Positions 1 to 64,000 of a stretch of DNA of 64,000 nt are shown here, in pieces. Position numbers and translations under genes: made by a program. Below the pieces are notes generated by a model. It was not told where the DNA came from, ran no database searches, and was given only the letters and a program-made list of their open reading frames with translations. The DNA lies in assembly GCA_012976225.1 (NCBI GenBank), contig JAAVVG010000008.1:124001-188000 (forward strand), in the 5' to 3' direction. Source of the stretch: Golubevia sp. BC0850 (taxonomy: Eukaryota; Basidiomycota; Exobasidiomycetes; Golubeviales; Golubeviaceae). Numbering within the stretch: position 1 is the first letter of the stretch; each line of letters begins with the position of its first letter.

Positions 1-182
1 TTCTTCTGACTTTGTTTCTTCATGGTCATATCAATTTGTTCTGACCTACTTTTGCCTCTCGCACTGCACTGTCATGTCGACAGAGATCGACTTCTCTACC
101 TCAAGCCAACCCGTCTCACTCGAGTCGAAGGTCAAAAGAAAAGGAGCCTCAAACCTTCCCTTCCCGAACTTTACAGCCATCA
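1..182. other. Left-edge non-coding stretch
   Basis: Pyrimidine-rich sequence leading into the first gene, probably its promoter and 5' leader. A short open frame from 74 overlaps the next gene in another frame and ends without recognisable features, so I do not call it. Confidence 0.4.
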
Positions 183-2156
183 ATGAGTCTTGGAGGTGCA
201 TCGGTTCACCTCCAAGCTTCAATCAAGTCACCAAGCACCGAGCTTTCTCATCAGAGCTCCACTTTTGAATCTGTCAACACTTCATCTTCAAGTCAACAAG
301 CCTCTATCGCCTTGAATTCCCAACGACCTAATCTTCGATCATATCTATCAGATCCATCCAATCTCAGTTCGGCTTCCTTCAATTCTTCCGTCAACTCGGC
401 TGATCCAACAGCACTACTCAACGCTCTGGAGGACTTGGCTACGACCGTGGAGAGATCCAGAGCTAAAAGGTTAGAGAAAGAGAAAGAAGAGAAGCTTAAG
501 GAGAAGATCAAGAAGGAAATGAAGAGGGAGATTAAGAGAGAGGTTTCCAAACGCCTGGAGGTGGAGCCTTCTCGCATGGTCCCGAGTCCAACGTCAACCG
601 AGAGAATCTCGACAGGAGTCAATACCGAAACCGAAATGTCAAGCTATTTCGTTCCTTCTCATTACGAACAACCGAGTTCTTCTTTCACCATTCAGACTGG
701 AAGAAGGTCTAGCTCTACGAACACCACCCTACCGTCTCTTCGTAGGAATGATTCCGGTCTCAGCAGAGAAAGCGAAGTAACTCAAGCTTCCTCCTTTCTC
801 TCTTTCTCCGAATCCGAATCAAACTCAGAAGTAGAAGGAGAAAAGAACAAGAATCTCTTTGCTTCAGGAATTGTCAGAGCTGCATCTTCGAGTCCCAAAC
901 CCTCCGCTGCCACATCAACCTCAAATCGTCCTTTCAAGTCCAAAGGTTCAAGCCCAACTTCAGTTCACTCTTCACTCATCTCAAGTTCAGGAGTACTTCT
1001 TCCTCTAGCTGCCAATCCTAGTCCGCCTACAGTCACCACGGATAATTCATCGGAAGATTCAGTTCGAACCATGTTCGCTGCCAAGAAGCTCAAGCAAAAA
1101 CGCAGTACTTCTGAAGCACCCTCAATCTCTAGGGAGAGACGTGATCAGCTTCTCGCTCAACTCTATGGGCTTGCCAAGTCCGAATTGACGACTTCAAGCC
1201 CTTCGTCGAGCGACTTGGGAACCGTATTATTTCAGCACGGGTCTCATTTCCCTTCACCGGTTCTTCGAGACGAAATCGATCTTTCAACTTCAACTAGAAA
1301 TCAAGAGAATGAGCTCGGACTATCTTTCAACAATCACGGCTCCTTCACTACTTTTAAAGAAGTAATCTCGCCATCTCCTAGTTCAGAATTGAGTTGGGGA
1401 TCTCTAGGACCTCCTTCGGATCTAGGAGTTGCTTTAGCTCTAGAAGAGCAAGCGGCTATGAGAAGGGAAGAGCTTTTGAAGAAAAGCTTCAGCAGCGATT
1501 CGAGGGAACCAGTTTCAAGAGAGGATATCAGAAGGAGTCAATTTATAGAGGAACAACATCGATTGTTAAAGCTACATGAACAAGAAAGAGAGAAGCAAAG
1601 GAAAGGTTTAGAGCTTCTTTTTGGTAGTACTTCGGATGTGGATTGGGGGAGCTTGGGGACACCTACTGAATTCGAAAGTGCGAAGTCTGATACTACTCTT
1701 AGCCATCCAAGTGGCAATATAGATTATGAGAAGACTCCTACTACAAAATGTGTTCCTTTGGCAGATTCAAGTTCTTCTACTTCTTCTAGAAACGATTACG
1801 AACTTCATGTTAATGCCCTCCTTCGTCTAGCTAAATCAGACCCTTCAATTAAGGAATTGTTGAGAGTGAAATTCTCACAAGGAGTCGATTTGAATCAACA
1901 TTCGGCATTAGAGCTTCCTCGCACTAGTAGCGATAGCGGAAGCTCTGGTTTCTTGTTTGAGAACCCTTCATCAAAACAGTGTATTGGTGGAAATGATTCC
2001 GATCTCTCAAGCTCCAGATTCCAAGGGAATGCGGAAGAAATCCAGTACCTTCAAGCAATGAGGAACCGAAGCAAAGAAAGAGTAGAAGGTTGGAGAGGGG
2101 AGATTTTATTCAAAGATGAGAGAGTTCATGACAGGAAAGCTTTTGCTGAGGTCTGA
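183..2156 (+). CDS. Ser-rich disordered protein with WGSLG repeats
   Basis: A single open frame of 657 codons whose product I do not recognise. The protein is Ser/Thr-rich and mostly disordered. Residues about 95-125 form a highly charged Lys/Glu segment likely to be a coiled coil. Two copies of a short motif, SWGSLGPPSDLGVA near residue 403 and DWGSLGTPTEFESA near residue 487, sit in similar surroundings, each near an Arg/Glu-rich helical stretch. They look like a repeated peptide-binding motif or docking site. There is no signal peptide or membrane segment. The ATG at 183 is the first in the long frame; an upstream ATG at 74 opens only a short overlapping frame. The gene is convergent with Sec1, which ends 512 bp downstream. 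The coding call is strong because of the length and biased composition; the function is unknown. Confidence 0.8.
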   Translation: MSLGGASVHLQASIKSPSTELSHQSSTFESVNTSSSSQQASIALNSQRPNLRSYLSDPSNLSSASFNSSVNSADPTALLNALEDLATTVERSRAKRLEKEKEEKLKEKIKKEMKREIKREVSKRLEVEPSRMVPSPTSTERISTGVNTETEMSSYFVPSHYEQPSSSFTIQTGRRSSSTNTTLPSLRRNDSGLSRESEVTQASSFLSFSESESNSEVEGEKNKNLFASGIVRAASSSPKPSAATSTSNRPFKSKGSSPTSVHSSLISSSGVLLPLAANPSPPTVTTDNSSEDSVRTMFAAKKLKQKRSTSEAPSISRERRDQLLAQLYGLAKSELTTSSPSSSDLGTVLFQHGSHFPSPVLRDEIDLSTSTRNQENELGLSFNNHGSFTTFKEVISPSPSSELSWGSLGPPSDLGVALALEEQAAMRREELLKKSFSSDSREPVSREDIRRSQFIEEQHRLLKLHEQEREKQRKGLELLFGSTSDVDWGSLGTPTEFESAKSDTTLSHPSGNIDYEKTPTTKCVPLADSSSSTSSRNDYELHVNALLRLAKSDPSIKELLRVKFSQGVDLNQHSALELPRTSSDSGSSGFLFENPSSKQCIGGNDSDLSSSRFQGNAEEIQYLQAMRNRSKERVEGWRGEILFKDERVHDRKAFAEV

Positions 2157-2668
2157 AGGGAAGCAAATGGAGTTTAAAACGAAGGAGAGGTGATGATGTG
2201 ACAGAAATGAAAGAAAGGAGAGACGGGTCGAAGGTGATCGGTGATCTCTTCTCAGCGAAGAACTCCGAGTTCCCTCTCCTCTCTCTTTTACGCCCTTTAG
2301 ATACGACAATTTCTACCTTGTAGCATAGAATGATCATCCACCTAGAAGAGAAGCAAATACTTTAAGGCCTACCAACACTTACTTCTTTCCCGAACCCACC
2401 TTATGTTCCATTATTTATTTATTTATTTTCTTCACGACCCCGTAAACGAAACCCACCTTTCTTCTCAAGAATGATTGAAGCTTTCCAAAAACACAATAAA
2501 AGCTAGACTGGAACATGTCTAATGTCGCCTGTTTGAAGCATGAGCTAAAGGGAGAGAACATGTTCAAAATTAGGGTATGGAGGGTTTTCGTTTCGAATAC
2601 ATCAGTGTGATTTGAATGAAAGGAATGAAAAGAATGACACAGCCAAAGAATGTCGACAAAGACATCCG
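2157..2668. other. Convergent 3' intergenic region
   Basis: About 510 bp between the stop codons of the Ser-rich gene (+) and Sec1 (-). AT-rich, with TTTATTTATTTATTTTC-like stretches near 2410 suited to 3' ends. I see no gene or RNA in it. Confidence 0.4.
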
Positions 2669-5600
2669 TCACGATTTCTTGAATGAGAAAGGGTTCTTCA
2701 TTTTCTTCTTCTCCTTTGAGACACTACTTGGACTTGGACTAGCTCTACCATCCACCGCTCCCTGATTGAGACCTGTACTAGAATGAGAGCTTCCAGCTTG
2801 TTGATATCCTGGTCTTTGAGGAGCTGCCAATGTCGAATTCGAATATTGAGCTTGAGGAGCAAATTGTTGGTGTTGCTGCTGCTGCTGAGGAGGAGGAGGA
2901 CCTGAAGAAGAAGGCCCTGAAGAAGTGGAGGAGGAAGAAGTTTGGAATCTTCTGTCGTAGGCTGACTGAGAGATCTGTTGCTCTTGGTGACTCTGCTGCG
3001 GCGGTTGATGTTGATGCTGGTGATGGTGGTGAGGGTGATGAGATCCTCCATTCGAGTGTTTGGCAGCATCGCTTCTAGATCGAAGTCCACTAGTGTCGTT
3101 ATCTGGTTTAGAGAAATGACTTGCACCGGATGGAATACCTTGTCGACTTGACCCATGATGTTCTTGGTGTTGATGATGACGATCCATTTGAGTGTTGGAA
3201 GCGCCTGCTCCTCCAGCCTTTCCAAATCTTTTCAGCGAATCCAGGAAAGAGTCCGGTGTGAAGACATGGGAAGAGCCTGAGAAGAGAACAAGTAGAACAG
3301 TTCAATCAGAAAAAGAATTGGCTTCGACACTTCCCACTTTGGAATCAGCTTCTCTGATCTCTACCTACTCACCAATGTAGACGTCTTTACCCCATTTCTC
3401 TGAGACCTGATAAGCACTTCTGACTTCAGAATATGTCATTCCACCGGCAACAAAGACGATAGCTCTTCCTCTCTTTCCATCTCCAGCTCCACTCGGGCCA
3501 GATCCATTGTTCCTACCGCCTGAAGAGAAGCCACCTCCAGAAGCAGAAGAGCTGACGGAAGGTCGTTCTCTAGTCTTGGTATGCCAAGTTGGTTTGGCAG
3601 ATCTCAAAGAAGAAGGTTGAGGTCTCGGAGCATTCGAAGCACTTGATGCAGATCCGCCTGTAACTCTAGCCAACGGAGAATCTCTACCTCCAGTTGCAGC
3701 CATAGCAGAGCTCATGAAGCTAGCAGCAGCACCAGAGGTAGTTGGACCACCACCATAAGATTGAGACTCGGGAGGAGCATCACTGACGTAGGGATAAAGC
3801 GTTTGATCGAGCCTGTTCGAGAAATGATCTTCCAACATAAGCTTGACTAAAGGTTGATACCTTGAGAGTTCATATTCGTTCTCTCCTCCAGGTTGCTTTC
3901 TCCTTCCAGCTCCTTTCTTGAACCAGTTATCCCAACCAGAATTAGCTGGATCTTTGACGACTCTAGCACCTAAATGAGTTAAGTTATCGACAGTGTCCAT
4001 TTCGTGAAGACTTAACCTTGCATGTTGAAAGAGTCGTTTCCTATCTTCGTCCGGAACTCCTTCGGAATACATGATGTAGAGAGCGATGATTCTAACCTTA
4101 TCGGAAGGAGAGACTGTCCTATCATCCAACAAAGGTACCATTTCTTCGACTAGAGTTCTAGGTTTGGAACCATCGGGAGTTAATCTGACAGCGCAATTCT
4201 GTTCAACCATAGCTTGAGAAGGAAGCTTGGATTTTTCAAAACGATTCATACAATCTTGAGCCATAGTTAAATGTAAACTTAATTTGTCCTTCATTTCTTG
4301 AAGATGAGGTAAAGAAGCCAACATATCTCTCATGTCATTCAAAGAAGTACCATTTGATAAACCAGTTGATTCACCAGAATGTTGAGCGAATTCTTTAGTC
4401 AATTTATCGATAGCTTCTGCGATATGAAGATGTCGAATTCCAGTCCAAATCGAGTCGTCATCCGAAAGAGTCGCTTCTTTTTCTTCCAGTTCTCCTTCCG
4501 TTGTTCGATATTCGTATCTGTACTTGGTTCCTTCTTCTTCGGTCTCTAACAAATCATTAACCATAGCCTGATAAGAGAATTCATGAAGGAAAGGAGCTAT
4601 CGTATCCATCGTCCTATCTGTGATGAAAAGAACTGATCTAGGTCGACTGGTATCGATCTTAGGCTCGTTATCTCTGACATAAGAATCCAAAGCCTTCTGA
4701 ATTCGAAAAGCAAGCTTCCTAGTGAAATGTTCTCCAGCAGCAGCATTTCCTCCCCACCTGGAATTGTTATCTCCTCCATTGGCAGGTCCATTCCTGAGTC
4801 TAGCCATTCTAGCAGACTGCTGACCCTGTCCATATCCTGAATCCGAACTTGAAGATCCAGATCCAGCTCCGATACTGTTTGTGGCTAGAGGTCCGAGAGG
4901 AGGATGGCTTGGATTGTAATATCTGACTAGAGGGAATTCGTTCAAGGTGACGCACACATTCAAAAGTGCTTGAGTTGAGAAATGCAGTTCATCCTCTATC
5001 GCTGAAAGAGCTTCTTCTGGGGAAACTCCAAAGGCTCCTCCAGGAGGTTGGAATAAGGTGAAGAAGGATTGAGGAGATTTCAGAGAGAAGACTTGAGCTT
5101 CCAGAGCTGTTTGCAGAAAGAGGAGGTGGGAGGTGAAGATTAAAATGAGATCAGCCACTTTGTTCCTTGAGAACTGATCGATACAGATCAAATCCGCTTA
5201 TATCTACTCACGCCAGAGGTTAACGAAAAGCTCGATGAGCTGACGCAACTTTGGCTCTGCCATTGAGCTTGTCAGTCGCTGCAGGAGAGGTTCCGAGAGG
5301 GCTTTGGGAGAGGAAAAGTTATCAGGGGAGAGATTAAGAGGGTCAGATAAGAGCCAACGTCACAAGTCAGAGAAAGAGGGAAGATTCCGAGGAGGTGCAT
5401 CGCCCACTCGTCGAGGCCTCACACGACCTTCGATCCCAAGTTTGGCTAGCCCTAGAGAGGGTTTCTTCTGTTCTCTTTGAAGAAGGGTTTTTGACAGAGA
5501 ACCCATCACAGAGGCAGAGTCGATGCCTCCAAGAAAGAATGTGTTGTGGTCTGTCTGACTCCACCTTGGAGCTAGCGAGAGGAACTCCTATTCGGATCTC

Positions 5601-6145
5601 CTCCCTCCTTGTTCCCATTACGATTCGTCGACTCCTACCTCAATCTGATAGCTCCATGTGTACTCACCATCTACAAAGAAGATGTGACCAGCAGCGTATT
5701 GAGGTTGACCACCTTGAGTTGGACTTAGATCCTTGATGATCCTATCCACATTCTGACTAGTGGGAGTCAAGAGATAGGCAGCTTCGAAACCAGGTTGAGG
5801 ATCCCTCTTATGTTCAATCGATTCAACCAAAGAAACATTCTGTTGTAAAACATCGTACATTTTGAGTACGGACGAGAGAAGTTGTTTGGTAAAGGAGTCC
5901 ACCACGAGGATCTTCCATCTTGAAGCTGGTTGAACAGATCGAATCGAGGAGAGATGACCTGATGAGTGTGAGAAAGATGGGTGGGATTAGTATCTCAGTA
6001 TTGATAGAGAGAAAGAGAGAGAGAGAGGGTAGAGAATAGGTAGATGGAAAGATAGAGGCAGGAATGGCCAACTCTCCCCCGATTGCAGCTGTGTAGTTGG
6101 ATACTCACGCTCTCTCAACAGATGAATAAGACTCGCGGCTGGCAT
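2669..6145 (-). CDS. SEC1: Sec1/Munc18-family syntaxin-binding protein, exocytic Sec1
   Basis: Sec1/Munc18 proteins bind syntaxin/SNARE complexes and promote vesicle fusion at the plasma membrane. Five exons can be joined in frame: 6145-6109, 5958-5668, 5301-5212, 5106-3373 and 3276-2669, giving 919 residues. The N-terminus shows WKILVVDSFTKQLLSS followed by KMYDVLQQNVSLVESIEHKR, as in domain 1 of Munc18. Later come LWPLEAQVFSLKSPQSFF, SVLFITDRTMDTIAPFLHEF, the MVNDLL and IRHLHIAEAI blocks, and GRAIVFVAGGMTYSEVRSAY near the end of the fold. The second and third introns use acceptors that are not the nearest AG, chosen because only they keep this family pattern. The last exon adds a long His/Gln/Ser-rich tail (about 190 residues), longer than the usual 600-730 residue family members. 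It is divergent from Pat1 across 245 bp. Sec1 fits better than Sly1, Vps45 or Vps33. Confidence 0.92.
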
Positions 6146-6390
6146 TGAATTTGCTCAGTCAGATTTGAGGTTATTAATGATGGTTACTCTTGAGTTATTT
6201 GGAGGATATTAGAGGGGAGGGGTGAGAAGAGGGTTGTGGGGGGAGAGCAAGCAGAACTTGGCTTCAGAATCCAGAATCTCCAGAAGCAGCTCGCTCCTTC
6301 TCTTCCTCACCACATCATCCTTCAACTTTGCTCTGATTTTCAAGAAGTAGAGACTCAAGGATAGTAAAACAAGTTGAACCTCAAGCTCCC
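6146..6390. promoter_or_regulatory. Divergent Sec1/Pat1 promoter region
   Basis: The start codons of Sec1 (-, 6145) and Pat1 (+, 6391) are 245 bp apart, so this stretch must hold both promoters and both 5' leaders. No TATA box is evident. The call rests on gene arrangement only. Confidence 0.55.
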
Positions 6391-9300
6391 ATGTCATTCT
6401 TCGGATTTGACACTTCCTTACCTTCAAGGGATAGAGCTGGCGAGAGGGAAGATGCTGCTGGTCTAGGCGGTGGTTTAGGTGCCTCAGCTCAAGAAGATGT
6501 TGAAGTTTACACTTGGGGAGAAGAAGCTTACGATGATTTAGCTGATAGACTTCAAGAAGATGGAGACGATTTCAATCAAGACACTTTCGGTGATGAGGAG
6601 ATTGACAATCAGTTCGATTTCATGGGTCAGACAGCTGCTCAAGCCTCAGTCCCACCTCAACAACAACAGCAGCAGCGAGCAAAGAGCGGCCGAAATGAAG
6701 ATAAGTTCAAGAGTAGCAATCTGGATGATTTCTGGGGAGCTCCTAACTCTGGATTTGGTCAAAGTGGTGGATTAGGTGAGTTCTTCCTCCTTCCTCCTTC
6801 CCTCTTCCTTCTCACTATCAGTGTCTCACTTCTTCAAGAGAAGTCCTGCTATCCTTCTCTACTCTTTTGCAATTACTTCTTGAATCGATCTTGATTCCTC
6901 ATCGCTCATCATGTTCGCTCTATTCACTCTTTGTCTCATAGGTAACAAGCCCACTTCCTACGATCCATTTGGTGGTGTCTCTTTAGGTCCAGTCCCAGGT
7001 CTAGCTCCTCCTTCCTCCTACGGTCAATTCAATTCCGGACAATCGAATTCCAACTCGCGTCCAGCTTTAACTCTAGAAGAGGTGGAAGCGGAATTGAGAG
7101 CCTCTCGTTCGCAGCAACAGCAACCTCCTCCTCAAGCTGCTCCTTTGAATGAAAGAAGAGCACTAACTCTCGAAGAAGTCGAAGCTCAAATGTTAGCTCA
7201 AAGATCTTCCCAGCCTCAGCCACCTCAAGTTCAACCTCAAGGAATGTACAATGATTTCCCACCTCAGCAATTCCAAGGTCTACCTCCTCACATCGCAAAT
7301 CTGTTGGCTCAACAACCTCCTAACTTGAACCCTGAGCAGAGAGAACAGCTGTTAGGAATCCAGCTTCAACAAATGCAGCAATCTGGCACGTTGGGAGGAA
7401 TGGGAATGGGAATGCAAGGTCCACTTGGAGGAATGGGAATGAATGGAGGAATGCCAATGCAACAAGGAATGAGAACTCAACAACCTCCAATTCCTTCAGA
7501 GACGGGAGCCAGTAGCAGCCCTGCCCCTCATCCAGCTCAAGCTCAACCTCAAGTTCAAGCACCTCAAGAAGCACCTCTAGCTCCTGCTCCTGGAACTCCC
7601 AAAGGTCCAAGTGGACAGCACAAGCCTCAGCAACCTTCAAATGGTACTTCTTTCCTCACAAATCCGTCTCATTTCCCACCTTTGGGAACAGCTGGTGCTG
7701 CAATTCCAACTGGTCCTTCCGCTTCTCGAACTGGAACTCCTGCTATGAATCCTCTTCAACAGCTGATGAACGGATCTGCTCAAGCTGTTGGTCGTGGAGG
7801 TCCAGGAGGTTTGAGCAACCAACCAGTTCAGCTCAACAATCCATCTCATGCTTCAGCCGCTGCTGCCATTCTACAGGCTCAAGCAGCTCAAGCTCAAAAC
7901 ATGAGAATGAGCAATCTTCTCAATTCCATTCCAAATGCTCTACAGGCTAGAGTCTTGAGCGTTCCTCCTTATGTTCAATTCGAGACTTTAGATTTGGTGA
8001 TCAGGAATGTACCTCAAGTTGCTGGTCTCTCCTTCGATCAGGAGGAGCAAAAGGTGTTGAACTCTCACATCGAGGAAGGAAGGACTTTGGCTCAAGAACT
8101 TCAATTCAAGCTTCAAGGAACAGAATTGGATCAGATTGAGAAAGTCAGAGTCGAGACAGTCCTCAGGAAGGTGGAACTGCTGGATGAAGCAAACAGGATA
8201 GTCGATTCTATCTTGAAGAGAGAGGACATCAGGAAGAGAATCGCTGCCAAGATTCAGGGAATGGTGAGTCTTCGAGACAGTCTCGCTTTCTTTCTGATCA
8301 AATTGACATGGCTGACCCTCGATCCTTTTTTTCTCGCTGTAGTCTCGATACAACAATCTCATGTCAAACTCTGACAAGGACTTCATCACTCGGATTCAAG
8401 TTTCTCAACTCGTCACTCCCGATCCTTACGCCGACGATTTCTATGCTCACATCTACTTCGCTTTGAGGGGTGGAGGTCCAGGAGCTGCCGTCGCAGCTGC
8501 AAGTGCTGGTATTACTTCTGGTAACAAAGCTAGCGAGAACGAACCTTCGAACGATGATCCTCCCAAGGGACCTAGAAGAGGAAGAGGTAGACAGCAGAGA
8601 GGCGTCAAGGCAAGAGAAACTGCTATGCAAAGAATGCAAGCTCAAGTCGAAAGGCTCGTTGCCAATCGTAAGATCCGAGATGGAGAAAGAGAGTCAGCTT
8701 CTCTAGCTGCTGCCGCTGGAGCCTCCCTACCTTCCGAAGAGGGCAAGGAGAAGAAGGACTCGAGCTCAAATGCAAAGGATGCCTCTCCCTCTCCATCAAT
8801 CTCAAACCTCGGAAAGGTCGCTCACGCTAGTTCGAAGGGCCCCAGACAACTCCTTCAGATCTCTGCTCGGGAAGTCAGAGAGGAGAGATTGAAGCGAGAA
8901 GGAAAGCTGGGAGGGGCTGTCGATGATGCTGCCACTGAAGCGGTCAGAGCTGCTCTAGCCGGTGCGTCTCTAGGAGAAGGTGCTGGAAGAGTTGAAATGG
9001 ACGGAGGTAAAAAGGAACCTCTCACCAGATTCGAAACCATGAGAATTCTGGAGAAGCTCTACGATACCGTCTTAGCTCTCGAACAGATGAGAAGAACGAT
9101 TCCTCAAGCACCTATCTCGACCGCTGAAGATCAAGATGGAAATCCAATTCAAGATCCAACTTCCAACCAAGCTCAGGAGGAATACGAAAAGCAATCTGCT
9201 GAATGGCAAACGGAACAAGAAGCTTTGGTAGGAACTCTTTGGTCGGAATTGAGAGTGTTGGAACCTTTAGAGATCTCGAATCCACATCCTTTCGTCAGCT

Positions 9301-10354
9301 TACTTTCTACTTCAAAAGGAAAGCGACTCTTCCCAAGAGCTTTGAGACATCTTTCTCCGGAACAAGTCTTGACTGCTTTAACTATGATCGTAGCAAGTTT
9401 CGATTCCTTAGATGTCGTCAAGTTGTCTGGTTGTTTGGATCTTACGGAAGGAGGCAATCTGAATGAAGAGCAGAGAACTATGAGGATGGAAGCTCAGAGA
9501 CAGACAGAGGCTTTCGCAACTTCGATCATTCCGGTGATGCTGTCTCAAATGGCTAACGCTCCGATGAGGATCGTCTGTGGAATGTTGGCCCTCTTCGTAG
9601 AGAGGAACAACATCTTTCAAGTAGCTAGAACCAAGGTGAGTAAAGGCCAAAGCCTCTTGAATATTCCTTTTCAAATTTCTGACCACGACTCCTTCTTTCA
9701 CTTTTCGTTAGCCTGGTATCGCACTTTTAACGATGTTCCTCTCTCGAGGCGAACTTCTTCGCCAGGGAGGCTCTTCAGTCTCTGGAGCTCCAACTCCAAC
9801 TCCAGAAGAATTAGATCAATGGGTTCAGATCTTCTCACTGCTCTTCGCTAGACTTTCAGGTAGAGCAGGCTCTCTGGTTTCACTTTTCCCATCGACTAGA
9901 GTGAAAGAAGCTTTACCATTCGGACAAGCTTACTATCACCACTTCAAGTCAGATTCAAGAAATATCGATCTAGAAGATGAACCTGTTTGGAATTTGATGG
10001 CCACTTTAGCTGTCAGTGCTTCTATGGATCAACAACATTCTTTGGTTCAAGAACTTAGAGAGAAGATTTTAGAGAATGTTGTTGCTGCTAAGAGAGAAAG
10101 GGAGAACTTGAACTTGGATCCAAATGGTTCCAATGATCCAACTTTGTTGAATGATGAGCGTAACGATCTAAGGATTAGGAACGTTAACTTATTGGTGAGT
10201 CCCAGAATTCAAAAGCGGAAAGGCAAATCACTCTCAAATCGAATGACCCCCTTACTTTCGTTATTTTTTGATGTTCTAACCTTTCTCTGCGTCACCTTTC
10301 ATTCTCCCACAGCTCCACGCTCTGAACCTAGATGCATCTCAAATCACTGCCTGA
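6391..10354 (+). CDS. PAT1: Pat1, decapping activator and P-body scaffold
   Basis: Pat1 links the Lsm1-7 ring, Dhh1 and Dcp2 to promote decapping and translational repression of mRNA in P-bodies. Five exons join in frame: 6391-6775, 6942-8263, 8343-9635, 9712-10194 and 10313-10354, giving 1174 residues. The N-terminus MSFFGFDTSLP and the acidic motif FNQDTFGDE near residue 70 match the Dhh1-binding N-terminal region of the family. TLEEVEA occurs twice (near residues 180 and 215), typical of Pat1. A Gln/Pro/Met-rich, low-complexity middle follows. The C-terminal half has the conserved stretch beginning SRYNNLMSNSDKDFITRIQV and then the alpha-helical Pat-C region (for example PGIALLTMFLSRGELL). 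The terminal exon is only 42 nt and ends LHALNLDASQITA. All donors are GTGAGT. Function is confident. Confidence 0.95.
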
Positions 10355-11055
10355 ACGCTTATCTCCTCTCTCTTGTCTCCTTCCATGACCTCTTTTGCAA
10401 ACGACACGAGCAAATGTATCCATCTTGTTTGCCAGTCTTAACCTCCCACCAGGTGTAATCCCTTTGTTTTGCTTTATACACTAGCTTTTTCGTCTCGTCC
10501 TTCTTTCTCTTTCTCTGCTTCGCGACTCCTCTTTCTATTATCAAAATTATCTATACAAAAGCAACCGAAACAGATTTGAACCATTGGACTGTCATCTTGG
10601 TTGATATCAAGTCTCATGAGCCCTCATGAAAGAATGAATCTAGTTGAGAATCGCTTCTAGAGTTGCAGTGATTGATGACGTTCGTGGCACTGCTGATGGC
10701 GCTTGATGGAATGAAGATTGAAAGGAGAAAGAAAAGGAACAGTAAAGAGGAGAAAGGGGAGGAGAGGGAGAGGAGTAGAGAAGAGAGAAGTGACAAGATG
10801 GGGAGCACAAATCGCTTCCCTTACTCCTTCAACTGAGAAGGAAGAGAACGTCTGATCTATTTTCGAAAAATCAATGAAGTTAACAATAAATTTCGAGTGT
10901 GTGCGATGTGCTTTCAAAGGGGAAAAACTGGCCAAAACTTCTTCTCTTCCGAACCACACCATCTTGTGCCACTTTTCATCGTTCTCTCTTTCTCTTCCGC
11001 CATTGGGAGATTGAGCTTGTCTTCACAAATATCATAGCGGCTCCTCTCATCCAGC
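10355..11055. other. Intergenic region, Pat1 to F-box copy 1
   Basis: About 700 bp with no supported gene. Purine-rich runs lie near 10720-10800. A stretch near 10935-10990 resembles the leader upstream of F-box copy 3 (shared CCGAACCACACCATCTT) but has otherwise diverged. This shows that the near-identity between copies 1 and 3 begins abruptly at their start codons. Confidence 0.5.
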
Positions 11056-11587
11056 AAGATGAACAAGAGAGCCAACCAAGATTCTCAAGCAGAACAAGAA
11101 CCAGCTGCCAAACGCAGCATCACATCCGCACAGCTCCACGCCCTCAAACTTCAAGCTGCTCAAGATGCTTTGGATAGATTAGATTACAAGACTGCCAATG
11201 AGATATGCACAGAGGTCAGTACAAGGATTTGAGGATTGAGTCTCTCATTATTGCCGTTCTTTCAGTCTCTTCGTTCCTCCAAAGTCGAGTTTTATCTAGT
11301 ATCTTCTCTGCTTCCCCCGAATCTAGATGATCCATTCAGGATCGTCTGATACCGTGTCATTTCTGCTGCTGAGGAGTCTCACTTGGGAGAGAACAGGCCA
11401 GACTGACAAGGCTGTGCAAGACGTGGAGAGAGCTTTGGAAAAGGAGGAGAGTCTTCAGGTGAGTCAAGCATTCATCTTGCTATAGCCAGGGAAACTTTAA
11501 TGCCGCTGATACTGACGTAGTCTAGATCTTCTATCATCAGACCCACTCAAGAGCCGGATTCGCCCATCTGAGGATGGCCATGCACCA
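11056..11587 (+). repeat. Near-identical block shared with 41142-41673 (inverted)
   Basis: From the start codon of F-box copy 1 through exon 1, intron 1, exon 2, intron 2 and the first 60 bases or so of exon 3, the sequence matches the minus strand of 41142-41673. By eye I find only about three base differences, two in exon 1 and one in intron 1. Identity drops at once on both sides: the leader before the ATG differs, and after the Met-His-His codons of exon 3 the copies differ every few bases. Introns matching better than downstream coding sequence is the mark of recent gene conversion. Confidence 0.85.
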
Positions 11588-13125
11588 TTTCGAGCAAGCC
11601 AAGCAGAAGCAGGAGCAGATCGCAGCTTCGACCTCCTCTGGACCAATCGATCCCAAAAAAGTCACCATCGATCTCGAATCTCAAACTTCCAAGGAGCTCA
11701 AGAGTCGCTTCGAGAAGAGAGTCTCTCCAGACCTCTTCCTCAAACTCTTCACTTTCTGCGACGCCCAATCTCTAGTCAAGTTGACTAGCGTCTCTAAAAC
11801 CTGGAAGGACTCTATTCTAGGATCTTCGGAACTCTTCCGCAGCTTCAAGATGGAAGGAACCGGAAAGCAGCTCTGCGAAGGACTGGAGCTCTTCAGTCGT
11901 AGGAACGAGGATTCGACGAAGAATGTCTTTCTCTGAGTCAGAGACGAACTGGACCCAGCCCTTCAAGAGAGACTTAGAAACGCAATCCAACGATGCTCAC
12001 ATAGCATCAAGATGATCTCGGTGACTCATCAAGGCGATCTAGAAAAGTCTCTAGTCAAGGTAGCAGGTCAATGTCACTCGTTATCTGTTTTGAGTTCTAC
12101 CACGTGGGGACATGAGGAACAAATTTTCGTTCCTGATGCATATGCAGAAGATGTCGAGTTCTCGTCTTCCTGGAGAGCCTCTCTCATGGCTCTAGATTGG
12201 ACATCAGGAGAGACGGATCTCGTCTGCAACGATCAAATGCTAGAACGTCTTCGAGATGCCGAAGAAGTGACATTCAGCAGCAACAAGATCAGTCCCAGTT
12301 GGTCGGTCAAGCTTCTGTCTTCAAGCCCAAGTCTAAGGAAGGCAAGGCTACTTTGCTCGCTGTATGGGACTACAGAGGTGGTGGACGACATCCTAGAGAT
12401 GAACCTGCAAACCTGGAAGAGCTCCACCTCACAGCCCCTCCGAAATCGAAAGCCCCGGGCGATGTCTCAAAACGCCAGTGTTGGAAATACTTAATTGAGG
12501 TCGGTCAGCCCCAAGGATCTCTCTTCGATGAAGGTCGATTGCGCTCCCAAGCAGCTGGTGGTCGATGATCTCCAGATTACGGATCGAACCAATGCGAAAG
12601 CAGCGGCTTCTATCTTCATCCACTCAATCCAGGATTGGAAGGACCTCTGGTGCATCAATTCTAAACTTCCAAAGACTACTCCAACGATGTTTTACGAGCA
12701 CCTCTTCCAGCTTCTCAGCTTCTAACTCCGCTCTCGAGCCCCAACATTCAAGCAGGAGTGACAAGATGCTGCTTCCGAAATTGGTAGCACTCCACCTGCT
12801 GGGTGCTATGTTCAGGGTGCACTCTTCTACTTTCACTTCAATTGATGGTATGACTCTAGCTTCCATGATCGCTTCCAGGACGGCATGTTCCAGAAACATG
12901 TCGTTCCAACAGATTTCTTCCTGCGCCTCAGGCCTTCTCGAGTCTTCGGATGCAGCTGCCTCAAGTGAACCGCCAGCTTTTGAAACTCAACAAACCTGCG
13001 CACAGATCCGTCGTCTGGTATCAGACCTACCAGTCAAGTCGAATGATGCGGTCTCTGCTTGGCTGAAGAACAAGGAGAACGTGGAGATGCTCAGGGTCAA
13101 ACGTCAAGGAGTGGGTCTATTCTGA
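11059..13125 (+). pseudogene. F-box/TPR protein, copy 1, broken
   Basis: A paralogue of the intact gene at 39620-41670. Exons 11059-11214, 11327-11458 and 11526 onward encode an N-terminal TPR-like helical region (AQLHALKLQAAQDALDRLDY), then an F-box-like motif (RVSPDLFLKLFTFCDAQSL). The frame stops at a TGA at 11934-11936 in a position where the intact copy reads on. Homology continues beyond it in the same frame (DELDPALQERL, MISVTHQGDLEKSL). It then shifts frame near 12400, shifts again before 12495 and again around 12720, ending with VKSNDAVSAWLKNKENVEML. With one nonsense change and at least three frame changes, the full-length product is lost. The intact front part could still give a 232-residue TPR plus F-box protein lacking the C-terminal repeats. 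The F-box role (SCF ubiquitin ligase substrate receptor, Dia2-like layout) is inferred from the family. Confidence 0.85.
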
Positions 13126-14316
13126 TTGAAAGTGAGTCCAGTTGCACCTCTCGATCTCCCAAGATGCGACACCATGGTTACAATCGGCTCAGCTTCCAAC
13201 TTTCTCCCCTACTTCTTATCACGTCCTTCCCTCTTCACGTCACGTCAGAACCTCTAGAGGATCCTAGCCCTTCCCTTCGTTCCACTCATGGCCAAGTCAC
13301 TTTTGAGGGTAACCTTTGATTCGATCCAGATTGTGACCTGGATTTCTTCTCTCTGCCCCGTAGATTTTCAAAGTCAACTATCGTTTCTCTGTATCGATTC
13401 AACTCAGAATCTCTCGAATCGAATAAAATCCGATGTCTTTCGAATGTCGTATGAAAAGAGGAAAGGAAGAGTGGTAAAAGGTGTGATTCAAAACCTGTTC
13501 AGTTCCAGTCGGAATTCGTCATCAAGGTTTGACGATTATCCAACAGAATTTGAGTGAATCTAAATTGTGAATACGAATCTAGTGTAACGCTCAGCGAAGG
13601 CCTGGCTGGCAGGGCTTCAGTCGAATTATCAACCCAGCGACGTCGATGACGGCAGAGATGAGTCGAACGGCTTTTCGAAACTGCAAGCTGCTTTTCCATT
13701 ATCACTCTTACTTGATCACTGAATGAACTTGTGGCTCCGTTGTCTAGACGTTTCCTCGCGGGCGGGGTTCTCTGCTTCAGTTGGGATCGCTTCAGAAGAA
13801 ATAAATCCTACGTCCCACCCGCTGGTCTACCTTCAAGTCCTATCACTGTGACTCTCAAATTCTGACTATTTTCCAATTAACATTTTTCTCAAAGAATGGG
13901 AAGACTGATGTTAAAAGGGGCTCGAGTAACATTGCCACGCTCGACCTTCTTCATCATCTTTCCATCTATCCGACAAGATGAATGCTTCAAACGGGGTTGA
14001 AAGGTGTGAATGCTCAGCTACTCCTTCACCACCACCATCGCCATTACTGCAGCCAATTCAGAGTCATCAAGACCAGATTCCAATCAGCATGCCATCAAAG
14101 GCAGCTACGATTCCACCTCCATTCTCAACCTTCAAAACCAATCCTCCAATTCCCTTCTTTCGTGACTTCTATGGCATCAAATATACCTACAACTTCCACT
14201 CCATCCTCTCCCGTCATCAAAACGCCTTTGACTTCTCTTCTCCCTCCTCAAGCTGCTGCTGATGCTGATGCTTCTACCTCGGCTTCTTCAACTTCAATCC
14301 CAGTCAACCCAAGAAG
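13126..14316. other. Gene-poor region, possible broken N-terminus
   Basis: No confident gene up to about 13970. Between 13978 and 14316 two overlapping frames carry coding-like Pro/Ser/Thr-rich peptide (for example MASNIPTTSTPSSPV in one frame), but each meets a stop before the open frame at 14317. This may be the N-terminal part of the next gene after frame damage, or a leader. I cannot decide. Confidence 0.35.
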
Positions 14317-16426
14317 ATGAAACAGAATGGAGCCCTAAAGAAAGATAATCGTAAGAACCCGAACAAAGAAGATCTTTATGAAGAAAGACAACCTCTTTTC
14401 AAGACCAATAGAGCCAAATCACTAGAAGGCTTTCATTTGAAACAAGGTCAAAGCAAAGGGAATCAAGCTTCTTCAACTCAGGATATCGAGGAATCAGATT
14501 CAGTCAGAGCTGTTGAAATTCACGATTCCTTCTTGGATCTCATGAGAGTGTGTAATGAGGGAAGAGAGAAGGAACTCTCCCAAGGGAAGGGAAAGGGAAA
14601 GCAAATCGAGATCGAGTTGAATGGGGATGATGAGAAGATCAGTATGGAAGAAAGTGTACAGAGAGCAAAGGATAGATTGGAGAATGGGAAGAATTGGGAC
14701 TCAACTGATCGAATAGAGGTGAGTTCGAGGTTCTGCCTGTTGAGGAGGTCCGTGTTGTGTTTTCTTCCAGTTTGCCACCCACCCCTCACCTCGAGATGAG
14801 TTGCACAGTCTTCATCTTAGTGCTGGAAGGGTCCTTGGTCAAATTACTGTGAGCGTGACGAGAGATGGGGTGAATAGTCAGGAAAGGCTTTTTGTTACGC
14901 AAGGAAGCAGAGGGGTCGCCGGGGGAAGTAACGCTGGCGAGTCAGGAATGCATGCCATTAGTGATTTCCGAACATTCCTAGTCGCTGCACGCCTGCGTTG
15001 GGGAGGGGAGGAGCCACTTGTTTGACTGTCGAATCGCGGTCGGAGGAAAGGTCAAAGCCGAATCCTCATGGCTTGTCAGAGCAGGCACAGATACGACTTA
15101 TTGGATGGGTCGGAGCAAGTACTGATGATACGGCTATCGGGCTCGAAGGCGAGATGGAGGAGACCTCGAGAGGATTTGGTCAGCTGCGAGTAGCGAGAGG
15201 ATGCTGGGCCGCATTCTCCCCAATGCCTCTCTAACCCTTCCTCAGGCCTCGCGGATTCAGGGAAGGCGTAATTGTGGATCCAAGTCCCTCCACCCTTCCA
15301 TATTCGACAATGCTGACACGTTTCCTTACCTCTCCTCATCATCGCCCTCCCTCAGACGAGCGAGAACACCTACGAATCCTATAGACGCAAGCAGTCCCTC
15401 TCTTTCGATCCAACTAAGATCGTTTCAAAACCTAGATCCAAACCAAAACCCAAGATCCTTGGAGATCTGGGAACATCTTCTATCCAGCAAGTTGTAAAAA
15501 AGAGAAGGATGATTAGTCTCACTAGAAGATGTAGGAATCTAATCAATGGAGTGGTGTCAGAAGATCCAATAGCGAGAGAGGATTCAAAAAGATTAATGGA
15601 ATCTGTGTTAGAAGACAATACCTCTAAAGGACTAAAGGAGAAGACTTTAGAGAAAAATCATGCCCAGGTTTCGAATGTAGGAAAGGAGTGTCAGCAAGAG
15701 GACCAAGTAGGAAAGAGTCCATCTAAAGAATTGCTGAACAAGGTCTCGAATGAAGCAACCGGAGTTCAAAAGCTGAACAGGAACGAAACAGGAATAAACC
15801 AAGAAATGCTATAGAAATCGATGACGATGAAACTGATGAAGAGGATATCCAGATATCTTTCGGAAGACTGCCAATTTCAAGAGCAAAATACCAAATCAGA
15901 TCCAAACGTTTCAGCCTTTTCACCTTCAGTCTCTCCCGATCCTATACGTCACTCACCTTCACCGTCCCCTTCTTTTAACGAAGGAAGTGGATCGATGCTG
16001 TTCGATCGTTCAATCACAAATCAACACGATGAGAGTTCAAATATCAATTCAGCTTCGACTTCTATGTCTTCAATTTCTCCTGCTAATTCTAATCATGGCG
16101 ATACCAAAAGTCAATTTGCAGAAGTAGGTTCTTCAAATTCAAGCTTTAAAATCCAAGCAATTTCTTATATCTCTGGTGAATTTAATCTGAATCCAAAGAA
16201 GAGGAAATCAAATGAAATAACCTCAAGTCGTAAGTCTCCTTCTTTCACAACGTCAACTCTGATGCCTACCTTCACAAATCAAACATCTAATTTCGTTGTG
16301 GATTTGGCTTTAAATAAGAATCTAGCTGCTTTCGTCGCTCAACAACTGCAAGACACTCAAGCGAAAGAATCTCTTATGAAAAAGGAGCTGTTGGAGAGGA
16401 TGAAAGAAGAAAGGGTTTATCAGTAA
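14317..16426 (+). pseudogene. Probable two-exon hypothetical gene with in-frame TAG
   Basis: The product is not recognised. Exon 14317-14718 encodes a Lys/Glu-rich segment ending DSTDRIE at a GTGAGT donor. An acceptor at 15353-15355 continues the same phase with TSENTYESYRRKQSLSF and a basic stretch (KIVSKPRSKPKPK, VVKKRRMISLTRRCRNL). This requires an intron of 637 bp, long for this window. The frame meets TAG at 15812-15814, then continues in the same frame for about 200 further codons. That stretch is Ser-rich and ends with a helical segment (LAAFVAQQLQDTQAKESLMKKELLERM) before a stop at 16426. No good donor/acceptor pair removes the TAG. Either the gene is decaying, an unusual intron is present, or two genes lie in tandem. 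A nuclear protein is suggested by the basic stretches but not shown. Confidence 0.45.
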
Positions 16427-18230
16427 AGCAACCAGAGAACAATTTATGAAGATCTCTTGAACTTTCTGGTCGCACCGCCTTTTTCAACGCGGTTTACTGG
16501 TTCTCTCTCCACTCTCTTCTCTCTCTCTCTCCCTCTCTTCAATCTCCGTTCCCAGACCCATGCTAGTACGATTCCATCCTCTGTCTCTTTCGTTTCTTTT
16601 GTTCGGTTCGCCTTCTCATAATTCATTCTTCAATTCCAATTCACGCTTTGCCCCTTCTGCTGTACTCTATCAACGCGCCTTTCCTCAATTTCTTCTTGTA
16701 CTTGTATCTGTTGTTTCCATACCAAGACTCAAAATCCTCGATGGTTCCTTTACTTCATTCAATCTCTCAGACGAGCAAGGAGAAAGGTGTTGCGACCCGT
16801 CGACTTTGCTCCGTCTCAACACGTCTCCTTCCCAGCTTTCTCTCGCTTTCGAAGTTTGGAAGACAAGCACTTCTTCTATCTGTCTACCCCATGCCTTCGA
16901 AGGCGTCCCCATTATCATTCTTTTGTTGAGCCAGGGAGAAGTCATCCAAAATGGAAAGGAGTAAGGGGAATGGATCAAACTTCCATCCCTGCCTGGGAAG
17001 ATTCGACGTCAGAGAAGTCTTGTCCTTCAAGATTCCTATGCGTTGCCTGAGGGGACACCTGCATTCGACTAGAAAGTCAAGAAGAATACTCCAAATTCTA
17101 TAAAACTTGTGAAGCGCCTCTACTGTTTTGATTCGAACGGTGTGTTATGTGTGGCTGTAGCTCTCTGTCGACTTAAAGTGAGCTGTTTCTTTCTTCCGTC
17201 CTCACGAATAGCGGTCATGCTTCGGGGGCCTTTAGCTGTTGAAATAATGGTTTGTTATTCTTTTCCGGATTAAGGAAAATCAGATTGAGACTGAAAAGGT
17301 GGAAGCAACAGCAGGACGTGACGAGCAAGATCTGGCATTCTAACCCCGGGTCAAGAGATCTCGAGAACGATCGACAATCTGGGAAAAGACCAATGCGTGA
17401 AATGGGGAGCATATCATTAAAGAAACGTGTAAGTACGTAGAGTGGGTCGAACTCTCTTGGGGTGGAAGTTCTTTCAATTGACTGAGTTTGCTGCGGACCT
17501 TTGCTCTCTCTCGGTCATTTCAATCACGGACTGTTCTTGATTCGACTCTGTTTCCGTTTGACTCCCGGTTCGTTCGAATCTTGGTCATGTCATTCCAAAT
17601 TTCCAACAAGCGTCAAGCGGGTCAAGGGTGATTCCATGATTGGAGACTTAGAGTTGGGCCAGGTAACGGTGAAGTTTGCCGCTGACGATCTCTGATCGGT
17701 GCCTCCTCGTACCTTGATGACCGAAGATCGTTTCCAGGAAGTCGAATGCGGAAACAAAGTAAGATCCGGAAGATCTGGAGAAGTGATCGGAAAAGCGCAG
17801 AAGCCGGCCCTTAATGTTGAAGAAGATTCCACATGCGAGGCAACGTAACCAACGTTTCTCGAAGAATCTTCCAAAGTTGAAACTCCCTACTCTAATTTGA
17901 ATCTCCATTGTTTCTTTCGCAAAGTCTCCCGTGAGAGAGTCAAACGGAAATCAGGAGATCTCATCAAGAACGATGGACGAAGCCGCATGCGGAAATCGAC
18001 GCGTCTCTCTCTCTATGGATCATCCATTCTCCAACCCCTTCATCACGTTTCCTGTGACGAGCTGAGATACTGAAGTATGAGGCTGAGGTCCAATTGACGT
18101 TCAATCTACATCCATAGAACGTCGGAAACTGCCACTTTATGCCTCATCGTGTCGTCTAACATGTGCACGAAGTTTGAATCGTTTTACAACTCCGCCACAG
18201 AGAGAGGGATCTCGTAAGGGGTGTCGAAAA
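16427..18230. other. Long gene-poor stretch
   Basis: About 1.8 kb with only short open frames on either strand, none with a domain, repeat or splice pattern I can defend. CT-rich runs occur near 16500-16540 and 18005-18020. No tRNA or recognisable spliceosomal, SRP or RNase P RNA was seen. The far end is presumably the upstream control region of the secreted-protein gene. Confidence 0.5.
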
Positions 18231-18232
18231 GG

Positions 18233-18240
18233 TATAAAAG
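18233..18240 (+). promoter_or_regulatory. TATA box of the secreted-protein gene
   Basis: TATAAAAG lies about 200 bp upstream of the ATG at 18438, in the only clear TATA context I found in the window. A CT-rich leader follows directly. This is the usual promoter layout of strongly expressed fungal genes. Confidence 0.6.
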
Positions 18241-18318
18241 GTCGTCTATCTCGTCTCTCCCTTTCATTCATTCCTTCATCAACTCTCTCTTTCTCTCGCT
18301 CTCTCGTCCCTTCAAGCT

Positions 18319-18321
<3 letters not shown>

Positions 18322-18376
<55 letters not shown>
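18322..18376 (+). repeat. (CT)n microsatellite in the 5' leader
   Basis: About 27 uninterrupted CT dinucleotides, followed by further CT-rich sequence, between the TATA box and the start codon at 18438. CT-rich tracts just upstream of the transcription start or in the leader are common in highly expressed fungal genes. The length is likely to vary between strains. Confidence 0.9.
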
Positions 18377-18379
<3 letters not shown>

Positions 18380-18437
18380 CTCTCAATCTCTACTCTCTCT
18401 TCCAATCTTTCTCGTCCACGCACTCTCTATTCTCAAC

Positions 18438-19830
18438 ATGAAGTTCATCACCTCTTCCATCCTTCTATCTGCCATCGCAGTCAGCTCTGCTCTCTCTGCT
18501 CCTTTGGATCCAAGACAACAAGTCTGTGAAGCTGTCACTGGTGAGTAACATCGACGACACTTTCTCAAAGTGGCGACGGTCGATCTAGATCATCTCTCTC
18601 TCTTGATCCTTTCGCGTTCTGACACTTGTTTCTGCTCCTTCCTATCTCTCTCTTTCCCACAGTCACCGTCACTGCTCCTTCCGGAAGCGCCCCAACTGGA
18701 TCGTTGCCATCTCTTGGAGATTTGCCTTCCCTCCCATCCGGAGTGCCTTCAGGATTCTCTCTCCCATCAGGAGGACTCCCATCTGGTCTACCTTCCGGAT
18801 TCTCAGCTCCAGCCTTCTCAGTTCCATCTGGTCTACCTTCAGGATTCTCGGCCCCAGCAATCCCATCCGGTCTTCCATCAGGAGTCTCTCTCCCAGCCAT
18901 TCCATCTGGTCTTCCATCAGGATTATCTCTTCCAGCCATCCCATCCGGCTTCTCTTCGATCAAGCTACCTTCAGGTCCATCTGGAACTCTACCGGCTATT
19001 CCAACCACTCTTCCAACTCAAGTCTCCGGTGGTGCTGCTCAGGCTTCCTCTGCTGCTCAAGCCATCGCCTCCAAGGCATCAGCCGCTGCTGCTCAGGCTT
19101 CCGCTGCCGCTGCTCAAGCTTCTCAAGCCTTCACTTCTGGTCAACAAGAGCTTCAAGACCAAGCTGCAGCTCTAAACGCCGCCTTCACCAAGGCTTTCGC
19201 TGCCGGTGCTGCTCAAGCCAAAGCTGTGAGTAGTCGATTTCGCGTTTTTGAAGTTGTTTACACTTCTTTTCTGTAACCTTCTCTTCTCTGACGTTTCCTC
19301 CCCCTCTCTCTCACTATCTCTTACTTTTCCTCTCAACAGGCCGCTGCTGATGTTCCAGCCAAGTTGGCCGCCTTCGCTGAGACTGCCCAGGAGAACGCTG
19401 CTGAACTTCAACAATTCCAAGCAACCCTGCAAAAGTCTGGTGCCGACGCTGCTTCCAAAGCCATGGCTGAATTTATTAAGGTGAGCTGACTTATGTCTTA
19501 AGAAGACTTCTTCGAATCCAGTCTCTGCTACACATCTATCCTCCTTGCTTCTCGTTCTTACCCCTTCTCGTCTCTCTCTCTCTTCGTTTCCTTCCCCCAC
19601 TTCTTCAGGGTCAAACCGCTCTTCTCAAAACCCTCACCACCTTCCGCTCCACCATCTCCAAGTACGCTTCTCCATCTCAAGTCCGTTCAGCTCTACGCAA
19701 GCTACAAGCCGCCTCTGACTCTTACGCTGCTGCTTTCGAAGCCCTCGTTCCAACCAAGGCTGACGAACAAAAGATTGCCCAGAAACTTCTGGACACTTCC
19801 TTCAACGTCGCCATCAGCATTTACAACTAA
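18438..19830 (+). CDS. Secreted Pro-Ser-Gly repeat protein, possibly cell-wall
   Basis: Four exons (18438-18540, 18663-19225, 19340-19480, 19609-19830) give 342 residues. The N-terminus MKFITSSILLSAIAVSSALS is a clear signal peptide, with a likely dibasic site after APLDPR. Residues about 50-135 are tandem PSGLPSG(F/V/L)S(A/L)PA units, a flexible, glycosylatable stalk. An Ala/Gln-rich helical part follows (AAAAQASAAAAQASQAF). The C-terminal region (about 110 residues) is helical and ends in FNVAISIYN, somewhat like hydrophobic-surface-binding (HsbA-type) proteins; that similarity is only suggestive. There is no GPI signal at the C-terminus. A TATA box and CT tract upstream suggest strong expression. 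It is probably secreted and wall-associated; a role in surface binding or host contact is inference. Confidence 0.85.
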
Positions 19831-20338
19831 GCTTTGTTTGGCTCCCCACACTCTTTTAACCTTCTCGTTCTCTAGATTTGTAGATCTCTGTTCCATATTC
19901 TCTCTCGATTTCTCTGGTCACCGATTTGCCACTTGCTTTGTACTCTCATTACTGATTTGTTTATCGTCTCCTTCCCGTAATTCTACAAAGTTGCTTTCCA
20001 TCTCTGGTTCCGAATGACTTTTGTGAGATTCTCTTCCTGTTTGAGCCTTCGTGGTCTGAGGTCTCTGATAAACCACAGAGGGTGAAGCGGTGGATCTACG
20101 AAACGATCTTTCTTTCTGTACTATACAAGACAGATTCAATCGTAATCTTAGAAGCGGTAGTCCAAGGGGCACAGTCGAATCGTGCAACGAAACGAGAGGG
20201 ATAGAGTTGCTTCGAAAGCTTCAAGACAAATATTGGTGGACTCTTACTCGTTCTCTCAAATAACCTCCTCACTTCTACTCTCACATTCAAAGACATATCA
20301 AAGAACGTCAGCAACAAGGTATCAAAGATCTGTCATCG
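19831..20338. other. Intergenic region
   Basis: About 510 bp holding the 3' end of the secreted-protein gene and the upstream region of the DPW-motif gene. No gene or RNA seen. Confidence 0.4.
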
Positions 20339-23300
20339 ATGGATCCATGGGCTGAACCTTCTCCATGGAATCAAGGAGAAGCTGAAGCAGAAGCAGGTTC
20401 AAGTTCAACAACGTCAAAGATAGACACATCTCCTCCTTCTCCACCTCTACCTCCTCAATCTGATACCACAAGCGATCCATGGGCTTCAAATTCCCCAGTC
20501 AAAGAGAGGATTCCAGGTGAATCAAGAAGCGCCAACTTCCACGAAGATACTTCAACCTCAGCCAAAACTCAGAATGATCAAACAATCTCGACTATTACAG
20601 AGACTGCTCTATCCTCAGTTACTTTAGATCCATGGAGCTCAGGTGGATCTCTTTCTCAGCAGGAGAACCTCACACCGAGAGCTAACTCTGATCTAGCTCT
20701 ACCTTCAACTACTGTTGATGGAGGCTGGGGAGAAAGCTTGGACCAAGATGCTTATCAGGAACCAGTCAGATCTCCTGCTGATCCTTGGGGAAATGGCAAT
20801 ATTCAATCAGGTGGATTTGGCGCAGGCAGTGCTGGTCAGAAAGACGCTGAGGCTGAAGAGCAAAGTGGGAGCGCAGTGGAAATGGAAGGACAAGAGGAGG
20901 AGGACAGAGCTCAAGACTGGAATCCAAGTGCTGGAGAGGTGAGTCTGTGATTTGTGGCTTCATGTATTATATCGAACGAACTTGGCTGTGCTATTGAGAT
21001 TGTAGGAAGACGGAGGTGGAGAGCATACATGTATGCTTGCAAGATCTCTAGCACCACCCAGATTCTGATCTCTCCTTGTCCTTTGCTTCTTCCTTCAGTC
21101 TGCGATTCAAACCCCCTCAAGCTCTTCTTGGTACGAGCCGAAGATCACCCCAACTGGTCTAGGATCCAACGTCGATTACAACGATGCCTGGGGAGGAGGT
21201 TCCACCTCCGAAAGCAAAGCAACTTCAAATCTTTCTGGTCCTTCTCTGCCCTCACTTTGTGGGCTGTCGATCTCAGCTGACAGTAGAAATGATCTGGTCC
21301 GATCAATGGTTGGAGGCAATCCCAAGTCAGAAGATCCAACTCCTTCTTCTCTTCCTCAAGATGTAGAATCAAAAGAAACCAAGCCAGAAAGCAACGAAGA
21401 GACTTCCAAGCCAACTTCCTCTGGGATCGTCCCCAAAGGTTTATTTTCCAATTGGAGAAACAGGATCTCAGTTTCATCACCTCCTTCATCTTCAAATCCA
21501 AACGATCCTTCAATGTCTAGCATTCAAGCTGTAGAACCTACCCCACCCCCACCTCCTCCAAGCGTCACTACTACTAAACCTAATCCACCATCTACTAAGG
21601 AAGCAGAATTATCTTCTTCGACTGCTGGAGCTGGAGTTGGAGGTATCATTGGAGGACTTTTCAAAAGAAGAGAAGCACCAGAAATCACTTCTGCAGTTTC
21701 GGACGATGAAGAGGACGAGAGTTCTCTGGCTCCAATGAAATCGGTCAATGCTGGTAGTTCTCAAAAGCAAGTTTCAGATCCATTTGACATTGCTTCTCCG
21801 GAGTTAGAGAAAGCAAATGGGAATGAGCAACCTGCCAACGCGGTTGGGAGATTATTTGGGAGATGGGGAAAGAGGCCGGTCACCGAAAAGAAAGAAGGTC
21901 AAGATTGGAAAGATGATGATTTCGATTGGTTGAACAATGTGTCTGGACCTTCTGGTAACTCAAGTAATGAGAATGGAGCTCAAAGATCTAGCAGTCTAGA
22001 CGTCAAGAATGAGCAGGATTGGTTCGCTGCCTTTGAAGGAGAAGCATCGACAGAGAAATCGAGAAAGACAAACTATCCTTCGACGTTCTCTTCAAATCAT
22101 GCTTCAAGGTCAACTTCTCCACATAACAAATTCTTGGTCTCAAGTACTACTAGAGGTTCAATCAGTAAGGCTAGACCGAAGATTCAAGGGTTGGATTCGG
22201 TTTCAAAGGAAATGGGGAAGGCTGCAAAGTTCTCAAACGAACCAGATTGGGATGCTTTTGAATCGATTGGAGAGAGCTCTAACCAGATCCATCCATATCC
22301 TGTCATTACTTCTGCCTCAAATAAATTCAACTCGACCTCCACCAATTTCGCAATCCCACCTCCTCCATCCTCAAACATCAACTCATTAAATCGTTCTCAG
22401 TCTTTGAACACCAATTCTACCTCCACAACCTCTTCCAGGCAGAAGTCACAAGCTCCATCGAATCTAGGATTCGGTTTCATCTCCAAGCAAACCAATCAGC
22501 AGAACTCCAATGCAAGTGGGACGACTCGATTATTTTCTGATGAAAGTAATCTGAGCACAAATAGCAGAGTCGCAAGCGGTGGAAGCAGTGCGAATAGTAG
22601 AGATGGGCTTGGAAGCTTTGGAGATTGGTCTCCTAACCTTAATCAGCCTTCCGCTACTTCTCAGTCGAATCAAGATACACAGAAAAGAAGCCCAATGATG
22701 GGCAGGTTCAGTCCTGAAAAGAAAGCTGCTCCTACCAGAACATCTTCAACGTTAGATGATGATGAACCTATCGTCCCATCAGTTCCACTTTCTTCAAGAA
22801 GATATGGAAATCCAGCCATGGGATTGAAATTCAACCATCAGTCAAGTCCTTCAATTTCGGGAAAAAGTTCTAGCTTTAGAGATAATTCAGCTGGAGGGAA
22901 TTTCGAAGGAGGATATTCAGATAGCGTTGATTCCAATCAAAACGATTTCTTAGAAGACAGGTTTGGGTACTATGATGGAGATGATCTGGGTGAACCTCAT
23001 CCACATGCAAGTGTTTATGACGATTACGACGAAGAAGAGAATCACGGCAATGATCTTCCTTCAAGAGGTGTCGGAAAATATTCAGACAGACAACAATCTC
23101 AACCACAAAGGGTTGTTCCTCCTCCTCTGCCACACAAGACTTCGGATATACCTCCAATCTCATCTTCGACTTTAAATTCAGCACGTTCTTCATCACCTTT
23201 ACCTCCTCTACCCAAGCCTCCCTCGAACACTTCCAGACCAACTTCAGCTGGAAGTTCAACCTCAAACCATCTCATTGGTTCTTCTACTGACGCATCTTCC

Positions 23301-23588
23301 TCAAAGCTGACTCCGTTCTTACCGCCTCCTCCAGCTCCAGCTCGAAAAGCTGTTCAATCAAACTCAAATTCTTCCACTCCGCCTCTACTTGCTCCTCCTC
23401 CTTCTTCAGCAGCTCCCAGATCTTCTTCGCCTTCTTTAAATCCTGTCATGAAATCAACTGTATCACCACCACCGCCTCCACCTTCTTCTCTTAATGCTCC
23501 GGGTCTGAAGCATCTCAATCAAACTTCAAATGGAGGGAATAGGAATTCCCTCTCGGCAGATGAATTGAGCTTCTTCGATGGGTTGTAA
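20339..23588 (+). CDS. Disordered DPW/WxxF-motif protein, probable clathrin-adaptor partner
   Basis: Two exons, 20339-20938 and 21099-23588, join in phase 0 to give 1029 residues. No folded domain is visible. The N-terminal 200 residues hold four DPW motifs (MDPWAEP, SDPWAS, LDPWSSG, ADPWGN) plus NDAWGG. The middle has Trp-based acidic motifs: DWKDDDFDWL, DWFAAFEG and DWDAFES. The C-terminus ends ELSFFDGL. The rest is Ser/Pro-rich with polyproline runs that could bind SH3 domains. DPW/DPF and WxxF peptides are the known ligands of AP-2 and AP-1 appendage domains in epsin, aftiphilin and related proteins. A role in clathrin-mediated endocytosis or trans-Golgi traffic is therefore likely, but it is inferred from short motifs only. 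The acceptor at 21096-21098 is the one that keeps the frame open. Confidence 0.75.
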
Positions 23589-24130
23589 CGACAGGTTTCT
23601 GTAACATGAATGACGAACAACATTTTTAGTATGATTCCGAAAGCTTAACAGCATGTTCTTCGTTCGATGACGAGTCAAGCTTTATCGAGAGCATCTAGGA
23701 GACAAGGAGATCCTGTTCAACCCAACCTTCCTTCCCCTTTCTTACAATGAGACTGTCACTGAGGTCAATCAAAACGCTACTTGTACAATTCCACACCTTC
23801 GCACTTCATCGTCTCAAAGATTCATTCTTTTCCGAGAATCATGAACAAAGATAAGGATGCTCGGAAGTTTGAGGTCGTAGGCACATCCATCGCATTCTAT
23901 CAGAAATCGTAGGGAGCATTGGAAGGGTTCAGAGTAGAGCAAGAAAATCTTATAATGCTGAATCTTGACAGAGGCGCTTTCTGACAAGAGGCGACTTGTT
24001 GTAAAGCGACTGAAGGACGTAGAAAGAAGTGGGAGAGAAAGTGAGAAGGTGAGCTTATCTTGTAGAAGTAGGAGTCGCTCACTCCTCAAACACTGATCAA
24101 TAGAGCTGAAAATATTCCTTAGACTCACAT
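23589..24130. other. Convergent 3' intergenic region
   Basis: About 540 bp between the DPW-motif gene (+) and the end of F-box copy 2 (-). No supported feature. Confidence 0.4.
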
Positions 24131-26176
24131 CTAATCGGATGAGATCCACTCTTTGACCTTGAGCATTTTGACGCTCTTCTTGTTCAGGAGCCAAGATCTG
24201 ACAACAGCGTTTGCCTTGACTGAGAGCTTGACTCGCAGGGTCCCGATTTGAGAGCATGATTGGGAATCTCCGAAATCTGGCTTGTCATCTGAAGCTGCTG
24301 CGTTTGAAAATTGGAGAAGACCGGATGCAGCAGAGACGACTTGTCTGAACGAGAGTCCCTTGGCGCACGCTTTTCTGGAAGCGACCATGGAAGCTAGAAT
24401 GAGACCATCGATCGTAGAAAGTGGGCTTGATCCGATTGAAGACAGCTCTAGAGTGTTGAGTTTCGGAAGCAGCATCTTGTCTCTCCATCCTGCTTGGATG
24501 TTGGGACTCGAGAGTGGAGTCAAAAGCTGGATGAGGCGCTTGCAGAAGCTTGATGGCGTACTATGCGGAAGTCTTAAAGCAATGCCTTCTAGCTTCTTCT
24601 AATCCTAAATTGAATGGACGAGAGTAGAGGCTACTGCTTTCGAGTTGGCTGGATCGACCATCTGAAGGCCTATTAGAACCAGCGTTCACTTTCAGCGAAG
24701 AAAGGTCTTTAGAATTGACAGACATCAGCTGAAGTGTTTCCATCCTCGGTGCATTAAATTTTGGGAAGAAAAGACCTTCATATTCAGTTGCCTTCGGTTT
24801 CGGAGGGGATGTCAGGAAGAGATGCGCCAGGTTTGGAAGGTTCATCTCGGGGATGTCGTCCACTATCCCATCGTCATTATCGAATGTTCAACGTAGAAGT
24901 GCTCCCACAAGGCTTGGAGTTGAAGATAGAAGCCTGAGGGACCAACCGGGACTCAACTGACTGCTGCTGATTGTGACTTCTTTGGCATCTTGAAGACGTT
25001 CCAGTAAGGCATCGTTGCAGATGAGGGTTGTCTCTCCTGAATTCCAGTCCAGATAGATGAGCGACGCTCTCCAGGTGGTCGGAAACTCGACCACATCTCC
25101 AGTAGCAGTACTAATATTCCAAATTCTCCTTCCAGACCCCACTTGGAGGAAATAAGGACAGATAAAGAATGACATTCTCCTGCCACTTTGGCCAGAGTCT
25201 TGTCTAGATCGCCTTGATGAGCCACTGAGATCGTCTTGAGAGTCTTCGAAGATCGTTGTATTGCCAAGTCTCTCTTGAAGGGTTGGATCGAGCTTGTCTT
25301 TGACTCTGAGAAAGACATGCTTCGTCGAATCCTTGTTCCTACGACTGAAGAGCTCCAGTCCTTCGCAGAGCTGCTCCCCCGTTCCTTCCATTTCGAAGCT
25401 TCGAAAGAGTTCCGATGATCCTAGAATAGAGTCCTTCCAACCTTGACATACACTTGTCGACCTCAGAAGCGAAGGAGCACGATGCTCTTTCGCTTCTGAG
25501 GTCGACAAGTGTGAGACACTCTTTCAAACGGACTTTTGGACTCTCTTCCTCTGGATATACTGATTTCTTCCCTTAGGCTTTCAAAGGTCGTTTCGAGGGG
25601 TGGCATGTTCTCGATCTCGTCGCCGTCCCAGTAGCTCTCCTCCGCGAGATTCAAATGGTGCATAGCCATTGCGAGGTAGGCGCAGATGGCTCTCATGTGA
25701 ATCTAAAAGTTGGAGATATTGTGGTCATGGTCAGTCAATAGGGTAATTGGCATTTATAGAGCCTTGAGACGAATGAAATCTGAATTCACCTTGAAATCCT
25801 TCTTCTTCTTCTCTAACGCCTTCTCCACCTCTTTGTTTGACTCGTAGACAACCCCTGTACGTTCGGAAGTGACACTTCTGACTAATGGGAACTCTTCCAT
25901 GTCATCAGCCCTCGAGTCGATCATCTGAGTTCAACAGGAAGAGACCAGAGAAGAGAGTGGGAAAGTAAGAAGTATAAGAACGAAGCACCCGAAAGGGCAA
26001 TGAGAGACTCGATTAATAACCTCTGTGCATATCTCATTGGCAGTTTTGTAATCTATTCTATCCAAAGCATCTTAAGCAGCTTGAAGTTTGAGGGCGTGAA
26101 GCTGTTCGGATGTGATGCTGCGTTTGGCAGCTGTTCCTTGTTCTGCTTGAGAGTGTTTGTTGGCTCTCTTGTTCAT
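24131..26176 (-). pseudogene. F-box/TPR protein, copy 2, broken
   Basis: A second dead paralogue of the intact copy at 39620-41670. Exon 1 starts at 26176 (MNKRANKHSQAEQ) and is very like the other copies, but meets a TAA at 26072-26074. Its splice donor (GTTATT) has also changed from GTCAGT. Exon 2 (near 25929-25795, starting MIDSRADD) is strongly diverged. In exon 3 the first half of the F-box is replaced by one arm of a long palindrome (25450-25512). Homology then resumes (GWKDSILGSSELFRSFEMEG). Further frame changes occur near 25200, 24880 and 24600 before the end at 24131 (KANAVVRSWLLNKKSVKML). It is older and more decayed than copy 1. No function is likely beyond a possible transcript. 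Confidence 0.85.
25450..25512. repeat. Near-perfect 30-nt palindrome inside F-box copy 2
   Basis: The arms 25450-25479 and 25483-25512 are inverted copies with a single mismatch, separated by three bases. The arm nearer the F-box end matches the expected coding sequence (reading LLRSTSV on the minus strand). The other arm replaces sequence that encodes the first F-box helix in the sister genes. This looks like a local fold-back (template-switch) copying event. The RNA or single strand would form a very stable hairpin. Confidence 0.9.
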
Positions 26177-27165
26177 CTCGATCTAAGGAGGATGAATGAT
26201 TGAATGTGATTCAAACGATGAAAGAGGAAGAGAAGAAGAGAAGATGAAAAAAGTGAGACGTTATGCGTTGGAGTCAGAAAACGCGAAAGTGTTGCTTGGA
26301 ATCGATTTTGGGTTTCCTCTTTGAGAGAGAGAGAGCATTCATTCAATCCACTCATTCCCATTCAAGACCTCAACAATCAACAAGAAGAAAAGGAAATAGA
26401 ACCAGTACACATCAAATTGAAGAATACACGGATGTTCTAAGTACAACGTCTTCTCGATTCAGTGAGTCCCTTACATACCTCATTGCCTTCAGTTTCAGTT
26501 TCTAGACAAGCCTTTTGGTTTCAGGCCCCCTTCAACCTCCTCTTCCATTCCTCCCCTTTTTTTTGAATTGACTGATCCTTTTCTCACGCCCTTTCTTTAT
26601 CAATCCTCCGATCTCTGTTCCTCTTTCTTTTGAATCTCTTCTTCTTTCACCACTGCCCTCGCCAATCCAAATCCCTTTCCTTCAGACTGTTCCTTCCTCT
26701 TCCTTTTCTCTCTTCTTCTTGAACCTCCTCCAACTCATAAAATCAATCTTTGAACTTCAATCATTTCACTTATATCGTCAGAAGAGCGCGCCCTCAATCT
26801 CAAAGAGCTCTTCAATCCTCCCTTCTCTGCTCCGAGTCGCGTATCCATCCTTCCTACTTTCTTTCTCTTTCCATCAGGGTGAGTATCACTTCTTTTACTA
26901 CAGGAATGAGAATCGGATCAACAGGATTCAGGGGAAATGATTCAATAGGGGATTGGAAATGCAGGAGAGCCTCAGTCCACGCGACCTTGAAGAGACAAGG
27001 GTGGGGAGCAAGGGAGGGTGGAGAGCAGGATCAGTCTGCAGCATTGGGTAGTGGCTTCTGGATGTGGTCGAAAGTGATCTCTTCGAGTAGAGTCTGATCA
27101 ACCAACAAATCTCAATCTCTAATCCCTCACCCTCCGACAGACTTGGTTCCGCAACAGGATAGTAG
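26177..27165. other. Divergent region with 5' leader of the forkhead gene
   Basis: About 990 bp between the start of F-box copy 2 (-) and the forkhead start codon at 27166. CT-rich stretches lie at 26520-26700. A GTGAGT at 26879 and a CCGACAG acceptor ending at 27140 would remove a 262-bp intron just upstream of the ATG. I regard this as a probable 5'-leader intron. Short open frames here are not supported. Confidence 0.4.
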
Positions 27166-30100
27166 ATGGGACAGGACAGCCACGACCAGATTGGGAATCT
27201 ACCCACCACCACTCCAACCTCTCGAACAGCAACAACTCCTTTGACCCCAAACCTCAATAGCAGTCAGCTAAGCTCTCCAAGCTCTTCTCCATCTTCACCG
27301 CCCATTCCAAGGAAGAAGGTCAAGGACGATGACGCGCCTTACATTCCACCCAAGCAAGTCTCAAGAGCAACCACTTCCTCTCGCGTCACTCAATCTATTG
27401 GAGATGGTCAGACTGGAATTGAAGGATTGATGGAAATTGCTCATGTGGATGAGAACCAGAATGGAAAGGGTAGAGTCTCATCAGCTGTAAGAGGTGGGAA
27501 AGCTGGAGGTGGTTCAAAGGGTCGCGCTCCAAGTAGCAATGCTGGTGGAAAGAAGAACAGCAATCAACGGACTAGTTCTTTCTCTTCATCAATTGGGGAA
27601 GGTTCTCCTCAACCTCTTTCAGTCTCTGGAACTCCTGTCCTCTCTTCCTCTCCATCTTTCGCATCTAATTCAACTTCAACTTCAATCCCTTCCAGATCAG
27701 CAGCCAATGAAGAAGATTGGTTCGCCAAAGCTCAAGCTATGGGTCTCAAACTAACTAGAGAAGAATTCGAGAGAAGCAAAGCCGGTCTCAGTGCTTTCTT
27801 GAAAGCGGAGAGAGCACCAAGTTCTTTGGCTCTAGGGAAGAGACCTTCTCCTTCAAGCGCTTCATCTACTTCTGCTGTCACCAATGGTGGAGCTATCGCC
27901 GGAACTGGCCAACCTCAGAAAAAGGATCTCGATTTTAATCCTCAACCAGACAGAGCGGCGGGTAAGACCGAGAAGATGGGTAGAAGCTCTCAAGCGATGG
28001 ACAGCGCTGAAGCCTCTCAAAGCAAGAACGGAACTGTCAGAAATTCGACATCTTCTACTTCCATCCAGGATCTCTCGGTCGCTAGTTCAGCTTCTGTGTC
28101 TACTCCGTCCTCAACACCAATTGTGCCATCCAATGGATTCGTCTCCTTCGCTTCAAGCTCTACCACACCTTCAAGCTCCTCTCAAGAGCCTGTGGGACCG
28201 GTCTTATCCTTCTTCACAGCCACGGTTTCCAAATATGGAACAGGACCAGAAGCTAAGGAGGAGAACGAAGTCGAGGTAGACATTGGAGCTGAGAAAGGGA
28301 AAGTGGGGGAAGAGATTGAGAAGAGCAACGGCATCTCCAAGCTGGATGAAGCTGGTGTAGCAGAAGAGAAAAGGAGAGCCCAGGAAAAGTTGAGGAGGAA
28401 GAAGGTAAAGGAAGAAGCTGCTACCTCTACTTCTGCCGATGCTTCTGGAATGTCTCCTTCCAACAGAGATCCTAATGGAAACCATAGCACCTCAAGCATC
28501 ACTTTCACTCCTTCAAATAGCTTCAACAGACACGGCTCTTCAAGTGGAAGTGGATTCAGATTCAGCTCTGGTTCTGGTTCTGGATCAGGAATGGAATGGA
28601 GCGCAAGTGGAAGTTCTGGATTTACAAGTGGAAGTAGAGGTCGAATCGAATTCGGACCAATCTTGGATGCAAATGAAATTGGACAAGAAGATTTGGCAGA
28701 TTTACCTTCTAATCTCTTCTCTCAGATCGCAAATCGATATCTCAATAGAGCTTTAAGATCAAGAAATGAATCTGCACAATCTTCAGAGAATGGAGAATCT
28801 CCAAATCCGAATTTAACAACTCAATCTAGAATTCTGACTTCCTTCAAGATCCACGGAGATGAATCTGAGGAAATGGATGAACTTAGTCTTAGAGCTAATG
28901 TCTCAGAGAACGGAGTCCTAACTCTTTCAGATCCTTCTACCGTTCCGGAAAGAGCGGCTCTTGCCAAAGCGTTGGCGCTGGAATCCCAAGAAAGTCATCT
29001 CAACGACGCAGTGGAAAGTCTGTCTCTATTGGATAGAGTCATGGAGACTTTGACAAGTCCTTTGAGGAAAAAGAAGGAATCTAAAGTGAAGGAGTTGGTG
29101 GATTTGGACGGTGATGAGGATCATCAAGAGCAGAATTCAGAGGGAGAGATCGAAGCAGATTTGGGTCCATCTCAAATGGAGGTTTCAAAGAATGAGACTG
29201 GAACCAATCCGAAGAGCGTCAGATGGGCGGCTGAAGTTCCAGAAGAAGAAGGACCAACCTCAAAAGACGAGTCTTCTCAACCTCCTTCCGACAAAGCAGC
29301 TTCTTCTAGTCTGGTCGCTTCTTCCAGACCATCTTCAACTTCCTCAACTTCAACTTCAGCCTCAACCTCAGTTTCAACTTCCGCAAGACGTCATCTCACT
29401 CACGCCCGAATGTCAACCAGAGATCACTACGATTTAGTTCTTCACGATATCTCACCTTCTCGTGGCCTCTTGGATCAAGACCCAGCCTCTCAGTCTTCAC
29501 TCTCACATCTAAGTAGACCTTCTGCTTCTCCGATCTGGGCAACCTCTGCCAACGTATCTGGATTCAGACATCGTCTAGGACGCGGTCTCGTGGAGGCAGG
29601 GATGGTCGACGAGTCTGCCTCCCACCATCTATCTCCCCTATCGGCTAGAGCTCGCAGATCTTCACCATCTGCAGACCAGCTTTCTATGGAAGGAGTGGAA
29701 AGAGCTGGAGCTGCTCTTCGTCAAATCTCTGGAGCAGGAGAGATGGATCAGCCGAGCAGTAGAACTACTTTCTCCCCTGCCCGTGGACTTCTGTTCTCTG
29801 GTGCAAGTCCATCTAGATCCAACGGAGAGGCAGACGATGAAGCTGAAGAGGAAACTGACGCCCAGAAAGAAGGTTTGACGAGAAATGGACCAGGACCTTC
29901 TCTGACTCGTTCACCTGCCAGAAGAGGATTCGGACCTTTCGATCCATCTCCTATCAAGCTGGGAAGACCTCTCTCGTTTAACTCTTCTCCTAGAAGCGGT
30001 CTTTTGAACAGAATGAACTCAACTGGATCTCTGGGAATTGGACTTGGACTCGGACGTCTACGACAGGATTCAAGAGACTCGACCATGAGTGACGTCAACG

Positions 30101-32649
30101 AGAGTCCTTCTCAGCCACTTGGTCATCACGGCAGGATGAGATCGACTTCCAACGATGGTCGTCCTTTGGGCAACACTCAAAGCAAGTTCCCAGCTCCAGG
30201 TTGGGGGAAAGCTGCCTCTTCCGAACTCACAGCGGACACCATCAGTCCAGCAGAGCTCTTTGGCTATCGAAATGCAGTGGCTGAGGGCTCTAATCCTACT
30301 TCTTCAGGATCAGACAAGCAGGATGGAGACGGAGCAGCAGCTGCTGAGTCAAGGTCTGGATGTCGAAGCAGACTCAAGAGCAAAGATTCTACTTCTGAGC
30401 AAGACGCAGAAGGAGAGTCTGATGAAGAGGAATCTCAGCCTCCAGCTAATTCTCGAAGTGTCAAGGGCAGGAGATCTGGAGCCAGAGGACAAGAAGCTTC
30501 TACCTCAACAGCAGTCGAGAAGAGAGGAACGATACCCGAAGTGTCAGAGACCAGAGGTTCCAAATCCAAGTCCAAGGAGAGGAAGAATCCGCCTGGCATT
30601 TCTCACGTCACGGCTGAAGAAACGGTTCTTCCAGACGGTAGCCGCAGGGTTCAGCTCGTCTCTGAAGAGCTCAAGACTGCCATTCGAAACGGCAAGCTCG
30701 ACCCGCCCCCACCTCGTTACTACACTCTCCCTCCTCACGCAGGTGTCTCAGACTCGAAGCCTGTCGATGCTTCTTACGCTGCTATCATCGGAGCTGCGAT
30801 TATGAGCGCAACCGATCGTGTCCTCTCTCTGGCAGAGATCTACTCTTGGATCACTGCTACCTATCCTTTCTACAAACCTGGAGATACGGTTTGGATGAAC
30901 GGAGTGAGGTACAATCTAAGTTCCCACAACTGCTTTGCCAAGAAGAACAGAGATCGCTTCAATCCTGGAAAGGGGGGTTTGTGGACCATTCCAGCTGAGC
31001 ATCTTCAAAAGTTCATCACAGGTCCTTACAGTGGAAGAGGTGGGAACGTCGCTTCCAAGTCTGAAGCTGCTGAAGGTGCAGGTGAATCAAGAAGGAAAAG
31101 AGGCAAACAATCTCAGGCTCAAGAGAAAGTTCAAGCGGAAGCGGAGGCTGCTCAAACTTTGGCTCAGAAGAGTTCTGTCTTCAATTCTGGAACTTTCTCT
31201 CGTCCAAGATATCAATCTCCTTCCACTTCCACAGCCCCAACTCCTACTTCTCAACGTTCAGTCGATGAGGGCGCTTTAGCTGATATCTCTTCAACTTCAA
31301 TGCTTCCTCCAAACTCTCAAAACTCTTCAGCTTCGAGCTCTAATCGTAGAAGAGCTCATTCAACCGAAGTCGAAGAGAGTATCTCTCAAAACAACTCTCC
31401 AACCAACTCTCGCAGAAAAGTTGCCAAGAGAATCAAGCTGGTCTCTAGAAACAACACTGCTGAGCCAGAAGAAGTTCAAGGAAGTGGAGGAGAAGAAGCA
31501 AAGGAAGGCAAAAGTCTTCGTAGACCGCCTTTGAGGAGCATCTCCAAGAATAGAGCAGCAGCTATGTCTGGATCTGATGAGGAGGTGGAGTTGGATGATG
31601 ATGCCATCACCCCCAGTAGACCAGGTTTGAAGGGGTACGCAAGTAGTGGTCATGGAAGTAGAGGTAGTAGAAGAGTTCCGATGTTGACAACCGCTGGAAG
31701 CAGCCCTCCAAGTTCCCCTCCAGATTCAATGATGCCCCCACCTTCTGGAAGTCTCTATTCGAACAGTAAGGGAGCTAGGAACTTGACTAGCGGAAGTAGT
31801 GGTGGAAACGCAAGTCGAAAGAGACAACACGGAATGGACGAGGATTCGAACTACACCAAGCAATTCAACAATCCAAGAAATGCAAGTTCCGGTTGGGCTG
31901 CTAGCCCTTATGGATCCCCTCTAGTCAATCGTCGTGGGGCTAGCGTCAAACAAAATTGTCTTCCTGCTGCTGTCAGAAGCTCGAGCGTCAGTGCTTCTCC
32001 TCAACGTCTAGGAGCTGGAGCTGGTCAAATCTCGCCATTCCGTATTCCGAATCGCTCTCCAATTTCATCCGTTCGTGGGTCTACAAGCACTGCCATGGAA
32101 AGAGGAGGTAGTAATGGGTCGAAAGACAGTCTCAGCAAATTCCAACCTGCACGTTTGGCCAACGCCATGGGATTGAACGTCTCTCCTCTTCCAGCTTCTC
32201 CTGGTTTGAGAGGTTCTACTCTGACTAGTTCTATTATGAGCCCAGTTGGATCTAGTGGATCTAGACTTCAATCAGCCATGTCCGGTCATCCTCCACCCCA
32301 AGATACAACTCCTGGAAGATTGGCAGGTAGCTGGAGTCAACATCAGATCTCTTTGGGAATGGGATTGGATTCCACGCCAGGTAGAATTCATTGGGGAATG
32401 GGAATTGGAGCAGGTGGTACTCCTTCTCCAATGAGAAGATTTGCTAGAAGTCCAATGGGTGGAATTGGAATGGGAATGGGAATCAGCGGCTCTCTTGGAG
32501 GTCAATTCTTTGAAGAATATGATACTCAAGGCAATCTGGATTACGAGATGAATTTTGCTGATATGGCTGGTTTCAATTCTATCGATGCAAGTCCTTCAAG
32601 AGCGATTTATGGTAATTGGAATAACGGGAATGGAAATGGTGCGAGTTAG
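27166..32649 (+). CDS. Very large forkhead-domain transcription factor
   Basis: A single uninterrupted frame of 1827 codons. The forkhead winged-helix domain lies at about residues 1203-1285: SYAAIIGAAIMSATDRVLSL, LAEIYSWITATYPFYK, the recognition helix WMNGVRYNLSSHNCF and the wing KGGLWTIPAEHLQKF. The helix departs from the family pattern WQNSIRHNLS, with Gly for Ser, Val for Ile and, notably, Tyr for the DNA-contacting His. The rest is Ser-rich and disordered with acidic patches. Many SP/TP sites (for example LFSGASPSRS, GPFDPSPIK, DTTPGR) suggest cyclin-dependent kinase control, as in fungal Fkh and Hcm1 factors. I see no FHA domain, so it is not a plain Fkh1/2 or Fhl1 orthologue. It probably acts as a nuclear DNA-binding regulator; its targets are unknown. 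Confidence 0.88.
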   Translation: MGQDSHDQIGNLPTTTPTSRTATTPLTPNLNSSQLSSPSSSPSSPPIPRKKVKDDDAPYIPPKQVSRATTSSRVTQSIGDGQTGIEGLMEIAHVDENQNGKGRVSSAVRGGKAGGGSKGRAPSSNAGGKKNSNQRTSSFSSSIGEGSPQPLSVSGTPVLSSSPSFASNSTSTSIPSRSAANEEDWFAKAQAMGLKLTREEFERSKAGLSAFLKAERAPSSLALGKRPSPSSASSTSAVTNGGAIAGTGQPQKKDLDFNPQPDRAAGKTEKMGRSSQAMDSAEASQSKNGTVRNSTSSTSIQDLSVASSASVSTPSSTPIVPSNGFVSFASSSTTPSSSSQEPVGPVLSFFTATVSKYGTGPEAKEENEVEVDIGAEKGKVGEEIEKSNGISKLDEAGVAEEKRRAQEKLRRKKVKEEAATSTSADASGMSPSNRDPNGNHSTSSITFTPSNSFNRHGSSSGSGFRFSSGSGSGSGMEWSASGSSGFTSGSRGRIEFGPILDANEIGQEDLADLPSNLFSQIANRYLNRALRSRNESAQSSENGESPNPNLTTQSRILTSFKIHGDESEEMDELSLRANVSENGVLTLSDPSTVPERAALAKALALESQESHLNDAVESLSLLDRVMETLTSPLRKKKESKVKELVDLDGDEDHQEQNSEGEIEADLGPSQMEVSKNETGTNPKSVRWAAEVPEEEGPTSKDESSQPPSDKAASSSLVASSRPSSTSSTSTSASTSVSTSARRHLTHARMSTRDHYDLVLHDISPSRGLLDQDPASQSSLSHLSRPSASPIWATSANVSGFRHRLGRGLVEAGMVDESASHHLSPLSARARRSSPSADQLSMEGVERAGAALRQISGAGEMDQPSSRTTFSPARGLLFSGASPSRSNGEADDEAEEETDAQKEGLTRNGPGPSLTRSPARRGFGPFDPSPIKLGRPLSFNSSPRSGLLNRMNSTGSLGIGLGLGRLRQDSRDSTMSDVNESPSQPLGHHGRMRSTSNDGRPLGNTQSKFPAPGWGKAASSELTADTISPAELFGYRNAVAEGSNPTSSGSDKQDGDGAAAAESRSGCRSRLKSKDSTSEQDAEGESDEEESQPPANSRSVKGRRSGARGQEASTSTAVEKRGTIPEVSETRGSKSKSKERKNPPGISHVTAEETVLPDGSRRVQLVSEELKTAIRNGKLDPPPPRYYTLPPHAGVSDSKPVDASYAAIIGAAIMSATDRVLSLAEIYSWITATYPFYKPGDTVWMNGVRYNLSSHNCFAKKNRDRFNPGKGGLWTIPAEHLQKFITGPYSGRGGNVASKSEAAEGAGESRRKRGKQSQAQEKVQAEAEAAQTLAQKSSVFNSGTFSRPRYQSPSTSTAPTPTSQRSVDEGALADISSTSMLPPNSQNSSASSSNRRRAHSTEVEESISQNNSPTNSRRKVAKRIKLVSRNNTAEPEEVQGSGGEEAKEGKSLRRPPLRSISKNRAAAMSGSDEEVELDDDAITPSRPGLKGYASSGHGSRGSRRVPMLTTAGSSPPSSPPDSMMPPPSGSLYSNSKGARNLTSGSSGGNASRKRQHGMDEDSNYTKQFNNPRNASSGWAASPYGSPLVNRRGASVKQNCLPAAVRSSSVSASPQRLGAGAGQISPFRIPNRSPISSVRGSTSTAMERGGSNGSKDSLSKFQPARLANAMGLNVSPLPASPGLRGSTLTSSIMSPVGSSGSRLQSAMSGHPPPQDTTPGRLAGSWSQHQISLGMGLDSTPGRIHWGMGIGAGGTPSPMRRFARSPMGGIGMGMGISGSLGGQFFEEYDTQGNLDYEMNFADMAGFNSIDASPSRAIYGNWNNGNGNGAS

Positions 32650-33119
32650 AAGTTGGGGGGGGGGGGTCTTTTTTCTTTGCTTTGTTCCTTTCTTTCTTTT
32701 TTGTCGATATTATGAGCTCCCTTCTTCTTGTTTTGGTTTTGTCATTATCTTTTTATTTGTATCCGTTTCCCTATAGTTCATCTCCGTCTTGCCAAAATAA
32801 GCTCTCTCTCTTTCTCTCTATGTCTCTTTTCTCTCTTGTTTCTGGTCCCTCTTTTTCCCCCTATTTTTCTGTTATACTATAGCATCTCAATCAATTCGAA
32901 GATTTGTACTTTCTCTTTCTCTTCTCTAGATTCCTCCTGTGGCAAATGATTATCCGCGGCATCAAACTCACGCAACCCATGATCTTTGTTCGCGGCAGAG
33001 AAAATTGAGGTAGAGGTTCGAGATTGGTTCCTTATCTGGACACCACCACGTAGGTTTGAAAAGTCAAAATTTGTTCATTCCCAATCCCAATCCCAACCAA
33101 CCATCACATCAAAACGAAG
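32650..33119. other. Intergenic region
   Basis: About 470 bp. A run of ten G lies just after the forkhead stop, followed by a T/C-rich 3' region, then the promoter of the aminotransferase gene. No gene or RNA seen. Confidence 0.4.
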
Positions 33120-34912
33120 ATGAACGGACATGCTTCTGCTGATTACGGTGATCATCAATCTTATGGATCAACTCACATGGCAAGAGGTGTAGGTCGATTG
33201 ACTGAGCATTCTTTCTTAGAAGGAAAAGGAAGTTATATCACCACAACCAAGGGAGAAACTTTCTTGGATCTCACTTGTGGAATCGGTGTCACAAACTTGG
33301 GTCACTGTCATCCAAAGATCACAGAGGCTACTCAGAAGCAGTGCGCTCAGTTGGTTCACGCTCAGGTGAGTACTGCAAGATATGCAGACGCAGAGGAAGG
33401 AGAAGGAAGAGCTGAGGATTCGAGTGCTGACTCCACCCTCAGTTGAAAATTTGACTCTGACCTCTATCTCTCGCTCCTCTCCCTTCCGATCGATCTCTTT
33501 TCTTGGACCCAACTTTCGATTGCTACGCCATTGGATAGGTCAACATTGGTTACAATGCAAGATACATTGAGTTACTGAAGAAGCTCATTCCTAAGCTGCC
33601 TCATCCTTCACTCGACACCGTCTTCTTGTGGAACTCTGGTTCTGAGGCTGTAGAGGCCAGTATCAAGTGAGTCAGATTCTGAACAATCCTAATCTAAGAT
33701 TGTCACTTCACTTAGAGCTAAGATTTGAGCTAACTGGCTGAATCTCGTTCTCTCCTCCACAGACTAGCCAGAGCCGTCACAAAGAAGCAGAATGTTATAG
33801 TCATGCAGGGCTCTTACCATGGAAGAACATTCGCAACAATGGGTATGACTCGTTCAAAGACAGTTTACGGAGAAGGTTTCCTACCTCACATGCCTGGAGT
33901 TTTCTCAACTGCCTTCCCTTACTATTCACAATTCGGAGTTCCTTCAACTACACCAGAATCACAGTTGGTAGAACAATGTCTTCACAGACTTCGACTTCTA
34001 TTAAAGCAAGAGACAGCTCCTTCAGACACTGCTGCTATCATTTTAGAGCCAGTTCTAGGAGAAGGTGGATACGTTCCAGCTCCTAAAGCTTTCTTGGAAG
34101 GACTGAGAAAGATCTGTGATGATCATTCCATTCTTTTAATCGCTGATGAAGTTCAGTCTGGAATGGGAAGAACTGGTACTTATTGGTCTATTGAACAGAG
34201 TGGTGTGAGACCGGATATTTTGGTCTTTGCCAAGGGAATTGCAAATGGATTCCCTCTTTCTGGAATCGCTTCTAGGAAGGAGTTGATGGATCTTCAGAAG
34301 CCTGGTAGCATGGTGAGTAGGTGCAGAACGATGGTTTGGTTAGAGCTCTATAACTCATCTCCTCTTTCTTCTCGCCTCTTACAAACTTGTCTCTATCAGG
34401 GAGGAACCTACGCTGGAAATGCTGTCTCATGTGCTGCTGCCTGTGCTGTTATCGACGTGATCGAAGAAGAAAAAATTCTGGAGAACGTTGCAGCCAGGTA
34501 AGTTTCGACAAGCGAGCATTCGAAGAAGTCTCCAACCTTCAATTTACTAATTCTCTCTCCTCTGCCATTTTCCCATTCCCATTCGCCGTCCCCTCTCAGA
34601 TCTAAACAACTCCTAGATTCCCTCGCCAAGATCCAACAAACAAAAGCTGGATCTCTAATCGAAGTGGTTCGTGGACAAGGTCTGATGATTGGAGTTCAAT
34701 TCAAGCAATACGCAGAAGAAGGTGCTCCACAACTAGCTCCAAAAATCGTCGCTGAATGTATCAAGCGTGGAATGCTCTTGCTTTCAACTTCGGTGTTCGA
34801 TTGTCTTCGTTTCATTCCTGCTCTTAACATATCAGAGGAAGACATGTCTAAAGCATGCAAGATTTTCGAAGAGGCTTTGAATGAGGTGGCTAAACAAGTT
34901 GGGAAAGCTTGA
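33120..34912 (+). CDS. Class III PLP aminotransferase, 4-aminobutyrate transaminase-like
   Basis: Five exons (33120-33365, 33539-33666, 33763-34312, 34400-34497, 34600-34912) give 444 residues, normal for the family. These fold-type I enzymes use pyridoxal phosphate to move an amino group from an omega-amino acid to a keto acid. Visible family blocks are FLDLTCGIGVTNLGHCHPKI, LWNSGSEAVEASIKLAR (phosphate-binding region), MQGSYHGRTFATMGMT, ILEPVLGEGGY and LLIADEVQSGMGRTG with the conserved Asp. The PLP-binding Lys lies in LVFAKGIANGFPLSG, and GGTYAGNAVSCAAA and RGQGLMIGVQF follow. There is no obvious mitochondrial targeting sequence, so it may be cytosolic. 4-Aminobutyrate is the most likely substrate; other omega-amino acids or ornithine-type substrates remain possible. 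The thioesterase-like gene is convergent, ending 175 bp away. Confidence 0.9.
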
Positions 34913-35087
34913 AGGGAAAATTATAAATTATAGAAAGAACGCTTGAGAACAGACTTCAAGTTCACTTCAAACATTTTTGGCATTTCTTTCCCCTCTCTTG
35001 TAGTAAACTTTACATCAAATTGTGGATAACAAAGATTTCTCTCCTCTGTCCTGTTCTCTGCTCACCGAACCAAAACGACCATCCCGC

Positions 35088-36600
35088 TCAAAGTTTTGCC
35101 TTCTCCCCACTTTCTTTCCTCTGATTCTGTCCCTGATTAACAGAGAGATCCAAAGTCAAAGCACATTGTCTAGCAACGGCAAGGATCTGAGGTCCATCTT
35201 TATTCGAAAGACCAAAGAGATGATTGTCTTGTGGATGAGTCCAAACTTCAGCATTCAAATCTTGTTGACCTTGCATGATGAATCTTCCATGCATATAAAT
35301 TCCTGTTCGATGGATAGCGACGTTGTATGGGATCTTTCGCTTGAATTCGACGGTTCTGGAAGGGCAGAACGTGGGAAGGTCAGCAAGGTTGTCTAATGGC
35401 TGGAGTGTCTGGAGTTGGGAATTACTGACAGATGCATGGTTGGATACCAGCTGAGGTTTGGGAAACGGAGAAAGTATAGGTATGAGAGGTTTCGGAAGGC
35501 AAGGATCTGAGTACTCTCTCTTGAAGACTGCTTACCTTGGAACTTTTTGATGAACATCTCTTGGAAGAATATCCACTGGATTTAAGATCATATCCGCGAA
35601 GAACCTACCTCGGCAGAAGATTTCCAAATTCAAGTAAAGGGGGGTCAGCCAATAGCGATCGAAGTGAGAAACCGGTTGAACGAAGGTCACAACCCTTCCC
35701 CTCCTCTTTCTCTCTTTCTTCTGTGTTTCAAACCAACTACTCACGGAATGTTATTGTTCCCCATTCCAGGTTCACTAACTTCAGCTGGGACTTCAGCCAA
35801 TTGTAACCAAGCTCCCCATTTCAATTCACCTTCTTCTCTAGCTTTCAAAAGCAATTTCCTATCCTCATGCAACGTCAATCTATCTCTCATGTTCAATTTC
35901 TCCGACTTCATCTTTTGACTAAATTCGCATTCTTCCATCAAATGGATTGGACATTTAGGGAAGAATTTGGAATCTTGTGAAATCGTAGGTTTGTTCGTTG
36001 GATCGGAAATTCGAGTTGAAAAGGAAGTCATTAAGATATGAGCTGAAATTCGAGTTTGAGGAGCGTTGGTTTTTGAAGACTGTGAAAAAAGAAAGAAAGG
36101 GGGGTTTGAGAAAGCAAGCAGAGAATCAGGACAGGGAAAAGTGAGTCTTTTGAACTTCCGGGACATGAAGGATTCAGAGGGCAACTCACCTTCTGTACGA
36201 TGCTAGCTTCTAAGTTTGTGAAACCTCTACCTCTTTTAACTACCACTATCTCCACCGAATATGGAACAGTGGCGGTTGTAGCTGCTAGATAAGAGGCTGC
36301 AATGTTCATTGGATCGTAGTGACCTTTCGGCTGAGATGGACCACCTTGAGAATCATGTCTCATGAAAGCTTGAATCGCGTTTAACATTACGGAAAGTGAA
36401 TATCCACCTTGCGGCACTGAACCGATGCACCACTGAGAACGCAAAGAGAAGGGAAAGGGTGAATGGTAAAGAACAGACGAGTCTGGAGATTGTTGTGGGA
36501 GTCACTCACTTACCTCATTATCGAACCAACCAATATAAGTTGCCGAATCTTTGTCGAATTTATCGAGAGTGCTAAGAATCGCACCGGCTAAAGGTGCCAT
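35088..36600 (-). CDS. Acyl-CoA thioesterase-like protein, double hotdog fold
   Basis: Five exons (36600-36514, 36432-36190, 36079-35745, 35694-35536, 35355-35088) join in frame to 363 residues. The N-terminal half has the pattern of TesB-like/4HBT_3 thioesterases: WCIGSVPQGGYSLSVMLNAI, then HYDPMNIAASYLAATT and SVEIVVVKRGRGFTNLEASI. The C-terminal half holds a second hotdog (LYLNLEIFCRGRFF, RTGIYMHGRFIMQGQQDLNA, HLFGLSNKDGPQILAVARQC). Such proteins hydrolyse acyl-CoA thioesters or are catalytically silent relatives. The Asp/Gln/Thr catalytic set cannot be assigned with confidence by eye. There is no C-terminal SKL peroxisomal signal; the end is GEKAKL. The acceptor of exon 4 is AAG rather than CAG and is the least certain join. 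Its neighbour on the other side is the microprotein gene, also on the minus strand. Confidence 0.8.
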
Positions 36601-36985
36601 TGTTTGTAATGTGATGTGAGTATGGGAGAGAAGAAAAGAAGCTGACTGAGTCGAAAAGTGAAAACGTCTGCTCAATATCTCAAGATCCCCAAGGCTTATC
36701 GCCTCACGAAGACTGTCTGCACTAAACCAAGTAAACTGAAAGAGACTGCATGAAATTCAAAGTAAACAAAATTACGATCAAGAAAGGACAAAGGAGATCA
36801 AGTGGATGAAAGGCTAGAGTGCAAATAAAGCGCAACTCGCAAGAGAAACGCAGAATCGAATTAGGGAAGAGAAGAGAAGAAAGAGCAAGACAAGACAAGA
36901 ACAAAGATATAAAGAGGGAAGGAAGGCTTTTCTTAGATATACTGTATAGGCTGATGATTTGATTGAACTGCAGACATGCTTGATG
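36601..36985. other. Intergenic region
   Basis: About 385 bp upstream of the thioesterase-like gene and downstream of the microprotein gene. AG-rich, with no supported gene. Confidence 0.35.
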
Positions 36986-37126
36986 TTAAGTCAAGAGCGG
37001 GTTTGCTGTCTTCTCTTCTTCTTGTCGCTGTTGTTGCTTGATTCTGTATCTTCTGTATTGCCGAATTAAGATGGCACTTGAATACATTAAAAACACAACA
37101 CCTCCGCTGATCAGAACAAAGTCCAT
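36986..37126 (-). CDS. 46-residue single-pass membrane microprotein
   Basis: A short frame of 47 codons including the stop (TAA at 36986-36988). It starts MDFVLISGGVVFLMYSSAIL, one hydrophobic helix of about 20 residues right at the N-terminus. A strongly basic segment follows (IRQYRRYRIKQQQRQ), then an acidic one (EEEK) and a short tail. A hydrophobic helix followed at once by an Arg/Lys cluster is the layout of small signal-anchored proteins of the ER or mitochondrial membranes. It is transcribed away from uL1, whose ATG is 360 bp off. An overlapping longer frame (36933-37148) has no such structure. I do not recognise a family. It could be a non-coding coincidence, but amino-acid order and basic-flank topology argue for a real gene. 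Confidence 0.5.
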   Translation of the reverse strand: MDFVLISGGVVFLMYSSAILIRQYRRYRIKQQQRQEEEKTANPLLT

Positions 37127-37318
37127 CTTGAAGAAGATTATGCGGCACGAAAGAAGATTGGACGCTGAATGAATGAGGGATTTGATATTCGATTCTTAGT
37201 CAAATCAATGAATCGCTTTGACGAAGGATGCGAGAGCACAACCTACCAATTATTCACCAAAAGGTTTGAAAAGATAGAAGTCGAGAGAGAAGAAAGAGGG
37301 GGCGAGGTCCAAGTCATT

Positions 37319-37338
37319 TTAGGGTCACACAACCCTAT
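37319..37338. promoter_or_regulatory. Paired telo-box-like elements upstream of uL1
   Basis: TTAGGGT (37319-37325) and ACCCTAT (37332-37338) form an inverted pair six bases apart. They lie about 150 bp upstream of the uL1 start and just before its leader intron. ACCCTAA-type boxes bound by Tbf1/Rap1-like factors are known in ribosomal protein promoters of several fungi. The functional claim here is inference. Confidence 0.45.
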
Positions 37339-37485
37339 GCTACTTTCTGTGACGGCAATATTTCTTCTGCTGCTCTGCTTCTCCTCTTCTGCAACCCATC
37401 CTCAAGGTGAGCTATTGTGCATCAATTTGAAACTACATTTGAGGAGGATGACTAACCTGCACCCATTCTCTCAATCCAATCCCAG

Positions 37486-38648
37486 ATGTCTTCCAAAATC
37501 CAAGTGTCAAGCGTGCGATCCTCGATTCAAGGTCTAATCAAGGCCTCTGAAGACAAGCGTAGAAACTTCAACGAGACCGTTGAACTTCAAAGTGAGTACT
37601 AACAATTGGTTCGTCAAACATCTTTTCAGCTGGGATAATTCAAATGAATCAACCATCAGGGATGGACAGTAGGAAAGTTCGATGAGGATGGAAGGATCAA
37701 GCAGGAGCAAGAAGAAATTTGCACTTCTACCTGAACATGACTTTTGAGACTCTCCAAGACTCTCTAGTCAAGTGCGCAACTTCCAAAAGCGCTCAAAAGT
37801 GTATCAAACGATTGAACATGAGGGCTTCACTCGATTTCCAGAAGGAACCATTGAGCGTTACATGGTCCTGACCACCTCTTCCCACCCTTGCCCTCTCCCA
37901 GTCGGTCTCAAGAACTACGATCCTCAACGTGACAAGCGTTTCTCTGGTACCGTCAAATTACCTCATGTCCCTCGTCCACGTATGGCTATGTGCATCTTGG
38001 CCGATGCAGCCGACGTTGATCGTGCTAAGCTCATCGAGCTCGACTTCATGACCGTCGAGGATTTGAAGAAGCTCAACAAGAACAAGAAGTTGGTTAAGAA
38101 GGTTAGTAGCTTTAGTAAACGGGGAGTGGGATGGATTGGGGACACGGTAGACGAGAAGAGGGGCTCTCAGGGGAGATGAGTTCAGAGGAGAAGAAGGAGG
38201 AAGGCCTACTACTAAAGGCTTTTCTGCCAACCCAATCCTTCTCTCACTAACCATCGCCCGCGCCCCCTTTTCTTCTTACCTTCTCCTTTCTCAATCACAG
38301 CTCGCCAAGAAGTACGATGCTTTCTTAGCTTCCGATGCTCTCATCAAGCAAATCCCACGTCTATTAGGACCCGGTCTATCCAAGGCTGGAAAGTTCCCAA
38401 CTCCAATCTCTCACGCCGAAGATTTGGAAAAGAAGGTTACTGAAGTCAAGTCCACCATCAAATTCCAATTGAAGAAGGTTCTATGTTTAGGAGTCGCCGT
38501 TGGTCACGTTCAAATGACTGACGATCAACTTTTGGCCAACATCATGTTGTCCATCAACTTCTTGATCTCTCTATTGAAGAAGAATTGGCAAAACGTTAAA
38601 TCTTTGACTATTAAGAGCACCATGGGAAAACCTATCCGTTTGTATTAA
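37486..38648 (+). CDS. RPL10A: 60S ribosomal protein uL1 (L10a)
   Basis: uL1 forms the mobile L1 stalk of the large ribosomal subunit, which guides deacylated tRNA out of the E site. Three exons, 37486-37591, 37902-38101 and 38301-38648, give 217 residues, the family's usual length. Typical blocks are [51 protein letters not shown] and [15 protein letters not shown], and the end is [11 protein letters not shown] probable leader intron (37407-37485) has its acceptor directly before the ATG. The first coding intron is long (310 bp) for this window; the second uses GTTAGT. Codon use is strongly biased, as expected for a highly expressed gene. A telo-box-like pair lies upstream. Confidence 0.96.
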
Positions 38649-39619
38649 ATGAAGGTGGCTTATAGGTTTAGATTTATTTATCTTTTCGATCTTGCCAAGG
38701 TTTATCTATCTATCCCTCTCTTCTCATTAACTCTCTTTCAAAAACTTTAATGATTCCTCTATTTCTTCTTGAAATGTCCTTCTCATGAATAACTCTTCCG
38801 ACCGTCTTTCAAAAGTTCTCAATTTTCTACGAATAAACCAAGAAGCTTTCGCACGCTTGTACCCAGTCTTTTCTTTAGTGAAAAGATGAGGGGAGCTCGT
38901 CAAAAATTGGATTTTTAGACGCACCAAAAACACCCCCCTTCATTCCCTACCTCTTTCATGTAAAAGTATATCATCCAAAAGAAATCTAGTGTTTCACACA
39001 ACCTGTGTGAGCGTTCTGTCTGATTCTGGTTCGACTATGTCTCGTTGAGGAGGGGTGCAGTGGGTTGTGTTGACTCGTCGAACAGGAGCCGACTAGGATT
39101 GAGTCTGACTATTCGAAAAGAGAGTCGTCTGTTCGTTCTTATGGTGGAAGAACTGGTTGGCTGTGAGTTCCTTCACAACTCACTGCAGCTATCGCAGAAA
39201 TGAAAGTGATGTGACTAAGAGTTGACATCCTATCGAAAGGGTCAGGCGAGCTTTCTGCAGTTATCTTAGTTCTCTCAATCTCTGAAGGATGGATAAAGTT
39301 TGATGCCAAATACAGAGGTTGAGATTTTGAAAAGAATGGAGGATGAATCAAAGGGGGGGGGGATCATGACTGAAGGAGTCGAGGGTTCCAGAGAGTTGAA
39401 GTGACGCCGCCCAGGGGGGAGGAAAGCATCAGAGCTGCAGCTGGAAGTAAAAGAGAAAGGTGGTGGAGGGACAGTCTGCTAAAGAGAGGTCTTGAAGTGA
39501 GACGTCGCAATCAGAAAAGGCTGACGAAAGGAGAGGGACAGAAGTTTGGAAGATGAGTGCCAGCTTAAAGCCTCCCTACAGAACAGAAAAAGCGTTGATG
39601 ATACTCACCTTTAGTCAGA
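38649..39619. other. Convergent intergenic region
   Basis: About 970 bp between uL1 (+) and F-box copy 3 (-). A run of ten G spans 39353-39362. A minus-strand frame starting at 39228 has a signal-peptide-like start (MSTLSHITFISAIAA), but I could not extend it convincingly through a splice. No supported gene. Confidence 0.4.
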
Positions 39620-41670
39620 TTAGATCCAATTGTTGATTTCAAGCCACTTCACATTTTCCTGCAGCCAAGAGGAGACGGAACCATTCGCTCTTACTGGGAT
39701 GTCTGACTCTAAGAGTGCGATATGCGAGCATTTTTCGAAAGGCTCGAAGGCTGGCTTTTCATCCGACATAGTTGCATCTGAGGAGTCGAGAAGACCTGAC
39801 GCAGCGGAGGCTACCTCTCTGAACGAGAGTCCCTTGGAGCACGCCTTTCTGGAAGCGACCATGGAAGCAACGACTAACCCATCAACTGAGAGAGACGGCT
39901 CCTCTTCAGATCCAGTAGCCGACAGATAAAGAGATCGCAGGTTCGGAAGAAGCATCTTATCTCTCCACCCTGCTTGAATGTTGGGACCCGAGAGTGGAGA
40001 TAGAAGCTGGAAGAGGTGTTCGTAAAAGGTCGATGGAGTCGTCTTTGGAAGTATAAGACTGATGTGCCAGAGTTCCTCCCAGTCCTGGATTGAGTGGATG
40101 AGAGTAGAAGCCGCTGATTTCGCACTGGCTGGGTCTGTGATCTGGAGATTGAGGAGTCCCAGCTGCTTGGGAGCGGAATCGACTTTCATCGAGGAGAGGT
40201 CCTTAGGATTGAGAGAAAGGAACTGAAGCAGATTTAGGCTTGGCGTCATCAGTTGCTTGCAGAAGATGCTTGAATTCCCAGATGTCGATTTTGGAGGGGA
40301 TATGAGGTTGAGTTTGACCAGGTTTGGAAGGTTCATCTTCGGGATGTCGTCCACTATCTCGTCATTCGTCTCTTGTGTCCAGCCAAATTCTACTTCCACA
40401 AGACTTGGATTCAAAGAAAAAAGCTTGACCACCCAACTAGGACTCAACTTCTTGCTGATGATGATGACGTTTTTGGCATCCCGAAGGCGTTCCAGTAGGG
40501 CCTCGTTGCAGACGAGGTTCGTCTCTCCTGATCCCCATTCCAGTGTCATGAGAGAGGCCCCCCAGGAAGAGGAGAATTCAATAGTTTCTCCAAGAGGCTC
40601 GAGTAGTATACCTTCGAGACCCCATTTGAAAGATCTAAGGACAGATAACGAGTGACATTGACCTGCTACCTTTGCCAGAGATTTGTCTAGATCGCCTTGA
40701 TGAACCACTGAGATCGTCTTGAGACTCTTCGAAGATCGTTTGATTGCGTTTCCGAGCCTCTCTTGAAGAGCTGGATCCAGCTCATCTTCGACTTTGAGAA
40801 TGACATGCTTCGTCGAGTCTTGATTTCTACGATTGAAGAGCTCTAGTCCCTGACAGACCTGTTCTCCGGTCCCTTCCATTTCGAAGCTTCGAAAGAGTTC
40901 CGATGATCCTAGAATAGAGTCCTTCCAGGCCTTAGAGACTCCAATCGATCTGACTAGCGAAGGAGCGTCGCATAGAGAGAAGAGCTTGAGGAAGAGGTCT
41001 GGAGACACTCTTCTGAACCGGCTTCCGAGCTCTTTTGAGCTTTGATATTTGAGGCCATTGGCGATTCCTTCGTAATCGATGGGTTTAGGGGAGGTCGAGG
41101 CTGCGATCTGATCCTCCTGCTTCTCCTTGGCTTGCTTAAAGTGGTGCATGGCCATCCTCAGATGGGCGAATCCGGCTCTTGAGTGGGTCTGATGATAGAA
41201 GATCTAGACTACGTCAGTATCAGCGGCATTAAAGTTTCCCTGGCTATAGCAAGATGAATGCTTGACTCACCTGAAGACTCTCCTCCTTTTCCAAAGCTCT
41301 CTCCACGTCTTGCACAGCCTTGTCAGTCTGGCCTGTTCTCTCCCAAGTGAGACTCCTCAGCAGCAGAAATGACACGGTATCAGACGATCCTGAATGGATC
41401 ATCTAGATTCGGGGGAAGCAGAGAAGATACTAGATAAAACTCGACTTTGGAGGAACGAAGAGACTGAAAGAACGGCAATAATGAGAGACTCAATCCTCAA
41501 ATCCTTATACTGACCTCTGTGCATATCTCATTGGCAGTCTTGTAATCTAATCTATCCAAAGCATCTTGAGCAGCTTGAAGTTTGAGGGCGTGAAGCTGTG
41601 CGGATGTGGTGCTGCGTTTGGCAGCTGGTTCTTGTTCTGCTTGAGAATCTTGGTTGGCTCTCTTGTTCAT
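39620..41670 (-). CDS. F-box/TPR/LRR-like protein, copy 3, intact
   Basis: F-box proteins are substrate receptors of SCF ubiquitin ligases, binding Skp1 through the F-box. Three exons (41670-41515, 41402-41271, 41203-39620) give 623 residues without interruption. The N-terminus has TPR-like helices (AQLHALKLQAAQDALDRLDY; LTWERTGQTDKAVQDVERAL; SRAGFAHLRMAMHHFKQAKE). The F-box follows at about residues 145-185 (RVSPDLFLKLFSLCDAPSLV, then WKDSILGSSELFRSF). The C-terminal 400 residues hold irregular leucine-rich segments (LPNLVKLNLISPP, LLQFLSLNPKDLSS, LPNLRSLYLSA). TPR, F-box and LRR in that order is the layout of yeast Dia2. It is the only live member among three copies here. Its first 532 bp are almost identical to copy 1, introns included. 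Its target is unknown. Confidence 0.85.
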
Positions 41671-41673
41671 CTT
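41142..41673 (-). repeat. Near-identical block shared with 11056-11587 (inverted)
   Basis: The partner of the block at 11056-11587, in opposite orientation and about 29.5 kb away. It spans exon 1, both introns, exon 2 and the start of exon 3 of the intact F-box gene. Confidence 0.85.
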
Positions 41674-42748
41674 TATGGATCGATCGATAGATACTTATGG
41701 AAGCTAGTCTGATCCTCTCTTGACGGAAGAGAAGGAGTGAACGAATGGAAGGTGACAGAAGATGGTGTGGTTCGGGAGAGAACAAGTGTTTCTGCTTGCT
41801 TTTTCACTTGTTGCACTACTTGTGTCAGCGTGTCAGTAGTTCGTGTCAGTAGTTCTTAGTACCTATAGACACTCTAGTTCTTTCGTTCGACTTTCGGCCA
41901 ACAGAATTGTAGAGGGATGGCGGGGAAAGGCGATCTGTAGATTTTTCGACTCAAGTTGAGGCTATCACTCCCCAAAGTATTTTCATAGGAACTCAAGCAG
42001 AAGATTGAAATAAACGTTTTCAGAGCTCTAGACAGATTGGAGGAGAGATGAGAGGGTGCGAGCGTACAGAACGAGGGATCGAGGATCGACGTGAGAGTAA
42101 GGAGCAACGACGCAAGCGCAGAATCGACCATCTCTCCTTTTCACCGAAAAATGAAGCCAGTTCGATGCTCGTATGGGAAGGAGAATCATGAACAACATGA
42201 GGAGATTCTAGAGAGAGGAAGCAGTAGAGTATTGAAGGAGGACTTTATGGGTGGCCCGTGCGTTGAGCCCACTACAATTTTTGTGGGCTGCTGTGAAATG
42301 AACTTCCTCTCCCATTCCTACACCTCATCCTATCGAAATTCCCCTTTCCTTTGTCTGATCCTTGGCGATAACAATCTTCAACGCTTCAATAACCTAAGAT
42401 TAGAACAAAGCAAATTCAACTCAGTGAGTTCAGAAGCGAAGCATCAATAGTCGAACTTCCTTCCTGCTGTACATAGCTCAATCCCCTTCCCTCCCCTCCT
42501 CTCTCCTTCTTCCGTTCAGCTCTTTTGTTCTCTTCAATCGAGGAATTCAAAAGACTCCTCCATATCCTCTCAATCCAAGCAAACGATGCAGCAATCCCTT
42601 CTGAACTTTAAGACTATCAATAATTTAAACCCAATATCCAATAACTGCAACAACTCTATTCTAAATCAATCTTCAACTCAATCCTCATCTCAAGTCTCTT
42701 TGAGATCTTTGTAATCTCACCTTTACATAATCGTTCTACCCACTTTTT
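41674..42748. other. Intergenic region
   Basis: About 1.07 kb between the divergently transcribed F-box copy 3 and the acidic protein gene. Short open frames on both strands (near 41874-42131 and 42091-42450) lack any recognisable feature. A small tandem pattern (cagtagttcgtgtcagtagttc) lies near 41840. No supported gene. Confidence 0.4.
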
Positions 42749-45700
42749 ATGTCAAGACTAGCCAAACAATCAGACACAGGTGAGCATCTTCCCTCTGATC
42801 ATCAATCCCATCCCCTTGTCCTACCCCCTCACCCATCTACCTTGCCTTGCCTTTCATTCTCTCATCTCACCTCCCTTCTAACCACCATGCTACCTCTACC
42901 CTTTCAATCCTTCTTTCAGCCCGCTCCGGCCGGATTTTCCATCATCAGAATCCTTTCAACAAACGTTCCTCTTCCACTTCTTCTCAAGGTTCTTCGACTC
43001 CTCCAAAATTTACAAACTCAATCCATTCTTTGAATCCTCATTCTTCCTCTTACAAGAACCAATCTCAATCTCATTCAAACCAAAGATTCAGTGGTAGGAC
43101 TACATCAGCCAACCTTTACTCTCTCAATCAAGTCTCTGATCAATCCTCAGAAGAAGAGGAAGAAGAGATAGACGAGCTAGAAAGACGTTCCCTCAAAGAT
43201 ATCAAATTAGGTATCCCAACTCTCAGTATGCAACCTATTTCTACTCCAAGTAGAAACAACAACCTCATCAACAAATCTCTCGGTGGAAGTGGTGGTCGTC
43301 GGAAGAGTAACGGTGGAAGCGGAGGAAGTGGGAAAAAGAATGGAAGGAATGGCGAAAGGAAAGCTTCAGTAAGGAAACAAGACTATGAGTTGGAAGGGGT
43401 GATAGGTGAATTGGACGATGAAGAAGATGAAGAAGAAGGAGACGAGGAATCAGATCTTACTGATGTCCCTTCTGCCGATGGGAAGGGAGAGAAGAAGGAT
43501 CAAGAAGGTTCAGATTCAGACTCTGATATGGAAGCCAAACTCAAGGCTGCCGGTGACGGAGAATCTCTACTAGGATCTGCCAATTCGGATCAAGATCCAG
43601 AAGAAGAGGAGGAAGAAGAACAGTATCTCATCGAAGACACTCTGATGAGAGAGGCCAAAGCAAGAGCTAGAGCTCAGCAAAACGGTCGAGGTGGTGGACC
43701 TTCCTCCAGAGGCAGAGGATCTGGACATGGACGAAGCTTCAAGAAAGGAAACAGCACTCAACGATCTAGCGAAAGCAACATGGACGAAGATGATCAAGAC
43801 GCCGACGAGGAGGAAGGAAACGATGAAGCGGACGATGAAGAGGAGGGAGATGCTGCGCAAGCTGCTTCGATGTCTCCCGACACTATGAGACTCCTTGGGC
43901 TTCCAGTTTTGGACGAAGATGAACTTTTCGAAGAACAGGATGGATTTCACTCCTCCTCGGAACCCTCTTTCACCGACTTCTTTGGATCCTCGGACGAGGG
44001 AGACTCGAACGCAAGAGACGACGACGATGAATCTACAGATGATGATCTTAGAAACTCTGATGATGAAATCAGTGACCTCGACGGAGGTATCTTAGGCGCT
44101 CCTTTCTTAGCTCACTTCACTTCCACTCAAGATGGAGCGGATCTTATCAATGGAGGAGAGCTCATCGCAGCAGGAGAGAACAACGAGCTCGCCTCTTCTC
44201 TTCTGCAGCAACCTGACGTTCCACTATTGGTCATCGAAGATTTGGACGGCAGACTCATCTACGCTAGAGCAGGAGACGGAGAAGCTGTCTTTGGATCCGA
44301 TGGAGAATTCGAGTTCGTGGACGACTCTGATGAAGACGACTCAGACGAAGACATGACTTTCAACGGAAGACTTGGAGGTCTAGATGAGGACACTTGGAGA
44401 GAACTAGGATTAGGACCTTCAGACATAGGAGACGATTCTGGAGAAACGACAGATGAACTTCCAGACGAAGACATGCCCTTCCCAAGATTGCTGGTCGGTT
44501 CCGTCGCTCCCCATGGAGGCAGAGCTGCTAGAAGAGCCAGAGCCATGGCTGCCAAATCCAGAATGCTGTCTCCAAGCGGAGGCAACACGCCAAGAGGTCG
44601 TCAACGTAGCAGAGAACACTCCAACTCTGTTGGCTCATCTCAACCCAACCCAGCAGCAGCCTCGAAAGAAGCTCCCACGACTTCAACCGACGTCTCAGAT
44701 CCTGATGCCATCATCACCGAGGCCAGCGCTACTCAAGATCCAGTCCAAGCTCAAAAACCTGCCAAGTCTTCAACAAACGGAGAAGAATTCGCTGCCGAGT
44801 CAAGTGGAGCCAAGCCTGCTCAACCCACCACTCCAGAAGCGAAGGAGACAACTCTTCCAGCTCTTCCTAGTAGCGCAGCACCTGAGTATCCAAAGCCTGA
44901 AATGGGCTCTTTCATGCCTGCCAGTGCCAAATCGGTGCACAGAGCTGTCCTCGATGGATCTCGCAAGGCTCCATCGCCCTTCGCTAGCCGGCTGGCTTTG
45001 CAGAGTAGGGGTCTCAGCAGGAAGAGAAATCAAAGAAGAGTGAGTATCTGCGTCTCCGTTTCCATCCCATATTGAATGAGTTCTTTCCTCGAATCATTCT
45101 GACTCTTTCCATTCTGACTCTTCTCGCCACCGCTGTAGGACTCGTCTTCGACTCAATCGTCCAAGCGTCCTCGAAGATTCTCTCTCGACGGAACCTCATC
45201 TGCCAACCACGGAAACGGAAGCGAAGCTCCTTCTTCTCCTGAGCGTGCGATTCAATCATCTAGCGAAGCACCAATTGAGATAGACGCTATGGACCTGGAC
45301 GACGTAGTAGAATCATCGATGCTCTGGCGTGGAGATCGATCGAAGTCACCTTCCGCCGACGAAGAGGTCATTGACGCCACCGAGGAGGAAGACAGCGATC
45401 TAGGTTCAATGATTCAGCTTGGAAGTCCTGCCCTTCGAGCCACCAAAGCAGCTTCTGAGGCGCGTAGGCTAGCCAAAGGAAAAGGAAAGGAATCCGACCT
45501 CAACGGAAAAGGGAAATCCAAGTCCTCTTCGATGAGTGGTTTCGCCAGATGGGACAAGATCCCACTGGGCGCATTCAGAGATACTCAAAGTAGCAGAGGA
45601 GGTTCTTCAAGTCGGAATAAAGAGTCTCAAGTTAGCTCAAGTCGAATCCCTGTTCAGAGCTCCTCTCATCGATTAGGAAACTTCCTGTTGACTGCTACGG

Positions 45701-46773
45701 GCCCTCGTTCTGGCGCAGAGTCGTCTTTCTCAGTCGCTAGGAGGAACAGCAGACACAATCAAGAATCTTCTCCTTTCAGAGGTAGAAGAGCAGCAAGAAG
45801 CGCAGAGCAAGCTTTGTCCTTCGCCATGGGAGGCAACACTCTTCTAGATTTGGAGAAGGCCAGAGCCGCTGCTGGAAGTGGTAGGGACGCCACCTTCATC
45901 GTCTCTCCTATTCTGTGGCCTGTCAGAAACAGAAGGATGTCCGGAGCTAGTCAAGGAGCTCAGATTCCCGAGGACGACATCACTTCCGTCCAACTACCAG
46001 AAGCGCTATCTCCAAGCGGTCAATCAAGTGCTCATGGAGCAAGTGACGTCGACATGGCTTTCGGACTTGGTGGAAGTAGCCGGAGAGGTCTACCCCCTGG
46101 AAGGATCACTAAGAGGGAGAAGAGGGAAAAGAGGGCGAGGAGAGCAGCCGCTCAACTCCAGATGCAGATCGCTCTGGCAGCTCAGGCTGAGCTTGCTCAA
46201 CAGCATCTACAGCATCGATCTCTGGAGAATGGAATCGACACCGCCGACACGACTCCTCCTCTCAACGAAGGGAGCGAGAGGGACATGTTGAAATCTGCAG
46301 GGAGCAGCAGCCTTGCTCCGCATGGGAAAGAAGCTAACGACGACTCTTCAGCCGCCTCTTTGGCCATGCCTAGATTGAGCATCACTGATGCTTCTCCAAG
46401 GACCTCTCCCGGTGCTCAGGTTCCTGTGGCTCCACTTCCAAAGAGGTTTCAAAGAGAAGGCAGCGCTTCTCTCAAGGGATCGACTGAGCCATCTGGTCAA
46501 CTGATGTCAGGTCCTTCTCACGCAAGCTCTTCAATGCCACCTCCTTCGAGTACTTTAATGTCAAGTTCTTCCAATCAAGCTCAAGATTCAAACTCGTTGC
46601 ATTCCGCTTCTCTAGCTCAAGCGCAGACGTCTCCCGTCTTGAGACCTCCCTCCTCATCCTTCGGCGGTCCTTTGCATTCACCCCTTTTCGGAGGCATCGG
46701 AATGTATGGCTCTGGGCAAGGAGGTGAAGACGGAGATGGGGAAGGAGATCAGGTAGCTGCTCTTTCTATCTAG
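42749..46773 (+). CDS. Large acidic, disordered nuclear-type protein
   Basis: Three exons, 42749-42779, 42920-45039 and 45139-46773, give 1261 residues. Exon 1 is only 31 nt (MSRLAKQSDT). The first 500 residues carry many Asp/Glu runs (SSEEEEEEIDELERR, DDEEDEEEGDEESDLTDV) and Gly/Arg-rich patches. The middle has a potential bipartite basic signal (GLSRKRNQRR ... SKRPRRFSLDG). The best conserved-looking parts are GFARWDKIPLGAFR and FIVSPILWPVRNRR in the last third, both surrounded by disorder. These two segments recall the conserved patches of fungal Ifh1/Crf1-type co-activators of ribosomal protein genes, but I cannot verify that. An acidic chromatin or transcription cofactor is the likely class. 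Joins keep phase at both introns. Confidence 0.8.
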
Positions 46774-47428
46774 TCTGAGTGAAGCAAACCAACTTCGATC
46801 CTTCTCCGTCCTTCAAGCAATTTCCTCTCAAGTCACCTTCAAATCATCTGCGCTCGCAATCTTCGTTCAAGTCCTCTTCCTTCAATCCAAATACCTCGAC
46901 TACGCAAACCTACAACATCTCTTCCTAATTTCAAGATCACTGCTCTTCCCCTTTCTCTCCGACATCTCGATTTAGTTCGAAGTCTCTCTCATTTCTCCCT
47001 TTCATCAAACCAGCAAACTTTAACTTTTAAACTTAATCATTAATATGCTTCCCTGAATCTTGTACAATCCTCGAAAAAAAAACTTCAATTTTCCGTCTTA
47101 GAAGAATCTGTCTCTGTTTTTTTGATCCTTTCTTTCTCTTCTTACTTAAAACCTCTACAATCATCTTTTCACTTCGGAGTCATCATGAATTCTCAATTGT
47201 TAACATTATTATCAAAAAATTATCGTCCGCCCTTGTTTCCCTACTTTGAACCTATCAAAAACAGCCATGTTTGTTTGGTTGCAGAATCTACTTTATTAAT
47301 GTTGAATGTACAAATTTGTCTCTGGTCTCAAAGAAACTCTAGAAATGAAACTTTTTGAAAATTCATCTCCCAAGCAATGAAATATTGAAGAGCTTGCTTC
47401 GTCACAGCTTCCCACACCACTCAATGCC
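46774..47428. other. Intergenic region
   Basis: About 650 bp of AT- and CT-rich sequence between the acidic protein and the next gene, both on the plus strand. Short open frames near 47122-47358 are not supported. Confidence 0.35.
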
Positions 47429-48358
47429 ATGTTCCCAAAGGCAGCTTATCCGAAGAGCACCAAGACCTATCACATTCACTACGATAAGAACACAAAGGCT
47501 CAGAAAGCTCAGCTGGTCGGCAAAAACGGGGGAGATGTAGGGACTTCAAGACGAGATTCGAGAGGGCAACGGATACCTGAATGGGAGATGGAGAAGATCT
47601 CTACCTACGCATGGAAAATGAGAAGAGGCGGATCAGATGATCAAGTTTCAGAAGAAGTTCAGAAGATCACTCAGTCCTGGATCAGGAACCAATTTCAACT
47701 CAACGCAGATGGTGACAGCATGGCAAAGTGAGTCACTCGACGAAGCGCAGCCAAGAGAGACTGGACGGTAAGTGCCAAACTTTCGATCTGGAACCACCTC
47801 TTTTTCCTCAGAAAATCGTTTCCTGGTAGTAACACTTGGGTCATCTCTCCAAGGAAATGGGAATGGAGAGGGAAAGGACGTGAGTGGTTCATTCCAGATA
47901 ATCAAGTCAAGGGGAGATATTGACTTCTCTCCACTGACATCTTTCATCTTTTGATAGCTGAGATTGAGCTTTATGATTGTCAAAATAAGATCAAGCTTGC
48001 GACACTATCAGTTCAAGTGATAATAGGCTACGGAACTCGTGAGTAGATGGAGATTGCAGATTGCCTCGATCGTTCTCCCACTCTCTTCTTTCTTTCTTTT
48101 CCCACAGTCCTTACAAAGATGACTGTTTATGGAGTAGAGGAAGCTCTTATGGAAAGCATCATGGTCTGGACATTCGTCCGACACCTCTGCTTCATCAAGG
48201 ACAACGGAATGCTTCTCAACGCCAGTAGGAGAGCTCAATCGAGGAGAGGCGGAGGAGGGTACGATGCTGGAGGCTCATTCGGAGACTACTATGGTGGAGA
48301 TGGGGGTTCGGGAGGCGATGGAGGAGGAGGAGGGGGAGGCGACGGGGGAGGAAGTTGA
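47429..48358 (+). CDS. Small protein with Gly-rich tail, possibly DUF6593-like
   Basis: Four exons with exact phase agreement (47429-47727, 47812-47879, 47958-48038, 48108-48358) give 232 residues. The joined frame reads TKTYHIHYDKNTKAQ, later SPRKWEWRGKGPEIELYDCQ, VQVIIGYGTLLTKMTV, then VEEALMESIMVWTFVRHLCF. It ends in a Gly-rich tail (RRGGGGYDAGGSFGDYYGGD and on). A beta-rich core, a hydrophobic segment with basic end, and short length resemble the DUF6593 proteins that many basidiomycetes carry in multiple copies. This is a resemblance in layout, not a verified match. The hydrophobic helix near residues 165-185 could insert in a membrane or pack as the central helix of a tubby-like fold. 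The start at 47429 is uncertain: the frame is open from 47388. Confidence 0.6.
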
Positions 48359-48604
48359 CAAGGGATAGACACTTTGGCTGAACTCGACTCGAAGGAAGTT
48401 GAAAGTATGTAAAGTACAGACCAACTGGATCACTCGAAATTCCAATTTTCTTGACCAGTTCGAGCGGTTTGTAGTCCAGCAGTCTAGCTGAGAATCGAGA
48501 TATTGAAGCCTGAAGTTGTTCTAATTCTGGCAATCCTTCTTCCCCACCCCACCAATCCTTCTCCTTTCATCCTCATCTATCCTCCATCCACTTGCTTCTG
48601 CTCG

Positions 48605-51501
48605 ATGACGCCAAATTCTGGATCAAGCTCTAATACCGATTCAAGTCACTCTGCCAAGCCAGCTGAACCATCACCAGCTTTAACGAGTTCCAATTCGACT
48701 TCATCTCATAATCCATTCTACATCGGATCTCTACCAGATCTTTCAAGGTCAAGATTTTCTCATTCAGAAGATGATCAATCAACAGAAAGGGATAGGCAGG
48801 AGAAATCAGCAAAGGATTTAGAGAAGAAGAAGAGAAGATCAAAGAGAAGGAGCTTGATCAATGCAGGTAGAAGTTTATGTCCTTTTAGACATCACAGTAG
48901 GACAAGCAGTAGTAGTCTGAAGAGTAAGAAGGAGGAACAAGAGAAGGAGAAAGAATCAGAAGATTTGAGTGCGAGTATAGTCACTGTTAAAGGAGGAGAC
49001 AACGGGAAGGAGAAGAAGGGAAGCAAACTGGATGAATCTGATTCAGAGAGGGACTCAAAATGGAGCTCAAGATTATGTCCTAGGAACAATGCTTTCAGTT
49101 CATATGAACAAGATGATGATGATGAAGAAGATGTGAAACCAAGAGCTAGGCCGGTTAGAAAAGGAACGGGTTGGAATCCCAACGCTCCCTCTCAAAGTCA
49201 AGTCAAGATTGACATGGACATTAGCAGTATCAAGTCTGCTTCTTTAGTCGAAGGTCCTCTATTAGATGAACCAAAGAAAGAAGAAGTAGCAGATATGAGT
49301 AGACCAAGTGTAGAATCTGAAAGATCGGTCGATACTTATGATTCTTCAATCGCTTCTGATTTAGATTCAGATGCTGCTGCCAAGGAAAGAGAAAGAGATG
49401 ATGATTCAGATGAAGATTCTCAATCTACTTCTTCTGAACTTTCCTTCGATCCCGAATTATTGGATAACACTCTATTCAATGCTGGTTGTTTAGATTTACA
49501 CGGAGCTTGGCAATCTGGTGGAACTACTTCTTCAAGACCTTCCTCAATCGCAGGTGGAACTGATATGGAAAGACAAGAATCTCATGATCATAATCATTCT
49601 TCAAGTGTACCTGGAACTTCTGCCCCTTCTGCTTACGATGATTTATGGGGTCATGGGGCTGGAACACCTTCCTCTCATCAATTGATTAACGAACAGAATG
49701 ATGATAATTTAGAAGCTCCTAATGTGGTTTTGCCTTCTGCTCCTCTGAACGCACATTCGATTGGTCACACTAATGCTAGAACTTTCGATCAGATTCATGA
49801 ACATTCTCCTGCAAGATCGAAATCTCCTAGACCAAGTAAATCTTCAAATGAAAGTAATGGAACGGAGGAAAGGTCTACTGCTGCTCTTCAAGCTATGGGG
49901 AAAGAACACACTGCCCCTCAAGATCCAAGCCATGCTTTGAGTGCCAGTAGACCTTTCTTTGAAAGGAACAGGTGTACGATCACGTTGATTCATGGAGAGT
50001 ACGAGAAGAAAGCTAAGGCTAGTAAGAGGCCGAAGAGATATATCGTTGCTAGTGATGGGTCTGAGTGAGTAGAAGAAGTGTGTGAAGACAGGAAGTTTTT
50101 TCAAGGATTGAAAAGATCTGGAGGACCTTGCTGACTAATCAACTTACAACTTTTGCGTTCTAGGGAAGCCTCTTACGCTATCGAATGGTGCATCGGAACG
50201 GTTTTGAGAGATGGTGATGGTAAGTCTTCTCTTTTTTCAACTCCCTCGTAAATCATTCCTAACTCTCTTATCCTTTCAATCGATCTTCCTTCAGAAACTC
50301 TCATTGTTTCGGTGATGGAGACTGATACCAAACGTGAGTTTCTGCACTGCAGCTCGAACCGTTTGCATTCCTCAATCAGAGATTGTTTAACTTACATTCA
50401 ATCATTTCGAATACTGACTTTCCCATCACGGTTTTGACTGTTTTCTCTCTCTCAGTCGACGCCACTGACCCATCCCACGAAGATCGTTCCGCCAAAATGG
50501 AGCATCAGAAAGTCGTGAGTTTTGAAATCGCTCTTCAGACGAGAGCAGCTACTTCCCTGATCTTTCTCGTTCTGATCTGAACCTTCGACTTTCACTCCTT
50601 CGCTTCTGGTGTTCTCCCTCAGCGTCAATCCATGGCTTTAGTCTTGGCCAGGCAGGCTACTGCTCTCTTACAGCGAACTCGATTGGGTGTCAAGATCAGT
50701 TGTCAAGCTCTTCATTCGAAGAACGCAAGGCACATGCTACTCGATGTGAGTCTCTGTCGACAGCTGTGAAGCGGCTCTACAACTTTCCTTCAGACATCTG
50801 ATCGTCCAATTTTCCCTCGCTTCCAGATGATCGACTTCTTCGCTCCAACGCTAGTGATAGTAGGATCCAGAGGTCTTTCAGCTCTCAAGGGTATTCTTCT
50901 AGGGTCCACCTCACATTATCTAGTTCAGAAATCATCAGTTCCAGTAATGGTAGCTCGAAGAAGACTAAAGCTACCTGCTCTACCTAGAGTTCGAAGAGAT
51001 GTAGTGGAAAGTGTTAGAGCAAGACATATGAGATTAGACGAAGCTGCTATTGAGAAAGAAAGTAAAGTGGAAGAGAAGGTCGATGAAGAGGGAAAGACGA
51101 AAGCTGAGAACGAGGGAGAACAAGCTGAAGATGGAAAGGAGAAGGAAGGTGAAGTAGAAAACAAAAATTCTAATGAAGATTCCAATCAGCTTTCGAAAGT
51201 CAGCTCTCAAGATCAACCTACTAGTCCTGAACAAGTCGCGGAGAATGCTTCTATGGAGACCAATCCTATTTCACCTCCACTCGAAGATGCCTCACTCAAA
51301 TCTGGAGCACCTCCTTTGAATCATTCCATCGAAAAACAAGCTCCTTCTCAGGCTAATGCCGATCCAGCTCAGTTAGAAGAATCTATCGGAACTAGCTCCG
51401 CCTCAAACTCTTCAACATCCGAATCAATTTCTCATCTAACTCAAGGCGACGAACTCCCTCAGAGAGGTAGAACTGTGAGAATTTCAAAGCAAGAATCATA
51501 A
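48605..51501 (+). CDS. Universal stress protein with long disordered N-terminus
   Basis: Six exons (48605-50064, 50164-50219, 50295-50333, 50456-50514, 50623-50745, 50827-51501) give 803 residues. The first 450 residues are Ser-, Lys/Glu- and Asp-rich and disordered. The UspA domain spans about residues 457-630: RCTITLIHGEYEKK, KRPKRYIVASDGSEEASYAI, TLIVSVMETDT, LARQATALLQRTRLGVKISC and FFAPTLVIVGSRGLSALKGI. The ATP-binding signature G-2x-G-9x-G-S is complete (GSRG, nine residues, GSTSHYLVQKSSVPVMVA). The tail is acidic and Ser-rich. USP domains bind ATP or act as stress-linked scaffolds; fungal members with long N-termini are of unknown role. An ATG further upstream (48503) is in frame, but the ATG at 48605 begins the Ser-rich part and is preferred. 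Confidence 0.85.
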
Positions 51502-51802
51502 CTTCACTTTCATTTGGCTGGTCCTCTTTTCTCTCTCCGTCTCTTCATCTTCTGCCTGAACCTGTAAATTCAATCTCGATCCATCTGTCTCATTCTACTG
51601 TCACCTCCAGCCTGTTCTCTCGTCTTTCTACGTTCTGATTCCATCTCCACCACTTTTCTTTTTTTTATACTACTATATACTGGGGCTTGACGGGTTTGTC
51701 CACCCTTTCTCATCGATGACACACTTTTCACAGAAGTACGACCAGGGTATACTTTACAATCATATCCTACAGTACTCGTACAAACAAACGAATGATCTTC
51801 GA
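51502..51802. other. Convergent 3' intergenic region
   Basis: About 300 bp between the stop codons of the stress protein (+) and CENP-K (-). T-rich; no feature beyond likely 3' ends. Confidence 0.4.
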
Positions 51803-53565
51803 TCACCCCCTCGTCTTCTTCTGAAACGCCACTAGCCTCAAACGCTTTGAATCTCTTGGATGTTCAACTGCTACGTTCGCTCTCACCAAGAACGAAGAGA
51901 GAAAAGCAGGGAATTTGTTCGTTGAAACGTAAGGATCTGCTGGCGTGTCCCAAGCGCGATTCATCAGAGCCTGGACGTTCAGAGTTTGGGAGAGAAGGAA
52001 GGGATTGAACCAAAGTCAGAGAAGTGAAGGTCGGAAGGGGTAGAGTTAGTCATCTTGAAGCACTCACATCCAGAAACGCCCTCAATTGAACTCGCTGTCT
52101 CTCTTCTTGAAAAAGACTGTTGGAAGTCTTGATGAGTGATGATAGAAGCTTTGAAAGATCTCTTTCGGTGCCTCTTAGCTTCCGAGTCAGCGATCTGGAG
52201 GGGCGATAGAGAGATAGAAAAGGAGAGAAAGTCAGATTGATCACTGCAGCCGCAATTTTATTGTTTCTGGTAGACAAAACATTTGTAGGGACAGACTGCC
52301 AGCTACTCACGTTACGAGCTCTTCTTCTGTTACATCTGCTCTCCGCTGTTCGAGTTGAGCGTGCTTCTTTTTGAGTCCAGCATCGATCGTTCGAAGATCA
52401 GAAAGCATTTGTTCGTCTCTGAAAGACATCCAAAGAAAGAAAGAGAATTGAATCTGAGCATTTTTGGAAGCTACCAAACTGTGAACATTCGACCAACCCA
52501 CCTTTCTAGCCCTGCCTTCTCTTCTTCGATCTCTGCCTCTAAATTGATCAGGGCTTCTTCGTATTGATCTACGCCATCGAGTAGAACTGATTTCGTGCTT
52601 AGCTCGCGAATAAGAGCTGATTTCTCAGGTGGCAAGGTCGATGTCTCTGCGTTGGGTTGAATGGTGAGATATCAGGCACTCGAAGATCTAGAGTATGGCT
52701 TTGATTTGGACTCACCCTCTGTGAGTTTGCGTATCCTGAAATCCAGTAGAGCAATCTCCGCCTGAGGTGAAGTACAATTGGGAGTCAGCCGAGAAGATGA
52801 GAGTAGGGATCGAGTTCAGGCAGTTCTCTTCTCCGAGACTTACCTGTTTGGCTGCCTTGGAATCTTTCTGATCAAAAGAAGTGAATCTGTTGACATCCGC
52901 GTCCCTTAGCTCAGAGAGTGACTTGGTGAAGGTAGGCGGAAAGAGAGAATTGGGTGAGCACTTCGAGTGACCTGAGATGCCAACATCGTATAATGGATGT
53001 CCCTTATGATCCAGACAGAAAATTTAAAATCCCAAAGTAAGAGGGCTGCCTCGAAGGAGACTGGCAGGGAGGGACATCCTAAGATAGCAGAGGAAGCAGG
53101 AGGTCTGACTGTCCTCTCAAAGATCTCTCCTCTCTGGTCAAAAGACCACGTAGATACCTCTTAAGCACAATTTGAGGAATTTCTAGCTTCCAACAATGTC
53201 ACCTCCGTCTCCAGCCGGCCATCTGGAAGCATACATGAGCTCTCCTTGAATCTGATTCTCCTTCTGATTTCACTCACCTCTTGTATCTCTGTCCACATTG
53301 CATCATTCTTAGCCTTCTCTATCTCGAAAGCTTCCAACAGATCAGCAGATCTGTTCTTATTAGCCTCGGTCGGGTTGAATTGAGAGATTGAGGTTGAAGA
53401 TTGAGGTTGATCTTGAGTTGAGTTGGATGGATCTGGATCTGGATGTTGATCTTGGAGGTGAGCTGCCTCGAGTCTTGCAGCTGCTTCCCTTAGAGCAGCG
53501 CTTCTAACTAACTCATGAATTTGAGCTCTAGATAGATTCGACCCAGAAGAACTCGCGACTTGCAT
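51803..53565 (-). CDS. CENPK: Inner kinetochore protein CENP-K
   Basis: CENP-K (Sim4 in fission yeast, Mcm22 in budding yeast) belongs to the CENP-H/I/K/M group of the constitutive centromere-associated network. Seven exons join without a frame break: 53565-53278, 52921-52844, 52761-52716, 52646-52502, 52418-52311, 52194-52068 and 51970-51803, giving 319 residues. The protein is mostly coiled coil (ALINLEAEIEEEKAGLER; DLRTIDAGLKKKHAQLEQRR; SLTRKLRGTERDLSKLLSSL). The last exon holds the family signature: ALMNRAWDTPADPYVS, then FPAFLSSFLVRANVAVEHPR and DSKRLRLVAF. This follows the human C-terminal pattern of NRL-DVP-DPYV, LLLRNGIALRHPEDP and RIRLEAF. A frame running past the exon-6 donor would give a shorter protein lacking the signature. 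It is divergent from a small gene 100 bp away. Confidence 0.85.
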
Positions 53566-53664
53566 TTATGAGATTGAATCGAATCGGACGTGGCGTGGCG
53601 TGGAATGGGAAGGAGGGGTGAAAGATTAACATTCTGACCTGCTAACATCACATCACCTTTAACA
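53566..53664. promoter_or_regulatory. 99-bp divergent promoter of CENP-K and a small gene
   Basis: Only 99 bp separate the start codons at 53565 (-) and 53665 (+). Both promoters and leaders must lie in this stretch or overlap the genes. No TATA box is visible. Confidence 0.5.
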
Positions 53665-54015
53665 ATGAACATGACAAACTCAGATGGAACAGCCAACTTA
53701 GAAGGCATTAGAGCTCAAACCGCAAACTTGAAAGCGTAAGCATTCAATCCAAATCAAATCTCTCTTCGCTCAGTAACCTCTCTTTCCACGCTAGCCACTA
53801 CCCTCTAACCAATTACTCTCTCTCTCCTAATCCATTCTCTCAGTAAATACGCTCAAGGAATGGCAAACTATGAGAAGAACACTGGAAAACCATACGGTCA
53901 AGCACAAGTAGAAGCTGCTCAGAATAAGGCAACTCAGGAAGGAAAAGTCAATGGCGAGATTGGGGAGGATAGTAAAGCTCAGCAGCAACAGTCTAGTGAG
54001 AAGAAAGAACTTTAG
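53665..54015 (+). CDS. Small hydrophilic protein, 80 residues
   Basis: Two exons (53665-53735 and 53844-54015) join in phase to 80 residues. I do not recognise the product. It reads MNMTNSDGTANLEGIRAQTA, then KYAQGMANYEKNTGKPYGQA, and ends in a Gln/Ser/Lys/Glu-rich tail. There is no signal peptide or hydrophobic segment. The composition (Ala, Gln, Gly, Lys, Glu; no Cys or Trp) is like small heat-stable, stress-induced fungal proteins. It shares a very short promoter with CENP-K. Confidence 0.65.
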
Positions 54016-54483
54016 ATTAGATTTCAATTCAATGAATCCAATGTGAAAGGATTGGGGACCTGGGGAGGAAGAGGAAATGATGGGTATTGCCACCTTTTGC
54101 AGATTGCTGGTTCTCAGCATCACGGTTCCCCTCCCCTGTCCTCTCTCCAAACGATGTCTTTCTGATGAAGTTGATGCTGTAAATTGGGATTCACTTGTTC
54201 ATTTGCTGGCTTCCAGTGTACATATCGTACCCACCTTGATGCCTCTTTCCCATTGTAAATTCACAATCCCTCCACATCTGCCCTTCCTCTCCTTCCTGCT
54301 TTGTATCAATTCCTGTACCAAAAGCTCAAAAACATTCGAGTTGTTTAGCTTCGGTAACTCTTCAATCTGAAGTAGAAGTTCTATTTTCTCACGATACCGT
54401 TATCTTAAGATGACAATTATTCTTGGGGACTCTCTTTTGTCCTCCACTCTTCCTTCTTTCTATCTTCACTCCCCACTCAAATC
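54016..54483. other. Intergenic region
   Basis: About 470 bp between two plus-strand genes. Short frames only; nothing supported. Confidence 0.35.
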
Positions 54484-55679
54484 ATGACTCTTACTCAAAC
54501 TCAACAAGATATCTCATCTCCAATCAAAAATGTAGCAGAAGTTGCTGAGAGGAATGAAAGTAAATTGACCTCAGACGATCAACTTAATGGTATCTTCTCT
54601 GGAATGGGTCTAAATGGCGGGAATCCAACAGAAGGAGACAAGGTGAGTCTTGGGTTGCTTTGGATGGAAAGAAGTAGTGATTGGGAAATGAGGGGTTCAA
54701 GTTCAGAAGGAATATAGAATAAGAGACACAGAGAGATTAAATGGTCTGCATGAAGATTGAACACCTTTCCTTCCTGGACAGCTTCAATTCTTTCATGTCT
54801 AGTCAGAATAGATCTCCTGAAAAGTAGTCATAGAGTTCAAGTCTTTCTGTAGGTAAACTTGCATAGCTCAACCTCCTTAATTCTCTCAACTTCTTCCACT
54901 CAGTCCTTATCTTCAACCGTCCAATCCACAGCTTCTTCAGCTTATCAAAGTCTACCAAACTCCAATCAAATCCAAGAACCACTTTCTAACGCAGCTGGAA
55001 AACTAGGTTTAGGAGCTGTTGCTGGAAGCGGTGCAACTTCGACTCAAGAGACTAGGAGTCGAGAAGATTCGTTGAGCTCTTCAAAGGTATCTACCGAAGG
55101 TTCTGGCGATGAAAAAAGTTTGAAAGAAAGAGCTAGAGCTCAGTCTTTAGCTGCTGGTCGTGAGTATACATAACTTTAGAATGTTCGAATTGATCAAGCT
55201 TCTGTGGCAAGTTTCTGATTTGGTTTGCCTTTTTCTCCTACCATTCTTTTACCACAGCTTCCGATCCCTCTAGAGTTGGAAAGTCTCAACAAGAAATAGG
55301 AACCGAAACTGACATTCCAACCAATGCTGGTTTGGGAACTACTTTATCTCCAGATTCTTGTTCTCAAACTGCCTCGAAAGGTTCTCAAACTCATAAAGCA
55401 AAAATTCCAAATGATTATTATGACGAATCTCATGTGACTGAAGATTTATCTCCTCCAGAAATTGATCATCAAAAAGGACAGCAAGCAAATGTTAAGGGAA
55501 ATGAAGACGCTCATGGAAATGGAAACCTCGATGAAGAAGAGGGAGCTGAAAGCGGAAAGAAAGGTTTAGGAGAGAAATTGAAAATCAAAATCAAAGGTCA
55601 AAGTAAAGTCATTAAGGGGAGTTTAACTCATAATCAAGAAGAAAAAGAAATCGGGAAAGCTATTAAGAGAGGTGAATAG
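54484..55679 (+). CDS. Disordered LEA-like hydrophilic protein
   Basis: Three exons (54484-54642, 54853-55159, 55258-55679) give 295 residues. The product is not recognised. It is rich in Ser, Thr, Gln, Gly, Lys and Glu, with no predicted fold. Exon 2 holds amphipathic stretches such as STVQSTASSAYQSLP and LSNAAGKLGLGAVAGSG. The C-terminus, GEKLKIKIKGQSKVIKGSLT followed by HNQEEKEIGKAIKRGE, resembles a short conserved ending seen in many small fungal proteins of unknown function. The layout suggests a stress-protective or membrane-binding protein. This is inference from composition. Confidence 0.7.
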
Positions 55680-56074
55680 AAATTGTTTGGGTGATGTAAA
55701 TATCTTTTTTTTCCGTGCCTTATCGAGTTTAAGACCACCTGTAGATTTGTTCACTTTTTGTTCGTGTTTTTGGCTCTCTCTCATCTGTATCAATCGATAG
55801 ATTTTCACTCAGAATCAGGTTCAGTTCTGTTTCTTGGTTCTTTTGAAGAGGGGAGAGATCGCAGAACATGCGCTTCAACTTTAGGAATCTCCGTCTCCCT
55901 CTTGATCCTCACCTCTGTCTAGTGAAAGTTTGGTGGGATGAGAGGATACATTGCGGGAAAACGTAAGACGCAAAGTGAAGAAAGTGGAGTCGAGTTTTCT
56001 TTTCTTCTCTCTCAAGTCACACTCACATCGTCTACATCTCCAACCTCAAGGAAATCTTCTTCCATATTCTTTGA
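55680..56074. other. Intergenic region
   Basis: About 395 bp between two plus-strand genes, T-rich at the start (probable 3' end) and with no supported feature. Confidence 0.35.
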
Positions 56075-57568
56075 ATGAGTTCTGATTCTGATGGTTCGGT
56101 AGCTATCAATGTTTTGGGAATCCTCGGAGCTGTGAGTAAGCAATTTGATTGCAAGAGCTTGACGTAGAAAAGCGAGAGTTGGAGAGATTAGAGAATCGCA
56201 ATTTCCGACTTTGACTCTCTCTTCTCTCTGACGAACCTCCTTTTGGACCTGTCAAACAACCTAAAAGGTGTTTTGGAGTAGTGAGTAAAGGCGTCATACT
56301 CAAAATATAGGGTCCCACAAGCGTTTTCTTTCTTTCGGTTTTCTATCCTCGAGACCTCGAGCTCAACGCTGACTCAACACACTAATACTTCCCTTCATCT
56401 CATTTTTGTTATCTTTTCAGTACAGCTCATTCCACAAATCTACATCAACTATAAACGAAAGTCAACTCAGGGTGAGCAAAGTAGGAGCGCTCGACTTGTG
56501 AAGCATGTTCTCCCAAGACTTCTCTCACCTCCTTCAATCTCCTAAATCTTTCTCCTCCTCATCTCTAAACAGGACTTCAACCTTCGATGATGCTACTGTG
56601 GGCCACAGCGGGACTTCCTTTGGGCATTCACAACATTCTTGCAAATCTGAATGTTGCACTTCAAGTCCAGCCACAAATCCTGACCTCTCTGAGCTTGATT
56701 ACTTGGAGTCAAGTCATGTTCTACGGTCATGTAGGTTCTCATAACCTGATAGGAGAGGAGCTCTTGTCAGAAAAATGGAGACCTGTTTGAGCCACTGAAA
56801 AGGAAGCTCTTCTTCGCTGACTCTTCCCTCTCACTCCTACGATTCAGAATTGGAAGGCAGTCAAATGTGCCCTAGTCCTTGCTGCTCTCTTTGTCGTTTT
56901 TGCAGGAATTGAGATCGCGGTTATCTTCGGATTCAAGGTGAGGTTCCAAAGCTCTTCTCGGATTTGTCGACTCGATTCTTCCGCTGATCCAGCTTGTCCC
57001 AATCTTCCGATGCTAACCAACACTCATCTTGTCTCTCCATCTTCAGCATGGTTCCTCTGAAGCAGTCCCGGAAGACTTTTTGACATCCATGGCTGTTCTC
57101 GCCGCCCTTGGATTGGCTCTCGGAGTACTTCGACATTACTATGATATCTACACTCATCGATCTGTCAGGGGAATAAGTTGGGCCTTCGTTTTCTTAGATG
57201 CAGCTGGAGATTTGACGAGTCTGTTGAGTGTCGGTGAGTAACCCAATCTCTTCATCTCTCCATTCCTTCGAGGTTTTTACTGACCAATTCTTTTCTTCTA
57301 TATAGTGATTCAACAACCACCAGACTTCAAGAGCGCTGCGATCTATGGGACCGAATTAGTCTTGTGGATAGGCATCATGATAGCAGGAGGATTGGGTTTT
57401 AATTTCAGGCAATATCTTGGGAGAAAAAGAAATCCAGAAGGGATTGGCGACGGATTGTCACAGCCCTCGGTCTTTAGGACCTCTGCAACCTCGTTGGTCA
57501 ATGAGTATGAAAGTCAAGGGAATGCTGAAGGTCAATCAGAAAGTAGTTTGAGGCTTAGAAGGATTTAG
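56075..57568 (+). CDS. PQ-loop repeat membrane protein with a 13-nt microexon
   Basis: Seven exons (56075-56131, 56268-56280, 56421-56471, 56573-56730, 56848-56937, 57047-57233, 57306-57568) give 272 residues. Two PQ-loop motifs mark the family: QLIPQIYINYKRKSTQGLQP near residue 25 and LRHYYDIYTHRSVRGISWAF in the second half. In the second, the PQ itself is replaced by RH. Hydrophobic segments between them (MMLLWATAGLPLG, CALVLAALFVVFAGIEIAVI, LVLWIGIMIAGGLGF) fit a seven-helix protein of the SWEET/cystinosin-like class. Exon 2 is only 13 nt (codes VFWS plus one base). It is needed to give the usual start of the first loop, and it is flanked by good AG and GTGAGT sites. PQ-loop proteins are often vacuolar amino-acid exporters; the substrate here is unknown. 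The exon 4 donor is GTAGGT. Confidence 0.85.
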
Positions 57569-58041
57569 GTGATTTGAAATCATTGTCCTTAGCCTATTCC
57601 TTTTGATTTGTACTTGTAAAATAGATCCTTCGGTTCCAAACTCAGTGTGGCACTCTACCCATCCCTTTATGTTTTTTTTTGTGTATCGAAACGATTACAT
57701 TTCCGAGACTCAAAGAAACAAAGTATCAGAGTTACAGGAAAACAACCATAGAAGAATTGAATATGAATAGGATGACTTGGGAGGGAAAGGTTGAGAAAAG
57801 GATAATTGAAAAAGGAGAAATGGAGAAAGAAGGAGAAATAGAAAACAAAGTAAATAGAAGGGGGCGAGAAGAGAATAAAAGTTGACAAGAGAAATAAGAG
57901 AAAACAACGAAAACAAAATTTTCAATCAACAAAATAATCACGAGAAAAGGTTATGATTCAATGACGATTGGTTCATAGATGGATGGTGATGAGGATTGAA
58001 TTGAATCCAATTGAATTTGAATTTGAATTCGAGTTAGCTTT

Positions 58042-58500
58042 TTAGGTTCTGAATATGTCCTTTCTCCTTTTGCGAAGAATCTCAACCAGGACTTCTTCTC
58101 TAGCTGGACTCAAGGGGCTGAATTCAAAAGCTTTGAGGAATCTTCTTGATCTGGCGACTCTAGAAATGATGCTGATGTAGACAATTTGAAGGGTGAGGGG
58201 AGAGATTAGAAATCTTTTGTGATTTTCAACCTTGGTGATTTTTGGACAGGAGCTTCTTTGAGATTTGAAGGGGGTTGAAGATGAAGAAAGCGAAAAGTCT
58301 CTAGAAGTCGATTGGAGATCCGAGTTTAAGTAGATCATCTGACAAGGAGATGAAGCTAACATTCCAGCTCTTCTCCACATAATTTGTAAGGGAAAATCTG
58401 GTTGAGGATTCGGAAGATAGGAAACGGTTCGAAAGTCTGAAGGAATTTTTTTGGGCGATCGGTCATAAATGTTCATGCCATATATAATTGCTTTGACCAA
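58042..58500 (-). CDS. Possible hypothetical protein, 152 residues
   Basis: An open frame starting MVKAIIYGMNIYDRSPKKIP and ending in a basic helix (FLKAFEFSPLSPAREEVLVE then ILRKRRKDIFRT). There is no recognisable domain. The last 45 codons look more coding-like than the rest and may be a true terminal exon of a spliced gene. The start lies 19 bp from the tRNA-His gene, close but on the opposite strand. I am unsure that this is a gene. Confidence 0.3.
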   Translation of the reverse strand: MVKAIIYGMNIYDRSPKKIPSDFRTVSYLPNPQPDFPLQIMWRRAGMLASSPCQMIYLNSDLQSTSRDFSLSSSSTPFKSQRSSCPKITKVENHKRFLISPLTLQIVYISIISRVARSRRFLKAFEFSPLSPAREEVLVEILRKRRKDIFRT

Positions 58501-58518
58501 CGTTGATCAAGTCTCCCC

Positions 58519-58625
58519 GTCGGTGTAGTATAGAGGCAACACGTATCGTTGTGGAATATCGTCAGGTTTCCAAACGACTGAAAGTCATATCCGATGAGTC
58601 GTCGGTTCGATTCCGGCCACCGACA
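58519..58625 (+). tRNA. tRNA-His (GTG) with a 36-nt intron
   Basis: The acceptor stem pairs GTCGGTG (58519-58525) with CACCGAC (58618-58624), followed by discriminator A. The T arm is GTCGG-TTCGATT-CCGGC, with a good B box. The anticodon stem pairs TATCG with CGATG (58592-58596). The loop reads TT-GTG-G, giving anticodon GTG at 58551-58553, then an intron of about 36 nt (58555-58590) at the canonical position after base 37. The D stem GTAT/ACAC has one mismatch. A T5 run directly downstream is a pol III terminator. The mature length of about 71 nt is normal. The opposite-strand open frame at 58042-58500 begins just upstream. Confidence 0.88.
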
Positions 58626-58956
58626 TTTTTGATTTTGTCCCATTGCAACACATGTCGTTGCAATTCAGTGAACCTTTCCTTTTTTGAACCGCATCATACT
58701 TTATGACGAAAGTGGGAACCCACCAAGTTTGTTTTTTGAGTGAGACTGTGAGAAGGGTGGGAACGCGAAAGCCAGGCACGCGTAGATTAAATTTCCGAGA
58801 CCAGATTCGGAACCTCTCCAAGAATGTTTTCCTGTGCTTTCTCCTTCTTCAGTCTCTACACATCTTCACTTTTCCTTTTTCTCATTCCTCTTCGGGAGAG
58901 TTTCAATCTGTAACTTTGGCAATCGACGAAGGTACAAGAGAGAGGTACCTCATTGA
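58626..58956. other. Region between tRNA-His and the histidine kinase
   Basis: About 330 bp, beginning with the pol III terminator and probably containing the kinase promoter. No other gene seen. Confidence 0.4.
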
Positions 58957-61900
58957 ATGAACTCTATCAATGCGGAAACGCCTTCAATCTCAAGTTCCTT
59001 GAATCCAAATCTTATCTCACAACAATTCATTTCTCTATCTCAAGTCGAATCAACTTCGCCTACTTCATCTACTCAATCTACTTCTTCTGTGCCATCCGAC
59101 GTCTCTCTTCCATCTTCATCAATCCTCTCTCCATCCTCAGAAGATACCAGACTTCCGGTCGGTTTGGGAAGAGGCGGCTCGAACAACAGTGCCCTCCAGA
59201 CTGGTATTCCAAGCATCAATTCGGACTACAACGCAGACGGGAGTGGTTCTAGAGCTACAGGCGCTGAAGAGCGAATGGAAGAAGTTCACAATCTCAACCA
59301 CCACCTCAACTCTTCCGACCCTTCTCGGTGCCTCAATTCATCCATTAACTCCTCCCAATCCTCTGAATCTGAATCTGGGACTTGTTCTGAACAACCCGGA
59401 TGCCGCTCGAGTGGGACAACAAGACGAACGGGATCAAGTTCTACACCTTCTCCATCCAAGCTAATAGCTACATCAGACCATCCTGAGGTCAGTCCAGTCA
59501 GCGAGGAGGATTGGGTGAAGTGGATTAGGGGAGAGCCTTTGGGAAATAGCTCGGAAGGAATCGAATCGATTGAAGGAGTTGAGTCAAGCGCTGCTGGTGA
59601 GTTTTCTCGAGAGGTCCAGAAGATTGGCATCTCTTCGGTGGTGGAGAAAGGAAGTTGACGTTGCAGCGAGTAGTCTATGCAGCGAGACTTCGCCTGTAGA
59701 ATTCCAGTAAATCTATTTCTTGGACTTGGAAAATGTAGAAAGAGGTTTCTGCCCACACCTATCTGCGTACCAACTCTTGACGTTTCTTTCCTTTCACCGA
59801 ATCCAGACTTCTGGAAGATCCATGGCTACTTGCCTCCCCCTACCACTTCCAGCGACCTCAAATACAAACACAGAGAAGTCCTACTCAGGCATGGATTCGA
59901 AACGCCATCCAATCTCATCGACATCATGGCAAGGTCCACAAGGCTAGCTCGGATTCAATTCAGTATTGACTTCGCAGCGTTCAGCATCGTCGACTGTGAA
60001 GACCCGAATCGAATTTTGGTATTTGGAGGTTTCAAAGATGGCACCTTAGAGCGTCTGGAACGATCAGGAAGTGTCTGCAGCCACGCTCTCGTGGCTACGG
60101 ACGTACCTCAACTATTCCATCTTGATCTGGACTCGGACTATCGATTTGCTAAGAACCCAAATCTTTGCACTCTGGATGGAACAGGTAGGATGAAGTTCTA
60201 CGTTTCCGTACCCATTTCTCTTCCTAGCGGGAATGGAGATGAGACTATCCCGATCGGAAGGATGTGTCTGATCTCTGAGACTCCTAGAAGTTGGAGCGAC
60301 GCAGAAAGTGAACTACTCAAGGACCTCTCAACTTTGACTTCTGACTCCTTGGAGAAACTTCAACAGAAAGAAAGAGCAAGGAGGATGGGAGTCATTCAAA
60401 GAAGTCTTACGTTCTTGACAAGATCAATCGACGAGGAAACACTTCTAGATCACTCTAGATGTGACGCTATCTGCAGAGGAGGAATAATCTCGGACACGAC
60501 TAGCATTAATGACAGCTCAGCTACAACTCTATCGGGCTCTCATTGTTCGAAGCGAGTTGAACTAGCGTGCTCGTCTATTCAAGAAGTACTCAAGGCTCAG
60601 TCAGTCCTCGCCATCGATACCTCCGACTTCAAAATCAAGTCTTCTGATCCCAGTCAAAGCCTCTCTCCTGGTATCTCGACCTCCGCCTCTATTACATGGA
60701 ACACATCAACATCTTCAAACTCCTCGACATCCCAAATCTCAGAATCCAGTTCTCACAGTCGGCTGGTCTCCTCTTCATCTATCCCTGGCGAAGATGTCGA
60801 AATCTGCCCAGTGCCCTGTCAGGGCCTCGGTCTCATCTCTGGGAGCAAAGGGGTCCAGATTGCAACTTTGGAAAAGGACTTTGGGACGGGCGTACAAAGA
60901 GCTGAGGTCGCGAAATGGCTGGAAACATGGAAGGTGGAAAAGAGAAAGTCGTATCCAATCGTCTACGACAGATGCAAGAAGGCCTTACGACAGGACCAGG
61001 ACTCTGAGCTTTCGGATGACGTTCAAACCTGCCATCCTCTCAACCCTCTAGCTTCTCTTCTACCCAATAGTGATTCTACGGAGATGTATATCGCTATCCC
61101 AGTCTTCAACCTCGATGGGCAGCCCATGTTCCTTTGCCTCGCTTCGTTCGAGAAGAAGCAAACAGTCGATTCTGAACTGCTTCTTTTCGTGGAGAACGTT
61201 TCGATGACAATCAGATCTTCGATTTTGAAACAGCGGATCAGAGCGGCAGAGCTGCTTGCTCAGCACTTCGTTCAGCAGGTCCAGGTAAGTCTTCTTAGTC
61301 TGTGCTCCCAGTCGAGCACCATCCTGACTGACTTTCCTTGCTCTCACTTTTTTCCCTCTCTTACAACAGCATGAGTTGAGGGTGAGTTACATCGTTTCAT
61401 CTTCTTGTCTTTGAGTCGATCAAAAGATTGTTCACTCTTCACGTCCAAAAGCTTGTCTCCAGATTCTCTTTCTGACTTTCGTGCCCTCTTCTTTCGCCTT
61501 TCCCATTCAACTTCTTCCTCCATACCTTCCTCACGCCATCTCCACAGACGCCACTTCACGCAATGCTTGGAATAGCGGATCTGCTTCAACAATCAGCTTT
61601 GGTTGCAGAAGACGCAGAACCTGCTTTGGACCTCTCTGATTCTCATGTTTTCACGTCTCTTCTATCTGGAATCCAGTTGGCGGGCTCGAATCTATCCACT
61701 ATATTGGAGGGTGTTCTGGACTTCTCTCGCGCCAACGCCCGGAGAGGATCTCAAGTGCCTTTGGAAGAAAGATTGGAGCCATTGGACCTAACCAGAACGC
61801 TCGAGATTCTCTCAGCCTCAGCACTCGAGCACCTTCACCTCACCTCAAGCGTTGGAGAAGGGAACAGTGCCCAGGAGATCAAGGATAGTCTATTAGAAGC

Positions 61901-63539
61901 GAAGAACATCAAACTACCGGATCTCATTATCTCAATTGAGCCTGCTTTGGAGAGATACCGCTGCTCAGTGAAAGGATTAGCAATGGTTGAAAAAGTTCTT
62001 GCTCAGATCATTTCGAACGCTACTCGATTCGCTTCAGGAGGGGCTGTCAGAATCTCGGTCAGGTTACTTCAAAGCGAAGACAAGTCATCCAAGTTTCTGG
62101 AGTTCGCAATTATTGATGAGGGTCCAGGAATGACTCGATCCTTTATCGAGTCTGAACTTCTACAGCCATTCAAGAAAGGCAGCTTCTATGTTCAAGGGGT
62201 TGGAATTGGGATGGCTTTAGCTGCGAATCTCTGCAAACTTCTATCAGCAGAGCTGAAGGTCGAATCTCACGTAGGAGTTGGAACTAAAGTTTTGTTCACC
62301 GTTGCTACCGAGGTTTCAGAACAAGATTTTGAAGTTATCAGTGAATTCGCTGTCAAAGCAGCAGCTTTTCTTGGCTTTGATTCCACCAGCTCCAACTCGA
62401 AAAAGATGGTCCAAGACTTCATATCTAAGGATCTTTTGGAGAACGGCGTCAAATCTTGTAAACCTGAAATGGCTGAGGGTGAGTGAATGAGCCCTTTTTT
62501 GGGGCTCTAACTATCTAATGCCGTTCCCTCTGGACTTTCTTTGACCCTCGATATCCCTTTCTCATCGACTTCCACAGTTCTGATCTGCACGGAAGATCTG
62601 GTCACTTCAGAAGGACTTGCTTCTGTCACCAAGAAAAGCTCCAACTGCCCTCGAATCATCATTCTCTCTTCTTCTTTGGCACCCGTCAACTCAAACCTAG
62701 ACGGAGTAGAGATTCTCACCCTTCGACTACCCTACGGCCCTTCTATGCTCAAGGAGATGAGAAATTTCCTATGCCTAGAACTTCCACCAATCTCAACATT
62801 ACGAGAATGCTGCAAGGGTAGCTCACCCAACCACATTCATGAGCCAGCTGATCTTTTGATCAGTGAGAATGCTTCGACGGAAACGGACTTGAGTTCGGTA
62901 GCTTCTGCACTTGATTCCCAAGTGGAAGAAAGTCAGGAGTTCAGAGTACTTATCGTAGAGGACAACCCCCTTAATTTGAGGTCAGTAAGAACGGTGCTTT
63001 TTCAAGAATTCTTGAAACCATGAAACAAATGAACTCCATCTTCCCTTTCTGCTCCTCAGGCTACTCGCAACCGTCTGTTCTCGCATGAACATCAACACTG
63101 AGACTGCCGTTGACGGAGCTGAAGCTGTGACCAAATTCCGCTCTTTCAGTCCCTCACTTGTATTGCTGGACATCAATTTGCCGATCCAGGTAAGTACGAG
63201 CTGAGATAAATCACACTCATCGAAGAGATGTCGGTTCAAGCTCTCACACTTCTCGTCATACTCTCTGTTCTCTCCCCTCCCCCCTTCCTTTCACTCGTTT
63301 ATCTTTTCCAGGACGGGTTCGCAGCTTGTCGTCAAATGAGAAGCCATGAGCTCAAACACGACCCCAAGATCATTGCTGTCACTGCTCTATCTTCAGCTGC
63401 TGACAAGTTCAAAGGACAGCAAGCCGGCGTGGACGATTGGCGAGTCAAACCAGTCTCTATGAGAGAACTTAGACGAGATCTGTCAATTTGGAGGAAAGCT
63501 TGGGAGGAGAGAAAGGTGGGAGAAGGGGAAGGATGGTGA
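58957..63539 (+). CDS. GAF-containing hybrid histidine kinase
   Basis: A two-component phosphorelay sensor that autophosphorylates on His and passes phosphate to its own receiver. Seven exons (58957-59596, 59708-61284, 61370-61381, 61548-62478, 62578-62980, 63060-63189, 63312-63539) give 1306 residues. The order is a Ser-rich N-terminus (1-220); a GAF-like domain at about 290-460 (MARSTRLARIQFSIDFAAFS, FYVSVPISLPSG, GRMCLISETPRSWSDAESEL); the H-box HELRTPLHAMLG with His 740; an ATPase with N box ISNATRF, G1 IDEGPGM and G2 GVGIGMALAANLCKLL; and a receiver with VEDNPLNLR, phosphoacceptor Asp in LLDINLPIQ and Lys in WRVKPVS. There are no membrane segments, so it is cytosolic. The HELR residues are carried by a separate 12-nt microexon. 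It would feed a Ypd1-Ssk1/Skn7-type pathway. The ligand is unknown. Confidence 0.93.
61370..61381 (+). other. 12-nt microexon encoding HELR of the H-box
   Basis: CATGAGTTGAGG is preceded by TTACAACAG and followed by GTGAGT. Both flanking exons end and start in phase 0 (FVQQVQ before, TPLHAML after). Including it restores the universal HELRTPL motif. Without it the kinase keeps its frame but lacks the phosphorylated histidine. Confidence 0.9.
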
Positions 63540-63742
63540 GAATCACAATTTCTCTAGATTATCAAGTCGATAGTTACGCAGCATCAATCAAAGAAACACC
63601 TCCGTTCGTTAGCCTCAATTTAAATTAATTTTATTTCTGCAATCATTTTTGTCATCAATCATTCTTTCGGGCAATTCTGCAACATGTACTCATACTTAAG
63701 TCGTCGTTACCTTTCCTTCTGCTCTCCATCTACTTACATACA
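63540..63742. other. Convergent 3' intergenic region
   Basis: AT-rich sequence after the kinase stop, with TTTAAATTAATTTTATTT-like stretches suited to 3' end formation. Confidence 0.4.
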
Positions 63743-63892
63743 TTACATACACGCAATAGGAATGCCTCCTGGTTTTTTTCCCTTGATCATATTTACTTCG
63801 AGGACTTGTCCAACAGGCAAGTGGACTTGAAAAGAGGGATGGATCCTGCAAGGAACGGGCTGAGATGCTAACTGTACGAGTCGGATCTCCAT
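63743..63892 (-). CDS. Small gene or terminal exon at the right edge
   Basis: A frame of 49 residues from ATG at 63892 (MEIRLVQLASQPVPCRIHPS, then VHLPVGQVLEVN and KGKKPGGIPIACM) to TAA at 63743. The residue pattern, with alternating hydrophobic residues and a Gly/Lys-rich turn, looks coding. The frame is also open upstream to about 63937, so this may be the last exon of a gene that runs off the window. The function is unknown. A longer overlapping frame (63696-63980) looks less protein-like. Confidence 0.35.
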   Translation of the reverse strand: MEIRLVQLASQPVPCRIHPSFQVHLPVGQVLEVNMIKGKKPGGIPIACM

Positions 63893-64000
63893 CCCCCAAG
63901 TCCTCGACAAAAGATGATCCCATGAGCAAAGAAAAATCTTTTAAGTCATTGAGTCCATTTAATTTGAATCTCAACGTCATTCTGAGACCGCCATGGCTGC

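Follow-up and report, generated by a model that had tools for sequence, protein, structure and literature searches.

Part of the H-box of a predicted hybrid histidine kinase, HELR with its phosphoacceptor histidine, almost certainly lies on an exon of its own that is only 12 nt long. The gene is located in the 64,000-nt stretch of DNA analyzed here, which is referred to as the window and to which all positions refer. The microexon is very probably included constitutively, as the product of intron gain or retention by which two ordinary introns came to flank the HELR codons. Below, we describe the gene, the evidence that the exon is real, the other short exons of the window, and the extent to which skipping or retention of the neighboring introns may play a role.

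Gene Structure and Domains of the Predicted Kinase

The kinase gene was placed at 58957-63539 on the plus strand. In a model built by hand, it consists of seven exons of 640, 1478, 12, 931, 403, 130, and 228 nt and encodes 1273 residues (Table 1). The identical seven exons were returned by an automatic gene finder, in a run whose seed sites included the kinase introns. Domain scans detected HisKA (PF00512; 34.1 bits in the whole protein and 42.0 bits in the segment, cut-off 26.9), HATPase_c (PF02518; 45.1 bits, cut-off 26.4), and a C-terminal receiver domain (PF00072; 75.4 bits, cut-off 30.2). A GAF domain (PF01590) scored 24.1 bits against a cut-off of 22.4 in an isolated segment scanned alone. 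It was absent from the whole-protein scan listing at E 0.01, and one further segment from the sensor region yielded no GAF match. The combination of GAF, ATPase, and receiver domains that the initial annotation had assigned to this protein was thereby recovered, with GAF coming from the isolated segment.

The receiver motifs VEDN, LLDIN, and VKP were seen by eye. Inspection by eye also located the N and G boxes in the ATPase and, in the receiver, the acidic pair along with the phospho-Asp, Thr, and Lys. Because these receiver residues and both ATPase boxes are present, the enzyme looks intact, and it probably has kinase activity. Bacterial hybrid kinase equivalogs (TorS, LuxQ, and others; NCBIfam) did not describe the protein: the best 25 of the 52 families matched at E 0.01 all scored far below their cut-offs, and the highest among the matches listed was TorS with 73.3 of the 676.5 bits needed. 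Fungal hybrid histidine kinases are reported to fall into 16 published groups, which are defined by the H-box signature and the N-terminal domains (PMC4965123). The predicted structure of the exon 2 product alone was unusable, with a mean pLDDT of 32.6. Relatives were sought in contig collections; 52 pattern matches to the GAF-containing segment in a genome contig collection of prokaryotes and 9 to the HisKA-HATPase segment in a viral contig collection yielded no confirmed relative. The collections scanned hold prokaryotes and viruses, and the negative result for a fungal protein therefore weighs little.

Table 1. Exons of the kinase gene, the introns flanking its microexon, and other predicted short exons of the window.
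Feature	Positions	Strand	Basis
Exon 1, low-complexity N-terminal region	58957-59596	+	Hand model; gene finder agrees
Exon 2, sensor region with GAF, last residues FVQQVQ	59807-61284	+	Hand model, gene finder; kinase-free run recovers part only
Intron 2, 85 nt, CAG/GTAAGT ... TTACAACAG/C	61285-61369	+	Sequence reading, hand model, kinase-free finder
12-nt microexon, CATGAGTTGAGG, encoding HELR with the phosphoacceptor histidine	61370-61381	+	Sequence, HisKA scan, gene finder, join enumeration
Intron 3, 166 nt, AGG/GTGAGT ... TCTCCACAG/A	61382-61547	+	Sequence reading, hand model, kinase-free finder
Exon 4, TPLHAML..., remainder of HisKA and HATPase_c	61548-62478	+	Hand model, domain scan, gene finder
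Exon 5, linker and start of receiver domain, VLIVEDNPLNLR	62578-62980	+	Hand model, domain scan, gene finder
Exon 6, receiver, phospho-Asp in LVLLDINLPIQ	63060-63189	+	Hand model, domain scan, gene finder
Exon 7, end of receiver domain and stop codon	63312-63539	+	Hand model, domain scan, gene finder
13-nt microexon, GTGTTTTGGAGTA, PQ-loop repeat gene (56075 to ~57568)	56268-56280	+	Gene finder, domain scan, frame test
Predicted 21-nt exon, acyl-CoA thioesterase-like gene	35430-35450	-	Gene finder; weak domain support
Predicted 22-nt exon	15246-15267	+	Gene finder; without protein support

Evidence for the 12-nt Exon

The exon boundaries were read directly from the sequence. Exon 2 ends with FVQQVQ at CAG/GTAAGT (61284), the 12 nt stand in the context AACAG/CATGAGTTGAGG/GTGAGT, and exon 4 begins after CCACAG at ACG CCA CTT CAC (61548), which reads TPLH. 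The exon is internal, with GT-AG introns on both sides, and all of its joins are in phase 0; HELR falls between FVQQVQ and TPLHAML. The initial annotation had placed HELR on a separate 12-nt exon in phase 0, and this placement is confirmed at the level of splice sites and reading frame.

We then enumerated the possible joins between exons 2 and 4, using GT or GC donors in 61230-61559 and AG acceptors in 61260-61639. Introns had to be at least 40 nt long, at most two introns were allowed, and the ends were fixed to the frames of exons 2 and 4. This gave 1917 open in-frame joins (28 with one intron, 1889 with two, and none without an intron). The H-box pattern H[ED]x[RKQ][TNS]P appeared in six of the 1917. 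All six run through exon 61370-61381 and intron 61382-61547 and vary solely in the upstream donor; one of them has the consensus CAG/GTAAGT. A join that encodes HELR without a separate exon, which the initial annotation had named as evidence against its reading, was found nowhere in the set. Its identification of HELRTPL as the H-box of a histidine kinase is likewise borne out.

If the exon were not real, HELR would be a chance string inside a single 263-nt intron, and the gene would encode a kinase without a phosphoacceptor. The direct join of 61284 to 61548 is open in frame, which is in favor of this explanation. However, a chance origin agrees poorly with a model in which AG, the word H[ED][LIMV][RK] in 12 nt, and GTRAGT follow one another and bases are independent with the composition of the 263-nt stretch: the stretch is expected to contain this arrangement 1.5e-8 times. 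Omission of the exon also cost the HisKA segment 15.8 of its 42.0 bits, and the remaining 26.2 bits fall below the cut-off of 26.9. In addition, HATPase_c and the receiver are far above their cut-offs, which gives no impression of a degenerate gene. We regard this explanation as having next to no chance of being correct. The related proposal that HELR arises by chance or through some other exon was rejected on the same chance count and on the finding that each of the six H-box joins needs 61370-61381.

A comparison with PDB gave a gap-free alignment through HELRTPL to the histidine kinase chain 4jas, which we take to be a bacterial histidine kinase. Gene finding was also carried out with a simple finder free of the kinase, the splice and coding tables of which were trained on 18 other predicted genes; these 18 models stem from the earlier run whose seed sites included the kinase introns. 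The 12-nt exon was kept at three of the four intron penalties (-8, -9.5, and -11) and lost at -13, where no upstream model above 8 remained. This run supports the exon, although the finder is crude: at every penalty, most of exon 2 and its junction with exon 1 went unrecovered. We take the exon as real because of the join enumeration, the expected chance count, the loss of HisKA score, and the alignment to 4jas. Protein homology also lends indirect support to its presence in mature mRNA.

Short Exons and Other Features of the Window

A small gene finder run over the window predicted 19 genes with 70 introns and 53 internal exons, in a set in which two genes at 54484-57568 were seen by eye to be fused. 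Internal exons of 30 nt or less numbered four among the 53 (12, 13, 21, and 22 nt) and were spread over four of the 19 genes; seven were of 51 nt or less. The length was a multiple of three in 19 of the 53, and 11 of those 19 were in phase 0-0. Since so many internal exons share these properties, the fact that the H-box exon could be skipped in frame is unremarkable.

The PQ-loop repeat gene, which is the next predicted gene upstream of the kinase, scored 97.9 bits with its 13-nt exon. When this exon was omitted, the frame shifted and then ran into a stop; the exon is therefore needed for a functional product and cannot be skipped in frame. With the 21-nt exon, a C-terminal thioesterase family appeared at 12.8 bits (cut-off 24.1), and it appeared solely when the exon was included, the version used for comparison being approximate. 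Solid protein support among the four short exons was found for the 12-nt and 13-nt exons only. At least one further microexon with protein support is thus predicted in the window. The recognition of an H-box microexon is partly a matter of ascertainment, because microexons that bear a motif are those that a reader recognizes.

Several other features were observed in the window. A tRNA gene (Rfam, 43.8 bits) lies at 58519-58625 on the plus strand; its anticodon region is interrupted by a long insertion that is probably an intron. The ARAGORN listing for the window contained no gene. Three diverged copies of one gene or element, pieces of which are 77-94% identical, were located at 10934-12780 (+), 24314-26178 (-), and 39788-41791 (-). 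The proteins predicted from the first and third of these start with MNKRANQDSQAEQEPAAKRS, and a 250-residue segment of the element had no Pfam match over the cut-off. A single-exon open frame of 1827 residues with a forkhead domain (80.7 bits) occupies 27166-32649 (+) in a neighborhood that is otherwise intron-rich. At 18438-19830 (+), a predicted protein carries PSGLPSG-type repeats and what looks by eye like a signal-type start; short local repeats were noted at 18779-18952, and the GC skew is locally strong in 16001-20000. Ribosomal protein uL1 is encoded at 37486-38648, and its best PDB matches are eukaryotic ribosomes. Judged tentatively from gene structure, the source may be basidiomycete-like.

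Splice Sites and Probable Constitutive Inclusion

Splice sites were scored with matrices derived from 64 predicted introns of other genes. Compared with these introns, the upstream intron had its donor (61285) at the 44th percentile and its acceptor (61370) at the 61st; for the downstream intron, the ranks were the 86th (donor, 61382) and the 48th (acceptor, 61548). Switch-like microexons commonly have weak flanking splice sites, a feature that is not obligatory. None of the four sites examined here was weak in this sense, all lying between the 44th and 86th percentiles. The best competing acceptor inside the stretch, at 61416, scored 5.9 compared with 7.9 at 61370, and the best competing donor, at 61298, scored 1.2. 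The lengths of the flanking introns, 85 and 166 nt, corresponded to the 27th and 83rd percentiles.

We propose that, in this intron-rich fungus, two ordinary spliceosomal introns flank 12 coding bases, which would leave the HELR of the H-box as an exon of its own. Both introns are short and are probably removed one after the other through intron definition, in which each intron is recognized as a unit. When an acceptor and a donor are 12 nt apart, their simultaneous binding by splicing factors is hindered. The same spacing separates acceptor 61370 from donor 61382, so the simplest route would be intron definition in which one of the introns leaves first; after that removal, the microexon would be part of a long exon. 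For plant microexons, the downstream intron is reported to show a tendency to leave first (PMC8831610). A survey of alternative splicing describes skipped exons in fungi as marginal and proposes that intron definition is prevalent (PMC3925392). Constitutive splicing of an even smaller exon, of 1 nt, is described for APC11 of Arabidopsis (PMC4674806).

Since a kinase made without the exon has no phosphoacceptor, the microexon would be expected in essentially all functional mRNA. It would then have arisen through the gain or retention of introns in a gene dense with them and would not in itself be a control element. Two observations stand against constitutive inclusion: the 12-nt exon is in frame, unlike the 13-nt exon, and intron 3 is longer than most.

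A different kind of regulation could act through the flanking introns, slow removal of either one giving early stops and a lower dose of the kinase. Retention of intron 61285-61369 leads to an early stop after Thr-Thr-Ala, within the microexon, and retention of intron 61382-61547 to one after SSSCL. Intron retention is reported to make up two-thirds of fungal alternative splicing (PMC3925392), and plant introns beside microexons are described as more often detained (PMC8831610). The ordinary strength of the splice sites speaks against such regulation, as does the finding that no measured feature separates the flanking introns from the other introns of the kinase. We therefore consider regulated retention rather unlikely. 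It is compatible with constitutive inclusion, since productive mRNA would still contain the exon, and the confidence placed in the two overlaps.

Predicted Effect of Skipping

The initial annotation had also held that skipping would give an in-frame protein without the phosphoacceptor and that splicing of the exon could serve as an on/off switch for a phosphorelay. The first claim stands: direct joining of 61284 to 61548 shortens the protein from 1273 to 1269 residues and gives FVQQVQTPL at the junction. The phosphoacceptor His and the following Glu would be lost, the Thr of HELRT would be kept, and the upstream helix would be displaced by four residues. Autophosphorylation would be lost as a consequence of such skipping, and a form biased toward phosphatase activity might conceivably result.

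If this joining took place under some condition, the exon would be a regulated cassette, and the skipped isoform could poison dimers in a dominant-negative manner or drain phosphate through its receiver domain. Without the exon, the HisKA segment still scores 26.2 bits, slightly below the cut-off, and with TPL held fixed, QQVQ takes the place of HELR, with a hydrophobic residue at the Leu position and the Thr kept. Precedents for regulation of this kind include the glucose-dependent 20-nt microexon of Trichoderma Xlr2 (PMC11121469), one potato invertase transcript for which a review describes cold-induced exon skipping (PMC8483784), and the phosphotransfer protein MoYpd1, for which signal-specific isoforms are reported in a fungal phosphorelay (PMC10912366). 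However, no weak site accompanies the exon, all four being at or above the 44th percentile, and the intron spliced out by skipping would span 263 nt, a length equalled or exceeded by only four of the 70 predicted introns. The 13-nt microexon of the same window cannot be skipped in frame, and skipped exons are the marginal class in the fungal survey (PMC3925392). A regulated cassette is accordingly improbable in our judgment.

The same low probability applies to the wider proposal that regulated skipping makes a natural phosphoacceptor-less kinase, a four-codon splicing choice deciding whether the phosphorelay is driven or is drained and dominantly inhibited. Nothing was found that supports the switch put forward in the initial annotation; the sites are ordinary, the skipping intron is long, other microexons are predicted nearby, and exon skipping is described as marginal in fungi (PMC3925392).

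Implications

The exon has consequences for annotation. An exon of 12 nt is easily overlooked. Were it missing from this gene model, the predicted kinase would lack the histidine and could be mistaken for a pseudokinase. Apparent absence of this residue in a fungal histidine kinase should prompt a check for a missed microexon. If skipping did prove true, the sensor of a phosphorelay would be under splicing control, and a clear-cut biochemical prediction would follow. More probably, the gene is a further example of an intron-dense fungus splicing microexons routinely.

Comparison with Known Systems

In a literature search judged mostly on titles and the starts of abstracts, we found no description of a microexon in a histidine kinase or of a skipped H-box. 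Judged by analogy, the DPN mini-exon of plant acid invertase is the closest in kind to the putative kinase microexon. The exon skipped in potato invertase is said to be this very mini-exon, a report attributed to Bournay in 1996. In the invertases, as in the kinase, a tiny exon with a length divisible by three encodes part of a conserved motif, namely the DPN of the beta-fructosidase motif on 9 nt (PMC8831610, PMC4579127). The two cases differ in that invertase is a glycoside hydrolase, its 9-nt exon is in phase 1 and is found in many plant genes, and skipping has been observed there.

Among fungi, Xlr2 of Trichoderma virens has a microexon that encodes two Cys of the Zn2Cys6 domain and with them part of a motif essential to this regulator; the authors term it the first switch-like microexon in fungi (PMC11121469). 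Unlike the kinase exon, it is 20 nt long and not a multiple of three, its omission gives two separate transcripts instead of skipping in frame, and it belongs to a transcription factor for which regulation by glucose is reported (PMC11121469). The Tco4 gene of Cryptococcus neoformans encodes a hybrid histidine kinase of a basidiomycete yeast and has 42 introns, the most in its genome, and exons as short as 1 bp are described in Cryptococcus (PMC3990503). The likeness drawn here is one of kinase type and intron richness, and the parts of that report consulted mention no H-box microexon (PMC3990503). In the P450 genes of Phanerochaete chrysosporium, exons encoding 2-10 residues occur across a basidiomycete gene family, nearly one third of the genes being reported to have microexons (PMC1184071). 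These are other proteins, and a role for their exons is merely suggested in that report (PMC1184071). To this known kind, in which microexons fall on conserved motifs, the present case adds the H-box of a histidine kinase.
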